From contig JAUXNX010000003.1 of assembly GCA_030682575.1 (NCBI GenBank), forward strand, positions 186,001 to 250,000: a DNA stretch of 64,000 nt, read 5' to 3'. Shown here piece by piece: positions 1 to 64,000 of the stretch; positions within the stretch are counted from its first letter, which is position 1; the number at the start of each line of letters is the position of its first letter. The position numbers and the translations under genes were made by a program. A model generated the notes under the pieces. The model saw only the letters and a list, made by a program, of their open reading frames with translations. It searched no databases and was not told where the DNA came from. This DNA is from Gammaproteobacteria bacterium (lineage in GTDB: Bacteria; Pseudomonadota; Gammaproteobacteria; Pseudomonadales; Pseudohongiellaceae).

Positions 1-397
1 GAATACCGTAATTCTGATTACATCGAGCGTGACTGTGCATTTTGCGCACACAGCCCTCAAGGCAGAAAACCGCAAGGGTCTGATTCAGTGGATGTTCGTG
101 AGCGTGGCTTTGGGCGTACTGTTCCTGTTCCTGCAAGGCTTCGAGTATGTAGAAGCTTATGGCCATTACGGGATCACATTGGATTCAGGAATTTACGGAT
201 CGACATTCTTCCTGCTGACTGGTTTCCACGGTTTCCACGTAACACTTGGAACCTTCATGCTGGCGATCATGCTTGTTCGATCCATCAAGGGTCATTTCAA
301 GCCAGACGACCATTTTGGATTTGAAGCTGCCTCCTGGTACTGGCATTTCGTTGACGTCGTTTGGGTTGGCCTGTTCATATTCGTGTATCTGTTCTGA
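1..397 (+). CDS. Cytochrome c oxidase subunit III, C-terminal part (partial)
   Basis: This is the 3' end of a heme-copper oxidase subunit III gene; the frame is open to the first base of the window, so the start lies outside. The visible part has the last membrane helices, including the LTGFHGFHVTLGT helix and the terminal SWYWHFVDVVWVGLF segment that is typical of COX3. Subunit III supports the catalytic core of proton-pumping cytochrome c oxidase in the inner membrane. It is followed by DUF2909, SURF1 and a SCO-like gene, the usual assembly neighbours of an aa3 oxidase. This oxidase is distinct from the complete one encoded on the minus strand at 2.2-7.2 kb. Confidence 0.93.
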   Translation, partial: NTVILITSSVTVHFAHTALKAENRKGLIQWMFVSVALGVLFLFLQGFEYVEAYGHYGITLDSGIYGSTFFLLTGFHGFHVTLGTFMLAIMLVRSIKGHFKPDDHFGFEAASWYWHFVDVVWVGLFIFVYLF

Positions 398-412
398 TAA
401 TACTGCAAAGCA

Positions 413-446
413 GATGACAGTGCTGGCTCATGTCAGCACTGTCATC
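413..446. terminator. Convergent intergenic stem-loop
   Basis: A perfect 13-bp stem (413-425 with 434-446) closes an 8-nt loop between the stop of cox3 and the stop of the opposing DUF2909 gene. There is no clear U-tract on either side, so termination efficiency is uncertain. Its position between convergent genes is what supports the call. Confidence 0.6.
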
Positions 447-495
447 ACCATAAAAAAGCCTATCAAAAGAAATAGTCAAAAGCGGGAAAGGCTCC

Positions 496-702
496 TCAGA
501 GCCACGGAGCCTGGATAGACAGTTCGCCGGTCATCAGGCCATAGAAAACGCATACCATCATGATGACGGCCAGCGTAACCCGGACACCCAGAGCGTACAG
601 CACTCTTTTGGATCTGCCTTTGTCCTTGTAAAAAAAGACGAATCCACAAACCAGACTGACTAGAATACCTGCCAATAGCAGGATGATGATCAACTTGAGC
701 AT
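496..702 (-). CDS. DUF2909 family twin-membrane-segment protein
   Basis: A 68-residue protein with two predicted membrane helices (about residues 2-24 and 36-57) separated by a short basic loop (YKDKGRSKR). It matches the small DUF2909 family, which is regularly found between cox3 and surf1 in gammaproteobacteria. Function is unknown; a role in oxidase assembly is inferred only from gene neighbourhood. The start is the ATG at 702, preceded on the minus strand by AAGGAAA. The open frame continues upstream but would overlap the SURF1 start region. It is convergent with cox3 and divergent from SURF1. Confidence 0.8.
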   Translation of the reverse strand: MLKLIIILLLAGILVSLVCGFVFFYKDKGRSKRVLYALGVRVTLAVIMMVCVFYGLMTGELSIQAPWL

Positions 703-762
703 GCTGTTTCCTTGAGTAGAATGTTCGGGTGCATGATAGCAAACACCGAGGGTTGCTGGACA

Positions 763-1497
763 ATGCCGCACTTCAGTCCGGGTTGGAAACTGACACTGTT
801 CACGGCGGCGTTGGCGCCACTGTTGTTGACACTTGCGCTGTGGCAGCTTGATCGAGAACAGGAAAAGATTGCTATGCAACGGGGCTATGCAGATCGCACG
901 CAGGCCGCTGCTGTATCAGTGATGCAAGTCGATTGGAATTCTTTAGACATTGCCTATACCAAAGTAAGTGCGCGTGGCACTTTCGACAATGAACGAACAT
1001 ACCTGCTCGATAATCGAATCTATCAGGGTCGAGTTGGATATGAGGTCATTACTCCCTTTGCGGTTGAAGGGAGTGAAACGCTAATGGTCAATCGCGGGTG
1101 GATACCTGCTGGCCCAACCCGTGAGCAGTTGCCGGAAATCCCGAGTATATTCGGGACAGCATCACTGATTGGGACAATTTATGTTCCGTTGGAAGAGCCG
1201 TTTCTGCTCAGTCAAAGAGAGGAAGCTTTTGGCAGCAAATGGCCAAGAGTCGTTCAGAGTATTCGCATCAACGCGATTGCTCAAGAGTTGGGAGTTTCCT
1301 TGCTGCCTTACACGGTTCGACTTGCTGAAGGTTCCGTCGGTTTGGAGCAGAGCAATTGGCCCATCGTGAATATGCAGCCAGAAAAGCATCGCGCGTATGC
1401 AGTTCAATGGTTTGTGATGTTCCTGGCGCTTGTCGGAATGTACGTATATTTCGGAATTAAACACCCTGCTTCGGTAAGAAACAGAGAGGAAAAATGA
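763..1497 (+). CDS. SURF1 family cytochrome oxidase assembly protein
   Basis: SURF1 proteins sit in the inner membrane and help insert heme a into subunit I of cytochrome c oxidase. The product of about 244 residues has an N-terminal membrane helix (WKLTLFTAALAPLLLTLALW), the conserved RGxxxxxR-like and MVNRGWIPAG motifs in the periplasmic domain, and a second C-terminal helix after YAVQWFVMF. This two-helix architecture is diagnostic. The ATG at 763 was chosen because it places the first helix near the N terminus; the frame is open back to 712. The stop overlaps the next start by four bases (ATGA), indicating translational coupling. Confidence 0.9.
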   Translation: MPHFSPGWKLTLFTAALAPLLLTLALWQLDREQEKIAMQRGYADRTQAAAVSVMQVDWNSLDIAYTKVSARGTFDNERTYLLDNRIYQGRVGYEVITPFAVEGSETLMVNRGWIPAGPTREQLPEIPSIFGTASLIGTIYVPLEEPFLLSQREEAFGSKWPRVVQSIRINAIAQELGVSLLPYTVRLAEGSVGLEQSNWPIVNMQPEKHRAYAVQWFVMFLALVGMYVYFGIKHPASVRNREEK

Positions 1498-2141
1498 ACG
1501 CAAACGTAATGAACAAGATCAAGCTGACAGTATTGCTGTTGATCACTGCTCTTCCCGTATCATTGGCGACACTTTCGTTCAAATCAGCGATTGAGAATGG
1601 TGATGTTTCTGCAACATCCAATAAGGGTAATTTGATCCTGCCTCCCGCAGATATCACTGCACTGGCAATGCACCATGCGGATGGTCAGCCGGTGTTCCTG
1701 AATTTCGAAGAAGAAATCGCCAGTCTGGGTGATGAAGAATATGAGATTCGACCATGGCTTCTGCTGTACGTCACTGGCAGTGAATGTGATGCAAAGTGCC
1801 AGGAAAGAATTCATTACATGCAGCAGTTACATATCGCACTTGGGAAGAATATCCAGAGAGTCAGACGGTATTATCTGCACGCATCAGATGAGCCTATCGG
1901 CCCAGAGAATGCGCAAATTTTTGAATCACAGTTCCCGAGCATGGGAATAGCATACAGCGAACGAGAAGTGTTGGAGCTGAATATGGCCAGTGCGGGAGTA
2001 GAGTTATCACTCGCATCACAAAGCTATATTGTGTTGGTGGATCCGGTTGGTAATGTGATGATGTATTACACGGATGAGCAAACAGCCGAAGACATCATGG
2101 CGGATCTTGAAACGCTGCTCAAATATTCAAGTCTGGGCTGA
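1494..2141 (+). CDS. SCO/thioredoxin-like exported hypothetical protein of the oxidase cluster
   Basis: A 215-residue protein with an N-terminal hydrophobic segment (KLTVLLLITALPVSLATL) that could be a signal anchor. The remainder looks like a thioredoxin-fold protein: a predicted strand RPWLLLYVTG is followed by SECDAKC, a CxxxC pair placed as in SCO-type copper chaperones. Late in the chain YIVLVDPVGNVMMYY resembles the terminal strand and turn of that fold. The equivalent gene follows surf1 in many gammaproteobacteria and is usually annotated hypothetical. A role in CuA or disulfide handling is inference. It overlaps surf1 by four bases. Confidence 0.72.
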   Translation: MNANVMNKIKLTVLLLITALPVSLATLSFKSAIENGDVSATSNKGNLILPPADITALAMHHADGQPVFLNFEEEIASLGDEEYEIRPWLLLYVTGSECDAKCQERIHYMQQLHIALGKNIQRVRRYYLHASDEPIGPENAQIFESQFPSMGIAYSEREVLELNMASAGVELSLASQSYIVLVDPVGNVMMYYTDEQTAEDIMADLETLLKYSSLG

Positions 2142-2157
2142 AAAAGCCGTTGGAAAA

Positions 2158-2190
2158 AAGGGGTCCGTTATCAGTGATAACGGACCCCTT
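2158..2190. terminator. Bidirectional rho-independent terminator
   Basis: A perfect 15-bp stem (2158-2172 with 2176-2190) with a 3-nt loop lies between the convergent SCO-like gene and the cox subunit IV gene. On the minus strand the hairpin is followed by a run of Ts (the complement of the A-run at 2154-2159), so it is a good terminator for the minus-strand oxidase operon. Confidence 0.88.
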
Positions 2191-2210
2191 CTCATTACAC
2201 CGTTGCTCTA

Positions 2211-2576
2211 TCAGTGCGCAGCGTCGTGCACTACTGGATTGGGGACGGCATTGGGATCAGCCCCGAAGTAATCCACTCTTGCCAGGAACGTGTAGTCGCC
2301 CTCGATCGCCATGAAACCAATAAAGAAAAACAACACCATGGGAGGCCCCAGAATGGTGAGTATCAGTGCCATTCGCTCCCACATGACGTGCATGAAGATC
2401 GCCACGATAAATCCGGCTTTCAGCAGCATGAAAATGATGATGAGAGTCCAGCGTAGATAGCCCTGAACATTCAGGTAATCGACCATATAGCTGAAAGCGC
2501 TCAATACGAAGAGTAGTATCCAGATCTTCAGATATATACCTAAGGGATGTTGTTGACCGCCTGCTTCAGAGGACAT
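2211..2576 (-). CDS. Cytochrome c oxidase subunit IV (prokaryotic/CyoD-like)
   Basis: A 121-residue membrane protein with three predicted helices: IWILLFVLSAFSYMVDY, LRWTLIIIFMLLKAGFIVAIF and MALILTILGPPMVLFFFIGF. The second helix ends in the family motif IFMHVMWER. This is the small accessory subunit of caa3/bo3-type oxidases. It is the last gene of the minus-strand operon, 12 bp after the subunit III gene and just before the terminator at 2158-2190. The C-terminal tail (GADPNAVPNPVVHDAAH) is hydrophilic. Confidence 0.85.
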   Translation of the reverse strand: MSSEAGGQQHPLGIYLKIWILLFVLSAFSYMVDYLNVQGYLRWTLIIIFMLLKAGFIVAIFMHVMWERMALILTILGPPMVLFFFIGFMAIEGDYTFLARVDYFGADPNAVPNPVVHDAAH

Positions 2577-2588
2577 CAGTTCTACTCC

Positions 2589-3272
2589 TTACCAAAGATA
2601 GAAAAACGCGAAAATGAATACCCACACCAGATCCACGAAGTGCCAGTAAAGGCCTGTGATCTCGACAATTTCATAACCTTTCTTGTCGTAATCGCCCCGA
2701 AGGACCTTGCGGGCAACAATGCAGAGATAGATGACGCCGGCGGTTACGTGTAATCCATGGAAACCTGTCACCATGAAAAACACAGAGCCGAACTGCGGAG
2801 CGCCCCAAGGATTTCCCCACGGCCTCACGCCTTCCTCGATCAGCTTCGACCACTCGAATACCTGCATGCCGACGAAGGAAGCGCCGAACGCTGCCGTGAC
2901 CAACATCAGAATCGCCGCCATTTTCTTGTCTTTGCGATACCCGTAATTCACCGCCAGCGCCATGGTTCCACTACTGGTGATGAGGATAAACGTCATGATG
3001 GCGATCAGGATCAGCGGGATGGGGTCACTGCCAAAAAAGGACAATGCGAACACTTCGCTCGGCAAAGGCCAGGGCTCAGTGGTTGTCATCCTCACGGTCA
3101 TGTAGCCGATCAGGAAGCACGAAAAAATGAACGTGTCACTGACCAGGAAAATCCACATCATGGCTTTGCCCCAAGGCACATGATAGGTCTGCTTATCTGT
3201 AGACCAGTCGTCTACCAGTCCTGGCAGCCCCGGTCTCGGCGCTCCGATACTGCTTGCTACATTCTCACTCAT
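2589..3272 (-). CDS. Heme-copper oxidase subunit III
   Basis: A 227-residue COX3-family protein with the usual helices and conserved segments: WGKAMMWIFLVSDTFIFS near the N terminus, VTGFHGLHVTAG and the terminal GLYWHFVDLVWVFIFAFFYLW. It is the second of two adjacent subunit III-type genes in this operon, 51 bp after the first. This one retains all canonical C-terminal features and is probably the genuine structural subunit. Confidence 0.9.
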   Translation of the reverse strand: MSENVASSIGAPRPGLPGLVDDWSTDKQTYHVPWGKAMMWIFLVSDTFIFSCFLIGYMTVRMTTTEPWPLPSEVFALSFFGSDPIPLILIAIMTFILITSSGTMALAVNYGYRKDKKMAAILMLVTAAFGASFVGMQVFEWSKLIEEGVRPWGNPWGAPQFGSVFFMVTGFHGLHVTAGVIYLCIVARKVLRGDYDKKGYEIVEITGLYWHFVDLVWVFIFAFFYLW

Positions 3273-3323
3273 ACCCGGATTCCTATAGGTTTTATAAGAT
3301 CATTAGTGTCCGAACAGTTTGGT

Positions 3324-3941
3324 TCAGGTATTCGCCAGGACTGCGAACAGCAGCACCCAGAGAACCAGAAGAAAGTGCCAATAGGTTGTGCAAAGCTCGA
3401 TGCTCAATCGTGATTGAGACACCTCGGTGGTGCTGAAAAGGCGGAACGAAGTTTTGCTCCATACCCATAGCCCGCCGATCAGATGCACCGCGTGCATTCC
3501 GGTCAGCAAATAGAAGAAGGCGCTGGAGGGATTGCTGGCAACACCCAGGCCGTTGCCGTCCAGTTGTTGCCAGACAAGCAGTTGCCCGCCTACAAAGAGC
3601 ATCGCGCATATGCCGCCGACGAAAAACGCCAGTCTGATGGCAGAAAGGTTCTCCTCTACCTGCGCTTTCGTACGCGAATACTGAAACAGAACACTGCTGA
3701 CAACCAGAAGTCCTGTGTTAAGCCACAACATGGACGGATCCGCCAAAGGAACCCAGTCACCGATATCCATCCGCAGATAATAGGTTACCGTCAAAAGAGA
3801 AAAGATGACGCTTACTACGATGAGGAAAAGAGCCAGTGCAATTTTCTCGCTCTCCGAACCAAATACCACTTCCGGACCAGTGCCCGTTCCGGGCTCCTGG
3901 TACTCCCAGGGTTTGGAGGTTACCTGCTTATAGAAACTCAT
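3324..3941 (-). CDS. Second COX3-like subunit, divergent
   Basis: A 205-residue protein of the COX3 superfamily. It has recognisable helices and the motif LLTGMHAVHLIGGLW, and ends with TTYWHFLLVLWVLLFAVLANT. The conserved Asp of the WHFVD motif is replaced (WHFLL), so it differs from its neighbour. It lies directly between coxA and the canonical subunit III gene. Tandem subunit III-type genes occur in some caa3-like operons; whether the two occupy different positions in the complex or one is accessory cannot be told from sequence. Confidence 0.83.
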   Translation of the reverse strand: MSFYKQVTSKPWEYQEPGTGTGPEVVFGSESEKIALALFLIVVSVIFSLLTVTYYLRMDIGDWVPLADPSMLWLNTGLLVVSSVLFQYSRTKAQVEENLSAIRLAFFVGGICAMLFVGGQLLVWQQLDGNGLGVASNPSSAFFYLLTGMHAVHLIGGLWVWSKTSFRLFSTTEVSQSRLSIELCTTYWHFLLVLWVLLFAVLANT

Positions 3942-3975
3942 AATCTGACCCTCTGGTTACTGCTGTTCTCGACTG

Positions 3976-5754
3976 CTAGGCGTGTTTCGCTGGAGCGTCA
4001 TCGTGGTCGTGGTCATCTGACACACCAAAGTCGCCGGCGACGTTCTGCGGAATGAAATCCTGCGGATAGCCAGGGACGCTGTAATCGTACGCCCAACGAT
4101 GCACGACTGGCAGATCATGACCCCAGTTGCCATGTTTGGGCGGGGTATCAGGAGTCTGCCACTCAAGAGTTGTTGCACCCCAGGGATTGCCACCAGAGGG
4201 TTTGCCATTCTTCAGACTCCAGAAAACGTTGATGAAGAACAGTATCTGAGTAACGGCGACGAATAGTGCTGCCAACGTAATGTTTGCATTAAGAGCCTGA
4301 GCGGACTCTGGGATGAAGTCGGTGCTGCCCATGGCGTAGTAACGACGTGGCACACCGAGGAAGCCAAGGTAGTGCATTGGCAGGTAGATGGCGTAAGTCC
4401 CAAGGAACGTGCACCAGAAGTGCATCTTGCCCAGGGTTTCGTTCATCATTTTGCCGGTCATTTTGGGATACCAGTGGTAGATCGCAGCGAACACCACCAG
4501 TACCGGAGACACGCCCATTACCATGTGGAAGTGCGCGACCACGAAGTAGGTATCAGACAGCGGCAGATCGATAACTACGTTGCCGAGGAACAATCCGGTC
4601 AGACCGCCGTGGATAAATGTAAAGACGAAGCCGATGGCGAACAACATTGGAGTGTTGAGGCGGATATCGCCCTCCCACAGCGTCAGCACCCAGTTGTAAA
4701 CCTTGAGTGCTGTAGGAACAGCGATGATCAATGTTGTGGTTGCGAAGAAGAAGCCGAAGTAGGGATTCATGCCGCTGACATACATGTGGTGTGCCCACAC
4801 AACAAAGCTGAGTCCGCCGATGGCGATGATTGCCCAGACCATCATACGGTAACCGAAGATATTCTTTCTTGCATGGGTACTAAGTACGTCAGATACGAGG
4901 CCGAACGCAGGAAGTGCCACGATGTACACTTCAGGGTGACCGAAGAACCAGAACAGGTGTTGAAACAGGATCGGACTGCCGCCGTTATAGTCAAGCTGTT
5001 CACCAGCAGCCATGATGGCAGGCATGAAGAAGCTGGTGCCCAACAACAGGTCAAACGTCATCATGATTGCACTTACCAGCAGTGCCGGAAATGCAAAAAG
5101 TGCGAGCGCGGTTGCGGTGAAAATGCCCCAAACCGTCAGCGGTAGCCGCATCATAGTCAGTCCGCGTGTTCTATACTGCAGTACCGTGGTGATGTAATTG
5201 AGGCCACCCATGGTGAATGCAACGATGAACACGGCGAGTGAAATCAGCATCAGCAGGATGCCGGTTTCATGTCCAGGGGTGCCGGGTGTAATCGTTTGGG
5301 GTGGATACAACGTCCATCCTGCTCCGGTAGGACCACCTGTTACAAAGAAGCTCGAGAGAAGGATCAGCACGGAGAGCAAATAGAACCAGAAGCTCAACAT
5401 GTTCAGATAAGGGAACACCATATCCCGCGCACCGCACATCAGCGGAATCAGATAGTTGCCAAAGCCGCCCATGAAGAGCGCTGTAAGCAGATATACCACC
5501 ATGATCATGCCGTGCATTGTCACGGCTTGATAGTAGGAGCTCGGATCGATGAGCGAGAAAGTATCCGGGAATCCCAACTGCAGGCGCATCATGGCGGACA
5601 GACCCAGAGCAACCAGACCGACGAAAATGGCCGTGCCAGCGTACTGGATGGCAATGACCTTATGATCCTGGCTCCAGACATACTTGGTAATGAATGTGTG
5701 AGGATCGTGATGCTCTTGGTCGTGGTCTTGGTCGGCTAAAGGAACGTAAGCCAT
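3976..5754 (-). CDS. ctaD: Cytochrome c oxidase subunit I
   Basis: The catalytic subunit of a type A heme-copper oxidase: it reduces O2 to water at the heme a3-CuB centre and pumps protons. At 592 residues it shows MHGMIMVVY (heme a ligand), WFFGHPEVYIVALPAFG (CuB His and the Glu/Tyr of A1-type enzymes), AHHMY (CuB His pair) and VAHFHMVMG (heme ligands). The N terminus (DQDHDQEHHDPHTF) and C terminus (DDHDHDDAPAKHA) are rich in His and Asp. The ATG at 5754 is chosen because AGGAGG precedes it on the minus strand; the frame is open to 5799. It lies between subunit II and the COX3-like gene. Confidence 0.96.
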   Translation of the reverse strand: MAYVPLADQDHDQEHHDPHTFITKYVWSQDHKVIAIQYAGTAIFVGLVALGLSAMMRLQLGFPDTFSLIDPSSYYQAVTMHGMIMVVYLLTALFMGGFGNYLIPLMCGARDMVFPYLNMLSFWFYLLSVLILLSSFFVTGGPTGAGWTLYPPQTITPGTPGHETGILLMLISLAVFIVAFTMGGLNYITTVLQYRTRGLTMMRLPLTVWGIFTATALALFAFPALLVSAIMMTFDLLLGTSFFMPAIMAAGEQLDYNGGSPILFQHLFWFFGHPEVYIVALPAFGLVSDVLSTHARKNIFGYRMMVWAIIAIGGLSFVVWAHHMYVSGMNPYFGFFFATTTLIIAVPTALKVYNWVLTLWEGDIRLNTPMLFAIGFVFTFIHGGLTGLFLGNVVIDLPLSDTYFVVAHFHMVMGVSPVLVVFAAIYHWYPKMTGKMMNETLGKMHFWCTFLGTYAIYLPMHYLGFLGVPRRYYAMGSTDFIPESAQALNANITLAALFVAVTQILFFINVFWSLKNGKPSGGNPWGATTLEWQTPDTPPKHGNWGHDLPVVHRWAYDYSVPGYPQDFIPQNVAGDFGVSDDHDHDDAPAKHA

Positions 5755-5857
5755 TAAATTCTCCTCCTGACTCGCTTTATGCTGATCGCAAGAGGGCAAG
5801 TCGCTGCCCTCATACGCTTTATTTGTTCTTCAAATCTGAAAAGTACTGTAAAACCGA

Positions 5858-7216
5858 CTAGCGCAATGAATTGATGTAAGCAACAACATCATTGACCTGT
5901 TCCGGATTGCGCATGGCCGTCGCCATCGACACCATCTGCTCGCCGTAATCATCATCGGAGTGTGCACCACGAATCTTGGCCTTGAAGTTGTTCAGTTGTA
6001 TTACAGCGTACCAGTCGCTCATCCCGACAAGGTTCGGCGCATCTGTAGCCCAACTGCCCAGACCATTCTTGCCATGACAAGCTGCACAGTTTGCGTTGTA
6101 AATTCTCATCCCTCTTGAAACGTTGCCTGACACTGTGTCGGGCGAGTTTGTCACAGGAAGCTGGCTGATATAGGCAGCGACATTGCGGACGGCGTCATCG
6201 GTACTCAGCATCGAAGCCATGGGTGCCATTTGTCTCCCATACTGATCGTCAGGGTGCGCACCCCTTACGCCTTGCTGGTAATACTTGAGTTGCCTTTCTA
6301 TATACCAGGATTGCAGGCCGTTCAGCTTGGGCGCATTCATGGCCTGAAGCCCTTCGCCCTGCTGACCATGGCAGCTTGCACAGACGGCATATTGTTGTTG
6401 TCCGGCGACAATATTCGGTGCCGCCATGGATGCGAGTTGGGCATAAGTGGGCTGACGACTCAGCCAGGCATCATAATCGGCCTGTTCGGCAACAACGACC
6501 TTGCCTCTCATGACATGATGGCCAATACCGCACAACTCTTCGCAAAGGATGTCGTAGCTGCCTACCACCGTTGGGGTAAACCACAGATAAGTCACCATGC
6601 CGGGAACCAGGTCCATTTTCACGCGGAACTGTGGCACCGTGTAGTTGTGCAATACATCCTTGGAGCGCAGCAGAGCCTTCACCGGTTTGCCGACGGGCAA
6701 ATACATTTCGGGATCTTTTACAAGGATATCGTCCTGGCCATTGGGGTCGTCTGGATTCATGCCGAAAGGATTGGATTCGCTGATATGACGTGTATCCACA
6801 GTGCCAAGAATCCCGTCATTACCTGGGTAACGGTAGCTCCATTGCCACTGCTGCCCCACCACCTCGTATTCTGTTGCCTCTTCAGGCACGGTCACAAAGG
6901 TTGCCCAAACGAATAAGCCCGGTGCCAGCATTGCGATGACGCCCACCGCAGTCACGGCAGACAGCCCGATTTCCAGTTTTGCGTTTTCGGGTTCGTAAAC
7001 AGCCTTCTGTCCGGCCTTGTGCCGAAAGCGATACACGCAGTAAGCCATGAACAGGTTTACAGCAATAAAAACGGCACCTGTCACCCAAAACGTCAGATTG
7101 ATGGTGAAGTCGATACTTCCCCAGTTTGACGCTATAGGGGTAAACCACCATGGGCTCATAAAGTGGAAGACGACTGAACCAACGACCAATAGAACCAGAG
7201 CGACTGCTATAGCCAT
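5858..7216 (-). CDS. Cytochrome c oxidase subunit II fused to two cytochrome c domains
   Basis: Subunit II carries the CuA centre that receives electrons from cytochrome c. The 452-residue product has two N-terminal membrane helices, then the cupredoxin domain with LHNYTVPQFRVKMD and the CuA motif CEELCGIGHHVM (about residue 224). Two class I cytochrome c domains are fused after it, with heme motifs CASCH (about 279) and CAACH (about 377). The single-heme fusion defines caa3 oxidases; the double fusion is less common and suggests a built-in electron wire. It is the first gene of a coxII-coxI-coxIII-coxIII-coxIV operon. Confidence 0.94.
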   Translation of the reverse strand: MAIAVALVLLVVGSVVFHFMSPWWFTPIASNWGSIDFTINLTFWVTGAVFIAVNLFMAYCVYRFRHKAGQKAVYEPENAKLEIGLSAVTAVGVIAMLAPGLFVWATFVTVPEEATEYEVVGQQWQWSYRYPGNDGILGTVDTRHISESNPFGMNPDDPNGQDDILVKDPEMYLPVGKPVKALLRSKDVLHNYTVPQFRVKMDLVPGMVTYLWFTPTVVGSYDILCEELCGIGHHVMRGKVVVAEQADYDAWLSRQPTYAQLASMAAPNIVAGQQQYAVCASCHGQQGEGLQAMNAPKLNGLQSWYIERQLKYYQQGVRGAHPDDQYGRQMAPMASMLSTDDAVRNVAAYISQLPVTNSPDTVSGNVSRGMRIYNANCAACHGKNGLGSWATDAPNLVGMSDWYAVIQLNNFKAKIRGAHSDDDYGEQMVSMATAMRNPEQVNDVVAYINSLR

Positions 7217-7821
7217 ATGCTGTTAATCCTTATGAAAAATGAATACATGACGGGCAACAGTGAAGACTGTGCAGGGTATTGCGTGCAGGAATTGTGGCTA
7301 TGATTTCGTGAGACGAAAGAAAGCCCGTCGTGAAACGACGCAGTAAAGGGCAGGAAAATGAATGCCCGGAAATCATAATTCGGAGTTGTCATCGCTGGTA
7401 CCGGCCTTGAGCACTAACCAGCGATTGATATTTGATACTGCCAGCAAAATTCCAGTAAGAGTGGTTATTGCTTCGACTAAAGTCACGCAGTTGACTACGA
7501 ACGGTACAGAAAATCGCGTTCACAACGTCGTTCCCTCCTTTATTATTATTAAATGGGCGGGCGCTCAACGTGCTACATATATCGTCGGGGCTGAAGAATT
7601 CGTCGAAATCTTCAGCTCGAAGGATCGTATATTATTGTCAAAATGACCGCAAGTGCTTTTATCCGGGGCACAGAGGATCGATCCAATAGTAATTCTTGTC
7701 GCACGAATGAGCCAATCCTGGAGTGGAGAGTCCACACCAGGATTGTTGCAAAAGAGCCACATTGAACTTGAACAGCTCCAGCAGGCAATCATGGCCCGTT
7801 GGCCAAATTAAGTCTGTGGGA
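7217..7821. other. 605-bp intergenic region, no supported gene
   Basis: This stretch between the oxidase operon start and the end of the next minus-strand gene holds only weak open frames (7362-7646 plus, 7565-7792 minus), without ribosome binding sites or recognisable protein features. Two small 6-bp hairpins lie upstream of coxII (7304-7318 and 7326-7340), and a long inverted repeat is at 7713-7745. The coxII promoter must lie here but was not identified with confidence. Confidence 0.6.
7713..7745. repeat. Long near-perfect inverted repeat (possible terminator)
   Basis: Arms 7713-7727 and 7731-7745 pair over 15 positions with one A-A mismatch and a GAG loop. It lies 77 bp beyond the stop of the minus-strand gene ending at 7822, which suits a terminator, but no T-run follows on either strand. 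Confidence 0.6.
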
Positions 7822-8355
7822 TCAGCTGAGTTTGAGCTGGGCGAATGGATTCAGAAAGTGAGCATCAATTGCGGCCAATTGCGCCTCTTTATGTTTGGCA
7901 TCCATCATTTGCATGATTTTGCTTTCTTGATCTTTCTTGGCATAAATGAGGATCAAGTACTTGCCTTCCTCGATTGCGTCGTGGAAATTCGCCAATTTCT
8001 TGTTCTCGCTTGCGATTCCGACGAGTCCGCCGACCCAGGCGCCGAAGCAGCTAAGCACGAAGACCATTGCGACATATCCCAACAATGGAACATTTGGACC
8101 AAAGGGTTCCACGGCCATGGATAGCAGCGCAAACAATACCCCTGCGCAGAAACCGAAAGCAGCACCAATGAGGCCATCGCGTATAACATCAAGCGTTTCA
8201 AGGTAATTACTCGAGTGCAGACGCTCTTTGCTGAGGCCGCTTTCGTCCTTGCTCACGATGTGAAGGAACCAATCGTCAACTCCGATGGAGTGCAAATCGT
8301 CCGAAATCTCGTGAGTGCTTTTCAGAGAGGGTGACAGATAATAAATGCATTTCAT
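7822..8355 (-). CDS. Hypothetical membrane protein with a stress-protein-like layout
   Basis: A 177-residue protein of unknown function. The N-terminal part (MKCIYYLSPSLKSTHEISDDL) resembles a small ferredoxin-like fold seen in many uncharacterised proteobacterial proteins. The centre has two glycine-rich membrane segments (DGLIGAAFGFCAGVLFALLSMAV and YVAMVFVLSCFGAWVGGLVGIAS). A hydrophilic C terminus follows, with YLILIYAKKDQE and DAKHKEAQLAAIDAHF. This layout is like DUF1269/general-stress 17M-type proteins, but I cannot assign it. The ATG at 8355 is preceded by AGGAG; the longer frame to 8409 lacks such a site. It is monocistronic by context. Confidence 0.7.
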   Translation of the reverse strand: MKCIYYLSPSLKSTHEISDDLHSIGVDDWFLHIVSKDESGLSKERLHSSNYLETLDVIRDGLIGAAFGFCAGVLFALLSMAVEPFGPNVPLLGYVAMVFVLSCFGAWVGGLVGIASENKKLANFHDAIEEGKYLILIYAKKDQESKIMQMMDAKHKEAQLAAIDAHFLNPFAQLKLS

Positions 8356-8928
8356 GAGGCTTCTCCTGCTCTTTATTGATGTAAAAACTGCTGACAATTT
8401 CAACCACACCTACTCCCTTCCATGGGTCACTTTTACTTTACATCTTCCAAATTTGATTGTCGCCATCTTTTTCAGGCTGCCGGTGCCGCGATGCCGAGTG
8501 TTTAAAAAGGAAATTGCGTGATATCAATTTCTTCGAATACTGCAGCGGAAACTGGTGTCCCACTGACAGATTTCAAGTGCCGCCGTCAGCAAGAGAATTG
8601 GTTGAGATCGATTTTGAAACGTGATTGAATCCCGAGCCACCACCCTCCGGTTTCCGGTGTCACCACTTTCAGACAAAAGATGTGCCTGTCATTTGGTATC
8701 CGTTCCGGGTAGAAGATGTAAATGCAACGGTGCGAGGTTTTGCTGAACTTCGTCAACCATTCCTGTTGGACATTTAGTACAATCAGCACCTCAATCGGGG
8801 CAGAAAGGTAACCTCCACCGGAATCCGGGTGGCCAGGTGCTGTCGAGCCTGTGTTCCCGGCAACAGGATCGAATGCAGGCCCGCTAGACGGGCAGTCGTA
8901 GCTGTGCTGCGGAAACGAGAGGAATTCA
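8356..8928. other. 573-bp intergenic region with structured ctaB leader
   Basis: No gene is supported here; the minus-strand frame at 8586-8789 has no recognisable features. A 7-bp hairpin (8510-8516 with 8525-8531) lies near the middle. Just upstream of ctaB are several overlapping stems: 8815-8821 with 8825-8832 (one bulge), 8847-8851 with 8876-8880, and 8879-8883 with 8889-8893. The last two share bases and cannot form together. Confidence 0.45.
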
Positions 8929-9834
8929 GTGACAGATCTGGTCGAAAAACAAGCAGTTAGCTGGCGTGATTACTACGAGATGTGCAAGCCTCGGGTAGTC
9001 ATGCTGATGATACTTACTTCCATGGTAGGGATGTTTCTGGCGGTGCCGGGAATGGTCCCTCTGGACATCCTGATCCTTGGCAACATCGGCATCGCTCTGG
9101 TGGCAGGCTCCGGTGCAGTCGTCAATCATCTGATCGACCACAAGGTCGACTCGCTCATGAAGCGAACCCATAATCGCCCCATTCCTCAGGGGCGAGTTGA
9201 CCAGAAGCAGGCCGCCATCTTCGCGGCCGCTATTGGTATCGCCGGCATGTTGATTCTTTTGCTGTGGGTCAATCCACTCTGCGCCTGGCTCACTCTTGCT
9301 TCCTTTATAGGGTATGCCTTCATCTATACCGGGTACCTCAAGCGTGCGACTCCCCAGAACATCGTGATCGGTGGTCTCTCAGGTGCCATGCCTCCGCTAC
9401 TGGGTTGGTCTGCGGTGACAGGCACGATTGAGCCCGGTGCGTTGATACTGGTGTTGATCATCTTTGCATGGACGCCCCCGCATTTCTGGGCACTTGCCAT
9501 CCATCGCAAGGAAGAATATGCCAAGACCGGTATCCCGATGCTGCCGGTGACACACGGCGAGCATGTAACCAAGATTCATATCATTCTCTACACCATCATC
9601 ATGTTTCTGATTACGCTTCTGCCGTATCTGACGGGCATGAGTGGCCCGCTATACCTGTTGGCAGCCGTAGTGCTTGGTCTGGGCTTCCTGGCCTGGTCAC
9701 TGCTTCTGATGTATCGCCCTAAACCCTCAACGGCCATGGATACTTTCCGTTACTCGATTGTGTACCTGATGGTCCTTTTTGTGGTGCTGCTGACGGATCA
9801 TTATCGTGAGCCGCTGACCGCCCTCATCCTGTGA
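8929..9834 (+). CDS. ctaB: Protoheme IX farnesyltransferase (heme O synthase)
   Basis: CtaB is a UbiA-family polytopic prenyltransferase that adds a farnesyl group to heme B to make heme O for oxidases. The 301-residue protein shows the family signature: CKPRVVMLMILTSMVG, the first Asp-rich motif NHLIDHKVDSLMKRTHNRPI, and the second loop FAWTPPHFWALAIHRKEEY. About nine membrane segments are visible. The start is GTG at 8929, preceded by AGAGGA. It precedes sco by 20 bp, presumably in one operon. Heme A synthase (ctaA/cox15), which is often next to ctaB, is not in this window. Confidence 0.95.
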   Translation: MTDLVEKQAVSWRDYYEMCKPRVVMLMILTSMVGMFLAVPGMVPLDILILGNIGIALVAGSGAVVNHLIDHKVDSLMKRTHNRPIPQGRVDQKQAAIFAAAIGIAGMLILLLWVNPLCAWLTLASFIGYAFIYTGYLKRATPQNIVIGGLSGAMPPLLGWSAVTGTIEPGALILVLIIFAWTPPHFWALAIHRKEEYAKTGIPMLPVTHGEHVTKIHIILYTIIMFLITLLPYLTGMSGPLYLLAAVVLGLGFLAWSLLLMYRPKPSTAMDTFRYSIVYLMVLFVVLLTDHYREPLTALIL

Positions 9835-9854
9835 ATTGACAAAGAAGTGCAGTA

Positions 9855-10553
9855 ATGAACAAGAACATCAATATCACCGTAATTTCCTGTCTCGTCTTCG
9901 TGGTGATTGTGCTGGCGCTGACCTACAACCGCATCACCGGGGGAGGTCCTGACCGTCTGAGTGTTGAAGAATTGCGTGAGCTCGGTGCGCTGGTGTACGA
10001 GCAGCCAGTAGCTTTGCAGCCTTTCAGGCTGCAGGACCACAAAGGCCAGGAGTTTTCACAGGCGGATCTGGTGGGCAGATGGACATTGATCTTCTTTGGC
10101 TTCACGTCCTGTCCCGATATCTGTCCTTTGACCTTGACCGAGCTGAATCAGTTCTACCAGGCACTTCCTGCGGATACCTACGCCAATGACACTCGCGTTG
10201 TTATGGTCAGTGTTGACCCGGATAGAGATAATACGCAGAGGCTTGCGGACTATATGAGCTCGTTTCATCCGGATTTTGTCGGCCTGAATGGGCCATACTC
10301 GGATGTTGCCGCCCTTGCGCGACAACTCTTTATTGCTCATACCCCGCCCCCTTCACAAGCGCAAGCACAGGCTCAAGGCCAGGATGCTCATGCGGGCCAC
10401 GTAATGGCACAGGTATCAGATGACTACCTGATCGACCATAGCGGTAATATCCTGATCATCAATCCGCAAGGCCAATACTACGGATTTTTCGCGCCAGCAA
10501 TTCAGGATCGTGAGCTGACGCTTGCCTATGAAGCAATTCGGGCGGCGTACTAG
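9855..10553 (+). CDS. SCO1/SenC family copper chaperone
   Basis: SCO proteins deliver copper to the CuA site of oxidase subunit II and handle thiols in the periplasm. The 232-residue protein has an N-terminal membrane anchor (INITVISCLVFVVIVLALTY), the copper-binding CxxxC in FTSCPDICPLTLTE, the VSVDPDRD strand and the third ligand His in DYLIDHSGNILIINPQGQ. A low-complexity insert of Ala/Gln (about residues 174-185) and His residues (DAHAGHVMAQ) lies before that His. It follows ctaB closely. Its stop overlaps the stop of znuB on the other strand by four bases. Confidence 0.93.
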   Translation: MNKNINITVISCLVFVVIVLALTYNRITGGGPDRLSVEELRELGALVYEQPVALQPFRLQDHKGQEFSQADLVGRWTLIFFGFTSCPDICPLTLTELNQFYQALPADTYANDTRVVMVSVDPDRDNTQRLADYMSSFHPDFVGLNGPYSDVAALARQLFIAHTPPPSQAQAQAQGQDAHAGHVMAQVSDDYLIDHSGNILIINPQGQYYGFFAPAIQDRELTLAYEAIRAAY

Positions 10554-11353
10554 GGTTTCCTGCCCGAGCGGAGTAGCGCAGGACTCAGGTAGGCAATCAG
10601 AAAAAATACGCAGGCGGTTGCAACTACTGATGGCCCTGCCGGCGTGTCCCATTGATATGACATCAACAAACCAATCCCCACCGACAAGCAACCCGTGATG
10701 CTCGCTCCAAGCGCCATTTGCTCCGGAGTGCTGGCGAATCTCCTTGCAGCTGCGGGAGGAATGATCAGCAGCGATGTAATCAGCAGTACACCAACGATCT
10801 TCATCGACACCGCTATCAACAGTGCGATCATCAATACCATCAAAGCATGGAATTTTCTGACTGCCACGCCCTCCACTTCCGCCAATTCTTCGTGTACGGT
10901 AATTGTAAGGAACGTGTTCCAAAAACGCAGGAGCAGTAATCCAATTACTGCTGTGCCAGCTATAATCCAATAAAGATCAGATGAGCCGATGGTGAGAAGA
11001 TCGCCGAACAAATAGGCAACCAGATTTATCTGCACCGTGCTGGAAAGTGACAATATCAAAAGACCGATGGCGAGCGTGCTGTGCGCGAGTATGCCCAGCA
11101 GAGTGTCTGTGGAAAGTGTCTTTCTGGTTTGCAGGAAAATCAGCACCAACGCAAAGATAATCGAACTGGAAATGACAGCCAGTTGTAGATTGATGTCCAT
11201 CAAAATGCCAAGTGCAATACCCAGAAGTGATGAGTGTGCAAGCGTGTCACCAAAATAAGACATGCGACGCCAAACCACGAACGACCCCAGCGGCCCGGCC
11301 ACAAGAGCAATGCAGATTCCGGCTACAAGGGCTCTCAGAACAAAATCAGCCAT
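10550..11353 (-). CDS. znuB: Zinc ABC transporter permease
   Basis: ZnuB is the inner-membrane permease of the high-affinity ZnuABC zinc importer. The 267-residue product has the expected multiple helices and family segments such as GPLGSFVVWRRMSYFGDTLAHSSLLG and EELAEVEGVAVRKFHALMVL. The ATG at 11353 was chosen because it begins the conserved MADFVLRALVAG N terminus and overlaps the znuC stop by eight bases; the open frame upstream lies inside znuC. It is cotranscribed with znuC. Confidence 0.93.
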   Translation of the reverse strand: MADFVLRALVAGICIALVAGPLGSFVVWRRMSYFGDTLAHSSLLGIALGILMDINLQLAVISSSIIFALVLIFLQTRKTLSTDTLLGILAHSTLAIGLLILSLSSTVQINLVAYLFGDLLTIGSSDLYWIIAGTAVIGLLLLRFWNTFLTITVHEELAEVEGVAVRKFHALMVLMIALLIAVSMKIVGVLLITSLLIIPPAAARRFASTPEQMALGASITGCLSVGIGLLMSYQWDTPAGPSVVATACVFFLIAYLSPALLRSGRKP

Positions 11354-12098
11354 GATTCTTCTCAATGATTTCGCCAGCGATATCGTGATTGTGATTGTGA
11401 TGATGTGTATAGATCGCAAGACTCTTCGCTTCCTTTTTGCCGAAAAGCGCAAGATATGAAGGATCTATACTGACGTGCTCTGGTTTGCCATGACAGCAGA
11501 TGTGATGGTTCAGACAGATCACTTCATCAGTTGTTGCCATTACAAGGTGCAGATCGTGTGAAATCATCAATACACCACAGCGGTGGCGATCGCGTATTTC
11601 GCCAATCAACTGATAGAGTTCCGCCTGGCCCGCCACATCGACTCCCTGTGCAGGCTCATCAAGGACCAGGAGTTGCGGCGACTGGGACAGTGCCCGCGCC
11701 AGCAGGACGCGCTGCAGCTCTCCACCGGAAATCGCCCCAAGCGGTTGGTCCATAAGATGACTTATTTTCACTTCGTTGAGGATTTTCTGTATTGGCTCCG
11801 TTCCCGTATACCTTGCGAGCTGCAGAAATCGCTTTACCGTCATGGGCATGGTTGGGTCGATATGCAGCTTCTGGGGCATATAGCCAATGCGTAACTCAGG
11901 CGCCTTCGTGATAGTCCCGGATTGTTGCTTGAGCAGACCAAGCACAATCCTAACCATGGTGGTCTTGCCGGCACCGTTCGGTCCGATAAGGGTCACTACC
12001 TGGCCCTGATTCACCTCCAGGTCGACGTGCTGCAGGACCTGACGATCTCCAAATTGCATACAGATGCCGGAGGCCTTGACCAGGCTGACTTGTTTCAT
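11346..12098 (-). CDS. znuC: Zinc ABC transporter ATP-binding protein
   Basis: ZnuC is the ATPase of the zinc importer. The 250-residue protein has Walker A GPNGAGKTT, signature AISGGELQRVLLARAL, Walker B LLVLDEPAQGVD and the switch His in MISHDLHLVMA. Near the C terminus is a His cluster (YTHHHNHNHD), common in metal-related ABC proteins. Transcription is divergent from znuA across the Zur-like operator at 12191-12211. Unlike Pseudomonas, no zur gene lies within this cluster. Confidence 0.94.
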   Translation of the reverse strand: MKQVSLVKASGICMQFGDRQVLQHVDLEVNQGQVVTLIGPNGAGKTTMVRIVLGLLKQQSGTITKAPELRIGYMPQKLHIDPTMPMTVKRFLQLARYTGTEPIQKILNEVKISHLMDQPLGAISGGELQRVLLARALSQSPQLLVLDEPAQGVDVAGQAELYQLIGEIRDRHRCGVLMISHDLHLVMATTDEVICLNHHICCHGKPEHVSIDPSYLALFGKKEAKSLAIYTHHHNHNHDIAGEIIEKNHG

Positions 12099-12190
12099 GC
12101 GGACTTTCCTGTAGGTGCGGGCCTTGATTTACGGACCTTGTGTGGTGTGCCGTCAATATGCATAAGTGAGAGGAGTCACCTCCGAGGAAA

Positions 12191-12211
12191 TAATGGTATA
12201 TCATAGCATTA
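12191..12211. promoter_or_regulatory. Zur-type operator between znuCB and znuA
   Basis: A 21-bp imperfect palindrome with half sites TAATGGTATA and its near complement; eight of ten position pairs are complementary about the centre at 12201. It resembles the proteobacterial Zur box (AT-rich TGTTATA-type half sites) and is located between the divergent zinc-uptake genes. It presumably represses both when zinc is sufficient. The match is by eye. Confidence 0.7.
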
Positions 12212-12243
12212 CTTTCAATGACCCTCATTCCGAAACCCGGTTC

Positions 12244-13155
12244 ATGCACAAGCGCCTGACTGCAATCCTTATCCCTTTATTGCTCTCATGCATAAGCGCT
12301 ATCAGTGCGTCTGCCCAGCCTGCGGTGATCACTACTATCAAGCCGCTGCAGTTCATAGCTACGGCCGTGATGGACGGGGTGGCAACACCAGATATCGTTA
12401 TTCCTTCCTCGCAATCTCCTCACCATTACATCCTGCGCCCCTCCGATATTCGCAAAATCAGTAATGCCGAGCTGGTGCTGTGGGTCGGGCCGCAAATGGA
12501 AACCTACTTGACTGGTCTCATGTCGCAACTGGTCGGGCAAACGATACTCATTGAGGCGGCTGCATTGCCTGGCATTACTCTGCATGATGCCGATCAAAAC
12601 GCGGCGCAACATGTGCACGAAGAATCGGACAACCATGGCCTGTACGATCCTCATGTCTGGCTGGATACCAGGAATGCGGTGCTGATTGCCCAGCGCCTTT
12701 ACGAGAATCTGATAGTGCTGGATCCAGCCAACTCAGCCAGATATGAGCAAAATAACGCAAGGTTTGCCAATGGTATTCGCCTCCTTGACGACAGGTTGCG
12801 CAAAGACATCGTAGCGCTCTCGGATGGCCGTTACGCGCTCTATCACAATGGTATCCAGTATTTTGAAAAGCAGTTTGGTCTCTTGCATCAGTTTGTTCTG
12901 GTTCCCGATCATGAGATTCAGCCAGGAATTCGCCATCTGCTGGCCCTGCGCGGGCTGCTTGAGGCCCGCCCGCTGACCTGCCTGCTTGAAGATGTGAATG
13001 CTAATGAGGCTACAATAAACACTGTTTTCCGAGACTATCCGGTAAACAGAACCAGAATTGATACCATGGGCGACGCCATCGCCCCCGACCAGTATGCCTA
13101 TGTGCGACTGCTAGAAAACATGGCGCTCGCGCTCCGACACTGTCTCGGACGATAA
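12244..13155 (+). CDS. znuA: Zinc ABC transporter periplasmic binding protein
   Basis: ZnuA captures zinc in the periplasm and passes it to ZnuB. The 303-residue product starts with a signal peptide (LTAILIPLLLSCISAISASAQ). Cluster 9 solute-binding features follow: ligand region SSQSPHHYILRPSD, a short His-rich loop (HDADQNAAQHVHEESDNH), YDPHVWLDT, and LYHNGIQYFEKQFGL, where a His is kept. The ATG at 12244 is preferred because upstream in-frame starts lie before or inside the Zur-like operator. It is monocistronic and divergent from znuC. Confidence 0.92.
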   Translation: MHKRLTAILIPLLLSCISAISASAQPAVITTIKPLQFIATAVMDGVATPDIVIPSSQSPHHYILRPSDIRKISNAELVLWVGPQMETYLTGLMSQLVGQTILIEAAALPGITLHDADQNAAQHVHEESDNHGLYDPHVWLDTRNAVLIAQRLYENLIVLDPANSARYEQNNARFANGIRLLDDRLRKDIVALSDGRYALYHNGIQYFEKQFGLLHQFVLVPDHEIQPGIRHLLALRGLLEARPLTCLLEDVNANEATINTVFRDYPVNRTRIDTMGDAIAPDQYAYVRLLENMALALRHCLGR

Positions 13156-13202
13156 CCAGGTCAGACTTTCGCGGTCAGGCCATCGATGTGGAAAACAACA
13201 AC

Positions 13203-15977
13203 ATGGACACAAACCTGCCGCGCGAAGTGCAGTTGATTCTGGTGGATGGCTCGTCCTATCTGTTTCGAGCCTTTCATGCCCTGCCCCCGCTCAATACCAG
13301 CAAAGGCCAGCCCACTGGCGCCATAAAAGGCGTCATCAACATGATTCGCAGTCTGGTGAAAACCTATCCGGACAGCCACATAGCGGTGGTTTTCGATGCC
13401 AAGGGCAATACGTTTCGCAACGATATATATGCCGAGTACAAGGCGCACCGCCCGCCCATGCCGGATGAGTTGCGCAGCCAGATCGAACCCATACACGCCA
13501 TCATCAAGGCCATGGGTCTGCCCATGCTGGTAATAGAGGGAGTCGAAGCTGACGATGTGATCGGCACCCTGGCCACTCAGGCTGAAGCCATGCAGATCTG
13601 CACCCTGATCTCCACGGGAGACAAAGACCTTGCGCAGCTTGTGACCAACAACGTCACCCTTCTGAACACGATGACCAATGAGGTGCTCGATCCTGCCGGC
13701 GTTACCGCGAAGTTCGGTCTCCCCCCTGAGCGCATTGTGGAGTATCTCGCGCTGACGGGTGACAAGGCCGACAATATTCCCGGCGTTCCAAGCGTTGGCC
13801 CCAAGACAGCGGTCAAGTGGCTGCAGGAATATGGTTCACTGGAAGGGCTGTTGGCCAACATGGACAAGGTCAGCGGCAAGATCGGCGAGCGCCTGCGGGA
13901 GAACATTGATCAGCTATGGCTTTCACATCGTCTCGCCACCATCAAGCGGGACGTACCCCTGGATGTCACGATAGAGAATCTTGTCCACGGCGAAGAGGAC
14001 AAGGATGAATTGCATGCTCTTTTCAGTCTGCTGGAGTTCAAGTCGTGGATAAAGGAAGTCGAGGGCAAGGGCGGCACATCATCCAAAAAACCAACGCAAA
14101 AGGAACTTCCTGATGTGGTCAGAGAGAATTCAGACGCGCGACCGATAGCGTTGGAACAGGCTGGCGAGGCCACACAAACTACCGCCATTCTGGATGAACA
14201 GACTCTGGATGCCTGTATTGTTGCCTTGCGTAATGCATCGCAGATCGCCATCTCGCTGGAAACAGACGGCGCACATTACATGGAAGCGGCGATTGTCGGT
14301 ATCGCCCTGTGCATCGAACCTGGCAAGGCATTCTACATCCCGGTGGGACATGACTCGCTGGAGTTCCCAAGTCAGCTCGATCGCAATCTGGTCATTGGCA
14401 AACTGCGACCTCTGCTGGAAAACGCAAGAACCCACAAAGTAGCGCACGACTGCAAATTCCTCATTCATGTGTTCGAGAACCATGGTGTTGCCTTCTCCGG
14501 TTATCGCTTCGATACTCTGACAGGGTCATATGTCCTTAATTCGGTAGTGACAGACCACACGTTGGAAAAAGTGGCAGAACACTACCTGCATCTCTCAATG
14601 CCTTCTCTGGAACAATTGCTCGGCAAAGGTAAAGGCAAACTGGTGTTCAGTCAGTTGGATCTGACTGCTGCGACAGATTTCGCCGGTCGCAAATCTGATC
14701 TGGTGTTGCGTCTGAACAATTTTCTTACCGCAGAGCTGGCGCGCACCGGGGAGCTCGCAGGGTTGCACAAATACTACGAGCTGGCGCTCATTCCGGTTCT
14801 GCAACGCATGGAGCGATATGGCATTCATGTGGACGCGGACGTGCTGGGAAAACAAAGCCAGGCCATTGCCATCCGTTTGGTGGAAGTGGAGCGCGAGGCT
14901 TACAGGCTGGCAGGTGAGGAGTTCAATTTAAGTTCTCCCAAGCAGTTGCAAACCATTTTCTACGACAAGCTGAAATTGCCTGTGTTGAAAAAAACGCCTA
15001 CCGGTCAACCTTCGACGGCAGAGCCGGTATTACAGGAACTGGCGCTGGAGTATGAGCTTCCGAAACTGATCATGGATCATCGTGGCCTCAGTAAACTGAA
15101 GTCGACCTATACGGACAAGCTGCCTCTGGACATCAACAAGCGCACCGGCCGAATTCATTCCAGCTTTCAACAGGCTGTGGCGGCAACGGGGCGGTTGTCT
15201 TCCATTGATCCCAATCTGCAGAACATTCCCATCCGGACGGCAGAGGGTCGCAAGGTACGTCAGGCATTCATCGCCCGCCCCGGCTACAAATTGCTCGCGG
15301 CAGACTATTCGCAGGTCGAGTTGCGGATCATGGCACACCTCTCAGGCGACCCGGGATTGCTGAAGGCTTTCTCCAGTGCGCAGGATGTGCACCGGGCCAC
15401 GGCGTCGGAGGTGTTTGCAACTCCGCTGGAAGAAGTGACGTCGGAGCAGCGCCGCCGTGCCAAGGCGATCAACTTTGGTTTGATCTATGGTATGTCCGCA
15501 TTCGGGCTGGCAAAGCAATTGGGCATCGATCGTCACAGCGCTCAGCACTATGTTGATCTGTACTTTCAGAAGTACCCCGGGGTGCTGCAGTACATGGATC
15601 AGACTCAGGCGCTTGCCGATGAGCTGGGATATGTGGAGACCATCTTCGGCCGCCGCCTCTATCTGCCTGACATTCACGCCGGTAATGGCATGTTGCGCAA
15701 GGCGGCACAGCGCACCGCAATCAATGCGCCGATGCAGGGTAGTGCCGCAGACATCATCAAGCAGGCCATGATCGATATCGATCACTGGCTTGCTACCGGT
15801 GTGCTGGATGCACATATGGTGCTGCAGGTGCACGATGAGTTGGTGTTTGAAGTCGCCGAGGCCGATGTTGACCTGCTGGCCGAGGGTGTGCGGTTCCGGA
15901 TGGTTACGGCGGCAGCGCTGCATGTACCACTGGTTGTTGATGTAGGGGTTGGCAATAACTGGGATGAAGCCCACTGA
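13203..15977 (+). CDS. polA: DNA polymerase I with degenerate proofreading site
   Basis: PolA acts in Okazaki fragment processing and repair. The N-terminal 5' nuclease domain looks intact (LILVDGSSYLFRAFHALPP, EGVEADDVIGTLA, STGDKDLAQLV, TGDKADNIPGV). The polymerase domain has motif A DYSQVELRIMAHLSGD, motif B RRRAKAINFGLIYGMS and motif C QVHDELVFEV. In the middle 3'-5' exonuclease domain the metal ligands are mostly lost: positions matching E. coli D355, D424 and D501 are Ser351, Leu420 and Lys497, with only the E357 equivalent kept (Glu353). The ATG at 13203 matches the usual N terminus; a GTG at 13188 is possible. Confidence 0.96.
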   Translation: MDTNLPREVQLILVDGSSYLFRAFHALPPLNTSKGQPTGAIKGVINMIRSLVKTYPDSHIAVVFDAKGNTFRNDIYAEYKAHRPPMPDELRSQIEPIHAIIKAMGLPMLVIEGVEADDVIGTLATQAEAMQICTLISTGDKDLAQLVTNNVTLLNTMTNEVLDPAGVTAKFGLPPERIVEYLALTGDKADNIPGVPSVGPKTAVKWLQEYGSLEGLLANMDKVSGKIGERLRENIDQLWLSHRLATIKRDVPLDVTIENLVHGEEDKDELHALFSLLEFKSWIKEVEGKGGTSSKKPTQKELPDVVRENSDARPIALEQAGEATQTTAILDEQTLDACIVALRNASQIAISLETDGAHYMEAAIVGIALCIEPGKAFYIPVGHDSLEFPSQLDRNLVIGKLRPLLENARTHKVAHDCKFLIHVFENHGVAFSGYRFDTLTGSYVLNSVVTDHTLEKVAEHYLHLSMPSLEQLLGKGKGKLVFSQLDLTAATDFAGRKSDLVLRLNNFLTAELARTGELAGLHKYYELALIPVLQRMERYGIHVDADVLGKQSQAIAIRLVEVEREAYRLAGEEFNLSSPKQLQTIFYDKLKLPVLKKTPTGQPSTAEPVLQELALEYELPKLIMDHRGLSKLKSTYTDKLPLDINKRTGRIHSSFQQAVAATGRLSSIDPNLQNIPIRTAEGRKVRQAFIARPGYKLLAADYSQVELRIMAHLSGDPGLLKAFSSAQDVHRATASEVFATPLEEVTSEQRRRAKAINFGLIYGMSAFGLAKQLGIDRHSAQHYVDLYFQKYPGVLQYMDQTQALADELGYVETIFGRRLYLPDIHAGNGMLRKAAQRTAINAPMQGSAADIIKQAMIDIDHWLATGVLDAHMVLQVHDELVFEVAEADVDLLAEGVRFRMVTAAALHVPLVVDVGVGNNWDEAH

Positions 15978-16048
15978 GCCATCTGCCACACTGATTTGCA
16001 GAAGCGAGTTTGCTCGCAAATTGCCATTACTCAAGCGGGAGAGACTAT

Positions 16049-16663
16049 TTACTCACCCTTAACGACAGAGTCTTCACGAGCCACCAGCCACTCATCCAGC
16101 TTGTCTTCCAGCGTGTCGATGCCTGACTTGGCCAGGGATGAAAACAACTGAATCGACACATTCGGAAAGCCCGCAATCTGCTTGCGGGCCCCGAGCAACG
16201 CGTTCTGTGCAGCACCACGCTTGAGCTTGTCGACCTTGGTCAACAGCACATGCACAGGCATGTTCGAGCGCTGTGACCAGTTGATCATCATCAGGTCGAA
16301 CTCCTTGAAGGCATGGCGGATGTCGGTAAGCAGCACCAGGCCGACCAATGCATCGCGCTTGTTCAGGTACAGATCCAGATGCTCCTGCCACTGGTTCTTC
16401 ACGGACAGAGGCACCTTCGCGTAGCCATAGCCGGGCAGATCCACCAGATAACGACCCTCGTCCAGTCCAAAGAAATTGATGAGCTGAGTACGTCCCGGGG
16501 TCTTGCTGGTGCGAGCCAGTCGCGTCTGGTTGGTCAGGGTATTGATGGCGCTGGACTTGCCGGCGTTCGAGCAACCGGCAAAGGCGACTTCGCGCTGGCT
16601 GTCAACCGGGCAATCGTCCAGGCGGACGGCACTGGTGACAAACTTTGCTGATTTATAATTCAT
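16049..16663 (-). CDS. engB: Ribosome biogenesis GTPase EngB/YsxC
   Basis: EngB is an essential small GTPase needed for 50S subunit assembly. The 204-residue protein has the G1 loop [15 protein letters not shown], the G2/switch I region [17 protein letters not shown]3 DLPGYG and G4 LTKVDK. The start at 16663 ([12 protein letters not shown]) matches the family's short N terminus; the frame is open to 16747. It lies next to polA in convergent orientation and upstream of cytochrome c4 in divergent orientation, as in Pseudomonas. Confidence 0.93.
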
Positions 16664-16808
16664 GGGCGCACTAGATACAGCAACAGGTCTCCATAAGCAA
16701 GCCAGAATGGTGCCCACAGTGCCCTGAACGCTGGCAAATACGTGCATCGCGGCTTACTATTTGCCCACAAGCCTGCTGCAACTCATAGAGTAATAAGAAG
16801 CTATGGGC

Positions 16809-16814
16809 TATAAT
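16809..16814 (+). promoter_or_regulatory. Candidate -10 box upstream of cytochrome c4
   Basis: A consensus TATAAT lies in the 289-bp engB/cytochrome c4 intergenic region, about 140 bp before the cytochrome start. No good -35 hexamer is found 16-18 bp upstream. The rest of the region has no supported gene. Confidence 0.35.
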
Positions 16815-16952
16815 TCGCGGCCGCTCGCACCATCGAAACCGACCTTCACGTCATTTGTACAGCTCCTTGCGGGCACTGTTCAGCAGTGATTCAGGTCGAA
16901 AATGGTATTGAACCTACAAGAACTTTGAAAATTTAGGAAAGTTGGACAATTC

Positions 16953-17579
16953 ATGAAAATACTAGCCACGAAGACTGTACTGACGCTGTTATCAACCTTG
17001 GTTCTTGCTGCTTTCGCGAGTACTGGTCATGCCCAGGGCAACGCTGCTGCCGGGCAGAGCAAAGCTGCAATGTGCGGTGCCTGTCATGGCGCCACTGGTG
17101 ACAGTGATATCGCAGCAAACCCGAAACTTGCTGGTCAGAATGCCAAATACCTCTTCAAACAAATGCAGGACATCAAGAGTGGTGCCAGAACGGTGATGAT
17201 GATGACCGGTCTGCTCAACAACTCAAGCGATCAGGACATGCAGGACATTGCAGCTTTCTATGCATCGCAGGAAGGCTCTCTGGAAGGTGCCAATCCTGAA
17301 CTGGTAGAACTGGGCGAGAGCATCTACCGCTCCGGCATTGCCAGCTTGAATGTTGCAGCGTGCACCGCCTGCCACTCACCCACTGGACAGGGCAACAGCC
17401 AGGCAGGGTTCCCCGCGTTGAGCGGTCAACACGCCGAATACACGGCAACTCAATTGAAAGCGTTCCGCTCCGGCGAGCGTACCAATGACGGCACCGCTGC
17501 CCCAATGCGTATCGTCTCTGAGCGTCTGACCGACAAGGAAATCGAAGCCCTGGCAAGTTATGTGTCCGGACTGAATTAA
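16953..17579 (+). CDS. Cytochrome c4, diheme
   Basis: Cytochrome c4 is a periplasmic or membrane-associated diheme electron carrier that can donate to terminal oxidases. The 208-residue protein has a signal peptide ending in STGHAQG and two class I cytochrome domains, with heme motifs CGACH (about residue 42) and CTACH (about 139). The distal Met ligands are likely in VMMMTGLLNN and APMRIVSERL. The order engB - cytochrome c4 - dsbA is conserved in related bacteria. It may supply the diheme-tailed oxidase encoded at 2-7 kb, but that link is inference. Confidence 0.92.
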   Translation: MKILATKTVLTLLSTLVLAAFASTGHAQGNAAAGQSKAAMCGACHGATGDSDIAANPKLAGQNAKYLFKQMQDIKSGARTVMMMTGLLNNSSDQDMQDIAAFYASQEGSLEGANPELVELGESIYRSGIASLNVAACTACHSPTGQGNSQAGFPALSGQHAEYTATQLKAFRSGERTNDGTAAPMRIVSERLTDKEIEALASYVSGLN

Positions 17580-17672
17580 GGTTGTTGATCTGCTCGAGCA
17601 ATAATTGTGAGGCAGGGCGGTCCTTTAAGACCAATCAAGAAGTTCCTGAGAGTTTCAAATACGGAAGGGAGA

Positions 17673-18320
17673 ATGAAGATGCACAAGCAAATCAAGCAAT
17701 TACTGGCGGTTCTATTGTTGGCGCCCCTGGCATTCTCGGTCTTGGCTCAGCCCGAGCGTTATGTGGCAGGGACTCACTATGTGGTACTGCCAACACCGGT
17801 GAAGACCAATAACCCTGAGAAGATCGAAGTGGTTGAGGTGTTCTGGTACGGCTGCAATCACTGCTTCCGATTCGAACCATTGCTGGAAAACTGGGAAGCC
17901 AACATCCCTGCTGATGTCGACTTTGTACGTTTTCCCGGCATGTGGAATGACCTGATGAAGATCCACGCCCAGGCCTTCTTTACTGCAGAGGCGCTTGGCA
18001 AGGTACATCAATTGCACGGTCCGATCTTCGAGGCGATCAACATTCAAGGTGCCCGTCTGCAGAATGAGCAGCAGATCTCTGCCCTTTTCACTCAGCATGG
18101 TGTGACAGCGGAAGAGTTCAGAAACGCTTTCAACTCCTTTGCGGTTCGTACCAAGGTCAACCAGGCCGAGGCCAAGATGCGTGAGTACCAGGTACGCAGC
18201 ACACCCAACATGATCGTGAACGGCAAATACCTGATCTCTACTGGTAACGCTGTTCCCACACAGCAGGAAATGCTGGAAGTGGTGAACTTCCTCGTAGAAA
18301 AAGAACGATCATCAAGCTGA
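17673..18320 (+). CDS. dsbA: Thiol:disulfide interchange protein DsbA
   Basis: DsbA introduces disulfide bonds into exported proteins. The product of about 215 residues has a signal peptide (QLLAVLLLAPLAFSVLAQ) and a thioredoxin fold with active site WYGCNHCFRFEP, so CNHC instead of the usual CPHC. The helical insertion follows, then the cis-Pro loop VRSTPNMIVNGKYL. The ATG at 17673 with a purine-rich GGGAGA upstream is preferred; 17679 is also possible and the open frame reaches 17607. It follows cytochrome c4 and may be cotranscribed with it. Confidence 0.92.
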   Translation: MKMHKQIKQLLAVLLLAPLAFSVLAQPERYVAGTHYVVLPTPVKTNNPEKIEVVEVFWYGCNHCFRFEPLLENWEANIPADVDFVRFPGMWNDLMKIHAQAFFTAEALGKVHQLHGPIFEAINIQGARLQNEQQISALFTQHGVTAEEFRNAFNSFAVRTKVNQAEAKMREYQVRSTPNMIVNGKYLISTGNAVPTQQEMLEVVNFLVEKERSSS

Positions 18321-18349
18321 TCGCCAGATCAGATTGAGCTATCCGCCAG

Positions 18350-18384
18350 CCCGCAGCGCACTGTTACAAGGTGCTCTGCGGGCT
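18350..18384 (+). terminator. Stem-loop after dsbA
   Basis: Arms 18350-18362 and 18372-18384 pair at 12 of 13 positions around a 9-nt loop, 30 bp after the dsbA stop. There is no T-tract downstream, so it may be a weak or factor-assisted terminator. Confidence 0.45.
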
Positions 18385-18429
18385 GATGCGTTGATGAGAC
18401 CGGAAAATTCCTGAACAAGAGCCAGTCAC

Positions 18430-20307
18430 ATGAGCCAAAGGAATAACGACAGTGCCGAGGCGTCCCGCTGGAAGAAGAAGTTCCTTGATGTCCTTGAAGA
18501 TCAGGATTCACGCGAAAAATCGCTGACTGCCAGGATCAAGCTGCTGCGTCGTGGTCTGGTAGGTGTCAGTTTGGCTGGCGATGGTCTGGACTCCCAGCTT
18601 GATCGAGAGCTGTCCGCGCTGCGCACGACACTGCGCTCGGAAGACAGCGAAGCAGGACTCGAGGTCCTGCTGGAGCACATCGAGAAGTCGGTTCTGCGTC
18701 TGGATACCCGCAAGGAGCACAGTACCTGGGCCCTTCGCAATGCCCTTACTCTCAGCGTTACCCAGCTTCAGGAGTTGAAGCTCGACCGCGATCTCAAGCG
18801 CAGTATCAAGCAATTCGCCAGGACTCTTCCCGGTCGTGTCGATGACATCCAGAACCACGCCGAGTTGATTGTGGAATTCCTCGAGTTGGTGCGTATGGTG
18901 GTGAGGCAATTGTCGCAATCACCAGATGTGCCCACCGAACAACCTGTACCCGGACTCTGGAAGCGTCTGTTTTCCACCACCGCAAGTCAGCCCGCGATAG
19001 TCTCCAATGGGGCCGCGGAACGGGAGGCTGCGCGCGCAGAGTCTGTAGTGGGTGTGCCGGGAATCGAAACCCCTTTGCGGGATGCAGGAACAGTGACCGA
19101 TGACGATATCTTCAGCGCGGTCGAACTGGATTCGGCGCCGCACGAGGATTCATCGGAGCCCGCAGCAGCAGCAGCGTTGGAGAACACCTCATTACCTCCA
19201 GAGCAGGACACCCCCCCTACTTCTGAAGCAACTCCTGAGCCCGGCTTCTCTGCCATCGCCAACCATGCCGAACCCGTATTACTGCGCATCCTTGAAAACA
19301 TCTACGTGTCAGAGCAGTCCGTCTCGCTCGCACAGCAGATTCGGGCGAAGGTGGCCAGAGGGCTCAACTGGTACGAATTCGTCTCTGTGCTGGAGGACAT
19401 CTCTTCTGTCATTACCTGCTCATTGGGTCAGGAGCGGTCAGAGTTCCAGCTTTTCCTCAATGAGCTGAACGCCAGCCTGGAACAGGTGCAGCAATACGTG
19501 CGGTTCGCACGCGACCAGGAATTGGAGGCAAGAGCATCGGAGAGCGAACTGGATCAGGCAGTCCGGGGTCAGGTGAGCGACATTGCCGAAACCGTGGAGA
19601 AGGCCGCAGACATTGATGAGCTCAAGAGTGCTGTTCAAGATCAGCTCGACAGCATACTGTCATCCATGGATGGCTTCAGACACTTGAAGATCCAGCAAAG
19701 TGCAGCAGCCGACGAGCACACCAGGACTCTGGAGGCTCGTATTCATGAAATGGAGCGTGAGTCCCGCGAGCTGCGCCTGCATCTGGTCCAACAGGAACAG
19801 AACGCCATGCGCGATGCACTCACGGAGCTTCCCAATCGCGCTGCCTATGATCGACGTGTCCGTCATGAGCTTGAGCAGCAGAGCCATGGCGCGGGCCTCT
19901 GCCTGGTCATTTGTGACGTGGACCACTTCAAACAGATCAACGACACCTATGGCCACCTGGCTGGTGACAAGGTCTTGAAGATACTGGCCAAGGAAATTTC
20001 GACCCGTGTCAGGCAGAGCGATTTCGTGGCGCGCTACGGGGGGGAAGAGTTTGTCATTCTGATGACGGATACAGACCTTGCAACTGCAGAGCCTCTGATC
20101 AACGTGGTTCGACAGGCTGTTGAAAGCTGTCCTTTCCACTTCAAGGAAAAGCAGGTACAGATCACGATGTCATTTGGTGTCTCGGCACTGCGGACCGGAG
20201 AGACGCCGGACCTTCTGTTTGATCGTGCGGACAGGGCCTTGTACAAGGCGAAAGCGGGTGGGCGCAACAGGGTCTGTGTCGCCGATGTCCCTGAGGAATC
20301 CCATTGA
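18430..20307 (+). CDS. GGDEF diguanylate cyclase
   Basis: The protein should make cyclic di-GMP. The 625-residue sequence has no signal peptide or membrane helix. The N-terminal 430 residues are charged and helical, with an Ala/Glu/Pro-rich linker around residues 215-275; no known sensor domain was recognised. The C-terminal catalytic domain (about 455-615) has RDALTELPNRAAYDRRV and the active-site motif GGEEF (about 537-541). An RxxD inhibitory site (RQSD) lies just upstream, so product inhibition is likely. By position after dsbA it corresponds to the GGDEF gene found downstream of dsbA in Pseudomonas. Confidence 0.92.
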   Translation: MSQRNNDSAEASRWKKKFLDVLEDQDSREKSLTARIKLLRRGLVGVSLAGDGLDSQLDRELSALRTTLRSEDSEAGLEVLLEHIEKSVLRLDTRKEHSTWALRNALTLSVTQLQELKLDRDLKRSIKQFARTLPGRVDDIQNHAELIVEFLELVRMVVRQLSQSPDVPTEQPVPGLWKRLFSTTASQPAIVSNGAAEREAARAESVVGVPGIETPLRDAGTVTDDDIFSAVELDSAPHEDSSEPAAAAALENTSLPPEQDTPPTSEATPEPGFSAIANHAEPVLLRILENIYVSEQSVSLAQQIRAKVARGLNWYEFVSVLEDISSVITCSLGQERSEFQLFLNELNASLEQVQQYVRFARDQELEARASESELDQAVRGQVSDIAETVEKAADIDELKSAVQDQLDSILSSMDGFRHLKIQQSAAADEHTRTLEARIHEMERESRELRLHLVQQEQNAMRDALTELPNRAAYDRRVRHELEQQSHGAGLCLVICDVDHFKQINDTYGHLAGDKVLKILAKEISTRVRQSDFVARYGGEEFVILMTDTDLATAEPLINVVRQAVESCPFHFKEKQVQITMSFGVSALRTGETPDLLFDRADRALYKAKAGGRNRVCVADVPEESH

Positions 20308-20468
20308 CCTGTGTGACAATCATGATGAAAACTCAAATTTCGGCACTTGTAGAACTTTTTGCAGGTATCCTCAGTCCTACGACTACTCCGGAACAAACCT
20401 GGCGAAGCAATGAATAAAATGATCACCGGACGATTCGGCAAGAAATTCAACCTCAGTGCACGGACACC

Positions 20469-21785
20469 ATGGAATCCTTGAATCTGCAAGATTGGCAGCA
20501 CAGCCTGTATCGCAGGCTGCCGGCAAACCTGCAGGCCTTCTTTCAGGCCAGCGCTCGCAGCCATCTGCTCAAACAGGTGAACACGGTACTCATGGTTCAC
20601 GACGAGCGCGTCTATGACCTCGCCAATGGTTCCTGGCGGCAGTTGTCACCAGTAGCTGAGACATCGGCAGCGCATACCCTCGCTGCAGCCTCCTGCGATG
20701 TGCTCAACCAGCAAACCACGAATCGCTCCGTACTCTTGCTGCTTCCGCCTTCCGACTTTATTGCCACCAGCGTGAGCATGCCTGGGGTGGCGCGCGAGAA
20801 CCTGCGCTCGGCCCTGCAACTGCAGGCGGGCATGCTGCTGCCCAGCTATGAAGGCAATTTGACCTTCGCCGTGAATACTGTGGCAAGGGCGACTGAAGGC
20901 AGCGACACCGTATTGTGGACCGATGAAGGGAGGCTGGATGCTCTCTTCGAGGCCTTCGCTTCCCGTGGCCTGTTCCTGACTTCTGTCATGCCAAGGGCGC
21001 TCGCTGCGATCACTGCAGATGCTCAAGGTGAGATACATGTGCAAGACAGCGACGCCACGACGCTGACGCATCTTGTCTATGAGAATGGCGTACTCAGCCA
21101 GTGGTTGCACGTTGACCGCATCGATCTCGAAGAAGAGCAGTTCGCCAGACAGTGGCAGGAAGCGACAATGCCACGTTCGGGAGAGAGCATGGAGCAGTTG
21201 CAGATGATGTCGGCAGATACCTATCTGAACCTCCCTGCGCCCGTCAGTGGTGATCTTGAGTACACGTTCGTGCCGAATGGAGCGCAGGCCGCGCGCCGAC
21301 AGATGGAAAAGGGCAAGCGCATGATGATGGCAGCCGCTGCCGCAAGCGTGGTGCTGTTGCTTGGCGCAGTTCCATTCCTGCTGCAGTCCCTGCAGACGCG
21401 CAGTCTGCTGTCCACGCTTGAGGAGCAGCGTGAGCTGTCCGCCGCAGCACGGGCAGATCAAGCCGTGGTGCGCGATTTCGAGCAGCGCTGGGGCGTGTTG
21501 AATGAATTCCCGCGTCAAAACATTCCGGACACCTTGCTGCAGCTACAGTCCGTTATCAGCCCCAGTGTTCTGACGTCACTCGAAATCGAGCAGGGCATCG
21601 TGCGACTGGAGGGAGAGAGCTCCGACCCGCAAAGTCTGCTGGAACGCCTGGAACAGAATCCTGCTTTTACTGGCGTCGATTTTGCGCGCGCTACCAACAA
21701 CAATCGCTACTACATTGATCTGCGCCTGAGCACGGTAGATTTCGATGGTTATCAGCAAAGGTATTTCCCTAATGCCAGGCGCTGA
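20469..21785 (+). CDS. gspL: Type II secretion protein GspL
   Basis: GspL is the inner-membrane platform protein that recruits the GspE ATPase. The 438-residue protein has a cytoplasmic actin-like domain (about 1-270, with LLLLPPSDFIATSVSMPG and LRSALQLQAGMLLPSYEG), one membrane helix (about 284-305) and a periplasmic ferredoxin-like C-terminal domain. It opens the operon, whereas gspL is usually near the end of gsp operons. No clear ribosome site precedes the ATG. The alternative of a PilM/PilN-type pilus protein is less likely given the downstream gsp genes. Confidence 0.82.
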   Translation: MESLNLQDWQHSLYRRLPANLQAFFQASARSHLLKQVNTVLMVHDERVYDLANGSWRQLSPVAETSAAHTLAAASCDVLNQQTTNRSVLLLLPPSDFIATSVSMPGVARENLRSALQLQAGMLLPSYEGNLTFAVNTVARATEGSDTVLWTDEGRLDALFEAFASRGLFLTSVMPRALAAITADAQGEIHVQDSDATTLTHLVYENGVLSQWLHVDRIDLEEEQFARQWQEATMPRSGESMEQLQMMSADTYLNLPAPVSGDLEYTFVPNGAQAARRQMEKGKRMMMAAAAASVVLLLGAVPFLLQSLQTRSLLSTLEEQRELSAAARADQAVVRDFEQRWGVLNEFPRQNIPDTLLQLQSVISPSVLTSLEIEQGIVRLEGESSDPQSLLERLEQNPAFTGVDFARATNNNRYYIDLRLSTVDFDGYQQRYFPNARR

Positions 21786-22365
21786 TCAGAAACGCACCAT
21801 GACTCGACGGGAGAAAAACATCCTGCTGCTCGCGATTGTTGTGGGCATCGTGTTCGCGATATCGCAGGGCCTGCCCATGGTGCGTGGGTTCTATTCCGCG
21901 CGGGCAGCAGTCATTGATCAGGTGCGGATTGATATCGAACGTGAGCGCCGGCTGATCGAGGAAGAAGAGTTGTGGCGGGAGCGCGGCGCGGCCATCGAAA
22001 CGCAATTGCAGGCACTGGACGCACAGGTGTTCCAGGGGGCATCGGTTCCCCTGATCAGTGCCAACATCCAGCGCATTGTTCGTGATCATGCCACACAGTC
22101 CGGAATATCCGTCACCTCCACTCGCCTTGCGGAATCGATGGAAGCCGATGGCTGGCTGCTGGTGGAGCAGGAGCTGTCGGTACAGACGAATAACCAGAAC
22201 AACATCATGCAATTCCTGCAGCGCCTGGAAGAATCCCGGCCATGGTTGGGAGTGACCGCATTCAGTGTGCGCCGTAATCGCAATCAGTATGCAGGCACGA
22301 TCACCGTGATGGGATTCAGCAGAACTCAGGAAGCGGCAGCGCCCGGCGGTGGAGCAAGCAGATGA
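21772..22365 (+). CDS. gspM: Type II secretion protein GspM
   Basis: GspM is a bitopic inner-membrane partner of GspL. About 197 residues: a short basic N terminus (TRREKN), one membrane helix (ILLLAIVVGIVFAISQGLPM), a coiled-coil-like stretch rich in Glu and Arg, and a ferredoxin-like periplasmic domain. The chosen ATG at 21772 overlaps the end of gspL by 14 bp; the frame is open to 21745. The stop overlaps the gspE start (ATGA). Confidence 0.78.
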   Translation: MPGADQKRTMTRREKNILLLAIVVGIVFAISQGLPMVRGFYSARAAVIDQVRIDIERERRLIEEEELWRERGAAIETQLQALDAQVFQGASVPLISANIQRIVRDHATQSGISVTSTRLAESMEADGWLLVEQELSVQTNNQNNIMQFLQRLEESRPWLGVTAFSVRRNRNQYAGTITVMGFSRTQEAAAPGGGASR

Positions 22366-23822
22366 ACCGCGTACAAATCAGTCTTCCGATATTTGGTCAA
22401 CTGCTGGAGCCTGAGGGCATCGCGCCGGCCAATGACTTCAACGACAGCGGCGTGCTGGTGTGCAATACGCTGCCCGGTATCGAGTTGCGTGCCAAGATCC
22501 GTTTCATAGTTGGCAGCCTTGTGCGCTTTCGCCTCGCCAAAGGTGATGAAGTCTCCAGGCTGATGAAATTCTGGCGCGCCGAATTGTCGCCCCAGATCGA
22601 TCAGACCGAAGATGTGTTTGTCTCCGGCTTCGAAGATGATGAAGAACTCAAGGACCTCGCATCCGAGGCGCCGATCATTCGCCTGGTGAACCACCTCTTC
22701 GCCCGTGCACTGGATCTGAATGCCAGCGACATCCATTTCGAACCTAACGAAGACTATCTGGAAGTACGCTGTCGCGTCGATGGCATCATGACGCGCATCG
22801 AACGTCTGCCAATCAAGATCCACACGGCGGTTGCGTCGCGTCTGAAATTGATGGCGCGCCTGGACATCGGCGAGAAACGTTTGCCTCAGGACGGCCGCAT
22901 CGATTCGCGCATCGGCACCAAGCAGCTCGACATGCGTGTCTCCACCTTGCCCGGTGTGCATGGCGAATCCATTGTGTTGCGGATTCTGGATCGCGGCGAC
23001 ACCGCCGTCAGTCTGCAGCAACTCGGCATGCCTGAAAACATTCTCGGGACATATCAGCATCTGATCACTCAACCTCACGGCATGATCCTGATCACAGGGC
23101 CAACAGGCAGCGGCAAGACCACCACGCTGTATGCGACGCTGGAGAAAATCAACAGCGAGAAACAGAAGATCATCACTGTCGAAGATCCAGTGGAGTACCA
23201 GCTTGAGGGCATTACCCAGATTCAGGCCAACGCCAGTATTGGACTGACGTTTGCGGCAGGTTTGCGCTCCATCGTGCGCCAGGATCCGGACGTGTTGATG
23301 GTGGGAGAGATCCGCGATCACGAGACGGCTGAGATCGCCATCGAATCGGCGCTGACTGGCCATCTGGTGTTCTCCACGCTGCACACCAACGATGCAGCCG
23401 GTGCAGTGACACGTCTGCAGGACATGGGTGTGGAAGGTTATCTCATCAGCTCCAGTCTGCTGGCGATTCAGGCGCAGCGTCTGGTGCGTCGCATCTGCAC
23501 CGACTGCAAGGTCGAGCAGCCCATCAGCATTGATGAGGCGAATGTGCTCAACATCAGCGCAAAGGATTACCCGGTGCTGCATCGCGGCACCGGCTGTGAG
23601 CGATGCGGTGGCAGCGGCTATCGAGGTCGTATCGGTCTCTATGAATTGCTGGTGATGTCGGACGCCATCCGCCATCACATTGCCAGCGGTGCCGATGCGA
23701 ATGTCATTCGTGAACAGGCGATCAAGGAAGGCATGAAAACACTGCGACAGGATGCATTGGAAAAACTTGCCGCAGGCATGACCACACCGGAAGAAGTCGT
23801 GAGGGTGACGCGCGCGATATGA
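22362..23822 (+). CDS. gspE: Type II secretion ATPase GspE
   Basis: GspE powers pseudopilus assembly. The 486-residue protein has the N-terminal GspL-binding domain, then the ATPase core: Walker A GPTGSGKTTTLYATLE (about residue 246), the Asp box, Walker B VLMVGEIRDHETAEIA and the His box FSTLHTNDAAGAV. A zinc-binding tetracysteine module typical of GspE follows (CTDC and CERC). Overlaps with gspM and gspF indicate tight translational coupling. Confidence 0.96.
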   Translation: MNRVQISLPIFGQLLEPEGIAPANDFNDSGVLVCNTLPGIELRAKIRFIVGSLVRFRLAKGDEVSRLMKFWRAELSPQIDQTEDVFVSGFEDDEELKDLASEAPIIRLVNHLFARALDLNASDIHFEPNEDYLEVRCRVDGIMTRIERLPIKIHTAVASRLKLMARLDIGEKRLPQDGRIDSRIGTKQLDMRVSTLPGVHGESIVLRILDRGDTAVSLQQLGMPENILGTYQHLITQPHGMILITGPTGSGKTTTLYATLEKINSEKQKIITVEDPVEYQLEGITQIQANASIGLTFAAGLRSIVRQDPDVLMVGEIRDHETAEIAIESALTGHLVFSTLHTNDAAGAVTRLQDMGVEGYLISSSLLAIQAQRLVRRICTDCKVEQPISIDEANVLNISAKDYPVLHRGTGCERCGGSGYRGRIGLYELLVMSDAIRHHIASGADANVIREQAIKEGMKTLRQDALEKLAAGMTTPEEVVRVTRAI

Positions 23823-25027
23823 GTGCTGCCTACTACAACTATCAAGCTTACGATGCTGACGGCAAGGTGCAAACCGGTCAGATCAATGCTGAGTCCGAGC
23901 GTGAGGCGCTCAAGATCCTGCAGGGCAAGAAACTTATCCCGGTGAAGATTTCCCGCGTCGGACAGGATGAGGCGCGTGGCACCTCCACGAGAAAGATAAA
24001 CAGTGCGGATCTGCTGGATTTCACCACGGGCCTCTGCACACTTGTCGAAGCCCGTGTACCACTGGACAAGGCTCTGCGTCTGCTGGAAGGCATCACCGAA
24101 TCGGCAACGATGCGCCAGTTGGTGATCACCATGCGTCGCGACGTCAAGGAGGGCAAGAGTCTGGCCGAGGCGATGGAGTCGCGTCCGGATGTATTCTCGA
24201 AGATGTATATCAACATTGTGCGAGCGGGAGAGGAAGGCGGAATTCTGCATCAACTGTTGCCAGACTTGTCCGATTTTCTGGAAACCAGTGCCAGGAACCG
24301 CCAGGCAATCGTGGCGGCGATGGTGTATCCAATTGTCTTGCTGGTGACCGGAGTGATCTCCGTTTTTCTGCTGCTGGTGTATGTAGTGCCGCAGTTCGCG
24401 ATCATGTTCGAGGACGCGGGCACGGAGATTCCAGCTTCGGCCGCATTTCTGCTGGCGTTGAGTAGTGGCATCCAGAGTTATGGCTATCTTTTGATCTTGC
24501 TGGTTGTCGGCATTGTGCTGTGGTGGAAATGGCTGGATAAAGACCCACTGCGAAAGCTGCAGAAAGACAGCGCCCTGCTCGGCGTACCCCTGCTTGGCGC
24601 CCTGCTGCTGTACAAGGATTGCGCCGTGTTTGCGCGCACGCTTGGTGCGTTGCTGGAGGCTGGTATTCCTTTGATTCGTGCGCTGCGCGTGTCGCGAGAG
24701 GTGGTCGCCAATACCGAACTGGTTCGGCATCTGAAGCAGGTGGAAGATGATGTGCGTGGAGGTGCCGGCCTCGGCATCTCACTGGAGAAGACCAATCGCT
24801 TCCCGACACTGTTGCATCAACTTATTACGGTAGGTGAGGAGTCGGGCCGCACCGGCAGCATTCTGCTGAAGACAGCAGCAACTTTTGACACGTACGTGAA
24901 AAACCAAATGTCGAGTCTTGTCTCGGCACTGCAACCGGCGCTCATCCTGTTTCTGGGAATCGCGGTAGGTGGCATCACGATAACCATGCTTTCGGCGGTG
25001 TTCAGCATGAACACGGTGGAGTTCTGA
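23819..25027 (+). CDS. gspF: Type II secretion inner-membrane protein GspF
   Basis: GspF is the polytopic platform protein. The 402-residue sequence has two homologous cytoplasmic GspF domains (around residues 70-190 and 270-390) and three membrane segments: VAAMVYPIVLLVTGVISVFLLLVYVVP, GYLLILLVVGIVLWW and ALQPALILFLGIAVGGITITML. ARVPLDKALRLLEG and AGIPLIRALRVSRE are the paired family motifs. It overlaps the gspE stop by four bases. Confidence 0.95.
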   Translation: MSAAYYNYQAYDADGKVQTGQINAESEREALKILQGKKLIPVKISRVGQDEARGTSTRKINSADLLDFTTGLCTLVEARVPLDKALRLLEGITESATMRQLVITMRRDVKEGKSLAEAMESRPDVFSKMYINIVRAGEEGGILHQLLPDLSDFLETSARNRQAIVAAMVYPIVLLVTGVISVFLLLVYVVPQFAIMFEDAGTEIPASAAFLLALSSGIQSYGYLLILLVVGIVLWWKWLDKDPLRKLQKDSALLGVPLLGALLLYKDCAVFARTLGALLEAGIPLIRALRVSREVVANTELVRHLKQVEDDVRGGAGLGISLEKTNRFPTLLHQLITVGEESGRTGSILLKTAATFDTYVKNQMSSLVSALQPALILFLGIAVGGITITMLSAVFSMNTVEF

Positions 25028-25048
25028 CATTCGATCTGGAGTAATTCT

Positions 25049-27217
25049 GTGAACGGAAAAAAACTATTGGCAATTCGAGGTCTGAAGATCAGCCTGGCAA
25101 TCGGTCTGGCAATCAGTCTCTCGTCCTGCGCGTCTTTTCAGTCCGGTAGTAGAGCGCAGACAGGCGCTACTGCCACTGGCGCTGGTACCCAGGTCCGGCC
25201 AAGTGCAGAGGCGATGGCGGGCAACCAGACAGCCGCCGCCGATGCAGCCGCAGCAGCCAGTGCCGCTGAACAGCAGCGACTCATCAACGAGATCAACAGA
25301 CCCGGACAGAACCCCGCTCAGTCCGGTTTCCGGGAGACAGTGCCGACGCCTGTGCAACCACCTTCGGACAATGTTGTCGAGCTGAATTATGAGCAGGCAG
25401 ATTTACGGGTCGTGCTTGAAGAGCTTGCGGATGCCGTGGACGCCACGATCATCATCGACCCCACGATTGCCGACAAGGTCAGCATCCGCACCTCGGCAAA
25501 CCGCCCGCTCACGCAGGCAGACATCTGGCCCCTTGTGCGCCTGTTGACGCGCCAGGCTGGTGTCACACTGGAACAGGTTGGCAGCGTTTACTACGCGCGC
25601 AAGACGCAATCGAATCTGCCCGAAGCAATCTCGTTGCGTGGAGACGCCTCGAACAATGTGGCCAGCGTGATCATGCAGATCACTCCGCTTGTCTACGTCT
25701 CGATCGACTCTGCGCTGGAAATTCTCGCGCCACTCGTCGAGCCCGACGGCCGGGTTGTGCGAATTTCCAACAACAACACACTGGCGATATCCGGCACTGC
25801 CTCGCAGTTGAGCCGGATCAACGAATTGCTGACAGTGATAGACGCCGATCCATTCCGAAGCCAGGGCCTGCATCTTTATCAACTCAACAACGCCAATGCG
25901 GCTGACGTGGCCACCGAGCTGACCGGGATTCTCGCGCAGATCGAAGGCAACTCACCGGCGTACCAGGTGAAGGGATTGGAGCGCATCAATTCGTTGCTGG
26001 TCACAGCCCCGGCCAATCGCGGCTTCGAAGAGATCGATCGCTGGGTACGCATCCTCGATGCCGATCGTCAGGAGCAGGCGGAGCAGTTGTTTCACTATCG
26101 CGTGAAGAATCTGACGGCAGTCGATCTTGCCGCCACGCTCACCAGTGTCTTTGATCTGAACCAGAATGAACGTGTGATCCCTGAACGCGAGCCACAACAG
26201 TCGCCAACACAGACGTTCAATCTGCTCACGCCTGACGGCAACGCCGTGACACGTACCATCGCTACTCCGATAACTCCGCAGAGTGGATCGACAAGTACAG
26301 AAGCGGTATCTGCGAACCTGCGTGTCACCATTGTTGCCGATGAGGCCACCAACAGTCTGCTGATCCGCGCAAACCCGCGTGACTACCGCCAACTGCTGAC
26401 CACTATCAATCAGCTTGACTCTGTGCCATTGCAGGTGATGATCAATGCCGTGATCGCGCAGATCACGCTCACCGACGAGACGCGCTTTGGCGTGGACTGG
26501 TCACGGGTGGCAGACAACGCGGCTACCAACAACATTTCCACTACCACCAGCACATCGTTTCTGCCAAATGCGGGGCTGGGGGGTTTGCTCTTCACCAAGT
26601 CCTTCCTCGATGGCGCCGCGCGGGTAGAGGCCACACTGGAGGCAATCGCCACCAACAATGAGGTACGACTTCTGGCAAGACCATCGCTGACTGTGATCAA
26701 CAATCAAGAAGGGATTATTCAGATCGGTGCGGAAGTGCCTGTACAGTCAGGACAGGAGACCACAGTGGGGGGTAATACTGTACGCAATATCCAGTATCGC
26801 CCAACGGGAATCGAACTCACCATTACGCCACGCATCAATGCCGATGGCGTTGTGAATCTGACCATCGAGCAAGCACTTTCCTCTGTGGATGCCAACACGG
26901 GAATTGACGGCAACCCGATCTTTCAGAACCAGGAAATCAGCACCACTGTTGTCGTCAGAGATGGTGAGAATGTGGTGCTGGGGGGATTGATACAGTCCAA
27001 CAATGGCGACTTGAATACCGGTGTGCCTTTCCTGAATCGTGTGCCGGTACTTGGCAATCTGTTCTCCTACCAACAGGACACAGCGGAGCGCAAGGAGTTG
27101 TTCATCGTGTTGCGACCGGAAATCATCAATCTGAATACTGCCAACAACGCGCAATACGCCGACATTCTGCAGCGTTTTGAACTGGTGGCAGAGATGTTTG
27201 AAGACGCCGGTCTGTAA
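25049..27217 (+). CDS. gspD: Type II secretion outer-membrane secretin GspD with a lipobox
   Basis: GspD forms the outer-membrane channel. The 722-residue protein has an N0 domain (VVELNYEQADLRVVLEELAD), several N1-N3 repeats separated by a Gln/Thr-rich linker (about 380-420), and the C-terminal secretin domain with VPVQSGQET and VPVLGNLFSYQQDTAERKELFIVLRPEI. The signal sequence ends in LSSC, a good lipoprotein cleavage site, followed by a low-complexity Ala/Gln/Thr segment. A lipidated secretin would need no pilotin for membrane targeting; this is inference. The start is GTG at 25049. Confidence 0.95.
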   Translation: MNGKKLLAIRGLKISLAIGLAISLSSCASFQSGSRAQTGATATGAGTQVRPSAEAMAGNQTAAADAAAAASAAEQQRLINEINRPGQNPAQSGFRETVPTPVQPPSDNVVELNYEQADLRVVLEELADAVDATIIIDPTIADKVSIRTSANRPLTQADIWPLVRLLTRQAGVTLEQVGSVYYARKTQSNLPEAISLRGDASNNVASVIMQITPLVYVSIDSALEILAPLVEPDGRVVRISNNNTLAISGTASQLSRINELLTVIDADPFRSQGLHLYQLNNANAADVATELTGILAQIEGNSPAYQVKGLERINSLLVTAPANRGFEEIDRWVRILDADRQEQAEQLFHYRVKNLTAVDLAATLTSVFDLNQNERVIPEREPQQSPTQTFNLLTPDGNAVTRTIATPITPQSGSTSTEAVSANLRVTIVADEATNSLLIRANPRDYRQLLTTINQLDSVPLQVMINAVIAQITLTDETRFGVDWSRVADNAATNNISTTTSTSFLPNAGLGGLLFTKSFLDGAARVEATLEAIATNNEVRLLARPSLTVINNQEGIIQIGAEVPVQSGQETTVGGNTVRNIQYRPTGIELTITPRINADGVVNLTIEQALSSVDANTGIDGNPIFQNQEISTTVVVRDGENVVLGGLIQSNNGDLNTGVPFLNRVPVLGNLFSYQQDTAERKELFIVLRPEIINLNTANNAQYADILQRFELVAEMFEDAGL

Positions 27218-27284
27218 GGATACAGAAGCACAAAATTCAGCAAGGCTTTAGGCAACCACTATCGCAGGACAGCAAGGAGTGACC

Positions 27285-27704
27285 ATGAAGTACCAAAGTA
27301 ACTGCAAAACGATTCGCGTCCGTTCGCGCGGCTTTACCATTATCGAGCTGTTGATCGTCATGGCCATTCTCGGCATGCTCGCTGTGATGGTGGCACCCAA
27401 TCTGTTCAACCAGGCCAGTGGTGCCCGGCGGGATGCTGCCCTTTCGCAGATTTCTGCAATCGGTTCCGCGCTTGATACACACAGACTGGACGTAGGCTCT
27501 TATCCAGACGAACTTGAAGGACTCATGGTCAACACGACAGATCGTTCCACCTGGAATGGCCCCTACCTGAACAACAACGTGCCACGTGACCCTTGGGGCA
27601 ACGAGTACCAGTATTCCTCTACAGGCAGAACCTACACGCTGTTCTCCTTCGGCGCCGATGGTCGGGCAGGCGGTGAGGACGATGACGCCGACATCAGCAG
27701 GTAA
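27285..27704 (+). CDS. gspG: Major pseudopilin GspG
   Basis: GspG is the main pseudopilus subunit. The 139-residue precursor has the prepilin cleavage motif RGFTIIELLIVMAILGMLAVM with Glu5. The globular domain shows typical GspG features: QISAIGSALDTHRLDVGSYP, NNVPRDPWGNEYQY and the calcium-site region FGADGRAGGEDDDADI. The ATG at 27285 follows AAGGAG by five bases. Confidence 0.96.
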   Translation: MKYQSNCKTIRVRSRGFTIIELLIVMAILGMLAVMVAPNLFNQASGARRDAALSQISAIGSALDTHRLDVGSYPDELEGLMVNTTDRSTWNGPYLNNNVPRDPWGNEYQYSSTGRTYTLFSFGADGRAGGEDDDADISR

Positions 27705-28170
27705 CAAGGGCTTCACCCTGCTGGAACTGATGGTGGTGCTGGCCATTCTGGCAATGGGCAGCATGCTGGTGATCCCCAGCCTGACCGGCATGAATGCCCG
27801 TACGTTCGGCGCACAGGTGCGTGAAGCCAGTGCTCTTCTGAACTACGCGCGACGGACGGCTGTGGTTACAGGCCAGCCAGTGACAGCATCCTTTCAGATT
27901 GACGCAGCCGAGAACGTGGAGCAAACAGCCGCCCAGGGCGCACGTTCCAGATTGGGTCGCGACGATGTCTGGACAAGTCGCGGTGTCAGTGTGACTTATC
28001 GCGACAGCACCAATCAGTTAACCAACGTTGAAGAGTTCATCGATATCACGTTTTTCCCCGAGGGCGGCAGCACAGGAGGTGAACTCATTCTGGCGCTGGA
28101 GGGACGCGCAGCCTCGATCTTTATCGATCCGTTCTCCGGCAAGGTCAGAACAGAGTTTTCCAATGACTAG
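27682..28170 (+). CDS. gspH: Minor pseudopilin GspH
   Basis: A 162-residue type IV prepilin-like protein with cleavage motif NKGFTLLELMVVLAILAMGS and a GspH-like globular domain containing LLNYARRTAVVTGQPVTASF. The ATG at 27682 gives the usual short leader and overlaps gspG by 23 bp; the open frame extends to 27586 inside gspG. It is a minor tip pseudopilin by order and length. Confidence 0.88.
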   Translation: MTPTSAGNKGFTLLELMVVLAILAMGSMLVIPSLTGMNARTFGAQVREASALLNYARRTAVVTGQPVTASFQIDAAENVEQTAAQGARSRLGRDDVWTSRGVSVTYRDSTNQLTNVEEFIDITFFPEGGSTGGELILALEGRAASIFIDPFSGKVRTEFSND

Positions 28171-28615
28171 ACGCAAGCCATCGAAGCAATCAATGACACC
28201 GCTACCCATGACACCTCTCCCGATGAAGCAAAAGGGGCCTGTGGTTCGGCAGCAGGGTTTCACCCTTCTGGAAGTTGTGGTGGCGCTGACGATCACCGGC
28301 ATGGTGCTCGGCAGTCTGTTTGCGCTGGCAGGTGGCAGCAAGCAGTTGGCGTTTCGTTCCGGAGAAAGTCTGCATGCGGCCATCGAAGCCAGGGCGGCGA
28401 TCAACTTTGCCCTCCTGCAGGACGAGTACCGCGACGTGGAGGAAATCCTGGAGGGGGAAGAGCGCTTCGCCATCCGTGCCGATGACTATCTCGACTTCGT
28501 GCCTCGCAAGACTCAGCAGACCATTTTCAAATTGCAATCCTACGTCGTCATAGATGAAGAAACCGATGAAGCCATCACAGGCACCCGCTGGGTCAAACTT
28601 GAACTGCCCGAGTAA
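28163..28615 (+). CDS. gspI: Minor pseudopilin GspI
   Basis: A 150-residue precursor with cleavage motif QQGFTLLEVVVALTITGMVL after a rather long leader containing a tandem SMTPLP/PMTPLP repeat. The ATG at 28163 overlaps the gspH stop by eight bases; a shorter start at 28223 is possible. With GspJ and GspK it would form the pseudopilus tip. Confidence 0.82.
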   Translation: MTRRKPSKQSMTPLPMTPLPMKQKGPVVRQQGFTLLEVVVALTITGMVLGSLFALAGGSKQLAFRSGESLHAAIEARAAINFALLQDEYRDVEEILEGEERFAIRADDYLDFVPRKTQQTIFKLQSYVVIDEETDEAITGTRWVKLELPE

Positions 28616-29336
28616 AAGGCAGCGCAGGTTCTCCAGAGCGAGGCAGCATGGCTTCACTCTGATCGAGATCATTCTGTCGTTGGCACTGACGGCAATGCTG
28701 TTGAGTCTGCTCAGCACCGGCATGTACACCGTGATGAATGACTGGGAGGCTGACACCTCGGGGCTGGACACCCGTCTCGATGAAACGGTGGCGATCCTGC
28801 AGCTTGAGCGGGCATTGCAAGGTGCCTTTCCTCACAGTTACCAGAATTACGAAACGCTGGGCCGCTTCGTTTACTTCAACGGTGAAGACGAGAGCCTGAG
28901 CTGGGTCAGTACAGTGTCGCCACAACGCAGCGGCGGGCTCACTGCCTGGCGTCTGGAGTCGGTCGACAACGAAGGTGTTTACCTGCAACTGGCCCCTGCC
29001 ATGAGCGACGATCCGACGCAGCGACTTGACAACACCGAACCGGTATTGCTGCTGGAAAACTACACGGCCACATTCAGCTATCTCTACGAAGAACTGGATT
29101 TCAGCAAGCAATGGCGCGAGGACTGGCCCGGTGTTGATATGCATATTCTGCCGCTGGCGGTGCATGTGCTGTTGACCCCTATGGATAGCGATGCGAGGCC
29201 CAATCAGCGTCTGAACATTATCGCCCGCATTCGCGCCAATGAGCACCGCTCTCTGCGGTCCAATCTCACAACGCCCTCCGGTACGCCGGTATTTACAAGA
29301 CGCGCATCGGGCCGTCCACAGAGAGGAGCACCGTGA
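28554..29336 (+). CDS. gspJ: Minor pseudopilin GspJ
   Basis: A protein of about 260 residues with prepilin motif RQHGFTLIEIILSLALTAML and a large globular domain ending in an Arg/Pro-rich tail. GspJ is a tip component that pairs with GspI and GspK. The start is uncertain: 28554 is the longest choice, 28566 also fits, and both overlap the end of gspI. The segment MNDWEADTSGLDTRLDETVAILQLER matches the helix after the membrane part in GspJ. Confidence 0.87.
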   Translation: MKKPMKPSQAPAGSNLNCPSKRQRRFSRARQHGFTLIEIILSLALTAMLLSLLSTGMYTVMNDWEADTSGLDTRLDETVAILQLERALQGAFPHSYQNYETLGRFVYFNGEDESLSWVSTVSPQRSGGLTAWRLESVDNEGVYLQLAPAMSDDPTQRLDNTEPVLLLENYTATFSYLYEELDFSKQWREDWPGVDMHILPLAVHVLLTPMDSDARPNQRLNIIARIRANEHRSLRSNLTTPSGTPVFTRRASGRPQRGAP

Positions 29337-29337
29337 C

Positions 29338-30381
29338 ATGAGGCGTCAACGTGGTTCCGTGATCATCATTGTATTGTGGACATCCATTCTGCTGACGGTG
29401 CTGGTGACTGTCATGGCAGGCAAGGTCCAGTTGTCAGCAAGAACAGCGTTCCATAATCGCGAAGCCGTGAATGCGCTGGCGGCCATTACAGAAGCAATGA
29501 ACAAGGCAGAGATGGAGCTGTTGCTGGAACGAATGGAGATGCCTGTAAATCAGGCACCCACGGTCGACGCTGATGGCAATTTCCGCAGCCCCGACTATCG
29601 TTTCAACGGCCAGCCATTGACGTTGCATTACCCCGCTGGTGAAAACATGGTCGTGCGCATCTACAACCATGCCGGCAAGATCAATCTCAATCGCATGAGG
29701 CGCCAGGACCTGCAACAGTTGATCGAGAAGCGGCTCGGAGACAATCCCGATCCGCAGCGGGTGCAGGACCTGCTTTCTGCGTGGACGGACTGGACTGATC
29801 TGAATGATCTGGCGGGCATCAACGGCGCCGAGCGAGACTACTATGAGTCGCTGGACCCACCCTATATACCGCGCAACAATCCCGAGATGGACACAGTGGA
29901 AGAGCTGCGCCTGATCAGAGGTTTCGACGAACTGTTCAAGGACGTGAATCTGGATGCGGCGTTCACCATATATGGCGAGGGGCGGACGGTGAATCTCAAT
30001 CTCGCTACACGCGAAGCCATGCAACTGCTGCCGGGTCTGACGGACGAACTTATCGACGAAATTATCCGCTACCGACAGGAGCGCGATTTCAGCAACATCA
30101 CCAGTGTGGGCGAAGTGGTGCCGGTGGAAAATTTCGTGGAGCTCAGGCCCTGGGTGGGAAACAACTTGTCCAGTTTCTATTCCGTCTTTGCGTACCCGAA
30201 AGCTGAAGTGGATGCCGAGGCGCGCTCAGTCGCAGGGGGGAGTATGCAGGAAGCTGATCCGGTGACACAGGCCTACATGGAGATCATGGACGTGCGTTCC
30301 TATGCGGACCGTGCGCGTGTGCTCAAGGTGGATCCCTACGGTCGATTGCCGGATACCTCTTCGCCGCGGGCCAACGATTAA
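29338..30381 (+). CDS. gspK: Minor pseudopilin GspK
   Basis: GspK caps the pseudopilus. The 347-residue protein begins RRQRGSVIIIVLWTSILLTVLV, a prepilin-type N terminus without Glu5, as expected for GspK. The large alpha domain contains DQxxDWxDLND-like sequence (LLSAWTDWTDLNDLAG), SLDPPYIPRNNPEMDTVEELRLI and NLNLATREAMQLLPGLTDELI. The ATG at 29338 starts one base after the gspJ stop. Its stop overlaps the opposing ABC gene stop by four bases, so the operon ends here without gspC, gspN or gspO. Confidence 0.93.
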   Translation: MRRQRGSVIIIVLWTSILLTVLVTVMAGKVQLSARTAFHNREAVNALAAITEAMNKAEMELLLERMEMPVNQAPTVDADGNFRSPDYRFNGQPLTLHYPAGENMVVRIYNHAGKINLNRMRRQDLQQLIEKRLGDNPDPQRVQDLLSAWTDWTDLNDLAGINGAERDYYESLDPPYIPRNNPEMDTVEELRLIRGFDELFKDVNLDAAFTIYGEGRTVNLNLATREAMQLLPGLTDELIDEIIRYRQERDFSNITSVGEVVPVENFVELRPWVGNNLSSFYSVFAYPKAEVDAEARSVAGGSMQEADPVTQAYMEIMDVRSYADRARVLKVDPYGRLPDTSSPRAND

Positions 30382-31574
30382 CCCCGCTGCACTTCCCAAT
30401 CCACCTTCATGATAAGCGACCCGACCCCCTTGTTGGGTTTTATCTTGATCAGCTTGCTCAACTTCACTTCGTACCACAGCAAACCGCTCGCATCCGCCAC
30501 ACCACCCAGCACATAGAATTCACCTACTCGCATCGCGATTGCATTGAGACGCGTGCGAACGGTCAAGACTTCTCCTTTCTTGAACGGTCCTTTGAGAACA
30601 TCGTTGAGATCAGTGGTCAGGTATGACGACATGATATCGTCGAGAGTACGCATCAACGCGAAACCGAAATTGCAGATCACGTTGTCAGTGAGAATTTCTA
30701 TCCGGGTTTCAAGAATGATGTCGGAAAGAGGTTCGACCGACTCGATCTCCTCGCCATCAAGCGACCTTACGGTCGTGGATATCACGCGGCAGTCCTTCAG
30801 CTTGCGATCATCCACCGCATTGATGTCCAGCGGCTCGTGATGGTCCCGCTGCTTGCTGTTGCAGAAGTTCTCGTAATGACCCACCACCTGATGGCTGTCG
30901 CCGATCTCGCGGATGCGACCCTTCTCCAGCCAGATGGCGGTGTCGCACAACTCCTGCACGTGATACATGGAGTGGCTGCAGAAGATCATCGTCTTCTGCT
31001 GCCTGCGGAACTCGTTCATGCGCTCGACGCATTTTTTCTGGAACGCGATGTCGCCCACCGAGAGCGCCTCGTCGATCACCAGCACGTCCGGCCTCACCAT
31101 GGTAGCTATCGAAAATGCGAGACGCACGTACATACCTGATGAATAGGTTTTCACGGGGCGATCGATGAAGTCGCCCAGCTCGGAAAACTCGATGATCTCC
31201 TGCTCCATCGCAGCGATGTTGTCGTCGGGCACGCCGAGCAGTGCAGCATTCAGATAGATGTTGCGGCGGCCTGTGAACTCCGGGTGGAAGCCCGCGCCAA
31301 GTTCGAGCAGTGCAGCGACCTGGCCCTTGATGGCGATGCTGCCACTGGTAGGTTGCAGAGTGCCGACCAACAGCTTCATCAGTGTGGACTTGCCAGCGCC
31401 GTTGTCACCGATGATGCCCAGACTGCGACCTTCCAGCACCGAGAAGGAAATGTCCTGCAGCACGTGGAAGACCTTGTGACGAGGCTTGCGCAGCACCAGT
31501 TCGAGCAGCCTGTCCTGCGGCCGCTCATAGATCCGGAAGTCCTTGTGAATGTTCTCTACTGAAATGCTGTGCAT
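30378..31574 (-). CDS. Polysaccharide ABC exporter ATPase (Wzt-like)
   Basis: The ATPase of an ABC-2 exporter for O-antigen or capsule-like polysaccharide. The 398-residue protein has Walker A GDNGAGKSTLMKLL, the TagH/KpsT-type AALLELGAGFHPEFTGRRNI, signature YSSGMYVRLAFSIA and Walker B VLVIDEALSVGD. A C-terminal extension of about 150 residues is predicted to be beta-sandwich, like the Wzt C-terminal domain that recognises modified chain ends. It lies 12 bp after the permease gene and at the end of the T1SS operon. The exported glycan is unknown. Confidence 0.9.
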   Translation of the reverse strand: MHSISVENIHKDFRIYERPQDRLLELVLRKPRHKVFHVLQDISFSVLEGRSLGIIGDNGAGKSTLMKLLVGTLQPTSGSIAIKGQVAALLELGAGFHPEFTGRRNIYLNAALLGVPDDNIAAMEQEIIEFSELGDFIDRPVKTYSSGMYVRLAFSIATMVRPDVLVIDEALSVGDIAFQKKCVERMNEFRRQQKTMIFCSHSMYHVQELCDTAIWLEKGRIREIGDSHQVVGHYENFCNSKQRDHHEPLDINAVDDRKLKDCRVISTTVRSLDGEEIESVEPLSDIILETRIEILTDNVICNFGFALMRTLDDIMSSYLTTDLNDVLKGPFKKGEVLTVRTRLNAIAMRVGEFYVLGGVADASGLLWYEVKLSKLIKIKPNKGVGSLIMKVDWEVQRG

Positions 31575-31586
31575 GTAAGTCTCTTT

Positions 31587-32390
31587 CTACAATACGTCGC
31601 CAAATGCATGCTTGATACGCATGAACACCCAGCCGCCGAACAGATAGGTCAGCAGTGATACCGGTACGATAATCTGGAAACTGGTCATCGAGAAACTGTC
31701 GAGCAGCACCAGTTCGCGATACATCTGCACGAAGCTGTGCATCGGGTTGAGTATCAACAATGGCTGCCAGGCTTCGGGTATCATCGACACCGGATAAATG
31801 ATCGGGGTCAGGAAGAACCATGTCGTCAGCGCCAACGTCACCATCTGCTGAATGTCGCGCAGAAAAACACACAGTGCTGACAGTATGGCGACCAGTCCCA
31901 TCGTGAACATGAACTGCAACAGGAACACCAGCGGCAGCCACAGCCACATCAGACTGAAGTAACCCTTGATCACCAGATAAAGCAGAAATACCCCAAGAGC
32001 GATTCCGTGCACAAGGTAAGGCACCAGCGTGCCGACCACGGGAATGATCTGTACGGGAAACATCACCTTGGTGATCAAGGGCGCCTTCTCCAGCAGCAGA
32101 GTGCTGGCGCGACCCATCGCATCGGCAAATGCAAACCAGGGTAGATAGCCCATCATCAGGAAAATCACAAACGGAGTGTCACCGTACTCGACCGGCATTG
32201 GCGCACGGAATACCACGCTGAACACGAACGAATAGATCAGGATGTTGACGATGGGAGTGACGAACAGCCACACCACGCCACCCAGCGAACCTGCAAACTG
32301 GCCGGAAAAATCCTGACGGGCGAAATTGTGAAACAGGCGGTAGTTGACGATGGGGGCAAGCACCCACTGTTGAAGCAATCTGAAGAACAT
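31587..32390 (-). CDS. Polysaccharide ABC exporter permease (Wzm-like)
   Basis: A 267-residue ABC-2 type permease with six predicted helices, including GVVWLFVTPIVNILIYSFVFSVVF and WFFLTPIIYPVSMIPEAW, the family signatures for Wzm/KpsM/TagG. The C terminus ends at an amphipathic stretch (FMRIKHAFGDVL). It is in the same orientation as, and 73 bp downstream of, the TolC-like gene, so polysaccharide export may be co-expressed with protein secretion. Together with the Wzt-like ATPase it would move a lipid-linked glycan across the inner membrane. Confidence 0.9.
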   Translation of the reverse strand: MFFRLLQQWVLAPIVNYRLFHNFARQDFSGQFAGSLGGVVWLFVTPIVNILIYSFVFSVVFRAPMPVEYGDTPFVIFLMMGYLPWFAFADAMGRASTLLLEKAPLITKVMFPVQIIPVVGTLVPYLVHGIALGVFLLYLVIKGYFSLMWLWLPLVFLLQFMFTMGLVAILSALCVFLRDIQQMVTLALTTWFFLTPIIYPVSMIPEAWQPLLILNPMHSFVQMYRELVLLDSFSMTSFQIIVPVSLLTYLFGGWVFMRIKHAFGDVL

Positions 32391-32463
32391 TCCCGGTTCC
32401 CGGCTGTTGAATTGAATGTTGTTATTGTCCGATCTGCAGTTGGAGGTCTTGTCCGGCTTGCTT

Positions 32464-33822
32464 TCAAGCCTCCGGCGGAACCAGCCAGCTTCCCACGTCC
32501 ATCAGGTCATCTGCGCTCAGCGTTCCCGCTTCGCGTTTCAGCAACAGGTTGAACTTGATCAGTTCGTAGCGCGCCCTGTGCAGATCGCGTTCGGCGTTGA
32601 AACGATCACGCAGCGCGTTGAGAACATCAACGCTGGTGACGGTGCCAAGTTCAAAGCCACGCTGCATGGCGGTCAACGAAAGCTCGGTGGATGCTGCAAG
32701 GCGCTCGGCAGCCTGGATTCGCAGTTCTGCAGATTTGACCTGAAGGTAGGCCGTGCGGGTGCGTTCGACAATCTCCAGTTGCACCTGGCGCAACTCATTC
32801 TGTGCGATGTTGCGCATGCTGCTGGCTTCGCTGACGGAGGCGCGGTTGGCGCCACCGGCGAAGAGCGGAATCGACACATCAATACCGACATAGGTGGTGT
32901 CGGTTCTGCTCGGCAGACGCGCGTTGTCATAACCCAGATCAGACAGCTGTTGCTGGGCAATCAGCGAGACACGCGGCATGTAGGTGCCACGTTGCTGGGA
33001 AACACGTTTGTGAGCTGCCTCGACAGCATACTCCCGGGCAATGATCTGCTGATTGTTTTCTCTGGCTCTGTCCAGCCAGACAGTCACTGCTTCGGTAACC
33101 GGTGGTACTGCAACATTCTCATCCAGCCGGAACAGCTCTCCCACATTGACTCCGGTGATCGAGCGCAGTCTTTCGCGTGCCAGCGCCAGTATGCTCTCCA
33201 GCTCCAGTTGCTCGGACTGCACGGCGGCCTGTCGTGCCTGGGCGGCATAAAGATCGGTAATTTGTGCTGCCTGCAGATTGTAGAGACTCTGCACCTGCGC
33301 AAGTTGGTTGTTCACTGCGTTCAGTTCCGTCTGGATGGAGGTAACGGCGTCATCTGCCTGCAGTACTTCAAAATATTTCTCAGCGACATCCGTGAGCAGC
33401 CATGCCAGCTCTGCGAAGTATTCTGCCTCTGCCTGATCCTCAAGCAAAGCGGCAGCGCTGCGCGCTGAAAATGCCTGCCAGTTGAACAGTACCTGAGTCA
33501 ACTGCAGGGAATAGCGTTCACCGCGATACTGATTGGTGTTGTTCTGCAGTTCCTGAGTGTTGTCCGAAATGGTGCCATTGGCGTTGAGCTGAGGCAGCAA
33601 CTGGCCGGTAGCCTGTTGCTTGCGCGCAGTGCCTATGCTCCAGCGCTCCTCGGCGATTCGCAATCGTGGACTGTAATCCATTGCTGCAACGAAGAAGTCT
33701 TCAAGCGTGGAACCTTCAACGACAATTCTGGTGGAACCGTCCTGCTGTTCTGCACTGAAGGCAGGTGTTGCCCAAGTGAATAACAGGCCAAGACAGAGAG
33801 CGGGAAGCCGGGAGTTTTTCAT
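32464..33822 (-). CDS. TolC-family outer-membrane protein of a type I secretion system
   Basis: The outer-membrane channel of a type I secretion system. The 452-residue protein has a signal peptide (ALCLGLLFTWATPAFSAEQ) and two OEP repeats of about 200 residues: the first with DYSPRLRIAEERW and YSLQLTQVLFNW, the second with VGIDVSIPLFAGG and RTAYLQVKSAELRIQ. It is separated by five bases from the HlyD gene. This is a dedicated channel rather than the general drug-efflux TolC, judged from context. Confidence 0.92.
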   Translation of the reverse strand: MKNSRLPALCLGLLFTWATPAFSAEQQDGSTRIVVEGSTLEDFFVAAMDYSPRLRIAEERWSIGTARKQQATGQLLPQLNANGTISDNTQELQNNTNQYRGERYSLQLTQVLFNWQAFSARSAAALLEDQAEAEYFAELAWLLTDVAEKYFEVLQADDAVTSIQTELNAVNNQLAQVQSLYNLQAAQITDLYAAQARQAAVQSEQLELESILALARERLRSITGVNVGELFRLDENVAVPPVTEAVTVWLDRARENNQQIIAREYAVEAAHKRVSQQRGTYMPRVSLIAQQQLSDLGYDNARLPSRTDTTYVGIDVSIPLFAGGANRASVSEASSMRNIAQNELRQVQLEIVERTRTAYLQVKSAELRIQAAERLAASTELSLTAMQRGFELGTVTSVDVLNALRDRFNAERDLHRARYELIKFNLLLKREAGTLSADDLMDVGSWLVPPEA

Positions 33823-33827
33823 ACTTG

Positions 33828-35186
33828 TCAGTCTTCAATCAGGCTGCGCGCCAGCGCACTGGAAAATGGTTTGAATACGTACTGCAGGAATGTACGCGAG
33901 CCGGAGTTGATGAAGACTTCAGCAGGCATGCCTGGTACCAGTACGAGATCGCCCAGTGTCGTCACGCCTTCGGGGGTAACAGCTACCCTGGCCTGGTAGT
34001 AGGGAGCACCAGTCGCCTGGTCTGTCAGAGTGTCGGCGGAAACGTTGATGACATTGCCCATGATGTGCGGAACCTTCCTGCCAAAGCTTGAGAAGCTTAT
34101 CGTCGCATCCTGGCCAATGCTGACGCGGTCAATGTCCAGCACCGAGACTCTTGCCTCGATGATCAGTTCGTCTGTCTGCGGAACAATCTCCGCGACAGGT
34201 GTTCCTGGTCCGATCACGGCCCCTATGGTATGAATCTGCAGGCCGTTGATGACGCCATCTACAGGTGCGCGGATCACGGCTCTCTCGACAATATCGGTCA
34301 ACGCTGTGGTACGTTCACGCGAGTCCTTCAGGCGCGTCTGAGTCTCACTGAGATTATTTGCGACCTCGGCAAGAAACTCATTCTTCATTTGCAGGATCTG
34401 TAATCTCGTTTCGCCGATTTGCATTTCTGTTGATGAGATTGTTGCCAGCAACTCTGCTGCTTCTCCGGATTGCATGGCGTAGTTGCGCTCAACGTCTCGC
34501 AGCCGCATCTTGTCGGCAAAGCCCTCCTTCAGAAGAGCCCTTACATCATCCAGTTCATCAGAAAAGGATTCTGCCAGCATCAACTTGCTGGTGCGCATGG
34601 CTTCAAGGCCGATCAATCGCGACTTCAGTTGTTCGATTCGCTGTTCCAGAACGGCAATGCCGCCATCGCGCGCCGCCGTGCGAGCCTGGAAAATTTGTGT
34701 CTGCGCTTCCATCTCTGCGATGGCATTGGCATTGCCATTCAACAACGCAGCAGGATATACAACGGTGGGCAGGTTATCGCGTTCGGCAATCAGACGCGCT
34801 TCCATCGCCATCAGGGCTATCATCTGTGCGTTGACGATTTCAAGCTGAGCCTGCGACTGGGTGCTGTCCAGTACCATGATAGGGGCGCCTGTGGCCACAT
34901 GATCCCCATTCTGCGCGAGGATATCGTTGACGATGCCGCCTTCCAGATGTTGAACCACTTTCTTGTATGACTTCACCATGACGATGCCGGGCGCATGAGC
35001 AGCCCCTTCGATTGGCGCCAGAGCAGCCCAGAGTCCGAAAACACCGAACACGAGTACGGCAATGATGATTCCGGCACGTTGCGGTGAGTCCACGCCAGTC
35101 TCAACGCTCGGTGTGGCGACCTCTCTGGACGCCGCCGGCGCTGCCAGCACCGGCAGCTGGTCTTGTGTAGACTTGGATGTTGTCAC
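33828..35186 (-). CDS. HlyD/PrtE-family membrane fusion protein
   Basis: The periplasmic adaptor of the type I system. The 452-residue protein has one N-terminal membrane helix (GIIIAVLVFGVFGLWAALAPIEG), the lipoyl-like motif KVVQHLEGGIVNDILAQNGD, long coiled-coil hairpins (about 95-290) and the C-terminal beta-barrel with VPGMPAEVFINSGSRTFLQY. These match the PrtE/HasE/LapC group. The start is GTG at 35186. It lies 38 bp after the ABC ATPase gene. Confidence 0.93.
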   Translation of the reverse strand: MTTSKSTQDQLPVLAAPAASREVATPSVETGVDSPQRAGIIIAVLVFGVFGLWAALAPIEGAAHAPGIVMVKSYKKVVQHLEGGIVNDILAQNGDHVATGAPIMVLDSTQSQAQLEIVNAQMIALMAMEARLIAERDNLPTVVYPAALLNGNANAIAEMEAQTQIFQARTAARDGGIAVLEQRIEQLKSRLIGLEAMRTSKLMLAESFSDELDDVRALLKEGFADKMRLRDVERNYAMQSGEAAELLATISSTEMQIGETRLQILQMKNEFLAEVANNLSETQTRLKDSRERTTALTDIVERAVIRAPVDGVINGLQIHTIGAVIGPGTPVAEIVPQTDELIIEARVSVLDIDRVSIGQDATISFSSFGRKVPHIMGNVINVSADTLTDQATGAPYYQARVAVTPEGVTTLGDLVLVPGMPAEVFINSGSRTFLQYVFKPFSSALARSLIED

Positions 35187-35223
35187 GATAGTTTTCCCGT
35201 AAAAAATTTATTCAGCGAATGGC

Positions 35224-36945
35224 TCAACTGGCAGTGGCCGCTTTGCGAGATTCCGGTTGTGGCAGCAGGGCAGCCAGCACCTGATCCCGCGCTCCGAAGT
35301 TGACTGCGGCACCGTCCTTCATTACCAGAATCTTGTCGACGCTCAAAAGCAACATGGTTCGATGCGTAATGACTACGACCGTGCAATTTTGTGATTTAAC
35401 TCTATTCAGCGCGGCAACCAGTTCTTTCTCGCCCTGATCGTCCAGATTGGAGTTGGGTTCATCGAGTACCAGCAGACGGGGATTACCATAAACGGCCCTG
35501 GCCAGACCAATGCGTTGACGCTGACCACCGGACAGAATGCCGCCGCTACTGCCAATGTGTGTGTCATAGCCATTCGGAAGACGCAGAATGAGCTCATGGA
35601 CACCAGCCAACCTGGCGGCTTCAACGATGCGCTCCGCATCAGCTTCTCCGAAGCGACAAATGTTCTCGGAGATAGTGCCGTCGAACAATTCGATGTCCTG
35701 GGGCAGGTATCCCACATACGGGCCGAGCTCGCTGCGATCCCAGGCGGAAATATCTGCACCGTCAAGGCGCACCTTGCCGCTACCCGTTGGCCAGATGCCC
35801 AGCAGCGCACGCGCAAGACTGGACTTGCCGGAAGCGCTGGGCCCCACAATGCCGAGGGCTTCGCCTGCGTTCAGTGTAAAGCTCACTCCGCGCACGACAG
35901 CTGTCGTTGATCCAGGCGGTACGACAAACACCTGCTCTGCACTCAGGTTGCCGACCGGTGCGGGAAGGGACATTCTTTCCTCATCCTGCGGGACATTCTC
36001 AAGCAACTGCTCAAGGCGCTCGTATTGTGCTCTCGCCAGGGAGAAACCTTTCCAGCTGCCAACGAGCATATCGATTGGTGCAAGAGCCCGACCCAGCAGC
36101 AATGAACCACCGATCATCATGCCCGGAGAGATTTCATGCCGGAGCGCCAGCATGGCACCCATGCCCAGAACCAGGGACTGGGTAATGATCCGGAAGGTCT
36201 TCGAGACACTGGAAAGCAGCGCTCCCAATTTGCTTGCATCGGTCTGCAATGAAAGCACCCGGTCGGCACGCTTTTGCTGACGCTCACGGACGTTATCGAC
36301 CATTCCCATTGCTGCAATCACTTCGGCGTTGCGGACACTGCCGCCGATCTGGCTGTTGACCCAGTTGGACTCGGTGTTGGCGTCCTTGAGTCTTTTCGTT
36401 GTAACAACTTCCGTGGCGTATGCCAGGGCCACCATCAGGATACCGGCGACTATCCCCGCTATTCCGAACCATGGATGAAACATGAACATGATGCCGATAT
36501 AGATCGGGTACCAGGGCGCGTCGAAGAACGCGAACAAACCATTACCGGTCAGGAATTGTCGCAGTGCGGTGAGGTCGTTGGTGGGTTGTGCGCCGTTGTT
36601 GATGTTGCCGGTCTGCAATGCATGTTTGAAGGTTGCGCTGAAGATGCGTTGTCGCAGTTTTTGCTCGATTCTGTTGCTGGCGTTGATCATGATCATTGAT
36701 CTGACCCATTCGAAGCCCCCCATTGCCATCATGAGAAAGACCATGATCAGTGTCAGCATCGCCAGGGTCGAGAAGCTGCCGCTTGAAATCACGCGATCGT
36801 AGATCTGCATCATGTACAGAATCGGGACGAGCATCAGAATATTGACGGCGGCGCTGAAAAAGCCGGCATACGTGACATGCTGACGTATGGCTTTCAGGGC
36901 ATCAAATAGCTCAGAGTTGCGGGACGAGGGTTTATTGTCTTTCAT
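35224..36945 (-). CDS. Type I secretion permease/ATPase (PrtD/HasD/RsaD-like)
   Basis: An ABC exporter half-transporter for proteins with C-terminal secretion signals. The 573-residue protein has a six-helix membrane domain (MLVPILYMMQIYDRVISSGS is the family's helix 1 motif) and a nucleotide-binding domain. The latter shows Walker A GPSASGKSSLARAL, PYVGYLPQDIELFDGTISENI, signature LSGGQRQRIGLARAV, Walker B LLVLDEPNSNLD and the switch His in VVITHR. There is no N-terminal C39 peptidase domain, which suits RTX or S-layer type substrates. The likely substrate is the protein at 43220-46849. Confidence 0.94.
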   Translation of the reverse strand: MKDNKPSSRNSELFDALKAIRQHVTYAGFFSAAVNILMLVPILYMMQIYDRVISSGSFSTLAMLTLIMVFLMMAMGGFEWVRSMIMINASNRIEQKLRQRIFSATFKHALQTGNINNGAQPTNDLTALRQFLTGNGLFAFFDAPWYPIYIGIMFMFHPWFGIAGIVAGILMVALAYATEVVTTKRLKDANTESNWVNSQIGGSVRNAEVIAAMGMVDNVRERQQKRADRVLSLQTDASKLGALLSSVSKTFRIITQSLVLGMGAMLALRHEISPGMMIGGSLLLGRALAPIDMLVGSWKGFSLARAQYERLEQLLENVPQDEERMSLPAPVGNLSAEQVFVVPPGSTTAVVRGVSFTLNAGEALGIVGPSASGKSSLARALLGIWPTGSGKVRLDGADISAWDRSELGPYVGYLPQDIELFDGTISENICRFGEADAERIVEAARLAGVHELILRLPNGYDTHIGSSGGILSGGQRQRIGLARAVYGNPRLLVLDEPNSNLDDQGEKELVAALNRVKSQNCTVVVITHRTMLLLSVDKILVMKDGAAVNFGARDQVLAALLPQPESRKAATAS

Positions 36946-37148
36946 TGTTGCTACTTTATGCTCGCGCGACGTTATTGATTAGGGTTCAGTTGTTGTTTGA
37001 AGTTCCGAAGAGATGACCTGCCAAAGAGGCAGAATTGCAGATATTGGGCGAGAGATACGGCATTTCAACCCAGTCCAGGAAGTTCCGGCGGGATTGTACA
37101 CCCGCAAGTCCATGCTGTGACAGAAAAAGCTGGACGGCGGACGAGCCA

Positions 37149-37847
37149 TCAAAGTTCCTTGCGGCCCTCGGCCAGCTCTCTGAGAACCTCAAGATCATTG
37201 ATGTGCAGTCGGGAGGGGCCATCTCGCTTGACGATCTGTTGCACCTGCAGGGACTGGAAGACCCGGGTGACGGTTTCCCGGCTCAAGTTCAACATGATGG
37301 CGATTTCCATATGGGTGGGGGGGTTGTTGATGAGAGACTGGGAGCGCCCTGTCTTGTCTTCTTCGGGCACCAGCATCCAGAGTTGGCAACAGACTCTCTG
37401 GTTGATGCTGGGAAGTCCCAGCAATGAGCGTTGTCGCGTCATTTGCCGCAATCGGGCGGCGAGCCTCTCTCCCAACACTTTTACGAGGCCGGGCTGGTTC
37501 AGCATAAGCTCGCTGATCGTCTCCATAGGTATGAATACAGTGACGGCAGCAGTAAGCGCGATGACGTATTCAGGTTGGGGGCCGCGGTCGAAAAGCCCGA
37601 GTTCTCCACAGAAGTCGCCCGGTTCCACGAAATACAGCCCCACTTCCCTGCCGTCAATGGTAAAGTCCACACCTTGCAGTCTGCCTTCGAAGAGGAAGCA
37701 CAGGCAGTCCTCCCGTACCCCTGCATTCAGCACGATTCCGCGTCGTGCGAACTTGCGCAGGGTAGCCAGCGGAGCCATCTGGCTCAGGACGTCGTAGGGC
37801 AGTTGCTTGAGGAGAGGGAAGGCGCTTAACAGCTCTGGGGTCACCAC
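37149..37847 (-). CDS. Crp/Fnr-family transcriptional regulator
   Basis: A regulator of about 232 residues with an N-terminal cyclic-nucleotide-binding fold (GLYFVEPGDFCGELGLFDRG) and a C-terminal winged helix. The recognition helix LSRETVTRVFQSLQ keeps the Arg, Glu and Arg that CRP uses to read TGTGA. The position of E. coli CRP Arg82, which binds the cAMP phosphate, is Pro here (GPQPEYV), so the ligand may not be cAMP. The open frame reaches an ATG at 37904, but that ATG lies inside a TATAAT box, so the GTG at 37847 is preferred. It lies between the secretion operon and fecR, divergent from fecR. Confidence 0.85.
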   Translation of the reverse strand: MVTPELLSAFPLLKQLPYDVLSQMAPLATLRKFARRGIVLNAGVREDCLCFLFEGRLQGVDFTIDGREVGLYFVEPGDFCGELGLFDRGPQPEYVIALTAAVTVFIPMETISELMLNQPGLVKVLGERLAARLRQMTRQRSLLGLPSINQRVCCQLWMLVPEEDKTGRSQSLINNPPTHMEIAIMLNLSRETVTRVFQSLQVQQIVKRDGPSRLHINDLEVLRELAEGRKEL

Positions 37848-37902
37848 GATAAGTGTTAATTCCTGGCGGTGCTCTGGTGGCGGAAATCGATGTCGCCCGG
37901 GC

Positions 37903-37931
37903 ATTATATGGAGTTGAAGGCGAATAGCAAA
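37903..37931 (-). promoter_or_regulatory. Promoter of the Crp/Fnr-type regulator gene
   Basis: On the minus strand TATAAT (37908-37903) lies 17 bp after TTTGCT (37931-37926). The inferred start of transcription near 37896 puts the CRP-type palindrome at 37951-37966 about 62 bp upstream, close to the class I position of -61.5. This supports autoregulation. Confidence 0.55.
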
Positions 37932-37950
37932 CCAGAGTATTTTGTGCTCG

Positions 37951-37966
37951 TGTGACTGTAATCACC
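37951..37966. promoter_or_regulatory. CRP-type operator 1, between regulator gene and fecR
   Basis: TGTGACTGTAATCACC matches the CRP consensus TGTGA-N6-TCACA at nine of ten defined positions. It lies in the divergent region, 92 bp from the fecR start. Its centre is 29.5 bp before the TATCTT element at 37988, that is at -41.5 relative to an inferred start at 38000. Confidence 0.78.
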
Positions 37967-37987
37967 CGAAAATTCGGGCCTCTGAGG

Positions 37988-37993
37988 TATCTT
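37988..37993 (+). promoter_or_regulatory. Candidate -10 element of the fecR operon
   Basis: TATCTT, placed relative to operator 1 exactly as TATCCT is placed relative to the operator before the surface-protein gene. No -35 hexamer is needed in a class II activator promoter, and none is evident. Confidence 0.55.
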
Positions 37994-38057
37994 TTGCTAC
38001 CACTGTGAATAACTGCCGGGCGCGTCCGGAAGCAACTCCCCGTGTGGAGGAAGAATC

Positions 38058-39488
38058 ATGAATTCAGGTTTCCATTCGATAATCTCAACCGCTGGTCGCC
38101 GTGCGACCCGGCTTATGGGTATTACGGCTCTGTTCGTGTTCGGCCATGGCGCCGCGACCAGCGCTCATGCTGACGAGCTTGCGGGGGTTGGGAAGGTCAG
38201 TCTGGTGTTGGGCAAGGCCTACCTCGAATCCGCAGGCAAGCCCCGTCAGCTCATACGATCAGGCACAGAAATTCATGTCAACGACCAGATAGTCACAGAA
38301 GCCAACGGTCACGTTCACATCCGCTTTGTCGATTCTGCCTTGGTAAGTGTCCGTCCGGACAGTCTGCTGGAAATCGTGCGCTACGACTATGACGCACACA
38401 ATCCGACGCAGTCTTCCATCAAGCTGAATCTCGTCGAAGGTGTCACTCGCGCCATTTCAGGTGACGGTGCCCGATCTGCACGCGAACGCTTCCGCCTTAA
38501 TACCCCGATTGCCGCCATCGGTGTGCGCGGTACCGATTTTGTGGTCAGTGCCACTGGCCAGTCAGTGCGAGCCCTGGTCAACGAAGGGGCGATTGTGTTG
38601 GCGCCCTATTCCAGTGAATGTCTTGCCATTGCCTTCGGCCCCTGTGCAGTCAATGCGGTAGAGCTGACCCAGGAGTCTTTGCAGGTAGTACAGCTGGATG
38701 GCAGCACTCCTCTGCCCAGACTGGTGCCTGCTCCCGATGAGAGAGGGCCTCTGACGCGCGAAGAGGTAGAAATAGCAGATGTTGATTCCGGTGCTGAAGA
38801 AAAGACGGTCGGAACAGGAGTCTATCTTGAAACAGTGACTTCCAGAAGGGTCACTGAAGTCGCCAGCAATACAGTTGTCCCTCCCGTAAAGCCTGGCCCT
38901 GGGCCAGTGACACCGCCAGTAATTCGTGACTATACGCCGAGCGCGGGTGTGGCCAGCAGTGCTCTGCTTGGCCAGCAGATGGTTTGGGGGCGCTGGACCG
39001 AGGGTCAGGGCGCCAATGAGCGTATCACCCTGGCGCTGAATGAAGCGCAGCAAGGGCGTGCAGTGACTATCAGCGGGTCCGCCAAGCCGGTTGGTTTTGG
39101 CAACGAGTACGGGCTTTTCCGGGTTGAAACTGATGGTACCCGAGTGGCTGCGGGACTGGGTGTGGTTACTTTCGGTCTTGATACCGCTCAGGCTTTCTTT
39201 CATTCCGAAACTGGCGTTGTAGCCATGCAAGTCAACAGCGGCAGTCTGAGCGTCGATTTCAATCAGAACAATTTTTCCACTCAGCTGGGGCTCAATCACG
39301 CCACTACTGGCCGGGTGGATTTCTCGGCGGCGGGCAGGATTTCTGACGGCGGCTATTTCCACAACAATACGGATACTCAGACTATGGCAGGCGCGGTCAG
39401 CATTGATGGTGCAGAGGCCGGCTATTACTTTGAGAAACAACTCAACAGTGGCAGCGTGAAGGGTCTCACTCTTTGGGACAAGCAGTAA
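38058..39488 (+). CDS. FecR-domain periplasmic protein
   Basis: A 476-residue exported protein with a signal peptide ending near ATSAHADE. The FecR domain (about residues 65-185) includes GTEIHVNDQIVTEANGHVHI, SLLEIVRYDYD and RLNTPIAAIGVRGTDFVV. A Pro-rich linker (VKPGPGPVTPPV, about 277-290) leads to a C-terminal domain of about 180 residues rich in Gly, Asn and beta strands. It lacks the transmembrane helix of classical FecR and no FecI sigma factor is nearby. The ATG at 38058 follows GGAGGAAG. It leads an operon with the CHASE2-cyclase. A sensing or cell-wall-associated role is likely; the ligand is unknown. Confidence 0.85.
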   Translation: MNSGFHSIISTAGRRATRLMGITALFVFGHGAATSAHADELAGVGKVSLVLGKAYLESAGKPRQLIRSGTEIHVNDQIVTEANGHVHIRFVDSALVSVRPDSLLEIVRYDYDAHNPTQSSIKLNLVEGVTRAISGDGARSARERFRLNTPIAAIGVRGTDFVVSATGQSVRALVNEGAIVLAPYSSECLAIAFGPCAVNAVELTQESLQVVQLDGSTPLPRLVPAPDERGPLTREEVEIADVDSGAEEKTVGTGVYLETVTSRRVTEVASNTVVPPVKPGPGPVTPPVIRDYTPSAGVASSALLGQQMVWGRWTEGQGANERITLALNEAQQGRAVTISGSAKPVGFGNEYGLFRVETDGTRVAAGLGVVTFGLDTAQAFFHSETGVVAMQVNSGSLSVDFNQNNFSTQLGLNHATTGRVDFSAAGRISDGGYFHNNTDTQTMAGAVSIDGAEAGYYFEKQLNSGSVKGLTLWDKQ

Positions 39489-39490
39489 TC

Positions 39491-41497
39491 ATGCAGAAAC
39501 CTTCCAGCGTCAAACAGCTTTCCGGCCCCCTGGCACATCTTGTGCGACTGGCACCAATTGGCGCACGCCTGTTGATGCTGGCGGCGGCGGCATTGCTGAG
39601 TCTGGCGCTGGTGACAGTGTTTGATGATGCGCTGCAAACCATAGAAGAAAGACTTGGCGCCCTCGGCTGGACCCTGAACTCCGATACCTCTCCTGAACAG
39701 CGCATTACCATCATTGCCATCGATGAGAAGAGTCTTGCGCAGGAAGGCCCCTTTCCCTGGCCGCGCGAGACCATGGCGCGACTGGTGACAGCATTGAATG
39801 AGGCCGGAGTGCAACTGCAGTTGCACGACGTTGTATACCCCGAGGCGAGTGCCGGCGACGACGCTTTGCTGGCTGCATTGCGGGCTGCTCCGGGCGCAGT
39901 ATTGGCGCAGGTTCCCGTGCTGCAGTCCGGGCAGGCTGTGCGCACCGGTTTGATGACCCATGCGTTGTCTGGAGTCAGTTGCAGCGACAGTGGTGCGGCG
40001 CTTGGGCAGACCGGCAGTTTCCTGGGTAACAATGCGACATTTGCGGAAATTCCCAAGGGTCACATCACTCCCATCGTGGCTGGTGATGGCGCTATTCGCG
40101 AAGTGCCTGCTGTCATCTGTGTCGACGGCAATGCCTACCCTGCCCTGGCGATCAGCGCCTTCCTGCAGGCGGTGAACAGCCCGGCCTGGGGTGCCACCAT
40201 AGAGGAAGGCAGCACGCTGTTCGGGCCTGACCAGCTGATGCAGCTTAACGCCTACCCCGGCCTGCGCATTCCGCTGGATGACGCTGGCAATATGCGCATC
40301 TCCTATCGCAACGCCCCGGAAGCCTACCAGGCGATCTCTGCCGCCGATGTTCTCAATGGCGACCATGATGCCGATATGCTCGAAAACGCCTGGGTGCTGG
40401 TTGGCGCAACAGCCTTTGGTATTGGCGATATTGTCCCTACTCCGTACAGCGGCGCGACACCTGGTGTGGAACTGCAGGCGCGCATGCTCACCAGCCTGCT
40501 CGATACCGCCGTGCCTTACACGCCGGCTGCCGCCACAACTTTGCTGGTGCTGTTGAGTGGCTTGTTTGCCGTGATTCTGTTTGTGCTGGCGAGTGCCCGC
40601 GAGCGATTCGCAAGCTACGGCCTGCCTGCAGCAGGTGTGCTGCTGCCAGTATTCGCGCTGGCGCTGCATGTGCAGTTGCTTGGCAGCAGTGATATCTGGC
40701 TTGGCTGGGTTGGTCCGGCCGTTTATGGTCTGTGCGCCGCCAGTTTCCTGATGCTGCTCGAACAGGCCCGTGTTCGTCATGAGCGTGGTCGTGTTTTCGG
40801 CAACCTGAACAGTTATCTGCCCAGTGATGTTGCCAGAGAGATTGCCTACAGCCTGCCCAGCTCCAGCATCAATGCCAAGCGCAGCGAAGTCACTTTACTG
40901 AGTGCCGACCTGCGTAATTTCTCTGCCTTCGGCGAAGCCCGTCCCCCGGAAGAATCGGCTGCCCTGTTGCACTACTTCTTTGTGCGAGCCACTGAAATCG
41001 TGGAAGAGCACCACGGCAGGATTCACGAATTCAAGGGCGACAGTCTCCTTGCGGTGTGGGATGGCCATGACGCCCAGGCGGCTGCCCAGGCCCTGCTGGC
41101 GGCTCAGGAAATGCAGGCATCAATCAACAAGGATATGCCTCAGAATCCGCCCGAAGGTCTGGAGCCGCTTGCTCTTGGCATCGGCATTGAACAGGGCCCG
41201 GTACTGATCGGGTCGATTGGTCCGGCACAGCGCCGCACGCACACTCTGCTGGGCGATACCGTCACCATCACATTGCGGATACAGGAGATGACGGCAGAGC
41301 TGGCTCAGCCGATTCTGGTAGGTGAGTGTGCCGCGCGTCAGCTCGCCGATCAGAAGCTGGAATCACAAGGAAGTTATCTGCTGAGCGGGTTGAGAATTCC
41401 TCACACCCTCTTCTCGCCATCGCTGTCTGACACCACTCCGCGCCGCAGCAGGCAGGACCAGGTGGCCCTGACGGTCGTTTCCGGCGGCCGTCGATAG
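39491..41497 (+). CDS. CHASE2-domain class III nucleotide cyclase
   Basis: A membrane receptor cyclase of about 668 residues: an N-terminal helix, an extracytoplasmic CHASE2 domain (about 50-340), three helices (about 345-430) and a class III cyclase domain (about 465-645). Both metal Asp residues are present (LSADLRNFS and FKGDSLLAVW). The substrate-specifying Lys of adenylate cyclases corresponds to Glu in RIHEFKGD, and the transition-state Asn of GDTVN is Thr (LGDTVTITLRI), while the Arg is kept. Activity and nucleotide are therefore uncertain. It starts two bases after the fecR stop; a TTG at 39473 is an alternative start. Confidence 0.88.
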   Translation: MQKPSSVKQLSGPLAHLVRLAPIGARLLMLAAAALLSLALVTVFDDALQTIEERLGALGWTLNSDTSPEQRITIIAIDEKSLAQEGPFPWPRETMARLVTALNEAGVQLQLHDVVYPEASAGDDALLAALRAAPGAVLAQVPVLQSGQAVRTGLMTHALSGVSCSDSGAALGQTGSFLGNNATFAEIPKGHITPIVAGDGAIREVPAVICVDGNAYPALAISAFLQAVNSPAWGATIEEGSTLFGPDQLMQLNAYPGLRIPLDDAGNMRISYRNAPEAYQAISAADVLNGDHDADMLENAWVLVGATAFGIGDIVPTPYSGATPGVELQARMLTSLLDTAVPYTPAAATTLLVLLSGLFAVILFVLASARERFASYGLPAAGVLLPVFALALHVQLLGSSDIWLGWVGPAVYGLCAASFLMLLEQARVRHERGRVFGNLNSYLPSDVAREIAYSLPSSSINAKRSEVTLLSADLRNFSAFGEARPPEESAALLHYFFVRATEIVEEHHGRIHEFKGDSLLAVWDGHDAQAAAQALLAAQEMQASINKDMPQNPPEGLEPLALGIGIEQGPVLIGSIGPAQRRTHTLLGDTVTITLRIQEMTAELAQPILVGECAARQLADQKLESQGSYLLSGLRIPHTLFSPSLSDTTPRRSRQDQVALTVVSGGRR

Positions 41498-41615
41498 TCC
41501 TTCCTTTATATGGCGCCGGGTTGCACCGGGGCTTTTGAATCATGATAATTGCCCGCAATTTCAATAAACGACATATGCTCAGCTATGTCCACGGCATGTC
41601 CGGAACCCAGGGTGT

Positions 41616-42920
41616 ATGCGTCGGTCTGCTCTTTCTCTTTTATTCCTGATACCACTGTCAGTGCAGGCCTGTCCTGACCTGCAGCCTTTTTATCTTCTCG
41701 ATTCTTCCGAACAGGCCATGCAGCTTGAAGTGCAGTTGGGATCCTTGATGTCCGAGTGTCTCAACAGCTCCGAGTTCTTTGCACTCTATGGGGCTGCCCA
41801 GATGGACGTCGGCAAGCTGGCCGAGGCGCTTGAGACGCTGGAGCGGGCGCTTCTGCTGGACCCCGACAATGGTGCAGCCCAGATTGACTATGCACAGGCT
41901 CTCTATTTGCGTGGACAGTTGTTTTCGGCACTGGATTTGAATGATCAGACTCTGCAGCGGCAGGACCTGCCGCCGGATATCCAGGTTTTGCTGCAAGAAA
42001 GAAGACAGCAATGGCGTCGACAGACCAGGCAGCGTGCCTTTCATGCGGATGTCCTTGCGGGCTACGACAACAACCTCAATGGTGCGCCGGACCCCAGCCA
42101 GATCACACTGACCATTGCCGGTGAGCCAGTGATCCTGACTCTCAATGAGGAATACCGTCCAATCAGTGGCCCCTACCTGAATCTGCGCGCAGGCGGGCAG
42201 TATCGGCAGCTGGCCTCCGATCATCAGCACAGCCTCGTTGCTGAATTACGAGGTCGGGCAAGTCAGGACAGCCCGTCCGATCTGCTGCAGTTCGAAAGTC
42301 ATTACATCTACACCCGACCGCGCCGCGACCATACCTGGCAGTTCGATACCGGCCTGAGTCATTTGCTGTTTGGCGGCAGCCCCCTCTACACAGCTGCCGA
42401 AGGTGGTGCGCTATACCAGACAGTCATGCGCAACCAGTGCGTGCCCGGCTTCCGCTTTACCGCGCAGTACCAGCTCTATCACAACCAAAGCAATCTCAAC
42501 TCGATTGAGAGCAGGGCCAGTGCGGGCCTCGATTGCCCTCTGTCAATTGCTGCGCGGCCAACCCTGATTGGCGGGGAAATCTCTGTATTGAACAGCAAGG
42601 CGGTCAATGATGGCCGGCCTGGTGGTGGCAGAGATGGCTGGCAGCTCAAGCTGAGCTGGCAGTTTCCCCTGCTTGGCGGAGTGCTGGACAACCAGTTGCA
42701 CCATGCTCACTTGCGAGACAGAACCGGCTACAGCCCTCTGCTGGATAACGGTGCTGAACGCTGGCTGGGCCGCACTTATTTGCTGATGCAATATCGCCAG
42801 CCGCTGCTCACCGATATCTCCCTGGTGGTGAATTTCTATCACCAATACCAGCGCAGCAACATTGAACTGTTTGACAGCCTTGACACGACCTTCGAGGTAG
42901 GCATCAGCGCTGCGTTCTGA
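41616..42920 (+). CDS. TPR plus beta-barrel outer-membrane protein
   Basis: A 434-residue exported protein of unknown function. After a signal peptide (SALSLLFLIPLSVQA) come tetratricopeptide-like helices (about 40-125; LAEALETLERALLLDPDNGAAQ is a clear TPR). The second half alternates aromatic and polar residues in strands such as HTWQFDTGLSHLLFGG and YLLMQYRQPLLTDISLVVNFYHQY, and ends in Phe (GISAAF), the usual outer-membrane barrel signature. The layout resembles Slam-type surface assembly proteins, but homology is not demonstrated. It lies between the sensor genes and the surface-protein gene, which suggests a role in anchoring or assembly. Confidence 0.72.
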   Translation: MRRSALSLLFLIPLSVQACPDLQPFYLLDSSEQAMQLEVQLGSLMSECLNSSEFFALYGAAQMDVGKLAEALETLERALLLDPDNGAAQIDYAQALYLRGQLFSALDLNDQTLQRQDLPPDIQVLLQERRQQWRRQTRQRAFHADVLAGYDNNLNGAPDPSQITLTIAGEPVILTLNEEYRPISGPYLNLRAGGQYRQLASDHQHSLVAELRGRASQDSPSDLLQFESHYIYTRPRRDHTWQFDTGLSHLLFGGSPLYTAAEGGALYQTVMRNQCVPGFRFTAQYQLYHNQSNLNSIESRASAGLDCPLSIAARPTLIGGEISVLNSKAVNDGRPGGGRDGWQLKLSWQFPLLGGVLDNQLHHAHLRDRTGYSPLLDNGAERWLGRTYLLMQYRQPLLTDISLVVNFYHQYQRSNIELFDSLDTTFEVGISAAF

Positions 42921-43219
42921 AACCCCACATATCTGTTATAAAATAGATGCTTACAATCGAGTGTTAATGAAAGAAACAGGTTGTGTTCGGTGTGGACTGC
43001 TAGTACCATCGCCGAGCGTGTCCGCTTGTGGTCAGGAATTATCGATTAACCCAAGTGGGAGTAATCACGGAAACGTGGGAAATTTTCTTCAGTGTGACTG
43101 CAGTCACAAGGGGGAATGGTTGACTTGCGTATCCTTGGCACAACCGAGTGGGGTCATCCGCTGTTATTGGCGTGTCACAATCGGATAAAACAAATTGGAA
43201 TTAATTTAAGGAGTTACAA
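42921..43219 (+). promoter_or_regulatory. 299-bp control region of the surface-protein gene
   Basis: This region holds no supported gene. It contains the perfect CRP-type palindrome at 43093-43108, an extended -10-like TTGCGTATCCT (hexamer 43130-43135) and a strong ribosome site AAGGAG at 43208-43213, seven bases before the ATG. The inferred leader is about 78 nt. A TTGACT at 43120-43125 overlaps the activator zone but is not spaced to the -10 used here. Confidence 0.65.
43093..43108. promoter_or_regulatory. CRP-type operator 2, before the surface-protein gene
   Basis: TGTGACTGCAGTCACA is a perfect 16-bp palindrome and a full match to TGTGA-N6-TCACA. It shares TGTGACTG-A-TCAC with operator 1. 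Its centre (43100.5) is 29.5 bp before TATCCT at 43130, the same spacing as at fecR. Confidence 0.85.
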
Positions 43220-46200
43220 ATGGCTATAACAGTCGAAGCTCGTACCGAGATTATCAGCCTGGTGGTAGGCATGTTCAGTGCCGCACCAGGTGCAGCGGTT
43301 CTTGACGATCTATCAGCAGAAATTCTGGCAGGCTCCACAATGAAGCAGTTGGCTGCAAAGCTGGCTCTTACCGCTCAGTTCCAGGGGCTATTCCCGCCTT
43401 CAGCCATGACCAACTCGGAATTCGCTACCAAGCTGGTTCAACAGCTGGTTGGTAACGAAGTTCCTTCTGCAGACAAAGCGGCTGCGGCTGTTGAAATCAC
43501 TGCCATGCTGGCTGGCGGCGCAAGCCGTTCTTCAGTCATCGTTGACGTGATTGCAGTCCTGAAATCAGTTCCCGAGACTCACACAGTGTGGGGCGCCGGT
43601 GCGGCAGCGTTCAACAACAAGGTTGAAGTGGCAGAGTACTTCTCTGTTACCAAACTGCAGAGCGGCGCAACTCTGGAAGTGCTGCAGAACGTCATTTCAG
43701 GCGTGGGCAGCAGCCAGGCCAGCGTAGATACAGCAATTGCCGGCATCAACAACGAGATCCTGCAAGGTACTACTTACGCGCTGACAGCAGGTGTTGACGG
43801 AGTTCAAGGCACCAACGCCAACGACATCATCACCGGTATCTTCGGCGACGCAACCAATGCGAACAACACCTACAATGCCGGCGACGTCATTGATGGTGCT
43901 GCAGGTACAGACATTCTGAACCTGATCGCCCAGGGCACCACTGCCTCTACAGCTGCGGCCATCGTCAAGAACGTTGAAACCATCAACATCCTGGATACCG
44001 TTGGCGCAACTTTCAATGCCGCCCTGGTTGAAAACGCACCAGCCATCAACTTCACCAACACACAGGCAAGCAACCTCTCCACTGTAAACGGTGCAGCCCA
44101 GGCTTCCGTGATCGGTCTGGCTGGCAAGGGCAACCTGAAAGTAGACTACGCAACCACCAGCGCTGTTCTGACCAATGATGCTGCCAAACTGTCGCTGACT
44201 GCCGTAGGTACTTCCACTACTGCCCGCAGCACCGTGGATGTGTCCGATGCCAACACCATTGACACCGTCAGCATTGCCACTACAGGCAGCAACTTCGTGA
44301 CTCTGACAGCAGGTACTGCTGCCAAGACTGTGACAATCACTGGTTCCGGAACCAACAACTTTGACGTGTCTGCGGCTGGTGCCGTGGCTGCTGTTGTGAC
44401 TCTGGATGCCTCTGCTGCCACTGGCGCGAACACATTCGTGATGGGCGACACGCTCAACACGACTGACGTGATCAAGGGTGGTAGTGGTGCTGATACCGTC
44501 ACAGCCAACCTGAAGACTGCAACATTGGTCAGCCCAACCATGACCAGCATCGAGACGCTGTCTGCTGACTTCGACGCTGCCGGAACGATTGATCTGTCCG
44601 GTTCTGTTGGCCTGAAGACAGTCACTCTGACTGGTTCTTCCGAGAATCAGACTTTGACCAAGGCAGCCTCTACAGTGACCACGTTGAACGTGTCCAGCCA
44701 GACAAGTGCTGCTGACACCAACAACGTTGTAGCGTTCGGCTTCGCCACTGCAAGTGCTCTGACCGTGAACGTGGGCAGCGCAGCCGCAACAGCGACCAAT
44801 ATGACCATTGCAGATCTGCAGTTGACCAAGGTGAATGCACTGACGCTGAACGGCGTTGGCACCAAGGTCAATGACATCAACAGCAGCATCGATCTGAGTG
44901 CTGGTCTGAGCGCACTGACCATCAGCGCGGCTGCGGGTTCAACCTTCGAACACCAGGGCGTTATGGCTAACGGCAATATCGGCCCCGTGAAGTTCACTAT
45001 CGGTGCTGAAGCCACTTACTCCGGCGGTGTGTATGCCGAAGGCGATATTGGTGATGTAACCATTACTCTGGGCACTGACTCCTATTTCGAAGCCTGGCTT
45101 GATACGGATAAAGGCAGTGTTGGCAACATCACTGTTACCGGTACAGGTGAATTGAACATGGGTATGGGCATCTCCGGCGGTGACCTCGGCAACGTATCCA
45201 TCACGCTTGATGGTGACGGCGCCGCTAATTCCTACTTCGGAGCACTTGTCAGTGGTGGTTCGATTGGCAACATCTCTGTTTCCGTGGATAACGGTGCGAG
45301 CATTGGCATATGGGTCAGTGCACAGGCATACGATTACGAGGTTAATGGTGGCCATATCGGCAATATCACACTGAGCATCGGTGAAGACTCTCACATTTCT
45401 GGTAATTTCGAAGCAGAGACAGGTGACATTGGTAACATCAGCATCAGCCTGCACGGTGACGATTCTACAGCGAATTTGTGGTTTGAGGCTCAGTATGTTT
45501 CCGGTGATCCAGGCACGGGCCAGCAGTACATCCGTGGCGGCAACATCGGCAACATCAACATCCAGATGGCGGGTGATGATTCCTACCTGAGCGCCGGTTT
45601 CGAAGCCAGCGGTGGCAGCATCGGCACAGTGACGATTGCACTGACTGGTGAAGGTGCGGAAGCGAATCTGTACCTCGCTGCACGACAGCCGTCTGACACA
45701 GTTGGAGCTCCATCCAGCAACGACATCGGTGCCATCACCATCACTTCCAACGATGAGGCGGAAGTCAACATGTACCTCAGCGCGGAAAACACCATCGGTG
45801 CGATCACAGCGAACATGGGTCATGACAGCGATCTGTACATCAACTTCTCCGGTGGCGGTAACGATGGTGAAGCAGTATTCACCGGCCTGACTGTCACCAT
45901 GGGCAATGATGCAGACTTCGATCTGCGTGTGTCCGGTTACGGTGGCGAGATTGGTAACATCACTGGAACCTTCGGCAACAGAGCAGAAGTGGACATCTGG
46001 CTGTCTGACGTCAGTGGTGACATTGGCAGCATTTCCATAACGGCCGGTAACGCTGCAGACATCGACATATTCCTGTCCGGCAACGGCGGCGATGTGGGTA
46101 ATATCAGTGTGACTGCCGGCAACAACTCTGACGTGCTTATCCACGCCAGTGGCAGCAACGGCGACATCGGTTCAATCACCCTGACCGGTGGTGACAGCAG

Positions 46201-46849
46201 CAGCGATGCCGAAGTGTACTTCACTGACCCAACCGGTTCCATTGCAGGTATAACAGCCACTGCATGGAATGGTTTCCTCACCGTGAACCTGAGCGGTGTG
46301 ACACTGGGTACTAGTATCGCTGTAGGTGGCGGTGGATCGTCGGTGCGCGGTACTGAAGGCGCGGACAACATCCTTCTCGGTGCGAAGACAGACACAGTTG
46401 TGTTTGACAGCTCGCCTACCGCGATCGATACGATCTTCAACTTCACGACTGGCAGCGGCACTACCAAGGACGTGCTGGATGTAAGCAACTCCATCGCTGG
46501 TGGTCTGAACGCAACTGTGTTCTCAACCAACCCTGTTGGAGCAACTGAACTGGCCGTTAACACCATCATCCGTCTGGCAGACATTGCTGGCGGCAACGAC
46601 ATCACCACAGCGGCTGGCCTGACTGCAGCTCTGAACGCTGGTGGCGAGTTTGCCAACCTTGATGCGGTGTCGGCTGGTGCAACGGTTTACACGTTCATCA
46701 CTTCTGCCTCTACCTCATCAAGCACGTTCTACGTGTTCAATGCGGCGTCGGTCGATGCAACTACCGACTTCAGCAGTGTCACGCTGGTGGGTGTAGTGAA
46801 TGCAGTGTCCGGCGGACTGAGTGGTTTGAATATTGCCAACTTCGCATAA
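43220..46849 (+). CDS. S-layer/RTX-like type I secreted surface protein
   Basis: A 1209-residue protein without an N-terminal signal peptide and with no cysteine that I can find. It is rich in Ala, Thr, Gly, Ser, Asn and Asp. Residues 1-170 are helical (EIISLVVGMFSAAPGAAVLDDL; AAFNNKVEVAEYFSVTK), like the N-terminal regions of RsaA-type S-layer proteins. Residues 185-570 are beta-rich with degenerate RTX-like spots (GTNANDIITGIFGD; GGSGADTVTANL). About 580-1010 hold a ~24-residue repeat array. The last 160 residues have GTEGADNILLGAKTDTVVFD and a hydrophobic tail, as in type I substrates. It is likely exported by the PrtD-like system encoded upstream. Surface-layer function is inference. Confidence 0.8.
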   Translation: MAITVEARTEIISLVVGMFSAAPGAAVLDDLSAEILAGSTMKQLAAKLALTAQFQGLFPPSAMTNSEFATKLVQQLVGNEVPSADKAAAAVEITAMLAGGASRSSVIVDVIAVLKSVPETHTVWGAGAAAFNNKVEVAEYFSVTKLQSGATLEVLQNVISGVGSSQASVDTAIAGINNEILQGTTYALTAGVDGVQGTNANDIITGIFGDATNANNTYNAGDVIDGAAGTDILNLIAQGTTASTAAAIVKNVETINILDTVGATFNAALVENAPAINFTNTQASNLSTVNGAAQASVIGLAGKGNLKVDYATTSAVLTNDAAKLSLTAVGTSTTARSTVDVSDANTIDTVSIATTGSNFVTLTAGTAAKTVTITGSGTNNFDVSAAGAVAAVVTLDASAATGANTFVMGDTLNTTDVIKGGSGADTVTANLKTATLVSPTMTSIETLSADFDAAGTIDLSGSVGLKTVTLTGSSENQTLTKAASTVTTLNVSSQTSAADTNNVVAFGFATASALTVNVGSAAATATNMTIADLQLTKVNALTLNGVGTKVNDINSSIDLSAGLSALTISAAAGSTFEHQGVMANGNIGPVKFTIGAEATYSGGVYAEGDIGDVTITLGTDSYFEAWLDTDKGSVGNITVTGTGELNMGMGISGGDLGNVSITLDGDGAANSYFGALVSGGSIGNISVSVDNGASIGIWVSAQAYDYEVNGGHIGNITLSIGEDSHISGNFEAETGDIGNISISLHGDDSTANLWFEAQYVSGDPGTGQQYIRGGNIGNINIQMAGDDSYLSAGFEASGGSIGTVTIALTGEGAEANLYLAARQPSDTVGAPSSNDIGAITITSNDEAEVNMYLSAENTIGAITANMGHDSDLYINFSGGGNDGEAVFTGLTVTMGNDADFDLRVSGYGGEIGNITGTFGNRAEVDIWLSDVSGDIGSISITAGNAADIDIFLSGNGGDVGNISVTAGNNSDVLIHASGSNGDIGSITLTGGDSSSDAEVYFTDPTGSIAGITATAWNGFLTVNLSGVTLGTSIAVGGGGSSVRGTEGADNILLGAKTDTVVFDSSPTAIDTIFNFTTGSGTTKDVLDVSNSIAGGLNATVFSTNPVGATELAVNTIIRLADIAGGNDITTAAGLTAALNAGGEFANLDAVSAGATVYTFITSASTSSSTFYVFNAASVDATTDFSSVTLVGVVNAVSGGLSGLNIANFA
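44967..46260 (+). repeat. ~24-residue G-x-I-G-x-I repeat array within the surface protein
   Basis: About 17 imperfect coding repeats, each with G-[DSNGH]-[IVL]-G-[NSDTA]-[IV] followed by a T/S-I-T/S strand and Gly/Asp. Clear copies include EGDIGDVTITLGTD, GGSIGNISVSVDNG, TGDIGNISISLHGD, GGDVGNISVTAGNN and NGDIGSITLTGGDS. Spacing is mostly 23-27 residues, with longer inserts of 31-38 in the middle. The regular strand-turn pattern suggests a beta-solenoid. Confidence 0.75.
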
Positions 46850-46858
46850 TCCTGAACT

Positions 46859-46885
46859 CCCGCATCGGTGCATTGCCGATGCGGG
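46859..46885. other. Stem-loop just after the surface-protein stop
   Basis: A perfect 10-bp GC-rich stem (46859-46868 with 46876-46885) with a 7-nt loop starts about 10 bp past the stop codon. No T-run follows, so it may protect the mRNA 3' end rather than terminate. Confidence 0.6.
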
Positions 46886-46944
46886 AACCAGGAAGACGCA
46901 AAGGAAATGAATGTCCGGTCTTTGTTGTTCGAAGATCTGAAGTG

Positions 46945-46978
46945 AAAATGCCTGCCAGGGAAACCTGGCAGGCATTTT
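46945..46978 (+). terminator. Strong terminator after the surface-protein gene
   Basis: A perfect 15-bp stem (46945-46959 with 46964-46978) closed by a GAAA tetraloop, with the 3' arm ending in TTTT. The remaining bases up to the glycosyltransferase gene at 47202 hold no supported feature. Confidence 0.88.
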
Positions 46979-47201
46979 CATTTATACCCAACTGGAAATA
47001 ATGTTTTGCAGAGTCTGCATCAGCGGCGCACCAAGGCGCAAAGCCCCTTCTGACTTGAAGTTTGAGGGCTGCTCATGTAGCCTACCGACGCCTCCAAGCC
47101 GCTGCAGCCGCGATGAACGTCGGCACTTTTCCGCGGATGGAGAGTTTTTTCATTACACAGATCTGCTCTCATGAGCGGGCCTGAAGTTCAGGCAAAAAAC
47201 A

Positions 47202-48566
47202 ATGACTCAAGAGCAAACCCCACCGAAGACAGAGGCAGAACTCAAGCCTCACAACGGCCCCAGTATTCTTTTCGCATCACCCATGAGCATTCTGGACATC
47301 ACCAGTGGTGCTTCGTTGTCCATGCGCACGTTTCTGGCGGCACTGGCTGAAAGAGGCTTTCGCGCTGTGGCGCTGCAGGCAACCCTGTTCGACTCCACCC
47401 ATGGCGGAGAGCATGTGCTGGAAGCCGGCGAGCAGGCCAAGGGCAAGGATATTCTGCGCACGCAGGCACTGGGTATCGAGCACATCATCGTGCGTACCAA
47501 GGCGTCACGTCGCCCTGATATGACATGCGAAGAGCAGGAAAGGTACATAAAGTGTTTTCGTCTCGAGCTGCGCGACCGCCGTCCCGACATGATCATTCTC
47601 TGGGGAGGCATGCTGCTGGAGATGAACATCATGCGCGAGGCGCGTGAACTCGGCATCCCCGTCATCTTCTATCTGGTCAACAGCGGCTACAATTTCAAGG
47701 ACACCTTCCGTTACGTGTCCGCCATCATCACGGATTCGCAGTCCACCGCAGATATGTATCGCGAGCGCCACAATCTGCTCTGTCATCCGATTGGCAAATT
47801 CATCGATACCAAGCTGATCAAGGCGCCGGAGCGCAAGCCAGACTACATCACCTTCATCAACCCCAGTTTCGAGAAAGGCGTGAACGTGTTCATGCCTTTG
47901 GCAAAGCTGGCGGCGGAGGAATGCCCCGAGATCAAGTTTCTGGTGGTGCAGAGCCGTGGGCGCTGGGATGTCGCGCTCAAGACACTCAAGTTCAACGCCA
48001 CGGACTTCCCCAACGTCAGCATCATTGGCCACCAGCGTGACATGCGCAAGGTCTACGCCAATACCCGGGCATTGCTGTTGCCTTCAGTGTGGTACGAGAG
48101 CGGCGCGCGGGTGATCCCGGAGGCTCTGCTCAACGGCATTCCAGTGGTGGCGAGCAATACCGGTGGTTCGAAGGAGCTGGTGGGGAAGGCGGGTGTACTG
48201 TTTGATCTGCCCGAAGACGTGCGAGAGAAGAAACTCATTCCAGCAACTGTGGAGGTGGTACGCCCCTGGCTGGAGGAGATCAAGCGACTCTGGCACGACG
48301 CCGACTACTACCAGGCATTGTGTGCACAGGTGGATGAAGAGGCGAAAAAGCACGATATTCAGCGCAGCGTTGACCGTTTCCTTGCCATTGCCGACCCCAT
48401 CGTGCAGGACAGCAAGATAGCCGTGCAGAAGGTGCTGGAAGCAAAGAAGAAAGCGGCGGCTGGCGCAACGGTGCCACAATCGACAGCGGCCAAGGACGTC
48501 ATCAAGGCGGCCTTGAATCGCAAGCAGGCACAGCAGAAGAGTCGCAACAAGAAGAAGGCGAAATAG
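47202..48566 (+). CDS. Family GT4-like glycosyltransferase
   Basis: A 454-residue GT-B glycosyltransferase. The N-terminal half contains SGASLSMRTFLAALAERGFRA (acceptor-side fold). The C-terminal half has the donor-binding region YESGARVIPEALLNGIPVVASNTGG with the two Glu residues of the EX7E motif. The C terminus is Lys/Ala-rich (AQQKSRNKKKAK). It is cytoplasmic, with no signal or membrane helix. It opens the modification gene block after the terminator. Substrates are unknown; glycosylation of the surface protein or of an exported glycan is possible. Confidence 0.85.
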   Translation: MTQEQTPPKTEAELKPHNGPSILFASPMSILDITSGASLSMRTFLAALAERGFRAVALQATLFDSTHGGEHVLEAGEQAKGKDILRTQALGIEHIIVRTKASRRPDMTCEEQERYIKCFRLELRDRRPDMIILWGGMLLEMNIMREARELGIPVIFYLVNSGYNFKDTFRYVSAIITDSQSTADMYRERHNLLCHPIGKFIDTKLIKAPERKPDYITFINPSFEKGVNVFMPLAKLAAEECPEIKFLVVQSRGRWDVALKTLKFNATDFPNVSIIGHQRDMRKVYANTRALLLPSVWYESGARVIPEALLNGIPVVASNTGGSKELVGKAGVLFDLPEDVREKKLIPATVEVVRPWLEEIKRLWHDADYYQALCAQVDEEAKKHDIQRSVDRFLAIADPIVQDSKIAVQKVLEAKKKAAAGATVPQSTAAKDVIKAALNRKQAQQKSRNKKKAK

Positions 48567-48621
48567 CCGCGCCATTCTCGACGCCTTCCCTATCAACACA
48601 GAACACAGCAGTCATCACGAC

Positions 48622-49404
48622 ATGGCCATCAGAATTTCCGACAAGAACCGCAGAGAGATGAGTGCGGAGCGGGATTTTCCCGCGACCGTTCCCGTGAAGT
48701 CGCGCTACTGTATTTTGTCCAGCCCTCGCTCTGGCAGTACCTTGCTGGGCCGGATGCTGTACGAGACCGGCCTGGCCGGTGACCCGCAGGAATACTTCAA
48801 TCCGCCGTTGCTGGAGATAGAGCGTCAGACAACCGGTAATTCCGAACTCGATATCAACGCCTTCATGCGCAACATGGAGCGCCGCCGCACCTCGCCCAAT
48901 GGCGTGTTTGGCATGAAGCTGCACTACTCGCAGATGCTCGGAGTGTTTCGCGAACGCCAGCCCAACAAGAACATGCTGCAACTGCTGGCACAATTCTCAA
49001 AGCTGATCTGGATACGCCGCCGCGATCGCCTGTCGCAGGCCATTTCACAGGCGGTGGCCCTGCACACGCAGGTGTGGAGTTCCGAGGACTCCGGTCATGG
49101 CAAGAGCAAGAACATCAACGTGCACCCATTCGAATGTGTGCGTGCACTGAACATGGTCGCGGGCGACGACTTTGGCTGGGAGCGATTGATTGCAGCTGCA
49201 GGACTGCAGGTTCACACGGTCTGGTACGAAGACCTGGTGGCCGACTACGAGAAGCAGTGCCGTGGCGTGTTGCGCTTTCTCGATCTGGAACAGTCGGTGA
49301 GCAATATCCCCGCGCCGCCACTCGAACGACAGGCAGGCGAGATCAACAAGCAATTGCGCGCCGAGTTGCTGAATTACCTGGGTTCTGACGAGGAACAGGA
49401 ATGA
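48622..49404 (+). CDS. Stf0-type sulfotransferase
   Basis: A 260-residue PAPS-dependent sulfotransferase. The 5'-phosphosulfate loop is YCILSSPRSGSTLLGRMLYE, followed by GLAGDPQEYFNPP, a hallmark of the Stf0 family that sulfates trehalose in mycobacteria. A second PAPS-contact region is LIWIRRRDRLSQAISQAVA. Later residues VHTVWYEDLVADYEKQC fit the core fold. It overlaps the next gene by four bases (ATGA), so it is translated with the adenylation-carrier-sulfotransferase fusion. The acceptor is unknown; a sugar is plausible from the family. Confidence 0.87.
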   Translation: MAIRISDKNRREMSAERDFPATVPVKSRYCILSSPRSGSTLLGRMLYETGLAGDPQEYFNPPLLEIERQTTGNSELDINAFMRNMERRRTSPNGVFGMKLHYSQMLGVFRERQPNKNMLQLLAQFSKLIWIRRRDRLSQAISQAVALHTQVWSSEDSGHGKSKNINVHPFECVRALNMVAGDDFGWERLIAAAGLQVHTVWYEDLVADYEKQCRGVLRFLDLEQSVSNIPAPPLERQAGEINKQLRAELLNYLGSDEEQE

Positions 49405-52265
49405 GTCATCAGGACACCCTGTTTGCCGCCATTGCGGCGCACGCGAAGATCGCTCCCGAGATGATCGCGCTGCAGGCCTTGCACCGCACACCTCTTTCTT
49501 ATGCCGCACTGGTTACCCATATCAACACTGTGGTGCAAACGCTGAACAACGCAGGCATCGGCCGCTCCGACCGTGTGGCGATTGTGATGCCGAACAGTCC
49601 CGAGCTGGCCTCGGCCTGTCTGTCGGTGATTGCAGGGGCTTCAGCGGCGCCGCTGAATCCGGATTACAAACAGCCGGAATATGCACAGATATTTCAACGC
49701 CTGCGCCCTCGCGCACTGATCCTTCCAGCAGCCACCGATCACCCAGCCAGAGCAGCCGCGCAGAGCGCCGGTATTGCCGTGCTGGAGCTCGTCAGCTCCG
49801 CCAGCGCAGAGGCAGGATTGTTCACGCTGCAAGCGCAGAAATCGGCAGGCAAGGAATGTCAGTCAGGAATGAACCAACCCGAAGATGAGGCGCTGGTCCT
49901 GCAAACCTCCGGCACCACATCACAACCCAAAGTGGTGCCGCTGACCCAGCGCAATCTTGCTGCTTCAGCGCGCAACCTGATCGCATCGCTGGAGCTGACA
50001 TCCGCAGATCGCGTGCTGCACTTCCTGCCCATGTTTCACATCGGCGGCATCGTCGATGTGCTGGGCGCGCCTCTGATGGCAGGCGGCACGGTGTTCTGCG
50101 CGCCAAGTTTCTCCGCGCCGGATTTTTATCGTGATCTGGTGACATTCAAGCCGACCTGGACACAGGGCGTGCCGGTCATGCTGGAAGAAATGCTCAGTGC
50201 GGCGGCAGATAACAAGGCGGCAGTAGCGGGTCATTGCCTGCGCCTGGTGCGCTCGGTATCGGCGCCATTGCCAGCGGCACGCATGCAGGCGTTCGAGGCC
50301 GCGTTTTCCGTACCGGTGATAGAAATCTATGGCATGACAGAGGCGGCAGGTGTCATCACCAGTAACCCGTTGCCGCCGTGTGCGCGCAAGCCGGGCTCTG
50401 TGGGCGTGCCCGCAGGGCCGCAAGTCAAGATCGTTGACACTGAAGGGGTTGAAGCAGCTGCAGGTGCGATTGGTGAAGTGCTGGTGGCCGGCGACAACGT
50501 CATTGCCGCCTATGAAGATGCGCCGGAAGACAACCTGCGGGTGTTCTGTGACGGCTGGTTGCGTACCGGTGATCTGGGACGCTTCGACGCCGACCACTAT
50601 CTGTATCTGACCGGGCGCGTCAAGGACATGATCAACCGTGGCGGCGAAAAGGTCACGCCGCAGGAAGTCGATGAGATTCTCCTGCAGCATCCTCAGATAG
50701 CCGATGCCGCCACGTTTGCCGTGCCGCATCCAACGCTGGGGGAAGATGTGGCCGCGCTGGTGGTGCTGAAGGAAGGCGCGCAGCTCAGTGCCCAGGACTT
50801 GAGTGCCAGCCTGCGTTCGCAACTGGCGTTCTTCAAGGTGCCCAGGACAATCCACTTTGCAGAGAAGGTGCCACGTGGCGCCAATGGCAAACTGCAGCGT
50901 GCACGTCTGACAGAAATGTACGGCGATCTGGCGCAGGCACAGGGGGAGCGTCCGGCATTCAGGCCTCCGGCGTCTGCCGTGACGCGTCTGCTGGCCGGGA
51001 TGTGGAGCGACATTCTCAAGTGTGACGACATCGGCCTGGACGACGACTTCTTTGACGTGGGCGGAGACTCTCTGAAGGCGGCCAGCTTCATCAATGCGCT
51101 GCAGCAGAAATGGGGAGAAACCATCTACGTCTCGTCGGTGTTCGATGCGCCAACGCTCGCGAAGTATGAACACTACCTGCAACTGCACTATCCCGACATC
51201 GTGGCGCGCATGACTGGCAGTGCAGTGGCCGTGAAGCAGTCTCCTGTCGGCAAGGTCACTCCGGCGATGGTGGCGCAATTGCAGTCGATGATTGCCCGAC
51301 CATTGGAGCGTGCATCGGCACCGCTGATAAAGAAGAACCCGCGTGCGATCTTCGTGCTCAGCCCTCCCCGCTCCGGCTCCACTTTGTTGCGCGCGATGAT
51401 GGCTGGTCATCCCGGTCTGTTTGCGCCACCCGAATTGTATTTGCTCTCCTACGAAAATCTTGCCGATCGCAAGCGCTGGTTCTCTGGCTCGCACCGTTCG
51501 CAACTGGAGGGTTGCATCCGCGCCATGATGCAGGCGCGCAATGAGTCGGCATCAGCAAGTCAGGCACTGATGGAACAACTGGAGGCAGACGCCTGCCCGG
51601 TGCCCGATTTCTACGCGATGCTGCAGGAGTGGGTTGGCGAGCAGCTGCTGGTGGACAAGACGCCCGCCTACGCAGTGGACCTGTCCACTCTGCAAAGAGC
51701 CGAAGCCTATTTTGACGAGCCCATCTACGTGCATTTGCTGCGCCACCCCTACGGCATGATTCGCTCGTTTGAAGAGGCCAAGCTCGATCAGTTGTGGTTC
51801 CCGCGCCTGGTTGGTTCGGACTCCTACAGCCTGGAAGCGTTTCCGTTTGAACGTCGTCAGCTCGCCGAGATGATCTGGCTGAGCCTGCACCGCAATATTC
51901 TGGAATTCCTGCAGGACGTTCCCGCGCACCGCCAGTGTCGTCTGCGCTTCGAGGATGTGGTTGCCCAGCCGCAGGCGGCGATGCAATCCCTGTGCAGTGC
52001 ACTGGGCATCCCCTACGAACCGGATATGCTCGACCCGCAGGGTGACAAGAAGCAGCGCATGACAGATGGCATTCATGATGTTTCACGCATGATTGGTGAT
52101 CCCAAGTTTCATCAGCACAAGAAGATTGAAGCGACTGTCGCCGACCAGTGGAAGAGTGCGTATGAATACGACTTCCTCTCGGATGAAACGCTGCGCCTTG
52201 CCGAGAGTCTGGGCTATACAGAGACAGTGGCCAGCGTGCGTGGCCGGGAAGAAATTGAGCTGTGA
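49401..52265 (+). CDS. Adenylation-carrier-sulfotransferase fusion protein
   Basis: A 954-residue three-domain protein. Residues 1-515 are an ANL adenylating domain (LQTSGTTSQPKVVPLTQRN, EIYGMTEAAGV, WLRTGDLGRF, GRVKDMINRGGEKV, and the catalytic Lys in NGKLQR) most like the oxalate/acyl-CoA ligase branch rather than amino-acid A domains. Residues 530-605 are a carrier domain (DVGGDSLKAA, Ser about 556). Residues 650-940 are a second sulfotransferase (FVLSPPRSGSTLLRAMM). It could load an acid onto the carrier and sulfate a tethered intermediate, as the ST domain of CurM does. The product is unknown. It overlaps both neighbouring genes by four bases. Confidence 0.87.
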   Translation: MSHQDTLFAAIAAHAKIAPEMIALQALHRTPLSYAALVTHINTVVQTLNNAGIGRSDRVAIVMPNSPELASACLSVIAGASAAPLNPDYKQPEYAQIFQRLRPRALILPAATDHPARAAAQSAGIAVLELVSSASAEAGLFTLQAQKSAGKECQSGMNQPEDEALVLQTSGTTSQPKVVPLTQRNLAASARNLIASLELTSADRVLHFLPMFHIGGIVDVLGAPLMAGGTVFCAPSFSAPDFYRDLVTFKPTWTQGVPVMLEEMLSAAADNKAAVAGHCLRLVRSVSAPLPAARMQAFEAAFSVPVIEIYGMTEAAGVITSNPLPPCARKPGSVGVPAGPQVKIVDTEGVEAAAGAIGEVLVAGDNVIAAYEDAPEDNLRVFCDGWLRTGDLGRFDADHYLYLTGRVKDMINRGGEKVTPQEVDEILLQHPQIADAATFAVPHPTLGEDVAALVVLKEGAQLSAQDLSASLRSQLAFFKVPRTIHFAEKVPRGANGKLQRARLTEMYGDLAQAQGERPAFRPPASAVTRLLAGMWSDILKCDDIGLDDDFFDVGGDSLKAASFINALQQKWGETIYVSSVFDAPTLAKYEHYLQLHYPDIVARMTGSAVAVKQSPVGKVTPAMVAQLQSMIARPLERASAPLIKKNPRAIFVLSPPRSGSTLLRAMMAGHPGLFAPPELYLLSYENLADRKRWFSGSHRSQLEGCIRAMMQARNESASASQALMEQLEADACPVPDFYAMLQEWVGEQLLVDKTPAYAVDLSTLQRAEAYFDEPIYVHLLRHPYGMIRSFEEAKLDQLWFPRLVGSDSYSLEAFPFERRQLAEMIWLSLHRNILEFLQDVPAHRQCRLRFEDVVAQPQAAMQSLCSALGIPYEPDMLDPQGDKKQRMTDGIHDVSRMIGDPKFHQHKKIEATVADQWKSAYEYDFLSDETLRLAESLGYTETVASVRGREEIEL

Positions 52266-55200
52266 CAACGAACCTCCTTCAAGAATTGCTCGCTGAACTT
52301 GCCTCGCACGATGTCAAGCTATGGGCGGAAGACGGCAAGCTGCGTGTCAACGCTCCACAGGGCGCACTGACCCCTGATCTGAAAGCCAGGCTGTCTGCCG
52401 CGAAAGAAGATCTGCTGGTTTATCTTGAGCGCAAGGATCAAGAGGTGCCAGATGACTTTTCCATAAGACCATACCCAAGAGATCAGGTGATTCCTCTCAC
52501 CCAGGGACAGGAGCGCATCTGGTCGCTGGCGAGAATGGTGCCGGACAGCAGCGTCTACAATGTGCCGTCGGTCTTCGCTCTTACGGGCAGGATCAACAGA
52601 CAGGCATTGGAACAGGCCTTGAACGGCATGCAGGCGCGTTACGAAATCCTGCGCACGGTATTTCCCGGCGACACGCTTGCATCGGTCCATCAGCAGATCC
52701 TGCCGCATACATCCTTGGTTCTGTCAGTGACCGACCTCAGCCGCGACTTTGGCAAGCTGGAACCAAAACAGACTCAGCGAGCCATCGATCAGATTCTGCA
52801 GAAGGAAGTACGACGCCCCTTCGATCTGAAACTCGGCCCTCTGTGGCGCGCACGCTTGTTCCGGTTGCGACCGGGTCAGCACCTGCTGGTGATGACCATG
52901 CACCACATCATCTTCGACGGCATCTCCAAGTCGATCTTTCTGGCCGAGCTGGGTGAGCGTTACAGTGCCTGCGCTGCCGGAACGGATTTTCCAGAACCGC
53001 CTGCCGCTGTGCAGTTTGCCGATTTTGCTGCCTGGCAAAAAGAGCGGCTGGATCCGGTGACTATCGATCGGCAGTTGGCATACTGGACTGAAAGACTCGG
53101 GGGCCAGGTCGCTGCCGTGGCTACGCCCAACCAGCGCCCACGCCAACCTGGCAAAGGCAGCGCAGGCAGCATTCATTTCAACCTTCCGGATACTCTCTCC
53201 GCACAGTTGAGTGCGTTTGCCCGCAGTGAGCAGGTCAGTCTCTTCATCCTGTTCATGGCAGCGTTCGATGTGTTGCTCAATCGCTTCACCGGGCAGGAAG
53301 ATCTGCTGGTGTGTGCGCCGATGGCCAGCCGCGATCATGCCGATATTGAAAAACTGATTGGCTATTTCAACAACATTGTCGTGATTCGTACCGACCTGTC
53401 GGCGAATCCGAGCTTTCGGGAATTGCTGGCCCAGTTGCGCAAGCTGGCTGTCGAGGCCTATGACAATCAGTTCATCGCTCTGCAGCGTCTTGCCCAGATG
53501 CCACAGTTGGTACGCACGCCGCTTGCCCGCACGATGCTGTCCTTCCAGGATTCTTCCAGCCAGCATCTGCAGCTCAAGGATATCGAGGCCCACGCCATCA
53601 ATGTGCGCAAGGGTGAGGCCGATTTTGATCTGGCTCTCTATGTGGAGCGCGATGGAGACAGCATTGGTGGCGTGCTTGATTTCAACGCCGACATCTTCAG
53701 TGCCGATCTCATTCAGCGTTTTCTGCAGCGCTACGGATATCTTCTCGATCTTCTGGTCAAGAATCCCGACCAGCCGATCTCGGCGCTGCCCAGATTCGGC
53801 AAGCCTCTTGAGAAGGTGAAGGAGCTGTTCGATTCCCATCCTCAGATCGACTCGAGCGTACTGGTAGTGGATCCCCGCACAGGTGAGCTGAATGCCTACC
53901 TGGTGCTCAACGAGCATGACGTGCCCAGTCTCGACAGTATCCGGGAATTTGCCGCAGCATCATTGCCCGCCTATCGGGTTCCTGCCGCGTTCATTCCGGT
54001 GGATGAATTACCACTGCTGGCAGATGGTGCCGTGGACATTGCAGCGTTGCCGGCACCGGCGACTGATCGCAGTCGTCTTGCAACACCATATCAGGCACCG
54101 CAGTCACCGCTTGAAGAGCAGCTTGCCGCAATCTGGAAGACAGTCCTGTGGCTGGACCATGATGTTGGCAGGAATGACCGCTTTCGTGAGCTGGGCGGGC
54201 ACTCGTTGCTCTCCGTGCAACTGATCGTGGAGATCGAGAAGGAACTGGGCAGAGAGGTACCTGCACGCGCACTGGCACAGCTCGATACGGTGGCTGGCCT
54301 TGCACAACTGCTGGAGGCGGGCGATGACGAGGACGTGAGTGCATCACCCCAGGGGCTGCGTCTGCCCGCAGATATCTATCACGGCCTGCGCAGTCATACC
54401 GCAAGCTGGGAGGGAGTGCGTGCCTCCGAGGATTCCGTCACGGTCGGGTTGAATGTAGAAGGCAGCAAACCAGCGTTGTTCTGGTGTCTGCAGCGTTACC
54501 AGGAACTGACCCAACTGGCGCGCTACCTCGGCGCCGAACAACCAGTGTATGGGATGCGCTCGGGCAATCGCGTCATGATCAAGACCCAGGACAACATTGA
54601 TCTGCTCGCCGGTTATTACGTGGATGAAATTCTGGCAATTCAACCACAGGGCCCATACAGAATTGGCGGTAATTGCCAGGCTGCCCAGATTGCGTTCCAG
54701 ATTGCGACACAACTGCAGGCGCGTGGCCATGTAATCGACCTGCTGATCCTGCACGAAAAATTCATTCCATTTGCGTATTCCGGGCGTGTGGCGCTGACAT
54801 TCGGAGAGGACAGCACCTACAATCCCAAACGACATTTCAGGAATCCACAGTTCGGATGGCGCAAATACTATTCCGGCCCCATGACCAGCCGCGAGGTCAA
54901 GGGGGCGCATGGGCAGTTCTTCAAGGAACCCAATGTGCAGGATCTGACCGGGGCGATTCAAGGCTATCTGAGCGATGTGGATACGGATCGATTCGACGCA
55001 CTGTACACGGCTCAGGAGAGTATCGGACAGGTGTTGCCTGACGAGGCTTACCGCACTCGTCTCACCACACCTGCGAGCTTTACAGCGGCACCGGGTTCGA
55101 CCCGGCGGCTCTCTGTAGAGGTTCTCAACACCAGCACCGTGTGTTGGCTGTCTGCGGACCGCAGTGGTATATTGCTGGCCAATCGTTGGCTCAATGCCGA

Positions 55201-55405
55201 CGGTCAGGTGCAACGCGAAATGGATGGATTCACGCCGTTGCCGGACAATCTGGAAGCTGGAGCTTCGGTTGTCCTTGACCTTGATGTCACAGTCCCTGAA
55301 TCAGCCGGACAGTGGAAGCTGGAAATCGATTTGATTGACGAAGGCGTCGCCCGCTTTTCCGAAAGGGGCGCAAGTCCCTGTGTGGTGTCGGTCCAGGTTA
55401 TCTGA
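52262..55405 (+). CDS. NRPS-like protein: docking-condensation-carrier-thioesterase
   Basis: A 1047-residue assembly-line protein. Residues 1-58 resemble a TubC N-terminal docking domain (LAELASHDVKLWAEDGKLRV). Next is a condensation domain (about 75-500) with an intact HHIIFDG motif. A remnant matching only the C-terminal subdomain of an adenylation domain follows (about 515-600), then a carrier domain (LGGHSLLSVQ, about 645). A thioesterase has Cys in place of the nucleophilic Ser (GGNCQAAQ, about 803) and a His in KGAHGQFFKEP. A beta-sandwich of about 120 residues ends the protein. It should condense a donor with the acid loaded by its neighbour; the amine or alcohol partner is unknown. 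Confidence 0.85.
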   Translation: MTTNLLQELLAELASHDVKLWAEDGKLRVNAPQGALTPDLKARLSAAKEDLLVYLERKDQEVPDDFSIRPYPRDQVIPLTQGQERIWSLARMVPDSSVYNVPSVFALTGRINRQALEQALNGMQARYEILRTVFPGDTLASVHQQILPHTSLVLSVTDLSRDFGKLEPKQTQRAIDQILQKEVRRPFDLKLGPLWRARLFRLRPGQHLLVMTMHHIIFDGISKSIFLAELGERYSACAAGTDFPEPPAAVQFADFAAWQKERLDPVTIDRQLAYWTERLGGQVAAVATPNQRPRQPGKGSAGSIHFNLPDTLSAQLSAFARSEQVSLFILFMAAFDVLLNRFTGQEDLLVCAPMASRDHADIEKLIGYFNNIVVIRTDLSANPSFRELLAQLRKLAVEAYDNQFIALQRLAQMPQLVRTPLARTMLSFQDSSSQHLQLKDIEAHAINVRKGEADFDLALYVERDGDSIGGVLDFNADIFSADLIQRFLQRYGYLLDLLVKNPDQPISALPRFGKPLEKVKELFDSHPQIDSSVLVVDPRTGELNAYLVLNEHDVPSLDSIREFAAASLPAYRVPAAFIPVDELPLLADGAVDIAALPAPATDRSRLATPYQAPQSPLEEQLAAIWKTVLWLDHDVGRNDRFRELGGHSLLSVQLIVEIEKELGREVPARALAQLDTVAGLAQLLEAGDDEDVSASPQGLRLPADIYHGLRSHTASWEGVRASEDSVTVGLNVEGSKPALFWCLQRYQELTQLARYLGAEQPVYGMRSGNRVMIKTQDNIDLLAGYYVDEILAIQPQGPYRIGGNCQAAQIAFQIATQLQARGHVIDLLILHEKFIPFAYSGRVALTFGEDSTYNPKRHFRNPQFGWRKYYSGPMTSREVKGAHGQFFKEPNVQDLTGAIQGYLSDVDTDRFDALYTAQESIGQVLPDEAYRTRLTTPASFTAAPGSTRRLSVEVLNTSTVCWLSADRSGILLANRWLNADGQVQREMDGFTPLPDNLEAGASVVLDLDVTVPESAGQWKLEIDLIDEGVARFSERGASPCVVSVQVI

Positions 55406-55455
55406 CAGCCCGAACAAAAAAATAGCACTTCTGAAAGTACTGGAGCACTTTAGCC

Positions 55456-56577
55456 ATGATAGATCGCAAGAAGAACAACCTCTGGTACCAGAGACTGGAT
55501 GCAGAAATTCGTGAGTTGGGAGGGATGTTCAACGCACACCTGCATCTGGATCGTGCTGGCACGCTGGATGAAATATACATGCAGCAGATCGGGCACAAAA
55601 TTCTCGACAACTCCCATATTTCCCTGCATCGCAAGCACAGCATGATATCCGACCTGCACCAGGGTCGTGCCTACGAAGCGGAAGACTTCAATCGTCGTGT
55701 GAATGCCTTCCTGGATGACATGGTAGAGGTCAATACCTTCCGCGCCGACACACTTGTTGATGTGACCACCGATGGTCTCGGCCTTGCCGCTCTCGAGCGC
55801 ATGCTGGCGATAAAAGCGCAGCGCAAGGGTCAGATTGACGTGCGAATTGGCTCTTATACTCCGCTGGGTTTTGATGATGCCGAGCCGGAACGCTGGGCAC
55901 TCTTTGAAGAAGGTGCAAAGAAGGCAGATTTCATTGCCGCCCTCCCCGAGGCGGATGACCAGAACGAGTACCCGTCCCACATCGGCTTCATGGAACATTG
56001 CCGTCGCACTCTGCTGCTGGCCAAACAGCTTGACAAGCCACTGCATGTGCACGTGGATCAGCGCAATGAGCCGTCGGAATCCGGCACAGAGCAGCTGATT
56101 GAAGCGGTTCGCCAGTTCGGGGGACCGACATCACCGAATGGTGAGCCCATGGTGTGGGCAGTACATCTGATTTCGCCCTCAACCTATGACGAAGCAAGAT
56201 TCAACGCCATGGTGCAAGGCATGGTCGAGTGCAATATCGGTCTGATCACCTGCCCGTCTGCTGCACTGGGCATGCGCATGTATCGACCACTCATGACCCC
56301 CACCTACAACTCGATTCCCCGCGTGCTCGAAATGCTCGCAGCGGGCATTCACGTGTGCATGGGCTCTGACAATATTTCGGACATCTGCTCCCCCAGCACC
56401 ACGGCCGACCTGGTTGATGAAGTGTTTGTTCTGTCGGCTGCCCTGCGCTTCTATCATCCGCAGATTCTTGCCCGTATTGCGGCTGGCCAGAAACTGACCG
56501 ATGCCCAGCGCCAGTACGTCAAGGATCATCTGGCAAAGAATGAAGCCGAGATTGCCAAATTTCTTGCCGGACATTAA
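55456..56577 (+). CDS. Amidohydrolase-superfamily enzyme, cytosine-deaminase-like
   Basis: A 373-residue TIM-barrel hydrolase. The metal motif is MFNAHLHLDRAG (His-x-His near residue 27). A second His lies in KPLHVHVDQRNEP, a third in VWAVHLISPS, and the catalytic Asp is in CMGSDNISDICSP. This set matches mononuclear deaminases and amidohydrolases such as CodA or AtzC relatives. It lies 50 bp after the NRPS-like gene and in the same direction. The substrate is not evident; it may trim or deaminate an intermediate of the pathway. Confidence 0.8.
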   Translation: MIDRKKNNLWYQRLDAEIRELGGMFNAHLHLDRAGTLDEIYMQQIGHKILDNSHISLHRKHSMISDLHQGRAYEAEDFNRRVNAFLDDMVEVNTFRADTLVDVTTDGLGLAALERMLAIKAQRKGQIDVRIGSYTPLGFDDAEPERWALFEEGAKKADFIAALPEADDQNEYPSHIGFMEHCRRTLLLAKQLDKPLHVHVDQRNEPSESGTEQLIEAVRQFGGPTSPNGEPMVWAVHLISPSTYDEARFNAMVQGMVECNIGLITCPSAALGMRMYRPLMTPTYNSIPRVLEMLAAGIHVCMGSDNISDICSPSTTADLVDEVFVLSAALRFYHPQILARIAAGQKLTDAQRQYVKDHLAKNEAEIAKFLAGH

Positions 56578-56629
56578 CTGACTGACGACCGTTGCAGGGC
56601 ACCGATGGGCACTGTGAAAAAAGCGAAAG

Positions 56630-57862
56630 GTGTTGCTGATGGCTGGTCTGCAGGACGGTAATGTCAATGAATCCCCGGCTCCTTCCAGGAGCGGATTCCG
56701 TTTGCCGATTGCTTCCGTGATTTCCCTCCCTGATGGCTCTGTTCGTTATGGTGGCCGCGTTGCCGCTGGCAGTGTTCGTGCCGGTGATGCCATGCGGCTG
56801 CTGCCGTCCGGCGTGCAGACCCGGGTTGCGACAGTGTTGCTGGAAGGAAATCCTGTAGAAGAAGCGTGGGCTGGCACTGGCATTGAATTGGTGCTGGCCG
56901 ACGTGGTGGCCGCTCAACGTGGCGACGTACTTGCCACAGCGGATGCCCCTCCGGAGGTTGCCGATCAGTTTGAAGTGAGCCTGCTGTGGCTGGGTGCCAA
57001 CCCCATGACTCCTGGGCGCCAGTACCTGATGAAACTGGCTTGTCATGAAGTCACTGCCACCATAACCGCCATCAAGCACCGCGAGGACCCGGCCACCGGC
57101 GCTCCCCTGGCTGCCAGGACCCTGAAATCCGGTGACACCGCCACCGTCAAGCTGGCGACAAACATTCCCATGGTTTTTGAACCCGCGAGTGTCAGTCGCA
57201 TTCTGGGTGAGTTCACCCTTGCCGACAGGGTTACTGGTGACACCGTTGGCACCGGGTCAATCGACTTTGCACTGCGCAGAGCGAGCAATATCCACTGGCA
57301 GGCACTGGAGCTGGACAAGGCGCGCCGTGCGCAACTCAAAGGCCAGCGGCCCCGCTGTATCTGGTTCACGGGCCTGTCGGGTTCGGGCAAGTCAACAATC
57401 GCCAACTTGCTGGAGAAGCGGCTGTATGCCGAGGGCAAACACACCTACTTGCTGGACGGCGACAATGTGCGCCACGGCTTGAACCGTGACCTGGGCTTTA
57501 CGGAAGCAGACCGTGTGGAGAATATCCGCCGTGTGGGTGAGGTTGCCCGTTTGATGGTGGATGCCGGCCTGATCGTGCTGGTGAGTTTCATTTCGCCTTT
57601 CCGCTCGGAGCGGCGCATGGCCCGCGATCTGTTTGCAGAGGGTGAGTTTGTCGAAGTGTATGTGGACACCCCCATTGAGGAGTGCGAACGGCGCGATGTG
57701 AAGGGCTTGTATGCCAAGGCCCGCAAGGGCGAGTTGAAGAATTTCACCGGCATCGACAGTCCTTATGAAGCGCCCGAGTCACCGCAAGTGCACATACGGG
57801 CCGCCATCGACGCCCCGGACTTGTGTGTGGAAAACATCCTGCGAGCACTGGACCAGCCATGA
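56630..57862 (+). CDS. APS kinase fused to CysN barrel domains without the GTPase
   Basis: A protein of about 410 residues. Residues 20-220 match EF-Tu-like domains II and III of CysN ([35 protein letters not shown]), but the N-terminal GTPase domain is missing; the upstream gene ends only 50 bp away. Residues 240-410 are a complete CysC APS kinase ([69 protein letters not shown]). It should make PAPS, the sulfate donor for the two sulfotransferases nearby. The start may be the GTG at 56630 or the ATG at 56639. Confidence 0.87.
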
Positions 57863-59268
57863 GCGTAGAAGGCGAAAAGCCGGTTGTCTGTATCGTCGGC
57901 GGGGGTTTCAGCGGAGTGGCGTTGGCGTGGCAGTTGCTCAATATCCTGCAGCGTCCCACCAGAATCGTTCTGATCAACAAGGGCAGCCAGATTGGCCGGG
58001 GGATGGCCTACGGCACCCCTTCGCCGCATCACCTGTTGAATGTTCCGGCCGGGCGCATGGGCTTGAGCCCTGACGACGAACAGGGCTTTTTGCGCTATCT
58101 GCACGGCCTGGGGCTGCCGTTCTCTGGCAGTGACTTTGTGCCTCGCACGCTCTATGGCGCCTACCTTGAGCGTTCACTGGGCGAGGCGCGGGCTGCCGCA
58201 GAACCCAGAGGCATGGAGCTGATCCTGCACAACGCCGGCGTTACGGGGATCATGCAAACGGCTGACAATCAGCACGAAGTGGTGTTGGACGTCGGGACTT
58301 CAATAACAGCAAAAGCGGTCGTGCTGGCCCTGGGTAACTTTGCCTCCAAACCCCCGCTGCAACAACCGGGCCTGCAGTGGAACGAGAGCGGCCTGCATGT
58401 TTCTGCCTGGGCACCAGCGGGCTTTGATGTCGGTGGAATCAACGATCCGGTTCTGCTGCTGGGTTGCGGTTTGACGGCGTTTGATGTGTTGCTGCAGTTG
58501 CGCCATCAGGGGCATCGAGGCACGGTGACGATGTTGTCTCGGCGTGGTCTGCTGGCGCAGGCGCATCGTCAGCTGGAGGTCGCACCACCGCAAGGTATCG
58601 TCAGTCAGGATATTCTGCAGGGGGTGACCTCGATTCGAACCATGCTCCGCACGGTACGCGAGATGATACGCAGCGCAGAACTGCAGGGGCATGACTGGCG
58701 TGATGTGATCGGCGGTCTGCGGGCGGCCACGCCGCGATTGTGGAAGCAGTTGCCGGTTGCAGAGCGGCGCCGGTTTCTTCGCCATCTGGCTCCGTACTGG
58801 GATACACATCGCCATCGTGCCGCTGTGCCCATTGCGCGTCAGGTACAGCAGGAGCTGGGCAGTGGCATCCTGAAGATCAAGGCTGGCAGATTGCTGGCGC
58901 TGCGACGGGAAGGTGAGAGCTGGCAAGCCGACATTTGCGGTCGGGGAGCGAGTGGTATCCAGACACTGACTGCCGCCATGATTGTGAATTGCACAGGACC
59001 TTCTTCCGATCTCGAAAGCGTGAAAGACCCTCTCATCTCCTCACTGGTGCAACAGGGTCGGCTTTGTGCCGATCCGATCGGGATTGGGGTGGAGGTTGAC
59101 GAGGAGTATCGCCTGCTGGACAACAAGGGTGCCGGGCAGCCAGGCTTTTTCTATGTTGGGCCTCTGCTGCGGGCGGGGCTGTGGGAAGCAACTGCGGTGC
59201 CTGAGCTGCGCATGCATGCAGCGCGTGCGGCGCGGATCATCAAGGATCAAACAAGCGACAAGGGGTAA
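57859..59268 (+). CDS. FAD/NAD(P)-binding oxidoreductase (YdhS-like)
   Basis: A 469-residue flavoprotein with an N-terminal Rossmann motif [17 protein letters not shown], the family segment [23 protein letters not shown], and a second nucleotide-binding site [19 protein letters not shown]. The C-terminal part has [11 protein letters not shown]-like and [17 protein letters not shown] segments seen in proteins annotated FAD-NAD(P)-binding or YdhS. The reaction is unknown. The ATG at 57859 overlaps the APS kinase stop by four bases. Tight coupling suggests it works in the same pathway. Confidence 0.82.
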
Positions 59269-59270
59269 GA

Positions 59271-60800
59271 ATGAGCGATTGGACGGCGGGATATGTTGCG
59301 GATATTGACTACACCTATGGCTACTATGCGGAGCTGAATCCGCTGCGATTGAGGCTGGCGTTTCTTCAGAACGGATTGGTGTGCCCGGAGGTCGGTACAG
59401 CCTGTGAACTGGGTTTCGGCCAGGGCTTGAGTACCAATCTGCACGCGGCGGCATCAATCACGCGCTGGTACGGTACAGACTTCAATCCGGCTCAAGCCGG
59501 CTTTGCACAGGAATTGGCAAGGTTTTCCGGTGCGACCATGAGCGACGACAGTTTTGCAGAATTTGCGGAACGCTCCGATCTGCCCGAGTTCGACTACATC
59601 GGTCTGCATGGCATCTGGAGCTGGGTCTCGGATGAGAACCGTTCGGTGATCGTGGATTTCATCCGCAAGAAACTCAAGGTCGGTGGCGTACTGTACATCA
59701 GCTATAACACCCAGCCTGGCTGGTCAGGGTTTGCTCCCATCCGGCAGCTGTTTTCAGCCCATGCCGAAGTGATGGGGACGCAGGGGCAGGGTGTTTTGGG
59801 AAGGGTCAGCGGTGCTGTCGAATTCGCTGAAAAGCTGTTTGCGGTCAATCCTCTTTACCTGCAAGTCAATCCACTGGTAATCGAGCGTTTCAACAAGGCC
59901 AAGGGCTTGAACCCGCACTATCTCGCTCACGAATATTTCAACCGCGACTGGCATCCCATGTACTTTCGTGACATGGCTGGCTGGCTTGAGGCCGCCAAAC
60001 TGCAGTTCGCCTGTTCAGCACACTACCTGGACCATGTAGAAGGGCTCAACCTCAAGGAAGAGCAACGGGCGTTTCTCAAGGAAATTCCCGATCCGCTGTT
60101 TCGCGAAGGTGTGCGCGACTTCATGGTGAATCAGCAGTTCCGCCGCGACTACTGGGTGCGCGGGGCGCGCAAACTCAGTCTGCTGGAACAGATGGATGCC
60201 ATCCGCGCGGAAAGGGTGGTTCTGTCAACGCATCGTGCCAGTGTGTCACTCAAGGTGACGGGGTCGCTGGGTGAAGCGTCCATGAGCGAGGACATCTACA
60301 ACCCGATTCTGGACCTGCTGGCGGACTATCAGCCACGCACGATTGCGGAGATCGAACAGGCTCTGGTGGGCGAGACCATGAGCTTTGTCAATTTGATGCA
60401 GGCCATCATGGTATTGGCAGGAGCGGGTCACATCGCGTCGGTACAGAAGGCCGAAGTGATCGAAGCCCAGCGCCCCCGCACGGACAGTCTGAACCAGTAT
60501 CTGATGAAGAAGGCCAGAGGCAACAGCGAGCTGGGTCATCTGGCCAGCCCGGTGACAGGCGGCGGTGTTGCGGTGGGTCGGTTTCAGCAGTTATTCCTGC
60601 TGGCGCTGCTATCTGGCAAGACCAAGCCTGAGGAGTGGGCGGCATTCGCCTGGCGCAGTCTCGTTGCAACGGGGCAGAAACTGATCAAGGAGGGGGTTGC
60701 GCTGGAGTCCGAGAAGGACAGTCTGGTTGAGCTGACTTCTCTGGCAGATGCCTTCGCCGAGAAACAACTGCCAGTCATGAAAGCCCTGCAGATTGTGTAA
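59271..60800 (+). CDS. SAM methyltransferase with regulatory domain (PKMT-like)
   Basis: A 509-residue protein with an N-terminal class I methyltransferase fold (ACELGFGQGLSTNLHAAAS is the SAM loop; GLHGIWSWVSDENRSVIVDF; YISYNTQPGWSGFAPIRQL). A methyltransferase regulatory domain (about 215-330) and winged-helix-like C-terminal domains follow. This layout is that of the PKMT enzymes that methylate lysines of the Rickettsia outer-membrane protein OmpB. It starts two bases after the flavoprotein stop, with AGGGG upstream. Methylation of the local surface protein is an attractive but untested inference. Confidence 0.84.
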   Translation: MSDWTAGYVADIDYTYGYYAELNPLRLRLAFLQNGLVCPEVGTACELGFGQGLSTNLHAAASITRWYGTDFNPAQAGFAQELARFSGATMSDDSFAEFAERSDLPEFDYIGLHGIWSWVSDENRSVIVDFIRKKLKVGGVLYISYNTQPGWSGFAPIRQLFSAHAEVMGTQGQGVLGRVSGAVEFAEKLFAVNPLYLQVNPLVIERFNKAKGLNPHYLAHEYFNRDWHPMYFRDMAGWLEAAKLQFACSAHYLDHVEGLNLKEEQRAFLKEIPDPLFREGVRDFMVNQQFRRDYWVRGARKLSLLEQMDAIRAERVVLSTHRASVSLKVTGSLGEASMSEDIYNPILDLLADYQPRTIAEIEQALVGETMSFVNLMQAIMVLAGAGHIASVQKAEVIEAQRPRTDSLNQYLMKKARGNSELGHLASPVTGGGVAVGRFQQLFLLALLSGKTKPEEWAAFAWRSLVATGQKLIKEGVALESEKDSLVELTSLADAFAEKQLPVMKALQIV

Positions 60801-60835
60801 TGCAGCTTGTGCCTGGCACTGCTGAAAGCTCACGC

Positions 60836-61327
60836 TCAATGCAGTGCCAGTTGCGCCTTTCCCGGTTCCCCGGCTTCCATCCAATCCGGCCACAGGTCTT
60901 TGGGCCACCCCGCTCTGAGCCATTGCATTTGCGTAATACTCAGCCATTGACGCAGTTGTTGTGTGGGTAGCTGCAGGCGCTGCTGCTCCTGCCCGGGAGC
61001 CCGGAACGTCAACTGCAGAAAACCTTTCTCGTGATTGACATCCACTGCATGCACCAGCCAGGAAGGCGTGTCCTCCTGCTGTTTGACAGGGGGTTCCGGT
61101 GCCATGCCTGCCTTGGCCGCCTGCTGCGCGAAGCTCTGCACGATCGTCGCTGGCATCGCCTTGTCGGCTTGTTGCTCCAACCATTTGAACAGATGGGGTA
61201 ATAGTCGTTGCAGCAGCTTGGCTGTCAACCAGAGCACGATGGCATTGCCGTCCTCGGTCTCTCCGGTCAACCGCATGCGGTCTTCCATGTCGATGTATTC
61301 AGTGGTGATGCGCTTGAGTTCTGACAT
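60836..61327 (-). CDS. Hypothetical protein cotranscribed with sapC
   Basis: A 163-residue cytoplasmic protein that I do not recognise. The N terminus (ITTEYIDMEDRMRLTGETEDGNAIVLWLTAKLLQRLLPHLFKWL) suggests a beta-hairpin followed by a helix. The C-terminal half is rich in Gln and Trp (LRQWLSITQMQWLRAGWPKDLWPDWMEAG). It starts three bases after the sapC stop, so the two are an operon. A partner or chaperone role to SapC is only suggested by context. Confidence 0.7.
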   Translation of the reverse strand: MSELKRITTEYIDMEDRMRLTGETEDGNAIVLWLTAKLLQRLLPHLFKWLEQQADKAMPATIVQSFAQQAAKAGMAPEPPVKQQEDTPSWLVHAVDVNHEKGFLQLTFRAPGQEQQRLQLPTQQLRQWLSITQMQWLRAGWPKDLWPDWMEAGEPGKAQLALH

Positions 61328-61330
61328 CGC

Positions 61331-62107
61331 TTACAAGTTACCAAAGTTGATGTTGCCGTCGTCGTTCAGGAAGTCCAGGTTCAGTTCCGCTGGCATTGCC
61401 GGCGCGGACTTGTTGTGGAATTGGGTGAGTTGACCGAGGCGCTGAATGTTCTGCATCGAGAATATCTGGCAATAGATGAAGGGTAGAAAACCGGATACCT
61501 GCAACTCCTTGAGAGTTTCAGCGGGCAAGGCTTTCAATGCGGCTTCGTCGATTCGGTGCAAACCATTGACGCGCAGGTTCTTGCCATCCTTTTCCACGGA
61601 AATTGGCCAGGGCTGGATGAGAGAGTATTTCTTCAGCATCTCGCCAAAGCGCTCCGTGGCAATACGATCCTGAGTAACCTTGGTCAGAAAATCGAGGACG
61701 TCCTTCACAGTCTTGCCGGGCTTGCCGTCTTCATCGAAAAAGATCTCGCCATCGGTGCTGTCTGTAAGCAGACCGCTGTCCGCATTGAAACAGAGGACGT
61801 GTTGCTTCTGATCGGTGTTCGCCAGCGCAAAGGGGTAGGCCCGATAACTCGCCGGCATGTACCCGAACAGCCACTGGCCCTGAGCGTTAATGAGCAGGTT
61901 TCGATTGTCTCCCAGACCCTGAACGGCGACGGGGTGGTAATGATCCCTGATTTCCATGAAGCCGATGGCAAGGCTCGTCTGCGCCATGGGCATTTCATGC
62001 AGCACCAGCGGGCACACATTATCCTGCGCGGCGAACAGATAGTGAGCAGGGCGATTCCAGCGTTTGCTGGCATGGGTATTGATGGTAATGGGTTGAAAAT
62101 CAGGCAC
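61331..62107 (-). CDS. SapC family protein
   Basis: A 258-residue protein of the SapC family, named after a gene of the Campylobacter fetus S-layer locus; its molecular role is unknown. Family features seen are LVLHEMPMAQTSLAIGF near the N terminus, QGQWLFGYMPASYRAYPF, LCFNADSGLL, and YSLIQPWPISVEKDGKNLRVNGLHRIDE. The start is GTG at 62107 with AGAAGGAAA upstream. Its presence near an S-layer-like secreted protein supports a link between the two, although SapC genes also occur elsewhere. A CRP-type site lies 60-75 bp upstream. Confidence 0.85.
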   Translation of the reverse strand: MPDFQPITINTHASKRWNRPAHYLFAAQDNVCPLVLHEMPMAQTSLAIGFMEIRDHYHPVAVQGLGDNRNLLINAQGQWLFGYMPASYRAYPFALANTDQKQHVLCFNADSGLLTDSTDGEIFFDEDGKPGKTVKDVLDFLTKVTQDRIATERFGEMLKKYSLIQPWPISVEKDGKNLRVNGLHRIDEAALKALPAETLKELQVSGFLPFIYCQIFSMQNIQRLGQLTQFHNKSAPAMPAELNLDFLNDDGNINFGNL

Positions 62108-62166
62108 GATATTTCCTTCTCTGGATCACGACACGTGGATCACTGCTGCGGGTTTGAAATTCTGCG

Positions 62167-62182
62167 AGTGACTGTAGTCAAT
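62167..62182. promoter_or_regulatory. CRP-type operator 3 (weaker), between sapC and the exported protein gene
   Basis: The core GTGACTGTAGTCA (62168-62180) matches the two stronger operators at 12 of 16 positions over the full site and is nearly palindromic, but lacks the outer T and A. No -10 element with the same 29.5-bp spacing was found in either direction, so the call is tentative. Confidence 0.45.
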
Positions 62183-62271
62183 CCTCTCTCCGGTGTCCAC
62201 CCGCGTCCCTGGTGATGCTGATACACACTTCAGCCAAACAATTTTTGAAGCACCTCAGTCAAAGGAGTACC

Positions 62272-63066
62272 ATGCCAGCGAAGCAGACGGACTTTGATGG
62301 TCAATCGCCAGTAGCCGACTGTTTACTCAGACGGCTGTTCACAAGAGTACACGCAATGATCAAGCACACCCTTTCAGGCATGATATTCGCCCCTCTGCTG
62401 TTGCTCGCAAGTACCTCGCTGACGGCACAGAATCTGACCCTGTTTGAATCCGTTGCAGGTGATGTGCCTGTGGAGCGACCCGAAGGCCTTCAGGGGCGGG
62501 AAGAGCAGCGCAATCTCGCATCTTCGCCAGCATTCACTCTTGTGGGTACCAGCCGCATAGGGGGCAAGCAGCGGGCAACGCTGGTGAGCAGCAGTGGCGA
62601 GATCGTGAAAGTGGATTCAACGCCCGGCAGTGCCCCGGAAATTCCAAACCATTCCGGCTATCGCGTGATGGAGATTGGTCCTCGTAGCGTGATCATCGCC
62701 GGCCCCGCCGGCACGCCCTGTGTGGCAGCGCAGGACAAGGGAGTCAGTTGCAGTGCCACTGGCCTGAGTCAACTGACACTGGCAACTGCAGCGCCAGTAC
62801 CGCCCGGCAATGCTGTGGTGGCCAACAACAATGCAGACCCCGCAGCCTTCCAGGATGCAGCAGGCAATATTCCGGGAGACAATCCCTTTGCCGCCGCATT
62901 GCGCGCAGCGGCCGCTGCCGAAGCCAATGGCAATGCAGCCAATGGGCAGCCTCAGGGGGCCTTCGCTGGAGAGCGTTTTCAGCCACGTCGCATCGGGCCG
63001 GATGAAATACCGCCAGGCATGCGGGTAGTGCGCACGCCTTTCGGGGACCGTCTGGTTGAGCTGTAA
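62272..63066 (+). CDS. Exported hypothetical protein with a GspC/PilP-like segment
   Basis: A protein of about 264 residues starting at 62272, where AAAGGAG lies just upstream; a shorter start at 62356 would give a more typical signal peptide (HTLSGMIFAPLLLLASTSLTAQ). The mature part has a beta-rich segment (FTLVGTSRIGGKQRATLVSSSGEIVKV, shown in two overlapping parts FTLVGTSRIGGK and RATLVSSSGEIVKV). This is followed by HSGYRVMEIGPRSVIIAG, reminiscent of the homology region of GspC or of PilP. Two Cys residues flank AAQDKGVS. The C-terminal third is low complexity, rich in Ala, Asn and Gly, then Arg/Pro-rich. The function is not known. Confidence 0.7.
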   Translation: MPAKQTDFDGQSPVADCLLRRLFTRVHAMIKHTLSGMIFAPLLLLASTSLTAQNLTLFESVAGDVPVERPEGLQGREEQRNLASSPAFTLVGTSRIGGKQRATLVSSSGEIVKVDSTPGSAPEIPNHSGYRVMEIGPRSVIIAGPAGTPCVAAQDKGVSCSATGLSQLTLATAAPVPPGNAVVANNNADPAAFQDAAGNIPGDNPFAAALRAAAAAEANGNAANGQPQGAFAGERFQPRRIGPDEIPPGMRVVRTPFGDRLVEL

Positions 63067-63121
63067 GCCAGTCCATCGCAGATTGCTCAAGCAAAGACAG
63101 TTGGTTTGAAGTAACCGGTTT

Positions 63122-64000
63122 TCAGCCGATCTTCGGATTCGGAGTAATCAGCACCAGATCAAATTTCCACAACCATGCAAGCACCCGCATGCCAGGCGCA
63201 GTGGTGAGCTGCGTACTTGCCAGCAGCGCTTGCACGGTGATGCCCGGGTGTTTGATCACCTCCTCCAGCAGTATCCATAAAGCCTCCCTGGGCAACAGCG
63301 TGGGGTCCACTCCGAAGCTGACCATCGTCAGCGTCAGCAGCGGTGTCAGTCTTGCAGCGGCATCGGGTTTTGCGGCGACAGTCCAGTTCACCCCAAGTGT
63401 GTGCGTTGAGAAATGGGCGAAACGGTGTGTGGCATCGGCGCGTTGCGGCCAGGGCTGTGCTACTGCAGGCGCACACGCTCTGCGAATGGTCGACAACTCC
63501 CTGGCAAGCTCGTCATAACGTTTGAGTATGATCGGCCAGTCGAATTCCTGTTGCGCACGCCGTTGTCCAGCAGTTGCGAGCGTCTTCCGTAATTCAGGCT
63601 GTGTGGCAAGGCGCCGAAATGTCTCGGCAATGCCGTCTGGCTCCACCACGGTAGCAAGTGAATGACGGCCTATATAGTAGTCATAAGTGTCAATGCCAAG
63701 GGCATGGTGCAGCGCCAGATCAGCACCTGTTCCGGCGGGTGGCTGGACAGTGGGAACACGAAACCCGTCGATGCCATCGCGCACCGTATCCTGATAACCG
63801 TTCCAGTCTGATACCACTACGGGTAGCCCCGCTGCCATGGCTTCCACAGGAGTCAGACCGAAGGTTTCCTGCATGTTGTCAGACAGGGATACAAAGACAT
63901 CAGCACCCTGCCAGGCTTTTCGATACTGATCTTCGTCCTGTCCATTGACCCACAGGAATCGCACATCAGGGGCGAGCGACTGCTGCGCCGTTGCATAGGC
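63122..64000 (-). CDS. GT4 glycosyltransferase, C-terminal part (partial)
   Basis: The frame is open to the last base of the window, so the N-terminal part is missing. The visible residues include the GT-B donor-binding domain: YRKAWQGADVFVSLSDN and ETFGLTPVEAMAAGLPVVVSDWNG with the two Glu/Pro-Glu positions of the EX7E motif, then DGIDGFRVPT. After it comes an extension of about 130 residues with no recognised domain (from RRACAPAVAQPWPQR to the end). It is convergent with the exported protein gene. It probably belongs to a further surface-glycan gene set beyond the window. Confidence 0.85.
   Translation of the reverse strand, partial: AYATAQQSLAPDVRFLWVNGQDEDQYRKAWQGADVFVSLSDNMQETFGLTPVEAMAAGLPVVVSDWNGYQDTVRDGIDGFRVPTVQPPAGTGADLALHHALGIDTYDYYIGRHSLATVVEPDGIAETFRRLATQPELRKTLATAGQRRAQQEFDWPIILKRYDELARELSTIRRACAPAVAQPWPQRADATHRFAHFSTHTLGVNWTVAAKPDAAARLTPLLTLTMVSFGVDPTLLPREALWILLEEVIKHPGITVQALLASTQLTTAPGMRVLAWLWKFDLVLITPNPKIG

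Follow-up and report, generated by a model that had tools for sequence, protein, structure and literature searches.

A Crp/Fnr-type regulator as the probable common activator, through matched operators, of a FecR-CHASE2 cyclase operon and a surface-protein gene in Pseudohongiellaceae

The locus described here lies in a 64,000-nucleotide stretch of DNA (the window) from the genome of a Pseudohongiellaceae bacterium (G000, 3.73 Mb). The gene of a Crp/Fnr-type regulator (P0001) and those of three type I secretion components are read from the minus strand, and sensor and surface-protein genes, each group preceded by a CRP-type operator, from the plus strand.

32464..33822, minus strand: TolC-type outer-membrane protein (TIGR01844, 231.3 bits, cut-off 225.15)
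33828..35186, minus strand: HlyD-type periplasmic adaptor (TIGR01843, 356.4 bits, cut-off 208.65)
35224..36945, minus strand: PrtD-type ABC transporter for type I secretion (TIGR01842, 746.8 bits, cut-off 510.15)
37149..37847, minus strand: Crp/Fnr-type regulator P0001, proposed activator (likely start GTG 37847; ORF open to ATG 37904)
37951..37966, plus strand: site 1 operator TGTGACTGTAATCACC (centre 37958.5), in the gap that separates fecR from the regulator gene
37988..37993, plus strand: TATCTT, putative -10 element for the fecR operon, at +29.5 relative to the site 1 centre
38058..39488, plus strand: FecR-domain protein P0002 (PF04773, 48.4 bits, cut-off 24)
39491..41497, plus strand: CHASE2 sensor and class III cyclase P0003 (PF05226, 145 bits; PF00211, 46.7 bits)
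41616..42920, plus strand: TPR protein P0004 (TPR_19 over cut-off)
43093..43108, plus strand: site 2 operator TGTGACTGCAGTCACA (centre 43100.5), upstream of the surface-protein gene
43130..43135, plus strand: TATCCT, putative -10 element for the surface-protein gene, at +29.5 relative to the site 2 centre
43220..46849, plus strand: repetitive 1209-aa protein P0005

P0002 is probably exported, judging by its N-terminus, and P0004 probably carries an outer-membrane barrel. P0005 is probably a type I-secreted surface protein, as its neighbour genes suggest; at 1209 aa it falls short of the giant that a sequence-only reading of this DNA had made of it. It gave no Pfam match at E ≤ 0.01 and no PDB match at E ≤ 1, and its homology in other loci is mostly confined to residues 1-260. 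It may be an S-layer protein, with a likeness to RsaA of Caulobacter in its conserved N-terminal anchor.

The adjoining Crp/Fnr-type regulator was correctly recognized by the sequence-only reading: the minus-strand ORF at 37149-37904 carries the motif SRETVTR. Its start is probably GTG 37847 rather than ATG 37904, with an in-frame stop within 20 codons upstream in 44 of 81 loci and pLDDT below 50 for residues 1-17 of the AF2 model. P0001 belongs to the Crp/Fnr superfamily (PF00027, 50.6 bits; PF13545, 51.4 bits; both over cut-off), and its model matches CRP-family structures. Residue counts were made on the 69 of 81 orthologues with an extracted frame longer than 200 aa, and positions are numbered after E. 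coli CRP. The CRP-type recognition residues claimed earlier, R180, E181 and R185, are each present in 69/69, which together with an operator of the TGTGA-N6-TCACA type indicates CRP-type DNA recognition. P0001 is nevertheless not a member of the CRP equivalog family NF008732 (69.4 bits, cut-off 266). Its cAMP contacts are not kept, R82 being replaced by Q in 68/69, S83 by P in 66/69 and T127 by M or L in 69/69, in an alignment with a one-residue gap beside this stretch, and the phosphate-clamp residues are nearly always Q-P-E. cAMP bound in the classical manner is probably not the activating signal. P0001 likewise lacks the activating-region residues of E. coli CRP (K52 is F or H; H159, H19 and K101 are variable), so a contact of P0001 with RNA polymerase cannot be argued by homology.

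The cyclase has changed as well. Class III cyclases use metal-binding Asp residues together with a substrate Lys, an Asn and an Arg for catalysis. Among the P0003 orthologues of 66 loci, both metal Asps (66/66 and 66/66) and the Arg (64/66) are retained, the substrate Lys is Glu in 66/66, and the Asn is kept in 1/66.

As read from the window sequence, sites 1 and 2 have 13 of 16 bases in common, and at both the operator centre precedes the hexamer by 29.5 bp, as had been stated. In class II CRP-dependent promoters the operator is centred at -41.5 and a clear -35 box is lacking. With the starts placed from the -10 elements, both promoters are predicted to be of this class (centre at -41.5, -10 present, -35 absent), and their conservation in relatives, described below, supports the class II geometry proposed earlier. 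With a spacing of 16-18 bp, TTGACA found no better match here than at random positions, and at least four of six bases matched in 9/80 site 1 loci and 0/49 site 2 loci, against 11% at random. Since an operator centred at -41.5 extends into the -35 region, it might get in the way of polymerase, and P0001 might then repress rather than activate both promoters; we consider this improbable, as the -35 region holds nothing better than random matches and the constant spacing of 29.5 bp from the -10 element suits polymerase contact.

Half-sites alone prove little, because the loose CRP motif shows no enrichment: 17 sites with at most two mismatches were found in the window against 36.96 expected, and 77 per strand with at most one mismatch in the genome against 79 for the reversed control. 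Genome-wide enrichment, absent from both counts, was dropped as evidence. Exact matches to TGTGACTGNANTCAC, a pattern composed after the sites had been seen and suggested for a genome scan, were limited in G000 to these two sites (three strand matches, since site 2 is a palindrome); with at most two mismatches there were 45 and 40 matches against 39 and 59 for the control.

Conservation is a stronger test than motif counts within one genome. From logos of the aligned site 1 and site 2 loci we built the compound pattern TGTGAY-N4-RTCAC-N22-TANNNT, which gave 161 matches in 137 family genomes versus 7 for the reversed pattern and, given its origin, is independent evidence only for genomes and places outside those logos. 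A third target was found in six genomes of the genus. It is hardly credible that the two sites are mere random hits to a short palindrome: TGTGA-N6-TCACA alone does occur here at chance frequency, but the operators are conserved across the family.

We retrieved the region from 80 of the 88 further genomes that have a strong P0001 match (G065, G076, G088, G110, G114, G118, G121 and G130 were left out), and site 1 was testable in 79 of them, L132 ending before fecR. Including the window, site 1 was present in 80/80 testable loci; 78 of the 79 others had at most one mismatch, and L155 had two. The T, A and T columns of the -10 element at +29.5 were each kept in 77/80. Site 1 was also kept in Marinomonas and Neptunomonas (5/5), with the -10 element one base nearer. 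On the left side, an A at -19.5 was found in 67/80 loci, and no full leftward -10 element for P0001 overlapping site 1 was apparent left of the site in the 80 loci. Because site 1 sits between fecR and the regulator gene, P0001 may also feed back on its own gene.

For site 2, 60 loci including the window were scanned, with 49 positive and 11 negative. The operator precedes the surface-protein gene in 51 of the 52 loci where this gene was found, namely in 49/49 with the gene no more than 573 bp from the barrel gene and in two of three (L151, L153 and L154) with the gene 2.1-3.4 kb further on, both of these operators being perfect; L153 has a surface-gene homologue in the cluster without the operator. 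Among the 49 aligned operators 48 were perfect, and the -10 element at +29.5 had T in 44, A in 42 and T in 42, being displaced or missing in several loci (5/49 without T, 7/49 without A). Of the negatives, L105 and L161 offer no room, the barrel gene being followed by just 89 and 2 bases, and L146, L150, L156, L157, L159 and L160 have neither a surface-gene homologue nearby nor site 2. In G096, G097 and G108 the surface gene lies on another contig, with the operator and -10 element about 120 bp before its ATG; tblastn confirmed the homology to P0005 for G097 and G108, not for G096.

The two operators share the consensus TGTGAY-N4-RTCAC, with a closing A at site 2 and usually another base at site 1 (other than A in 78/80 loci). 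Aligned operators were picked as the best match with at most two mismatches, on which arm frequencies are conditioned; pairwise identity among them was 0.995-1.0 in the arms versus 0.28-0.40 in the flanking stretches, and 0.28-0.34 at the two central bases. The near-identical spacers, an earlier argument for a common regulator, add little and were set aside, since the identity of the six-nucleotide spacer of site 1 to that of site 2 was 3.14 within genomes and 2.57 between them (n = 49).

We then compared the compound pattern with the presence of P0001, counted in 89 genomes (98 matches minus nine weak-only ones, E about 1e-16 to 1e-17). The pattern was found in 86/89 genomes with P0001 versus 10/48 without it, in related genomes whose counts are not independent events. 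Three P0001-bearing genomes lack an exact match (G002, G003 and G119). Among the ten P0001-negative genomes with the pattern, G120 and G108 count as carriers of this system (contig shared with a CHASE2 cyclase; surface gene), G077 has the cyclase on another contig, and the other seven are unexplained.

The housekeeping regulator was considered as the actor. The window's genome encodes a Vfr-type CRP (345.2 bits against NF008732, cut-off 266) with a REMAGR helix, a canonical pocket and Arg and Ser at the cAMP clamp, which should read a very similar palindrome, and its presence makes a housekeeping CRP a possible actor in this genome. Both sites could then belong to the general cAMP-Vfr/CRP regulon with P0001 adjoining incidentally, as would fit the presence in this genome of two cyclases whose catalytic positions hold Lys, Asn and Arg, and a palindrome similar to the CRP consensus. 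This explanation is improbable. The pattern occurs in 19/21 genomes with P0001 and without Vfr, but in 4/29 with Vfr and without P0001, and a CRP-model search of 20 of those 21 genomes (12 of the 20 at least 90% complete, two of the 20 single contigs) found none over the cut-off in 20/20, both positive controls being over it. Nor is there genome-wide enrichment of the loose CRP motif. Presence of the housekeeping Vfr/CRP makes little difference to the occurrence of the pattern. The sequence-only reading had named binding by a separate housekeeping CRP in place of the regulator as the finding that would undo it: such a protein is indeed present, yet the pattern persists in those 19 of the 21 P0001-bearing genomes where a Vfr match is missing. 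P0001 as specific activator with cAMP-Vfr as a second, global input where present, which overlaps our preferred explanation, is a possibility to which we give less weight; both helices read R-E-x-x-x-R, and 67/68 genomes with P0001 and Vfr keep the pattern.

Given the conservation at both promoters and a pattern that tracks P0001 and not Vfr, P0001 is very probably the one local activator of both through matched operators, as first proposed. A P0001 dimer would bind both operators and, at -41.5, recruit RNA polymerase to two promoters without a recognizable -35 box. The first promoter would serve fecR, the CHASE2 cyclase and the TPR/barrel gene, with the FecR and CHASE2 proteins presumably in a sensing role, and the second the probable type I-secreted surface protein; binding may be tighter at site 2 than at site 1. 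Species that have Vfr may receive a further input from it. It is conceivable, though we would not favour it, that the system forms a private second-messenger loop: P0003, with Glu always in place of the substrate-specifying Lys, would produce something else than cAMP or act as a pseudo-cyclase that binds a ligand, and P0001, with its altered clamp, would read it. Synthesis of the surface protein would then be shielded from the cell's ordinary cAMP-Vfr signalling, and operator strength, site 2 over site 1, would set the order of gene activation.

Activation of both promoters by P0001 would give a little-studied aquatic family, Pseudohongiella and its relatives, a concrete and testable regulon, with operators and promoters defined closely enough for direct binding tests. 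P0001 has kept the CRP DNA code and lost the cAMP clamp, its neighbour cyclase shows a matching loss, and the same cells also have an ordinary CRP whose DNA code is almost identical, which offers a natural case for studying the joint divergence of a second-messenger receptor and its enzyme.

Among the open-licence papers listed, no title concerned this cluster. In promoter architecture there is a parallel with class II promoters of E. coli CRP and Pseudomonas Vfr, which share the TGTGA-N6-TCACA operator, R180/E181/R185, the -41.5 position and the lack of a clear -35 box. Unlike these regulators, P0001 scores 69.4 bits against the CRP model (cut-off 266), has the R82, S83 and T127 positions replaced in nearly all orthologues, and has only three exact compound sites in G000. 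GlxR of Corynebacterium is a global regulator. Among solved structures it is the best profile match to P0001 (3r6s, 94.4 bits); according to the structure titles it was solved with cAMP bound, whereas the pocket of P0001 is altered. The Burkholderia BiofilmReg operon encodes a response regulator, a LysM-FecR protein and a CHASE2 histidine kinase (PMC5192318). There too a FecR protein adjoins a CHASE2 membrane sensor with a regulator encoded beside them, but the signalling is two-component rather than by a cyclase and a Crp/Fnr regulator.

Clr of Sinorhizobium meliloti is described as a Crp-family regulator tied to CHASE2-domain cyclases (PMC13001267) with the consensus GTNNCNNNNGNNAC and the nucleotide contacts G85, E86, R95, S96, T140 and T141 (PMC10127613). 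Site 2 of the window fits this consensus; a T at position 6 or an A at position 11 puts a site outside it. G and E are kept in P0001; the set R95, S96, T140 and T141 is not matched at the CRP-equivalent positions, the second Thr position being mostly Thr (59/69). The passages on Clr that were consulted (PMC5498481, PMC10127613) mention neither a surface-protein gene nor a divergent cluster like this one. Clr (7pzb) is the top fold match of the predicted P0001 model, and its targets include FecR-domain and TPR-domain proteins (PMC5498481), much as P0001 stands beside genes for a CHASE2 cyclase, a FecR-domain protein and a TPR protein.

Read from left to right, the locus carries minus-strand TolC-, HlyD- and PrtD-type ABC genes, then P0001, a Crp/Fnr-type regulator, and divergently from it genes for a FecR protein, a CHASE2 cyclase (P0003), a TPR/barrel protein and, behind a second operator, a repetitive protein of 1209 aa that is probably exposed on the surface. 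The elements at issue are as follows:

37149..37847, minus strand: P0001, the proposed activator
37951..37966: site 1, operator before fecR, with its -10 hexamer at 37988
43093..43108: site 2, operator before the surface-protein gene, with its -10 hexamer at 43130

This gene order was kept in most of the 80 loci fetched, up to contig limits. The 1209-aa protein had no match in Pfam (E ≤ 0.01) or PDB (E ≤ 1), and its homology to other loci lies chiefly in residues 1-260. Beyond its gene, 47202-55405 encodes a glycosyltransferase, a Stf0 sulphotransferase and NRPS modules (adenylation, condensation, thioesterase).

The operators and hexamers described in the sequence-only reading were reproduced, as was the distance of 29.5 bp within each pair. 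The bare CRP motif occurs no more often than expected by chance, whether in the window or genome-wide, and a scan of the 3.73-Mb genome for exact matches to TGTGACTGNANTCAC returned only sites 1 and 2. The argument from similar spacers falls away, as pairwise identity among the picked sites was 0.28-0.34 at the two central spacer bases, against 0.995-1.0 in the arms and 0.28-0.40 in the flanking stretches. All 129 picked sites have a pyrimidine at operator position 6 and a purine at position 11.

In the P0001-fecR gap, 78 of the 79 other loci have site 1 with no more than one mismatch, and the remaining one (L155) has it with two. Site 2 followed the barrel gene in 49 of the 60 loci scanned, perfectly in 48, and the same loci have the surface gene within 573 bp. 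Among the other 11, two leave no room, six have no surface-gene homologue nearby, and three carry the surface gene 2.1-3.4 kb further on, with a perfect operator before two of them and none before the third (L153); thus, the operator stands before the surface gene in 51 of the 52 loci showing that gene. At +29.5, the T, A and T columns of the -10 were occupied in 77, 77 and 77 of 80 loci at site 1 and in 44, 42 and 42 of 49 at site 2, while -35 box matches at both promoters were no better than at random positions. As read from the sequence, this arrangement is a class II layout. In L131 and L133, site 2 appears by eye to be centred in a long, near-perfect inverted repeat of ~20 bp each side.

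The last operator base was T, C, G or A in 34, 24, 20 and 2 loci at site 1, whereas it was A in 48 of 49 at site 2. This conserved contrast would be expected to reflect a difference in strength, and is compatible with ordered activation or an overlapping leftward promoter.

As to which regulator is involved, the genome encodes several Crp/Fnr paralogues, one a Vfr-type CRP, the housekeeping form. Across 137 family genomes, the compound pattern of operator plus -10 (TGTGAY-N4-RTCAC-N22-TANNNT) gave 161 matches, compared with 7 for the reversed pattern. With presence set at E ≤ 1e-20 for P0001 and E ≤ 1e-40 for Vfr, it occurred in 67/68 genomes with both regulators, 19/21 with P0001 only, 4/29 with Vfr only and 6/19 with neither. 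The pattern tracks P0001, and hence the operator follows P0001 across genomes. None of 20 of the 21 P0001-only genomes (12 of the 20 at least 90% complete) passed the curated CRP model, which both positive controls passed; by the same curated model, the P0001 subfamily of regulators does not count as CRP. In G096, G097 and G108, a large gene on a contig lacking P0001 has the operator and -10 ~120 bp before its ATG; tblastn confirmed those of G097 and G108 as surface-gene relatives but gave no such confirmation for G096, whose start resembles that of G097 by eye. The main idea of the sequence-only reading, one local activator for both promoters, stands with support far beyond the two sites alone, and on its sequence features the system is a CRP-type class II regulon.

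A sample of 390 genomes from the order contained relatives of P0001 (E ≤ 1e-40) in 19, of which 17 belong to its own family (this genome counted) and two to one other. Among the named records with such a relative, uncultured Gammaproteobacteria, Pseudomonadales and Pseudohongiella predominate, joined by Marinomonas and Neptunomonas, whose five loci all keep site 1, ending in TCACT, with the -10 one base nearer the operator in the printed sequences and no site-2-like site after the barrel gene. Three records (L171, L241, L185), two titled Klebsiella pneumoniae and one titled Rhodoferax, carry P0001 at 65-75% identity; these titles look wrong.

A third compound site in the genome (C28:216131-216173; L274 4132) precedes a secreted-looking protein of 237 aa, homologues of which (41-82% identity) lie behind the pattern in G035, G040, G043, G044 and G046, giving 6 of 14 in the genus. 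The C28 site adjoins apparent oligopeptide ABC genes. Further compound sites (L276, L288, L289) stand before other small secreted-looking proteins in G044:C1 and G028:C3, and before a protein of 1203 aa in G081:C1, part of which looks FecR-like by eye.

The recognition residues R180, E181 and R185 (E. coli CRP numbering) were retained in 69/69 P0001 orthologues, in which the pocket is altered: R82 to Q in 68, S83 to P in 66, A84 to E in 68 and T127 to M or L in 69. The P0003 cyclase domain kept both metal Asps in 66/66 and the Arg in 64/66; its substrate Lys is Glu in 66/66, as is typical of guanylate cyclases, and Asn was kept in 1/66. Three other PF00211 matches occur in the genome, two with Lys, Asn and Arg and one divergent. 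Taken together, the pocket and substrate residues suggest that P0001 probably senses a signal other than classical cAMP. C69, C99 (within the nucleotide-pocket motif), C172 and H198 were invariant in a 28-sequence P0001 alignment, and redox or metal sensing is possible. The promoter logic is ordinary, and the unusual parts are the receptor and the enzyme. The AlphaFold model of P0001 (pLDDT 88.9) has a CRP-like fold, and its top Foldseek match is S. meliloti Clr.
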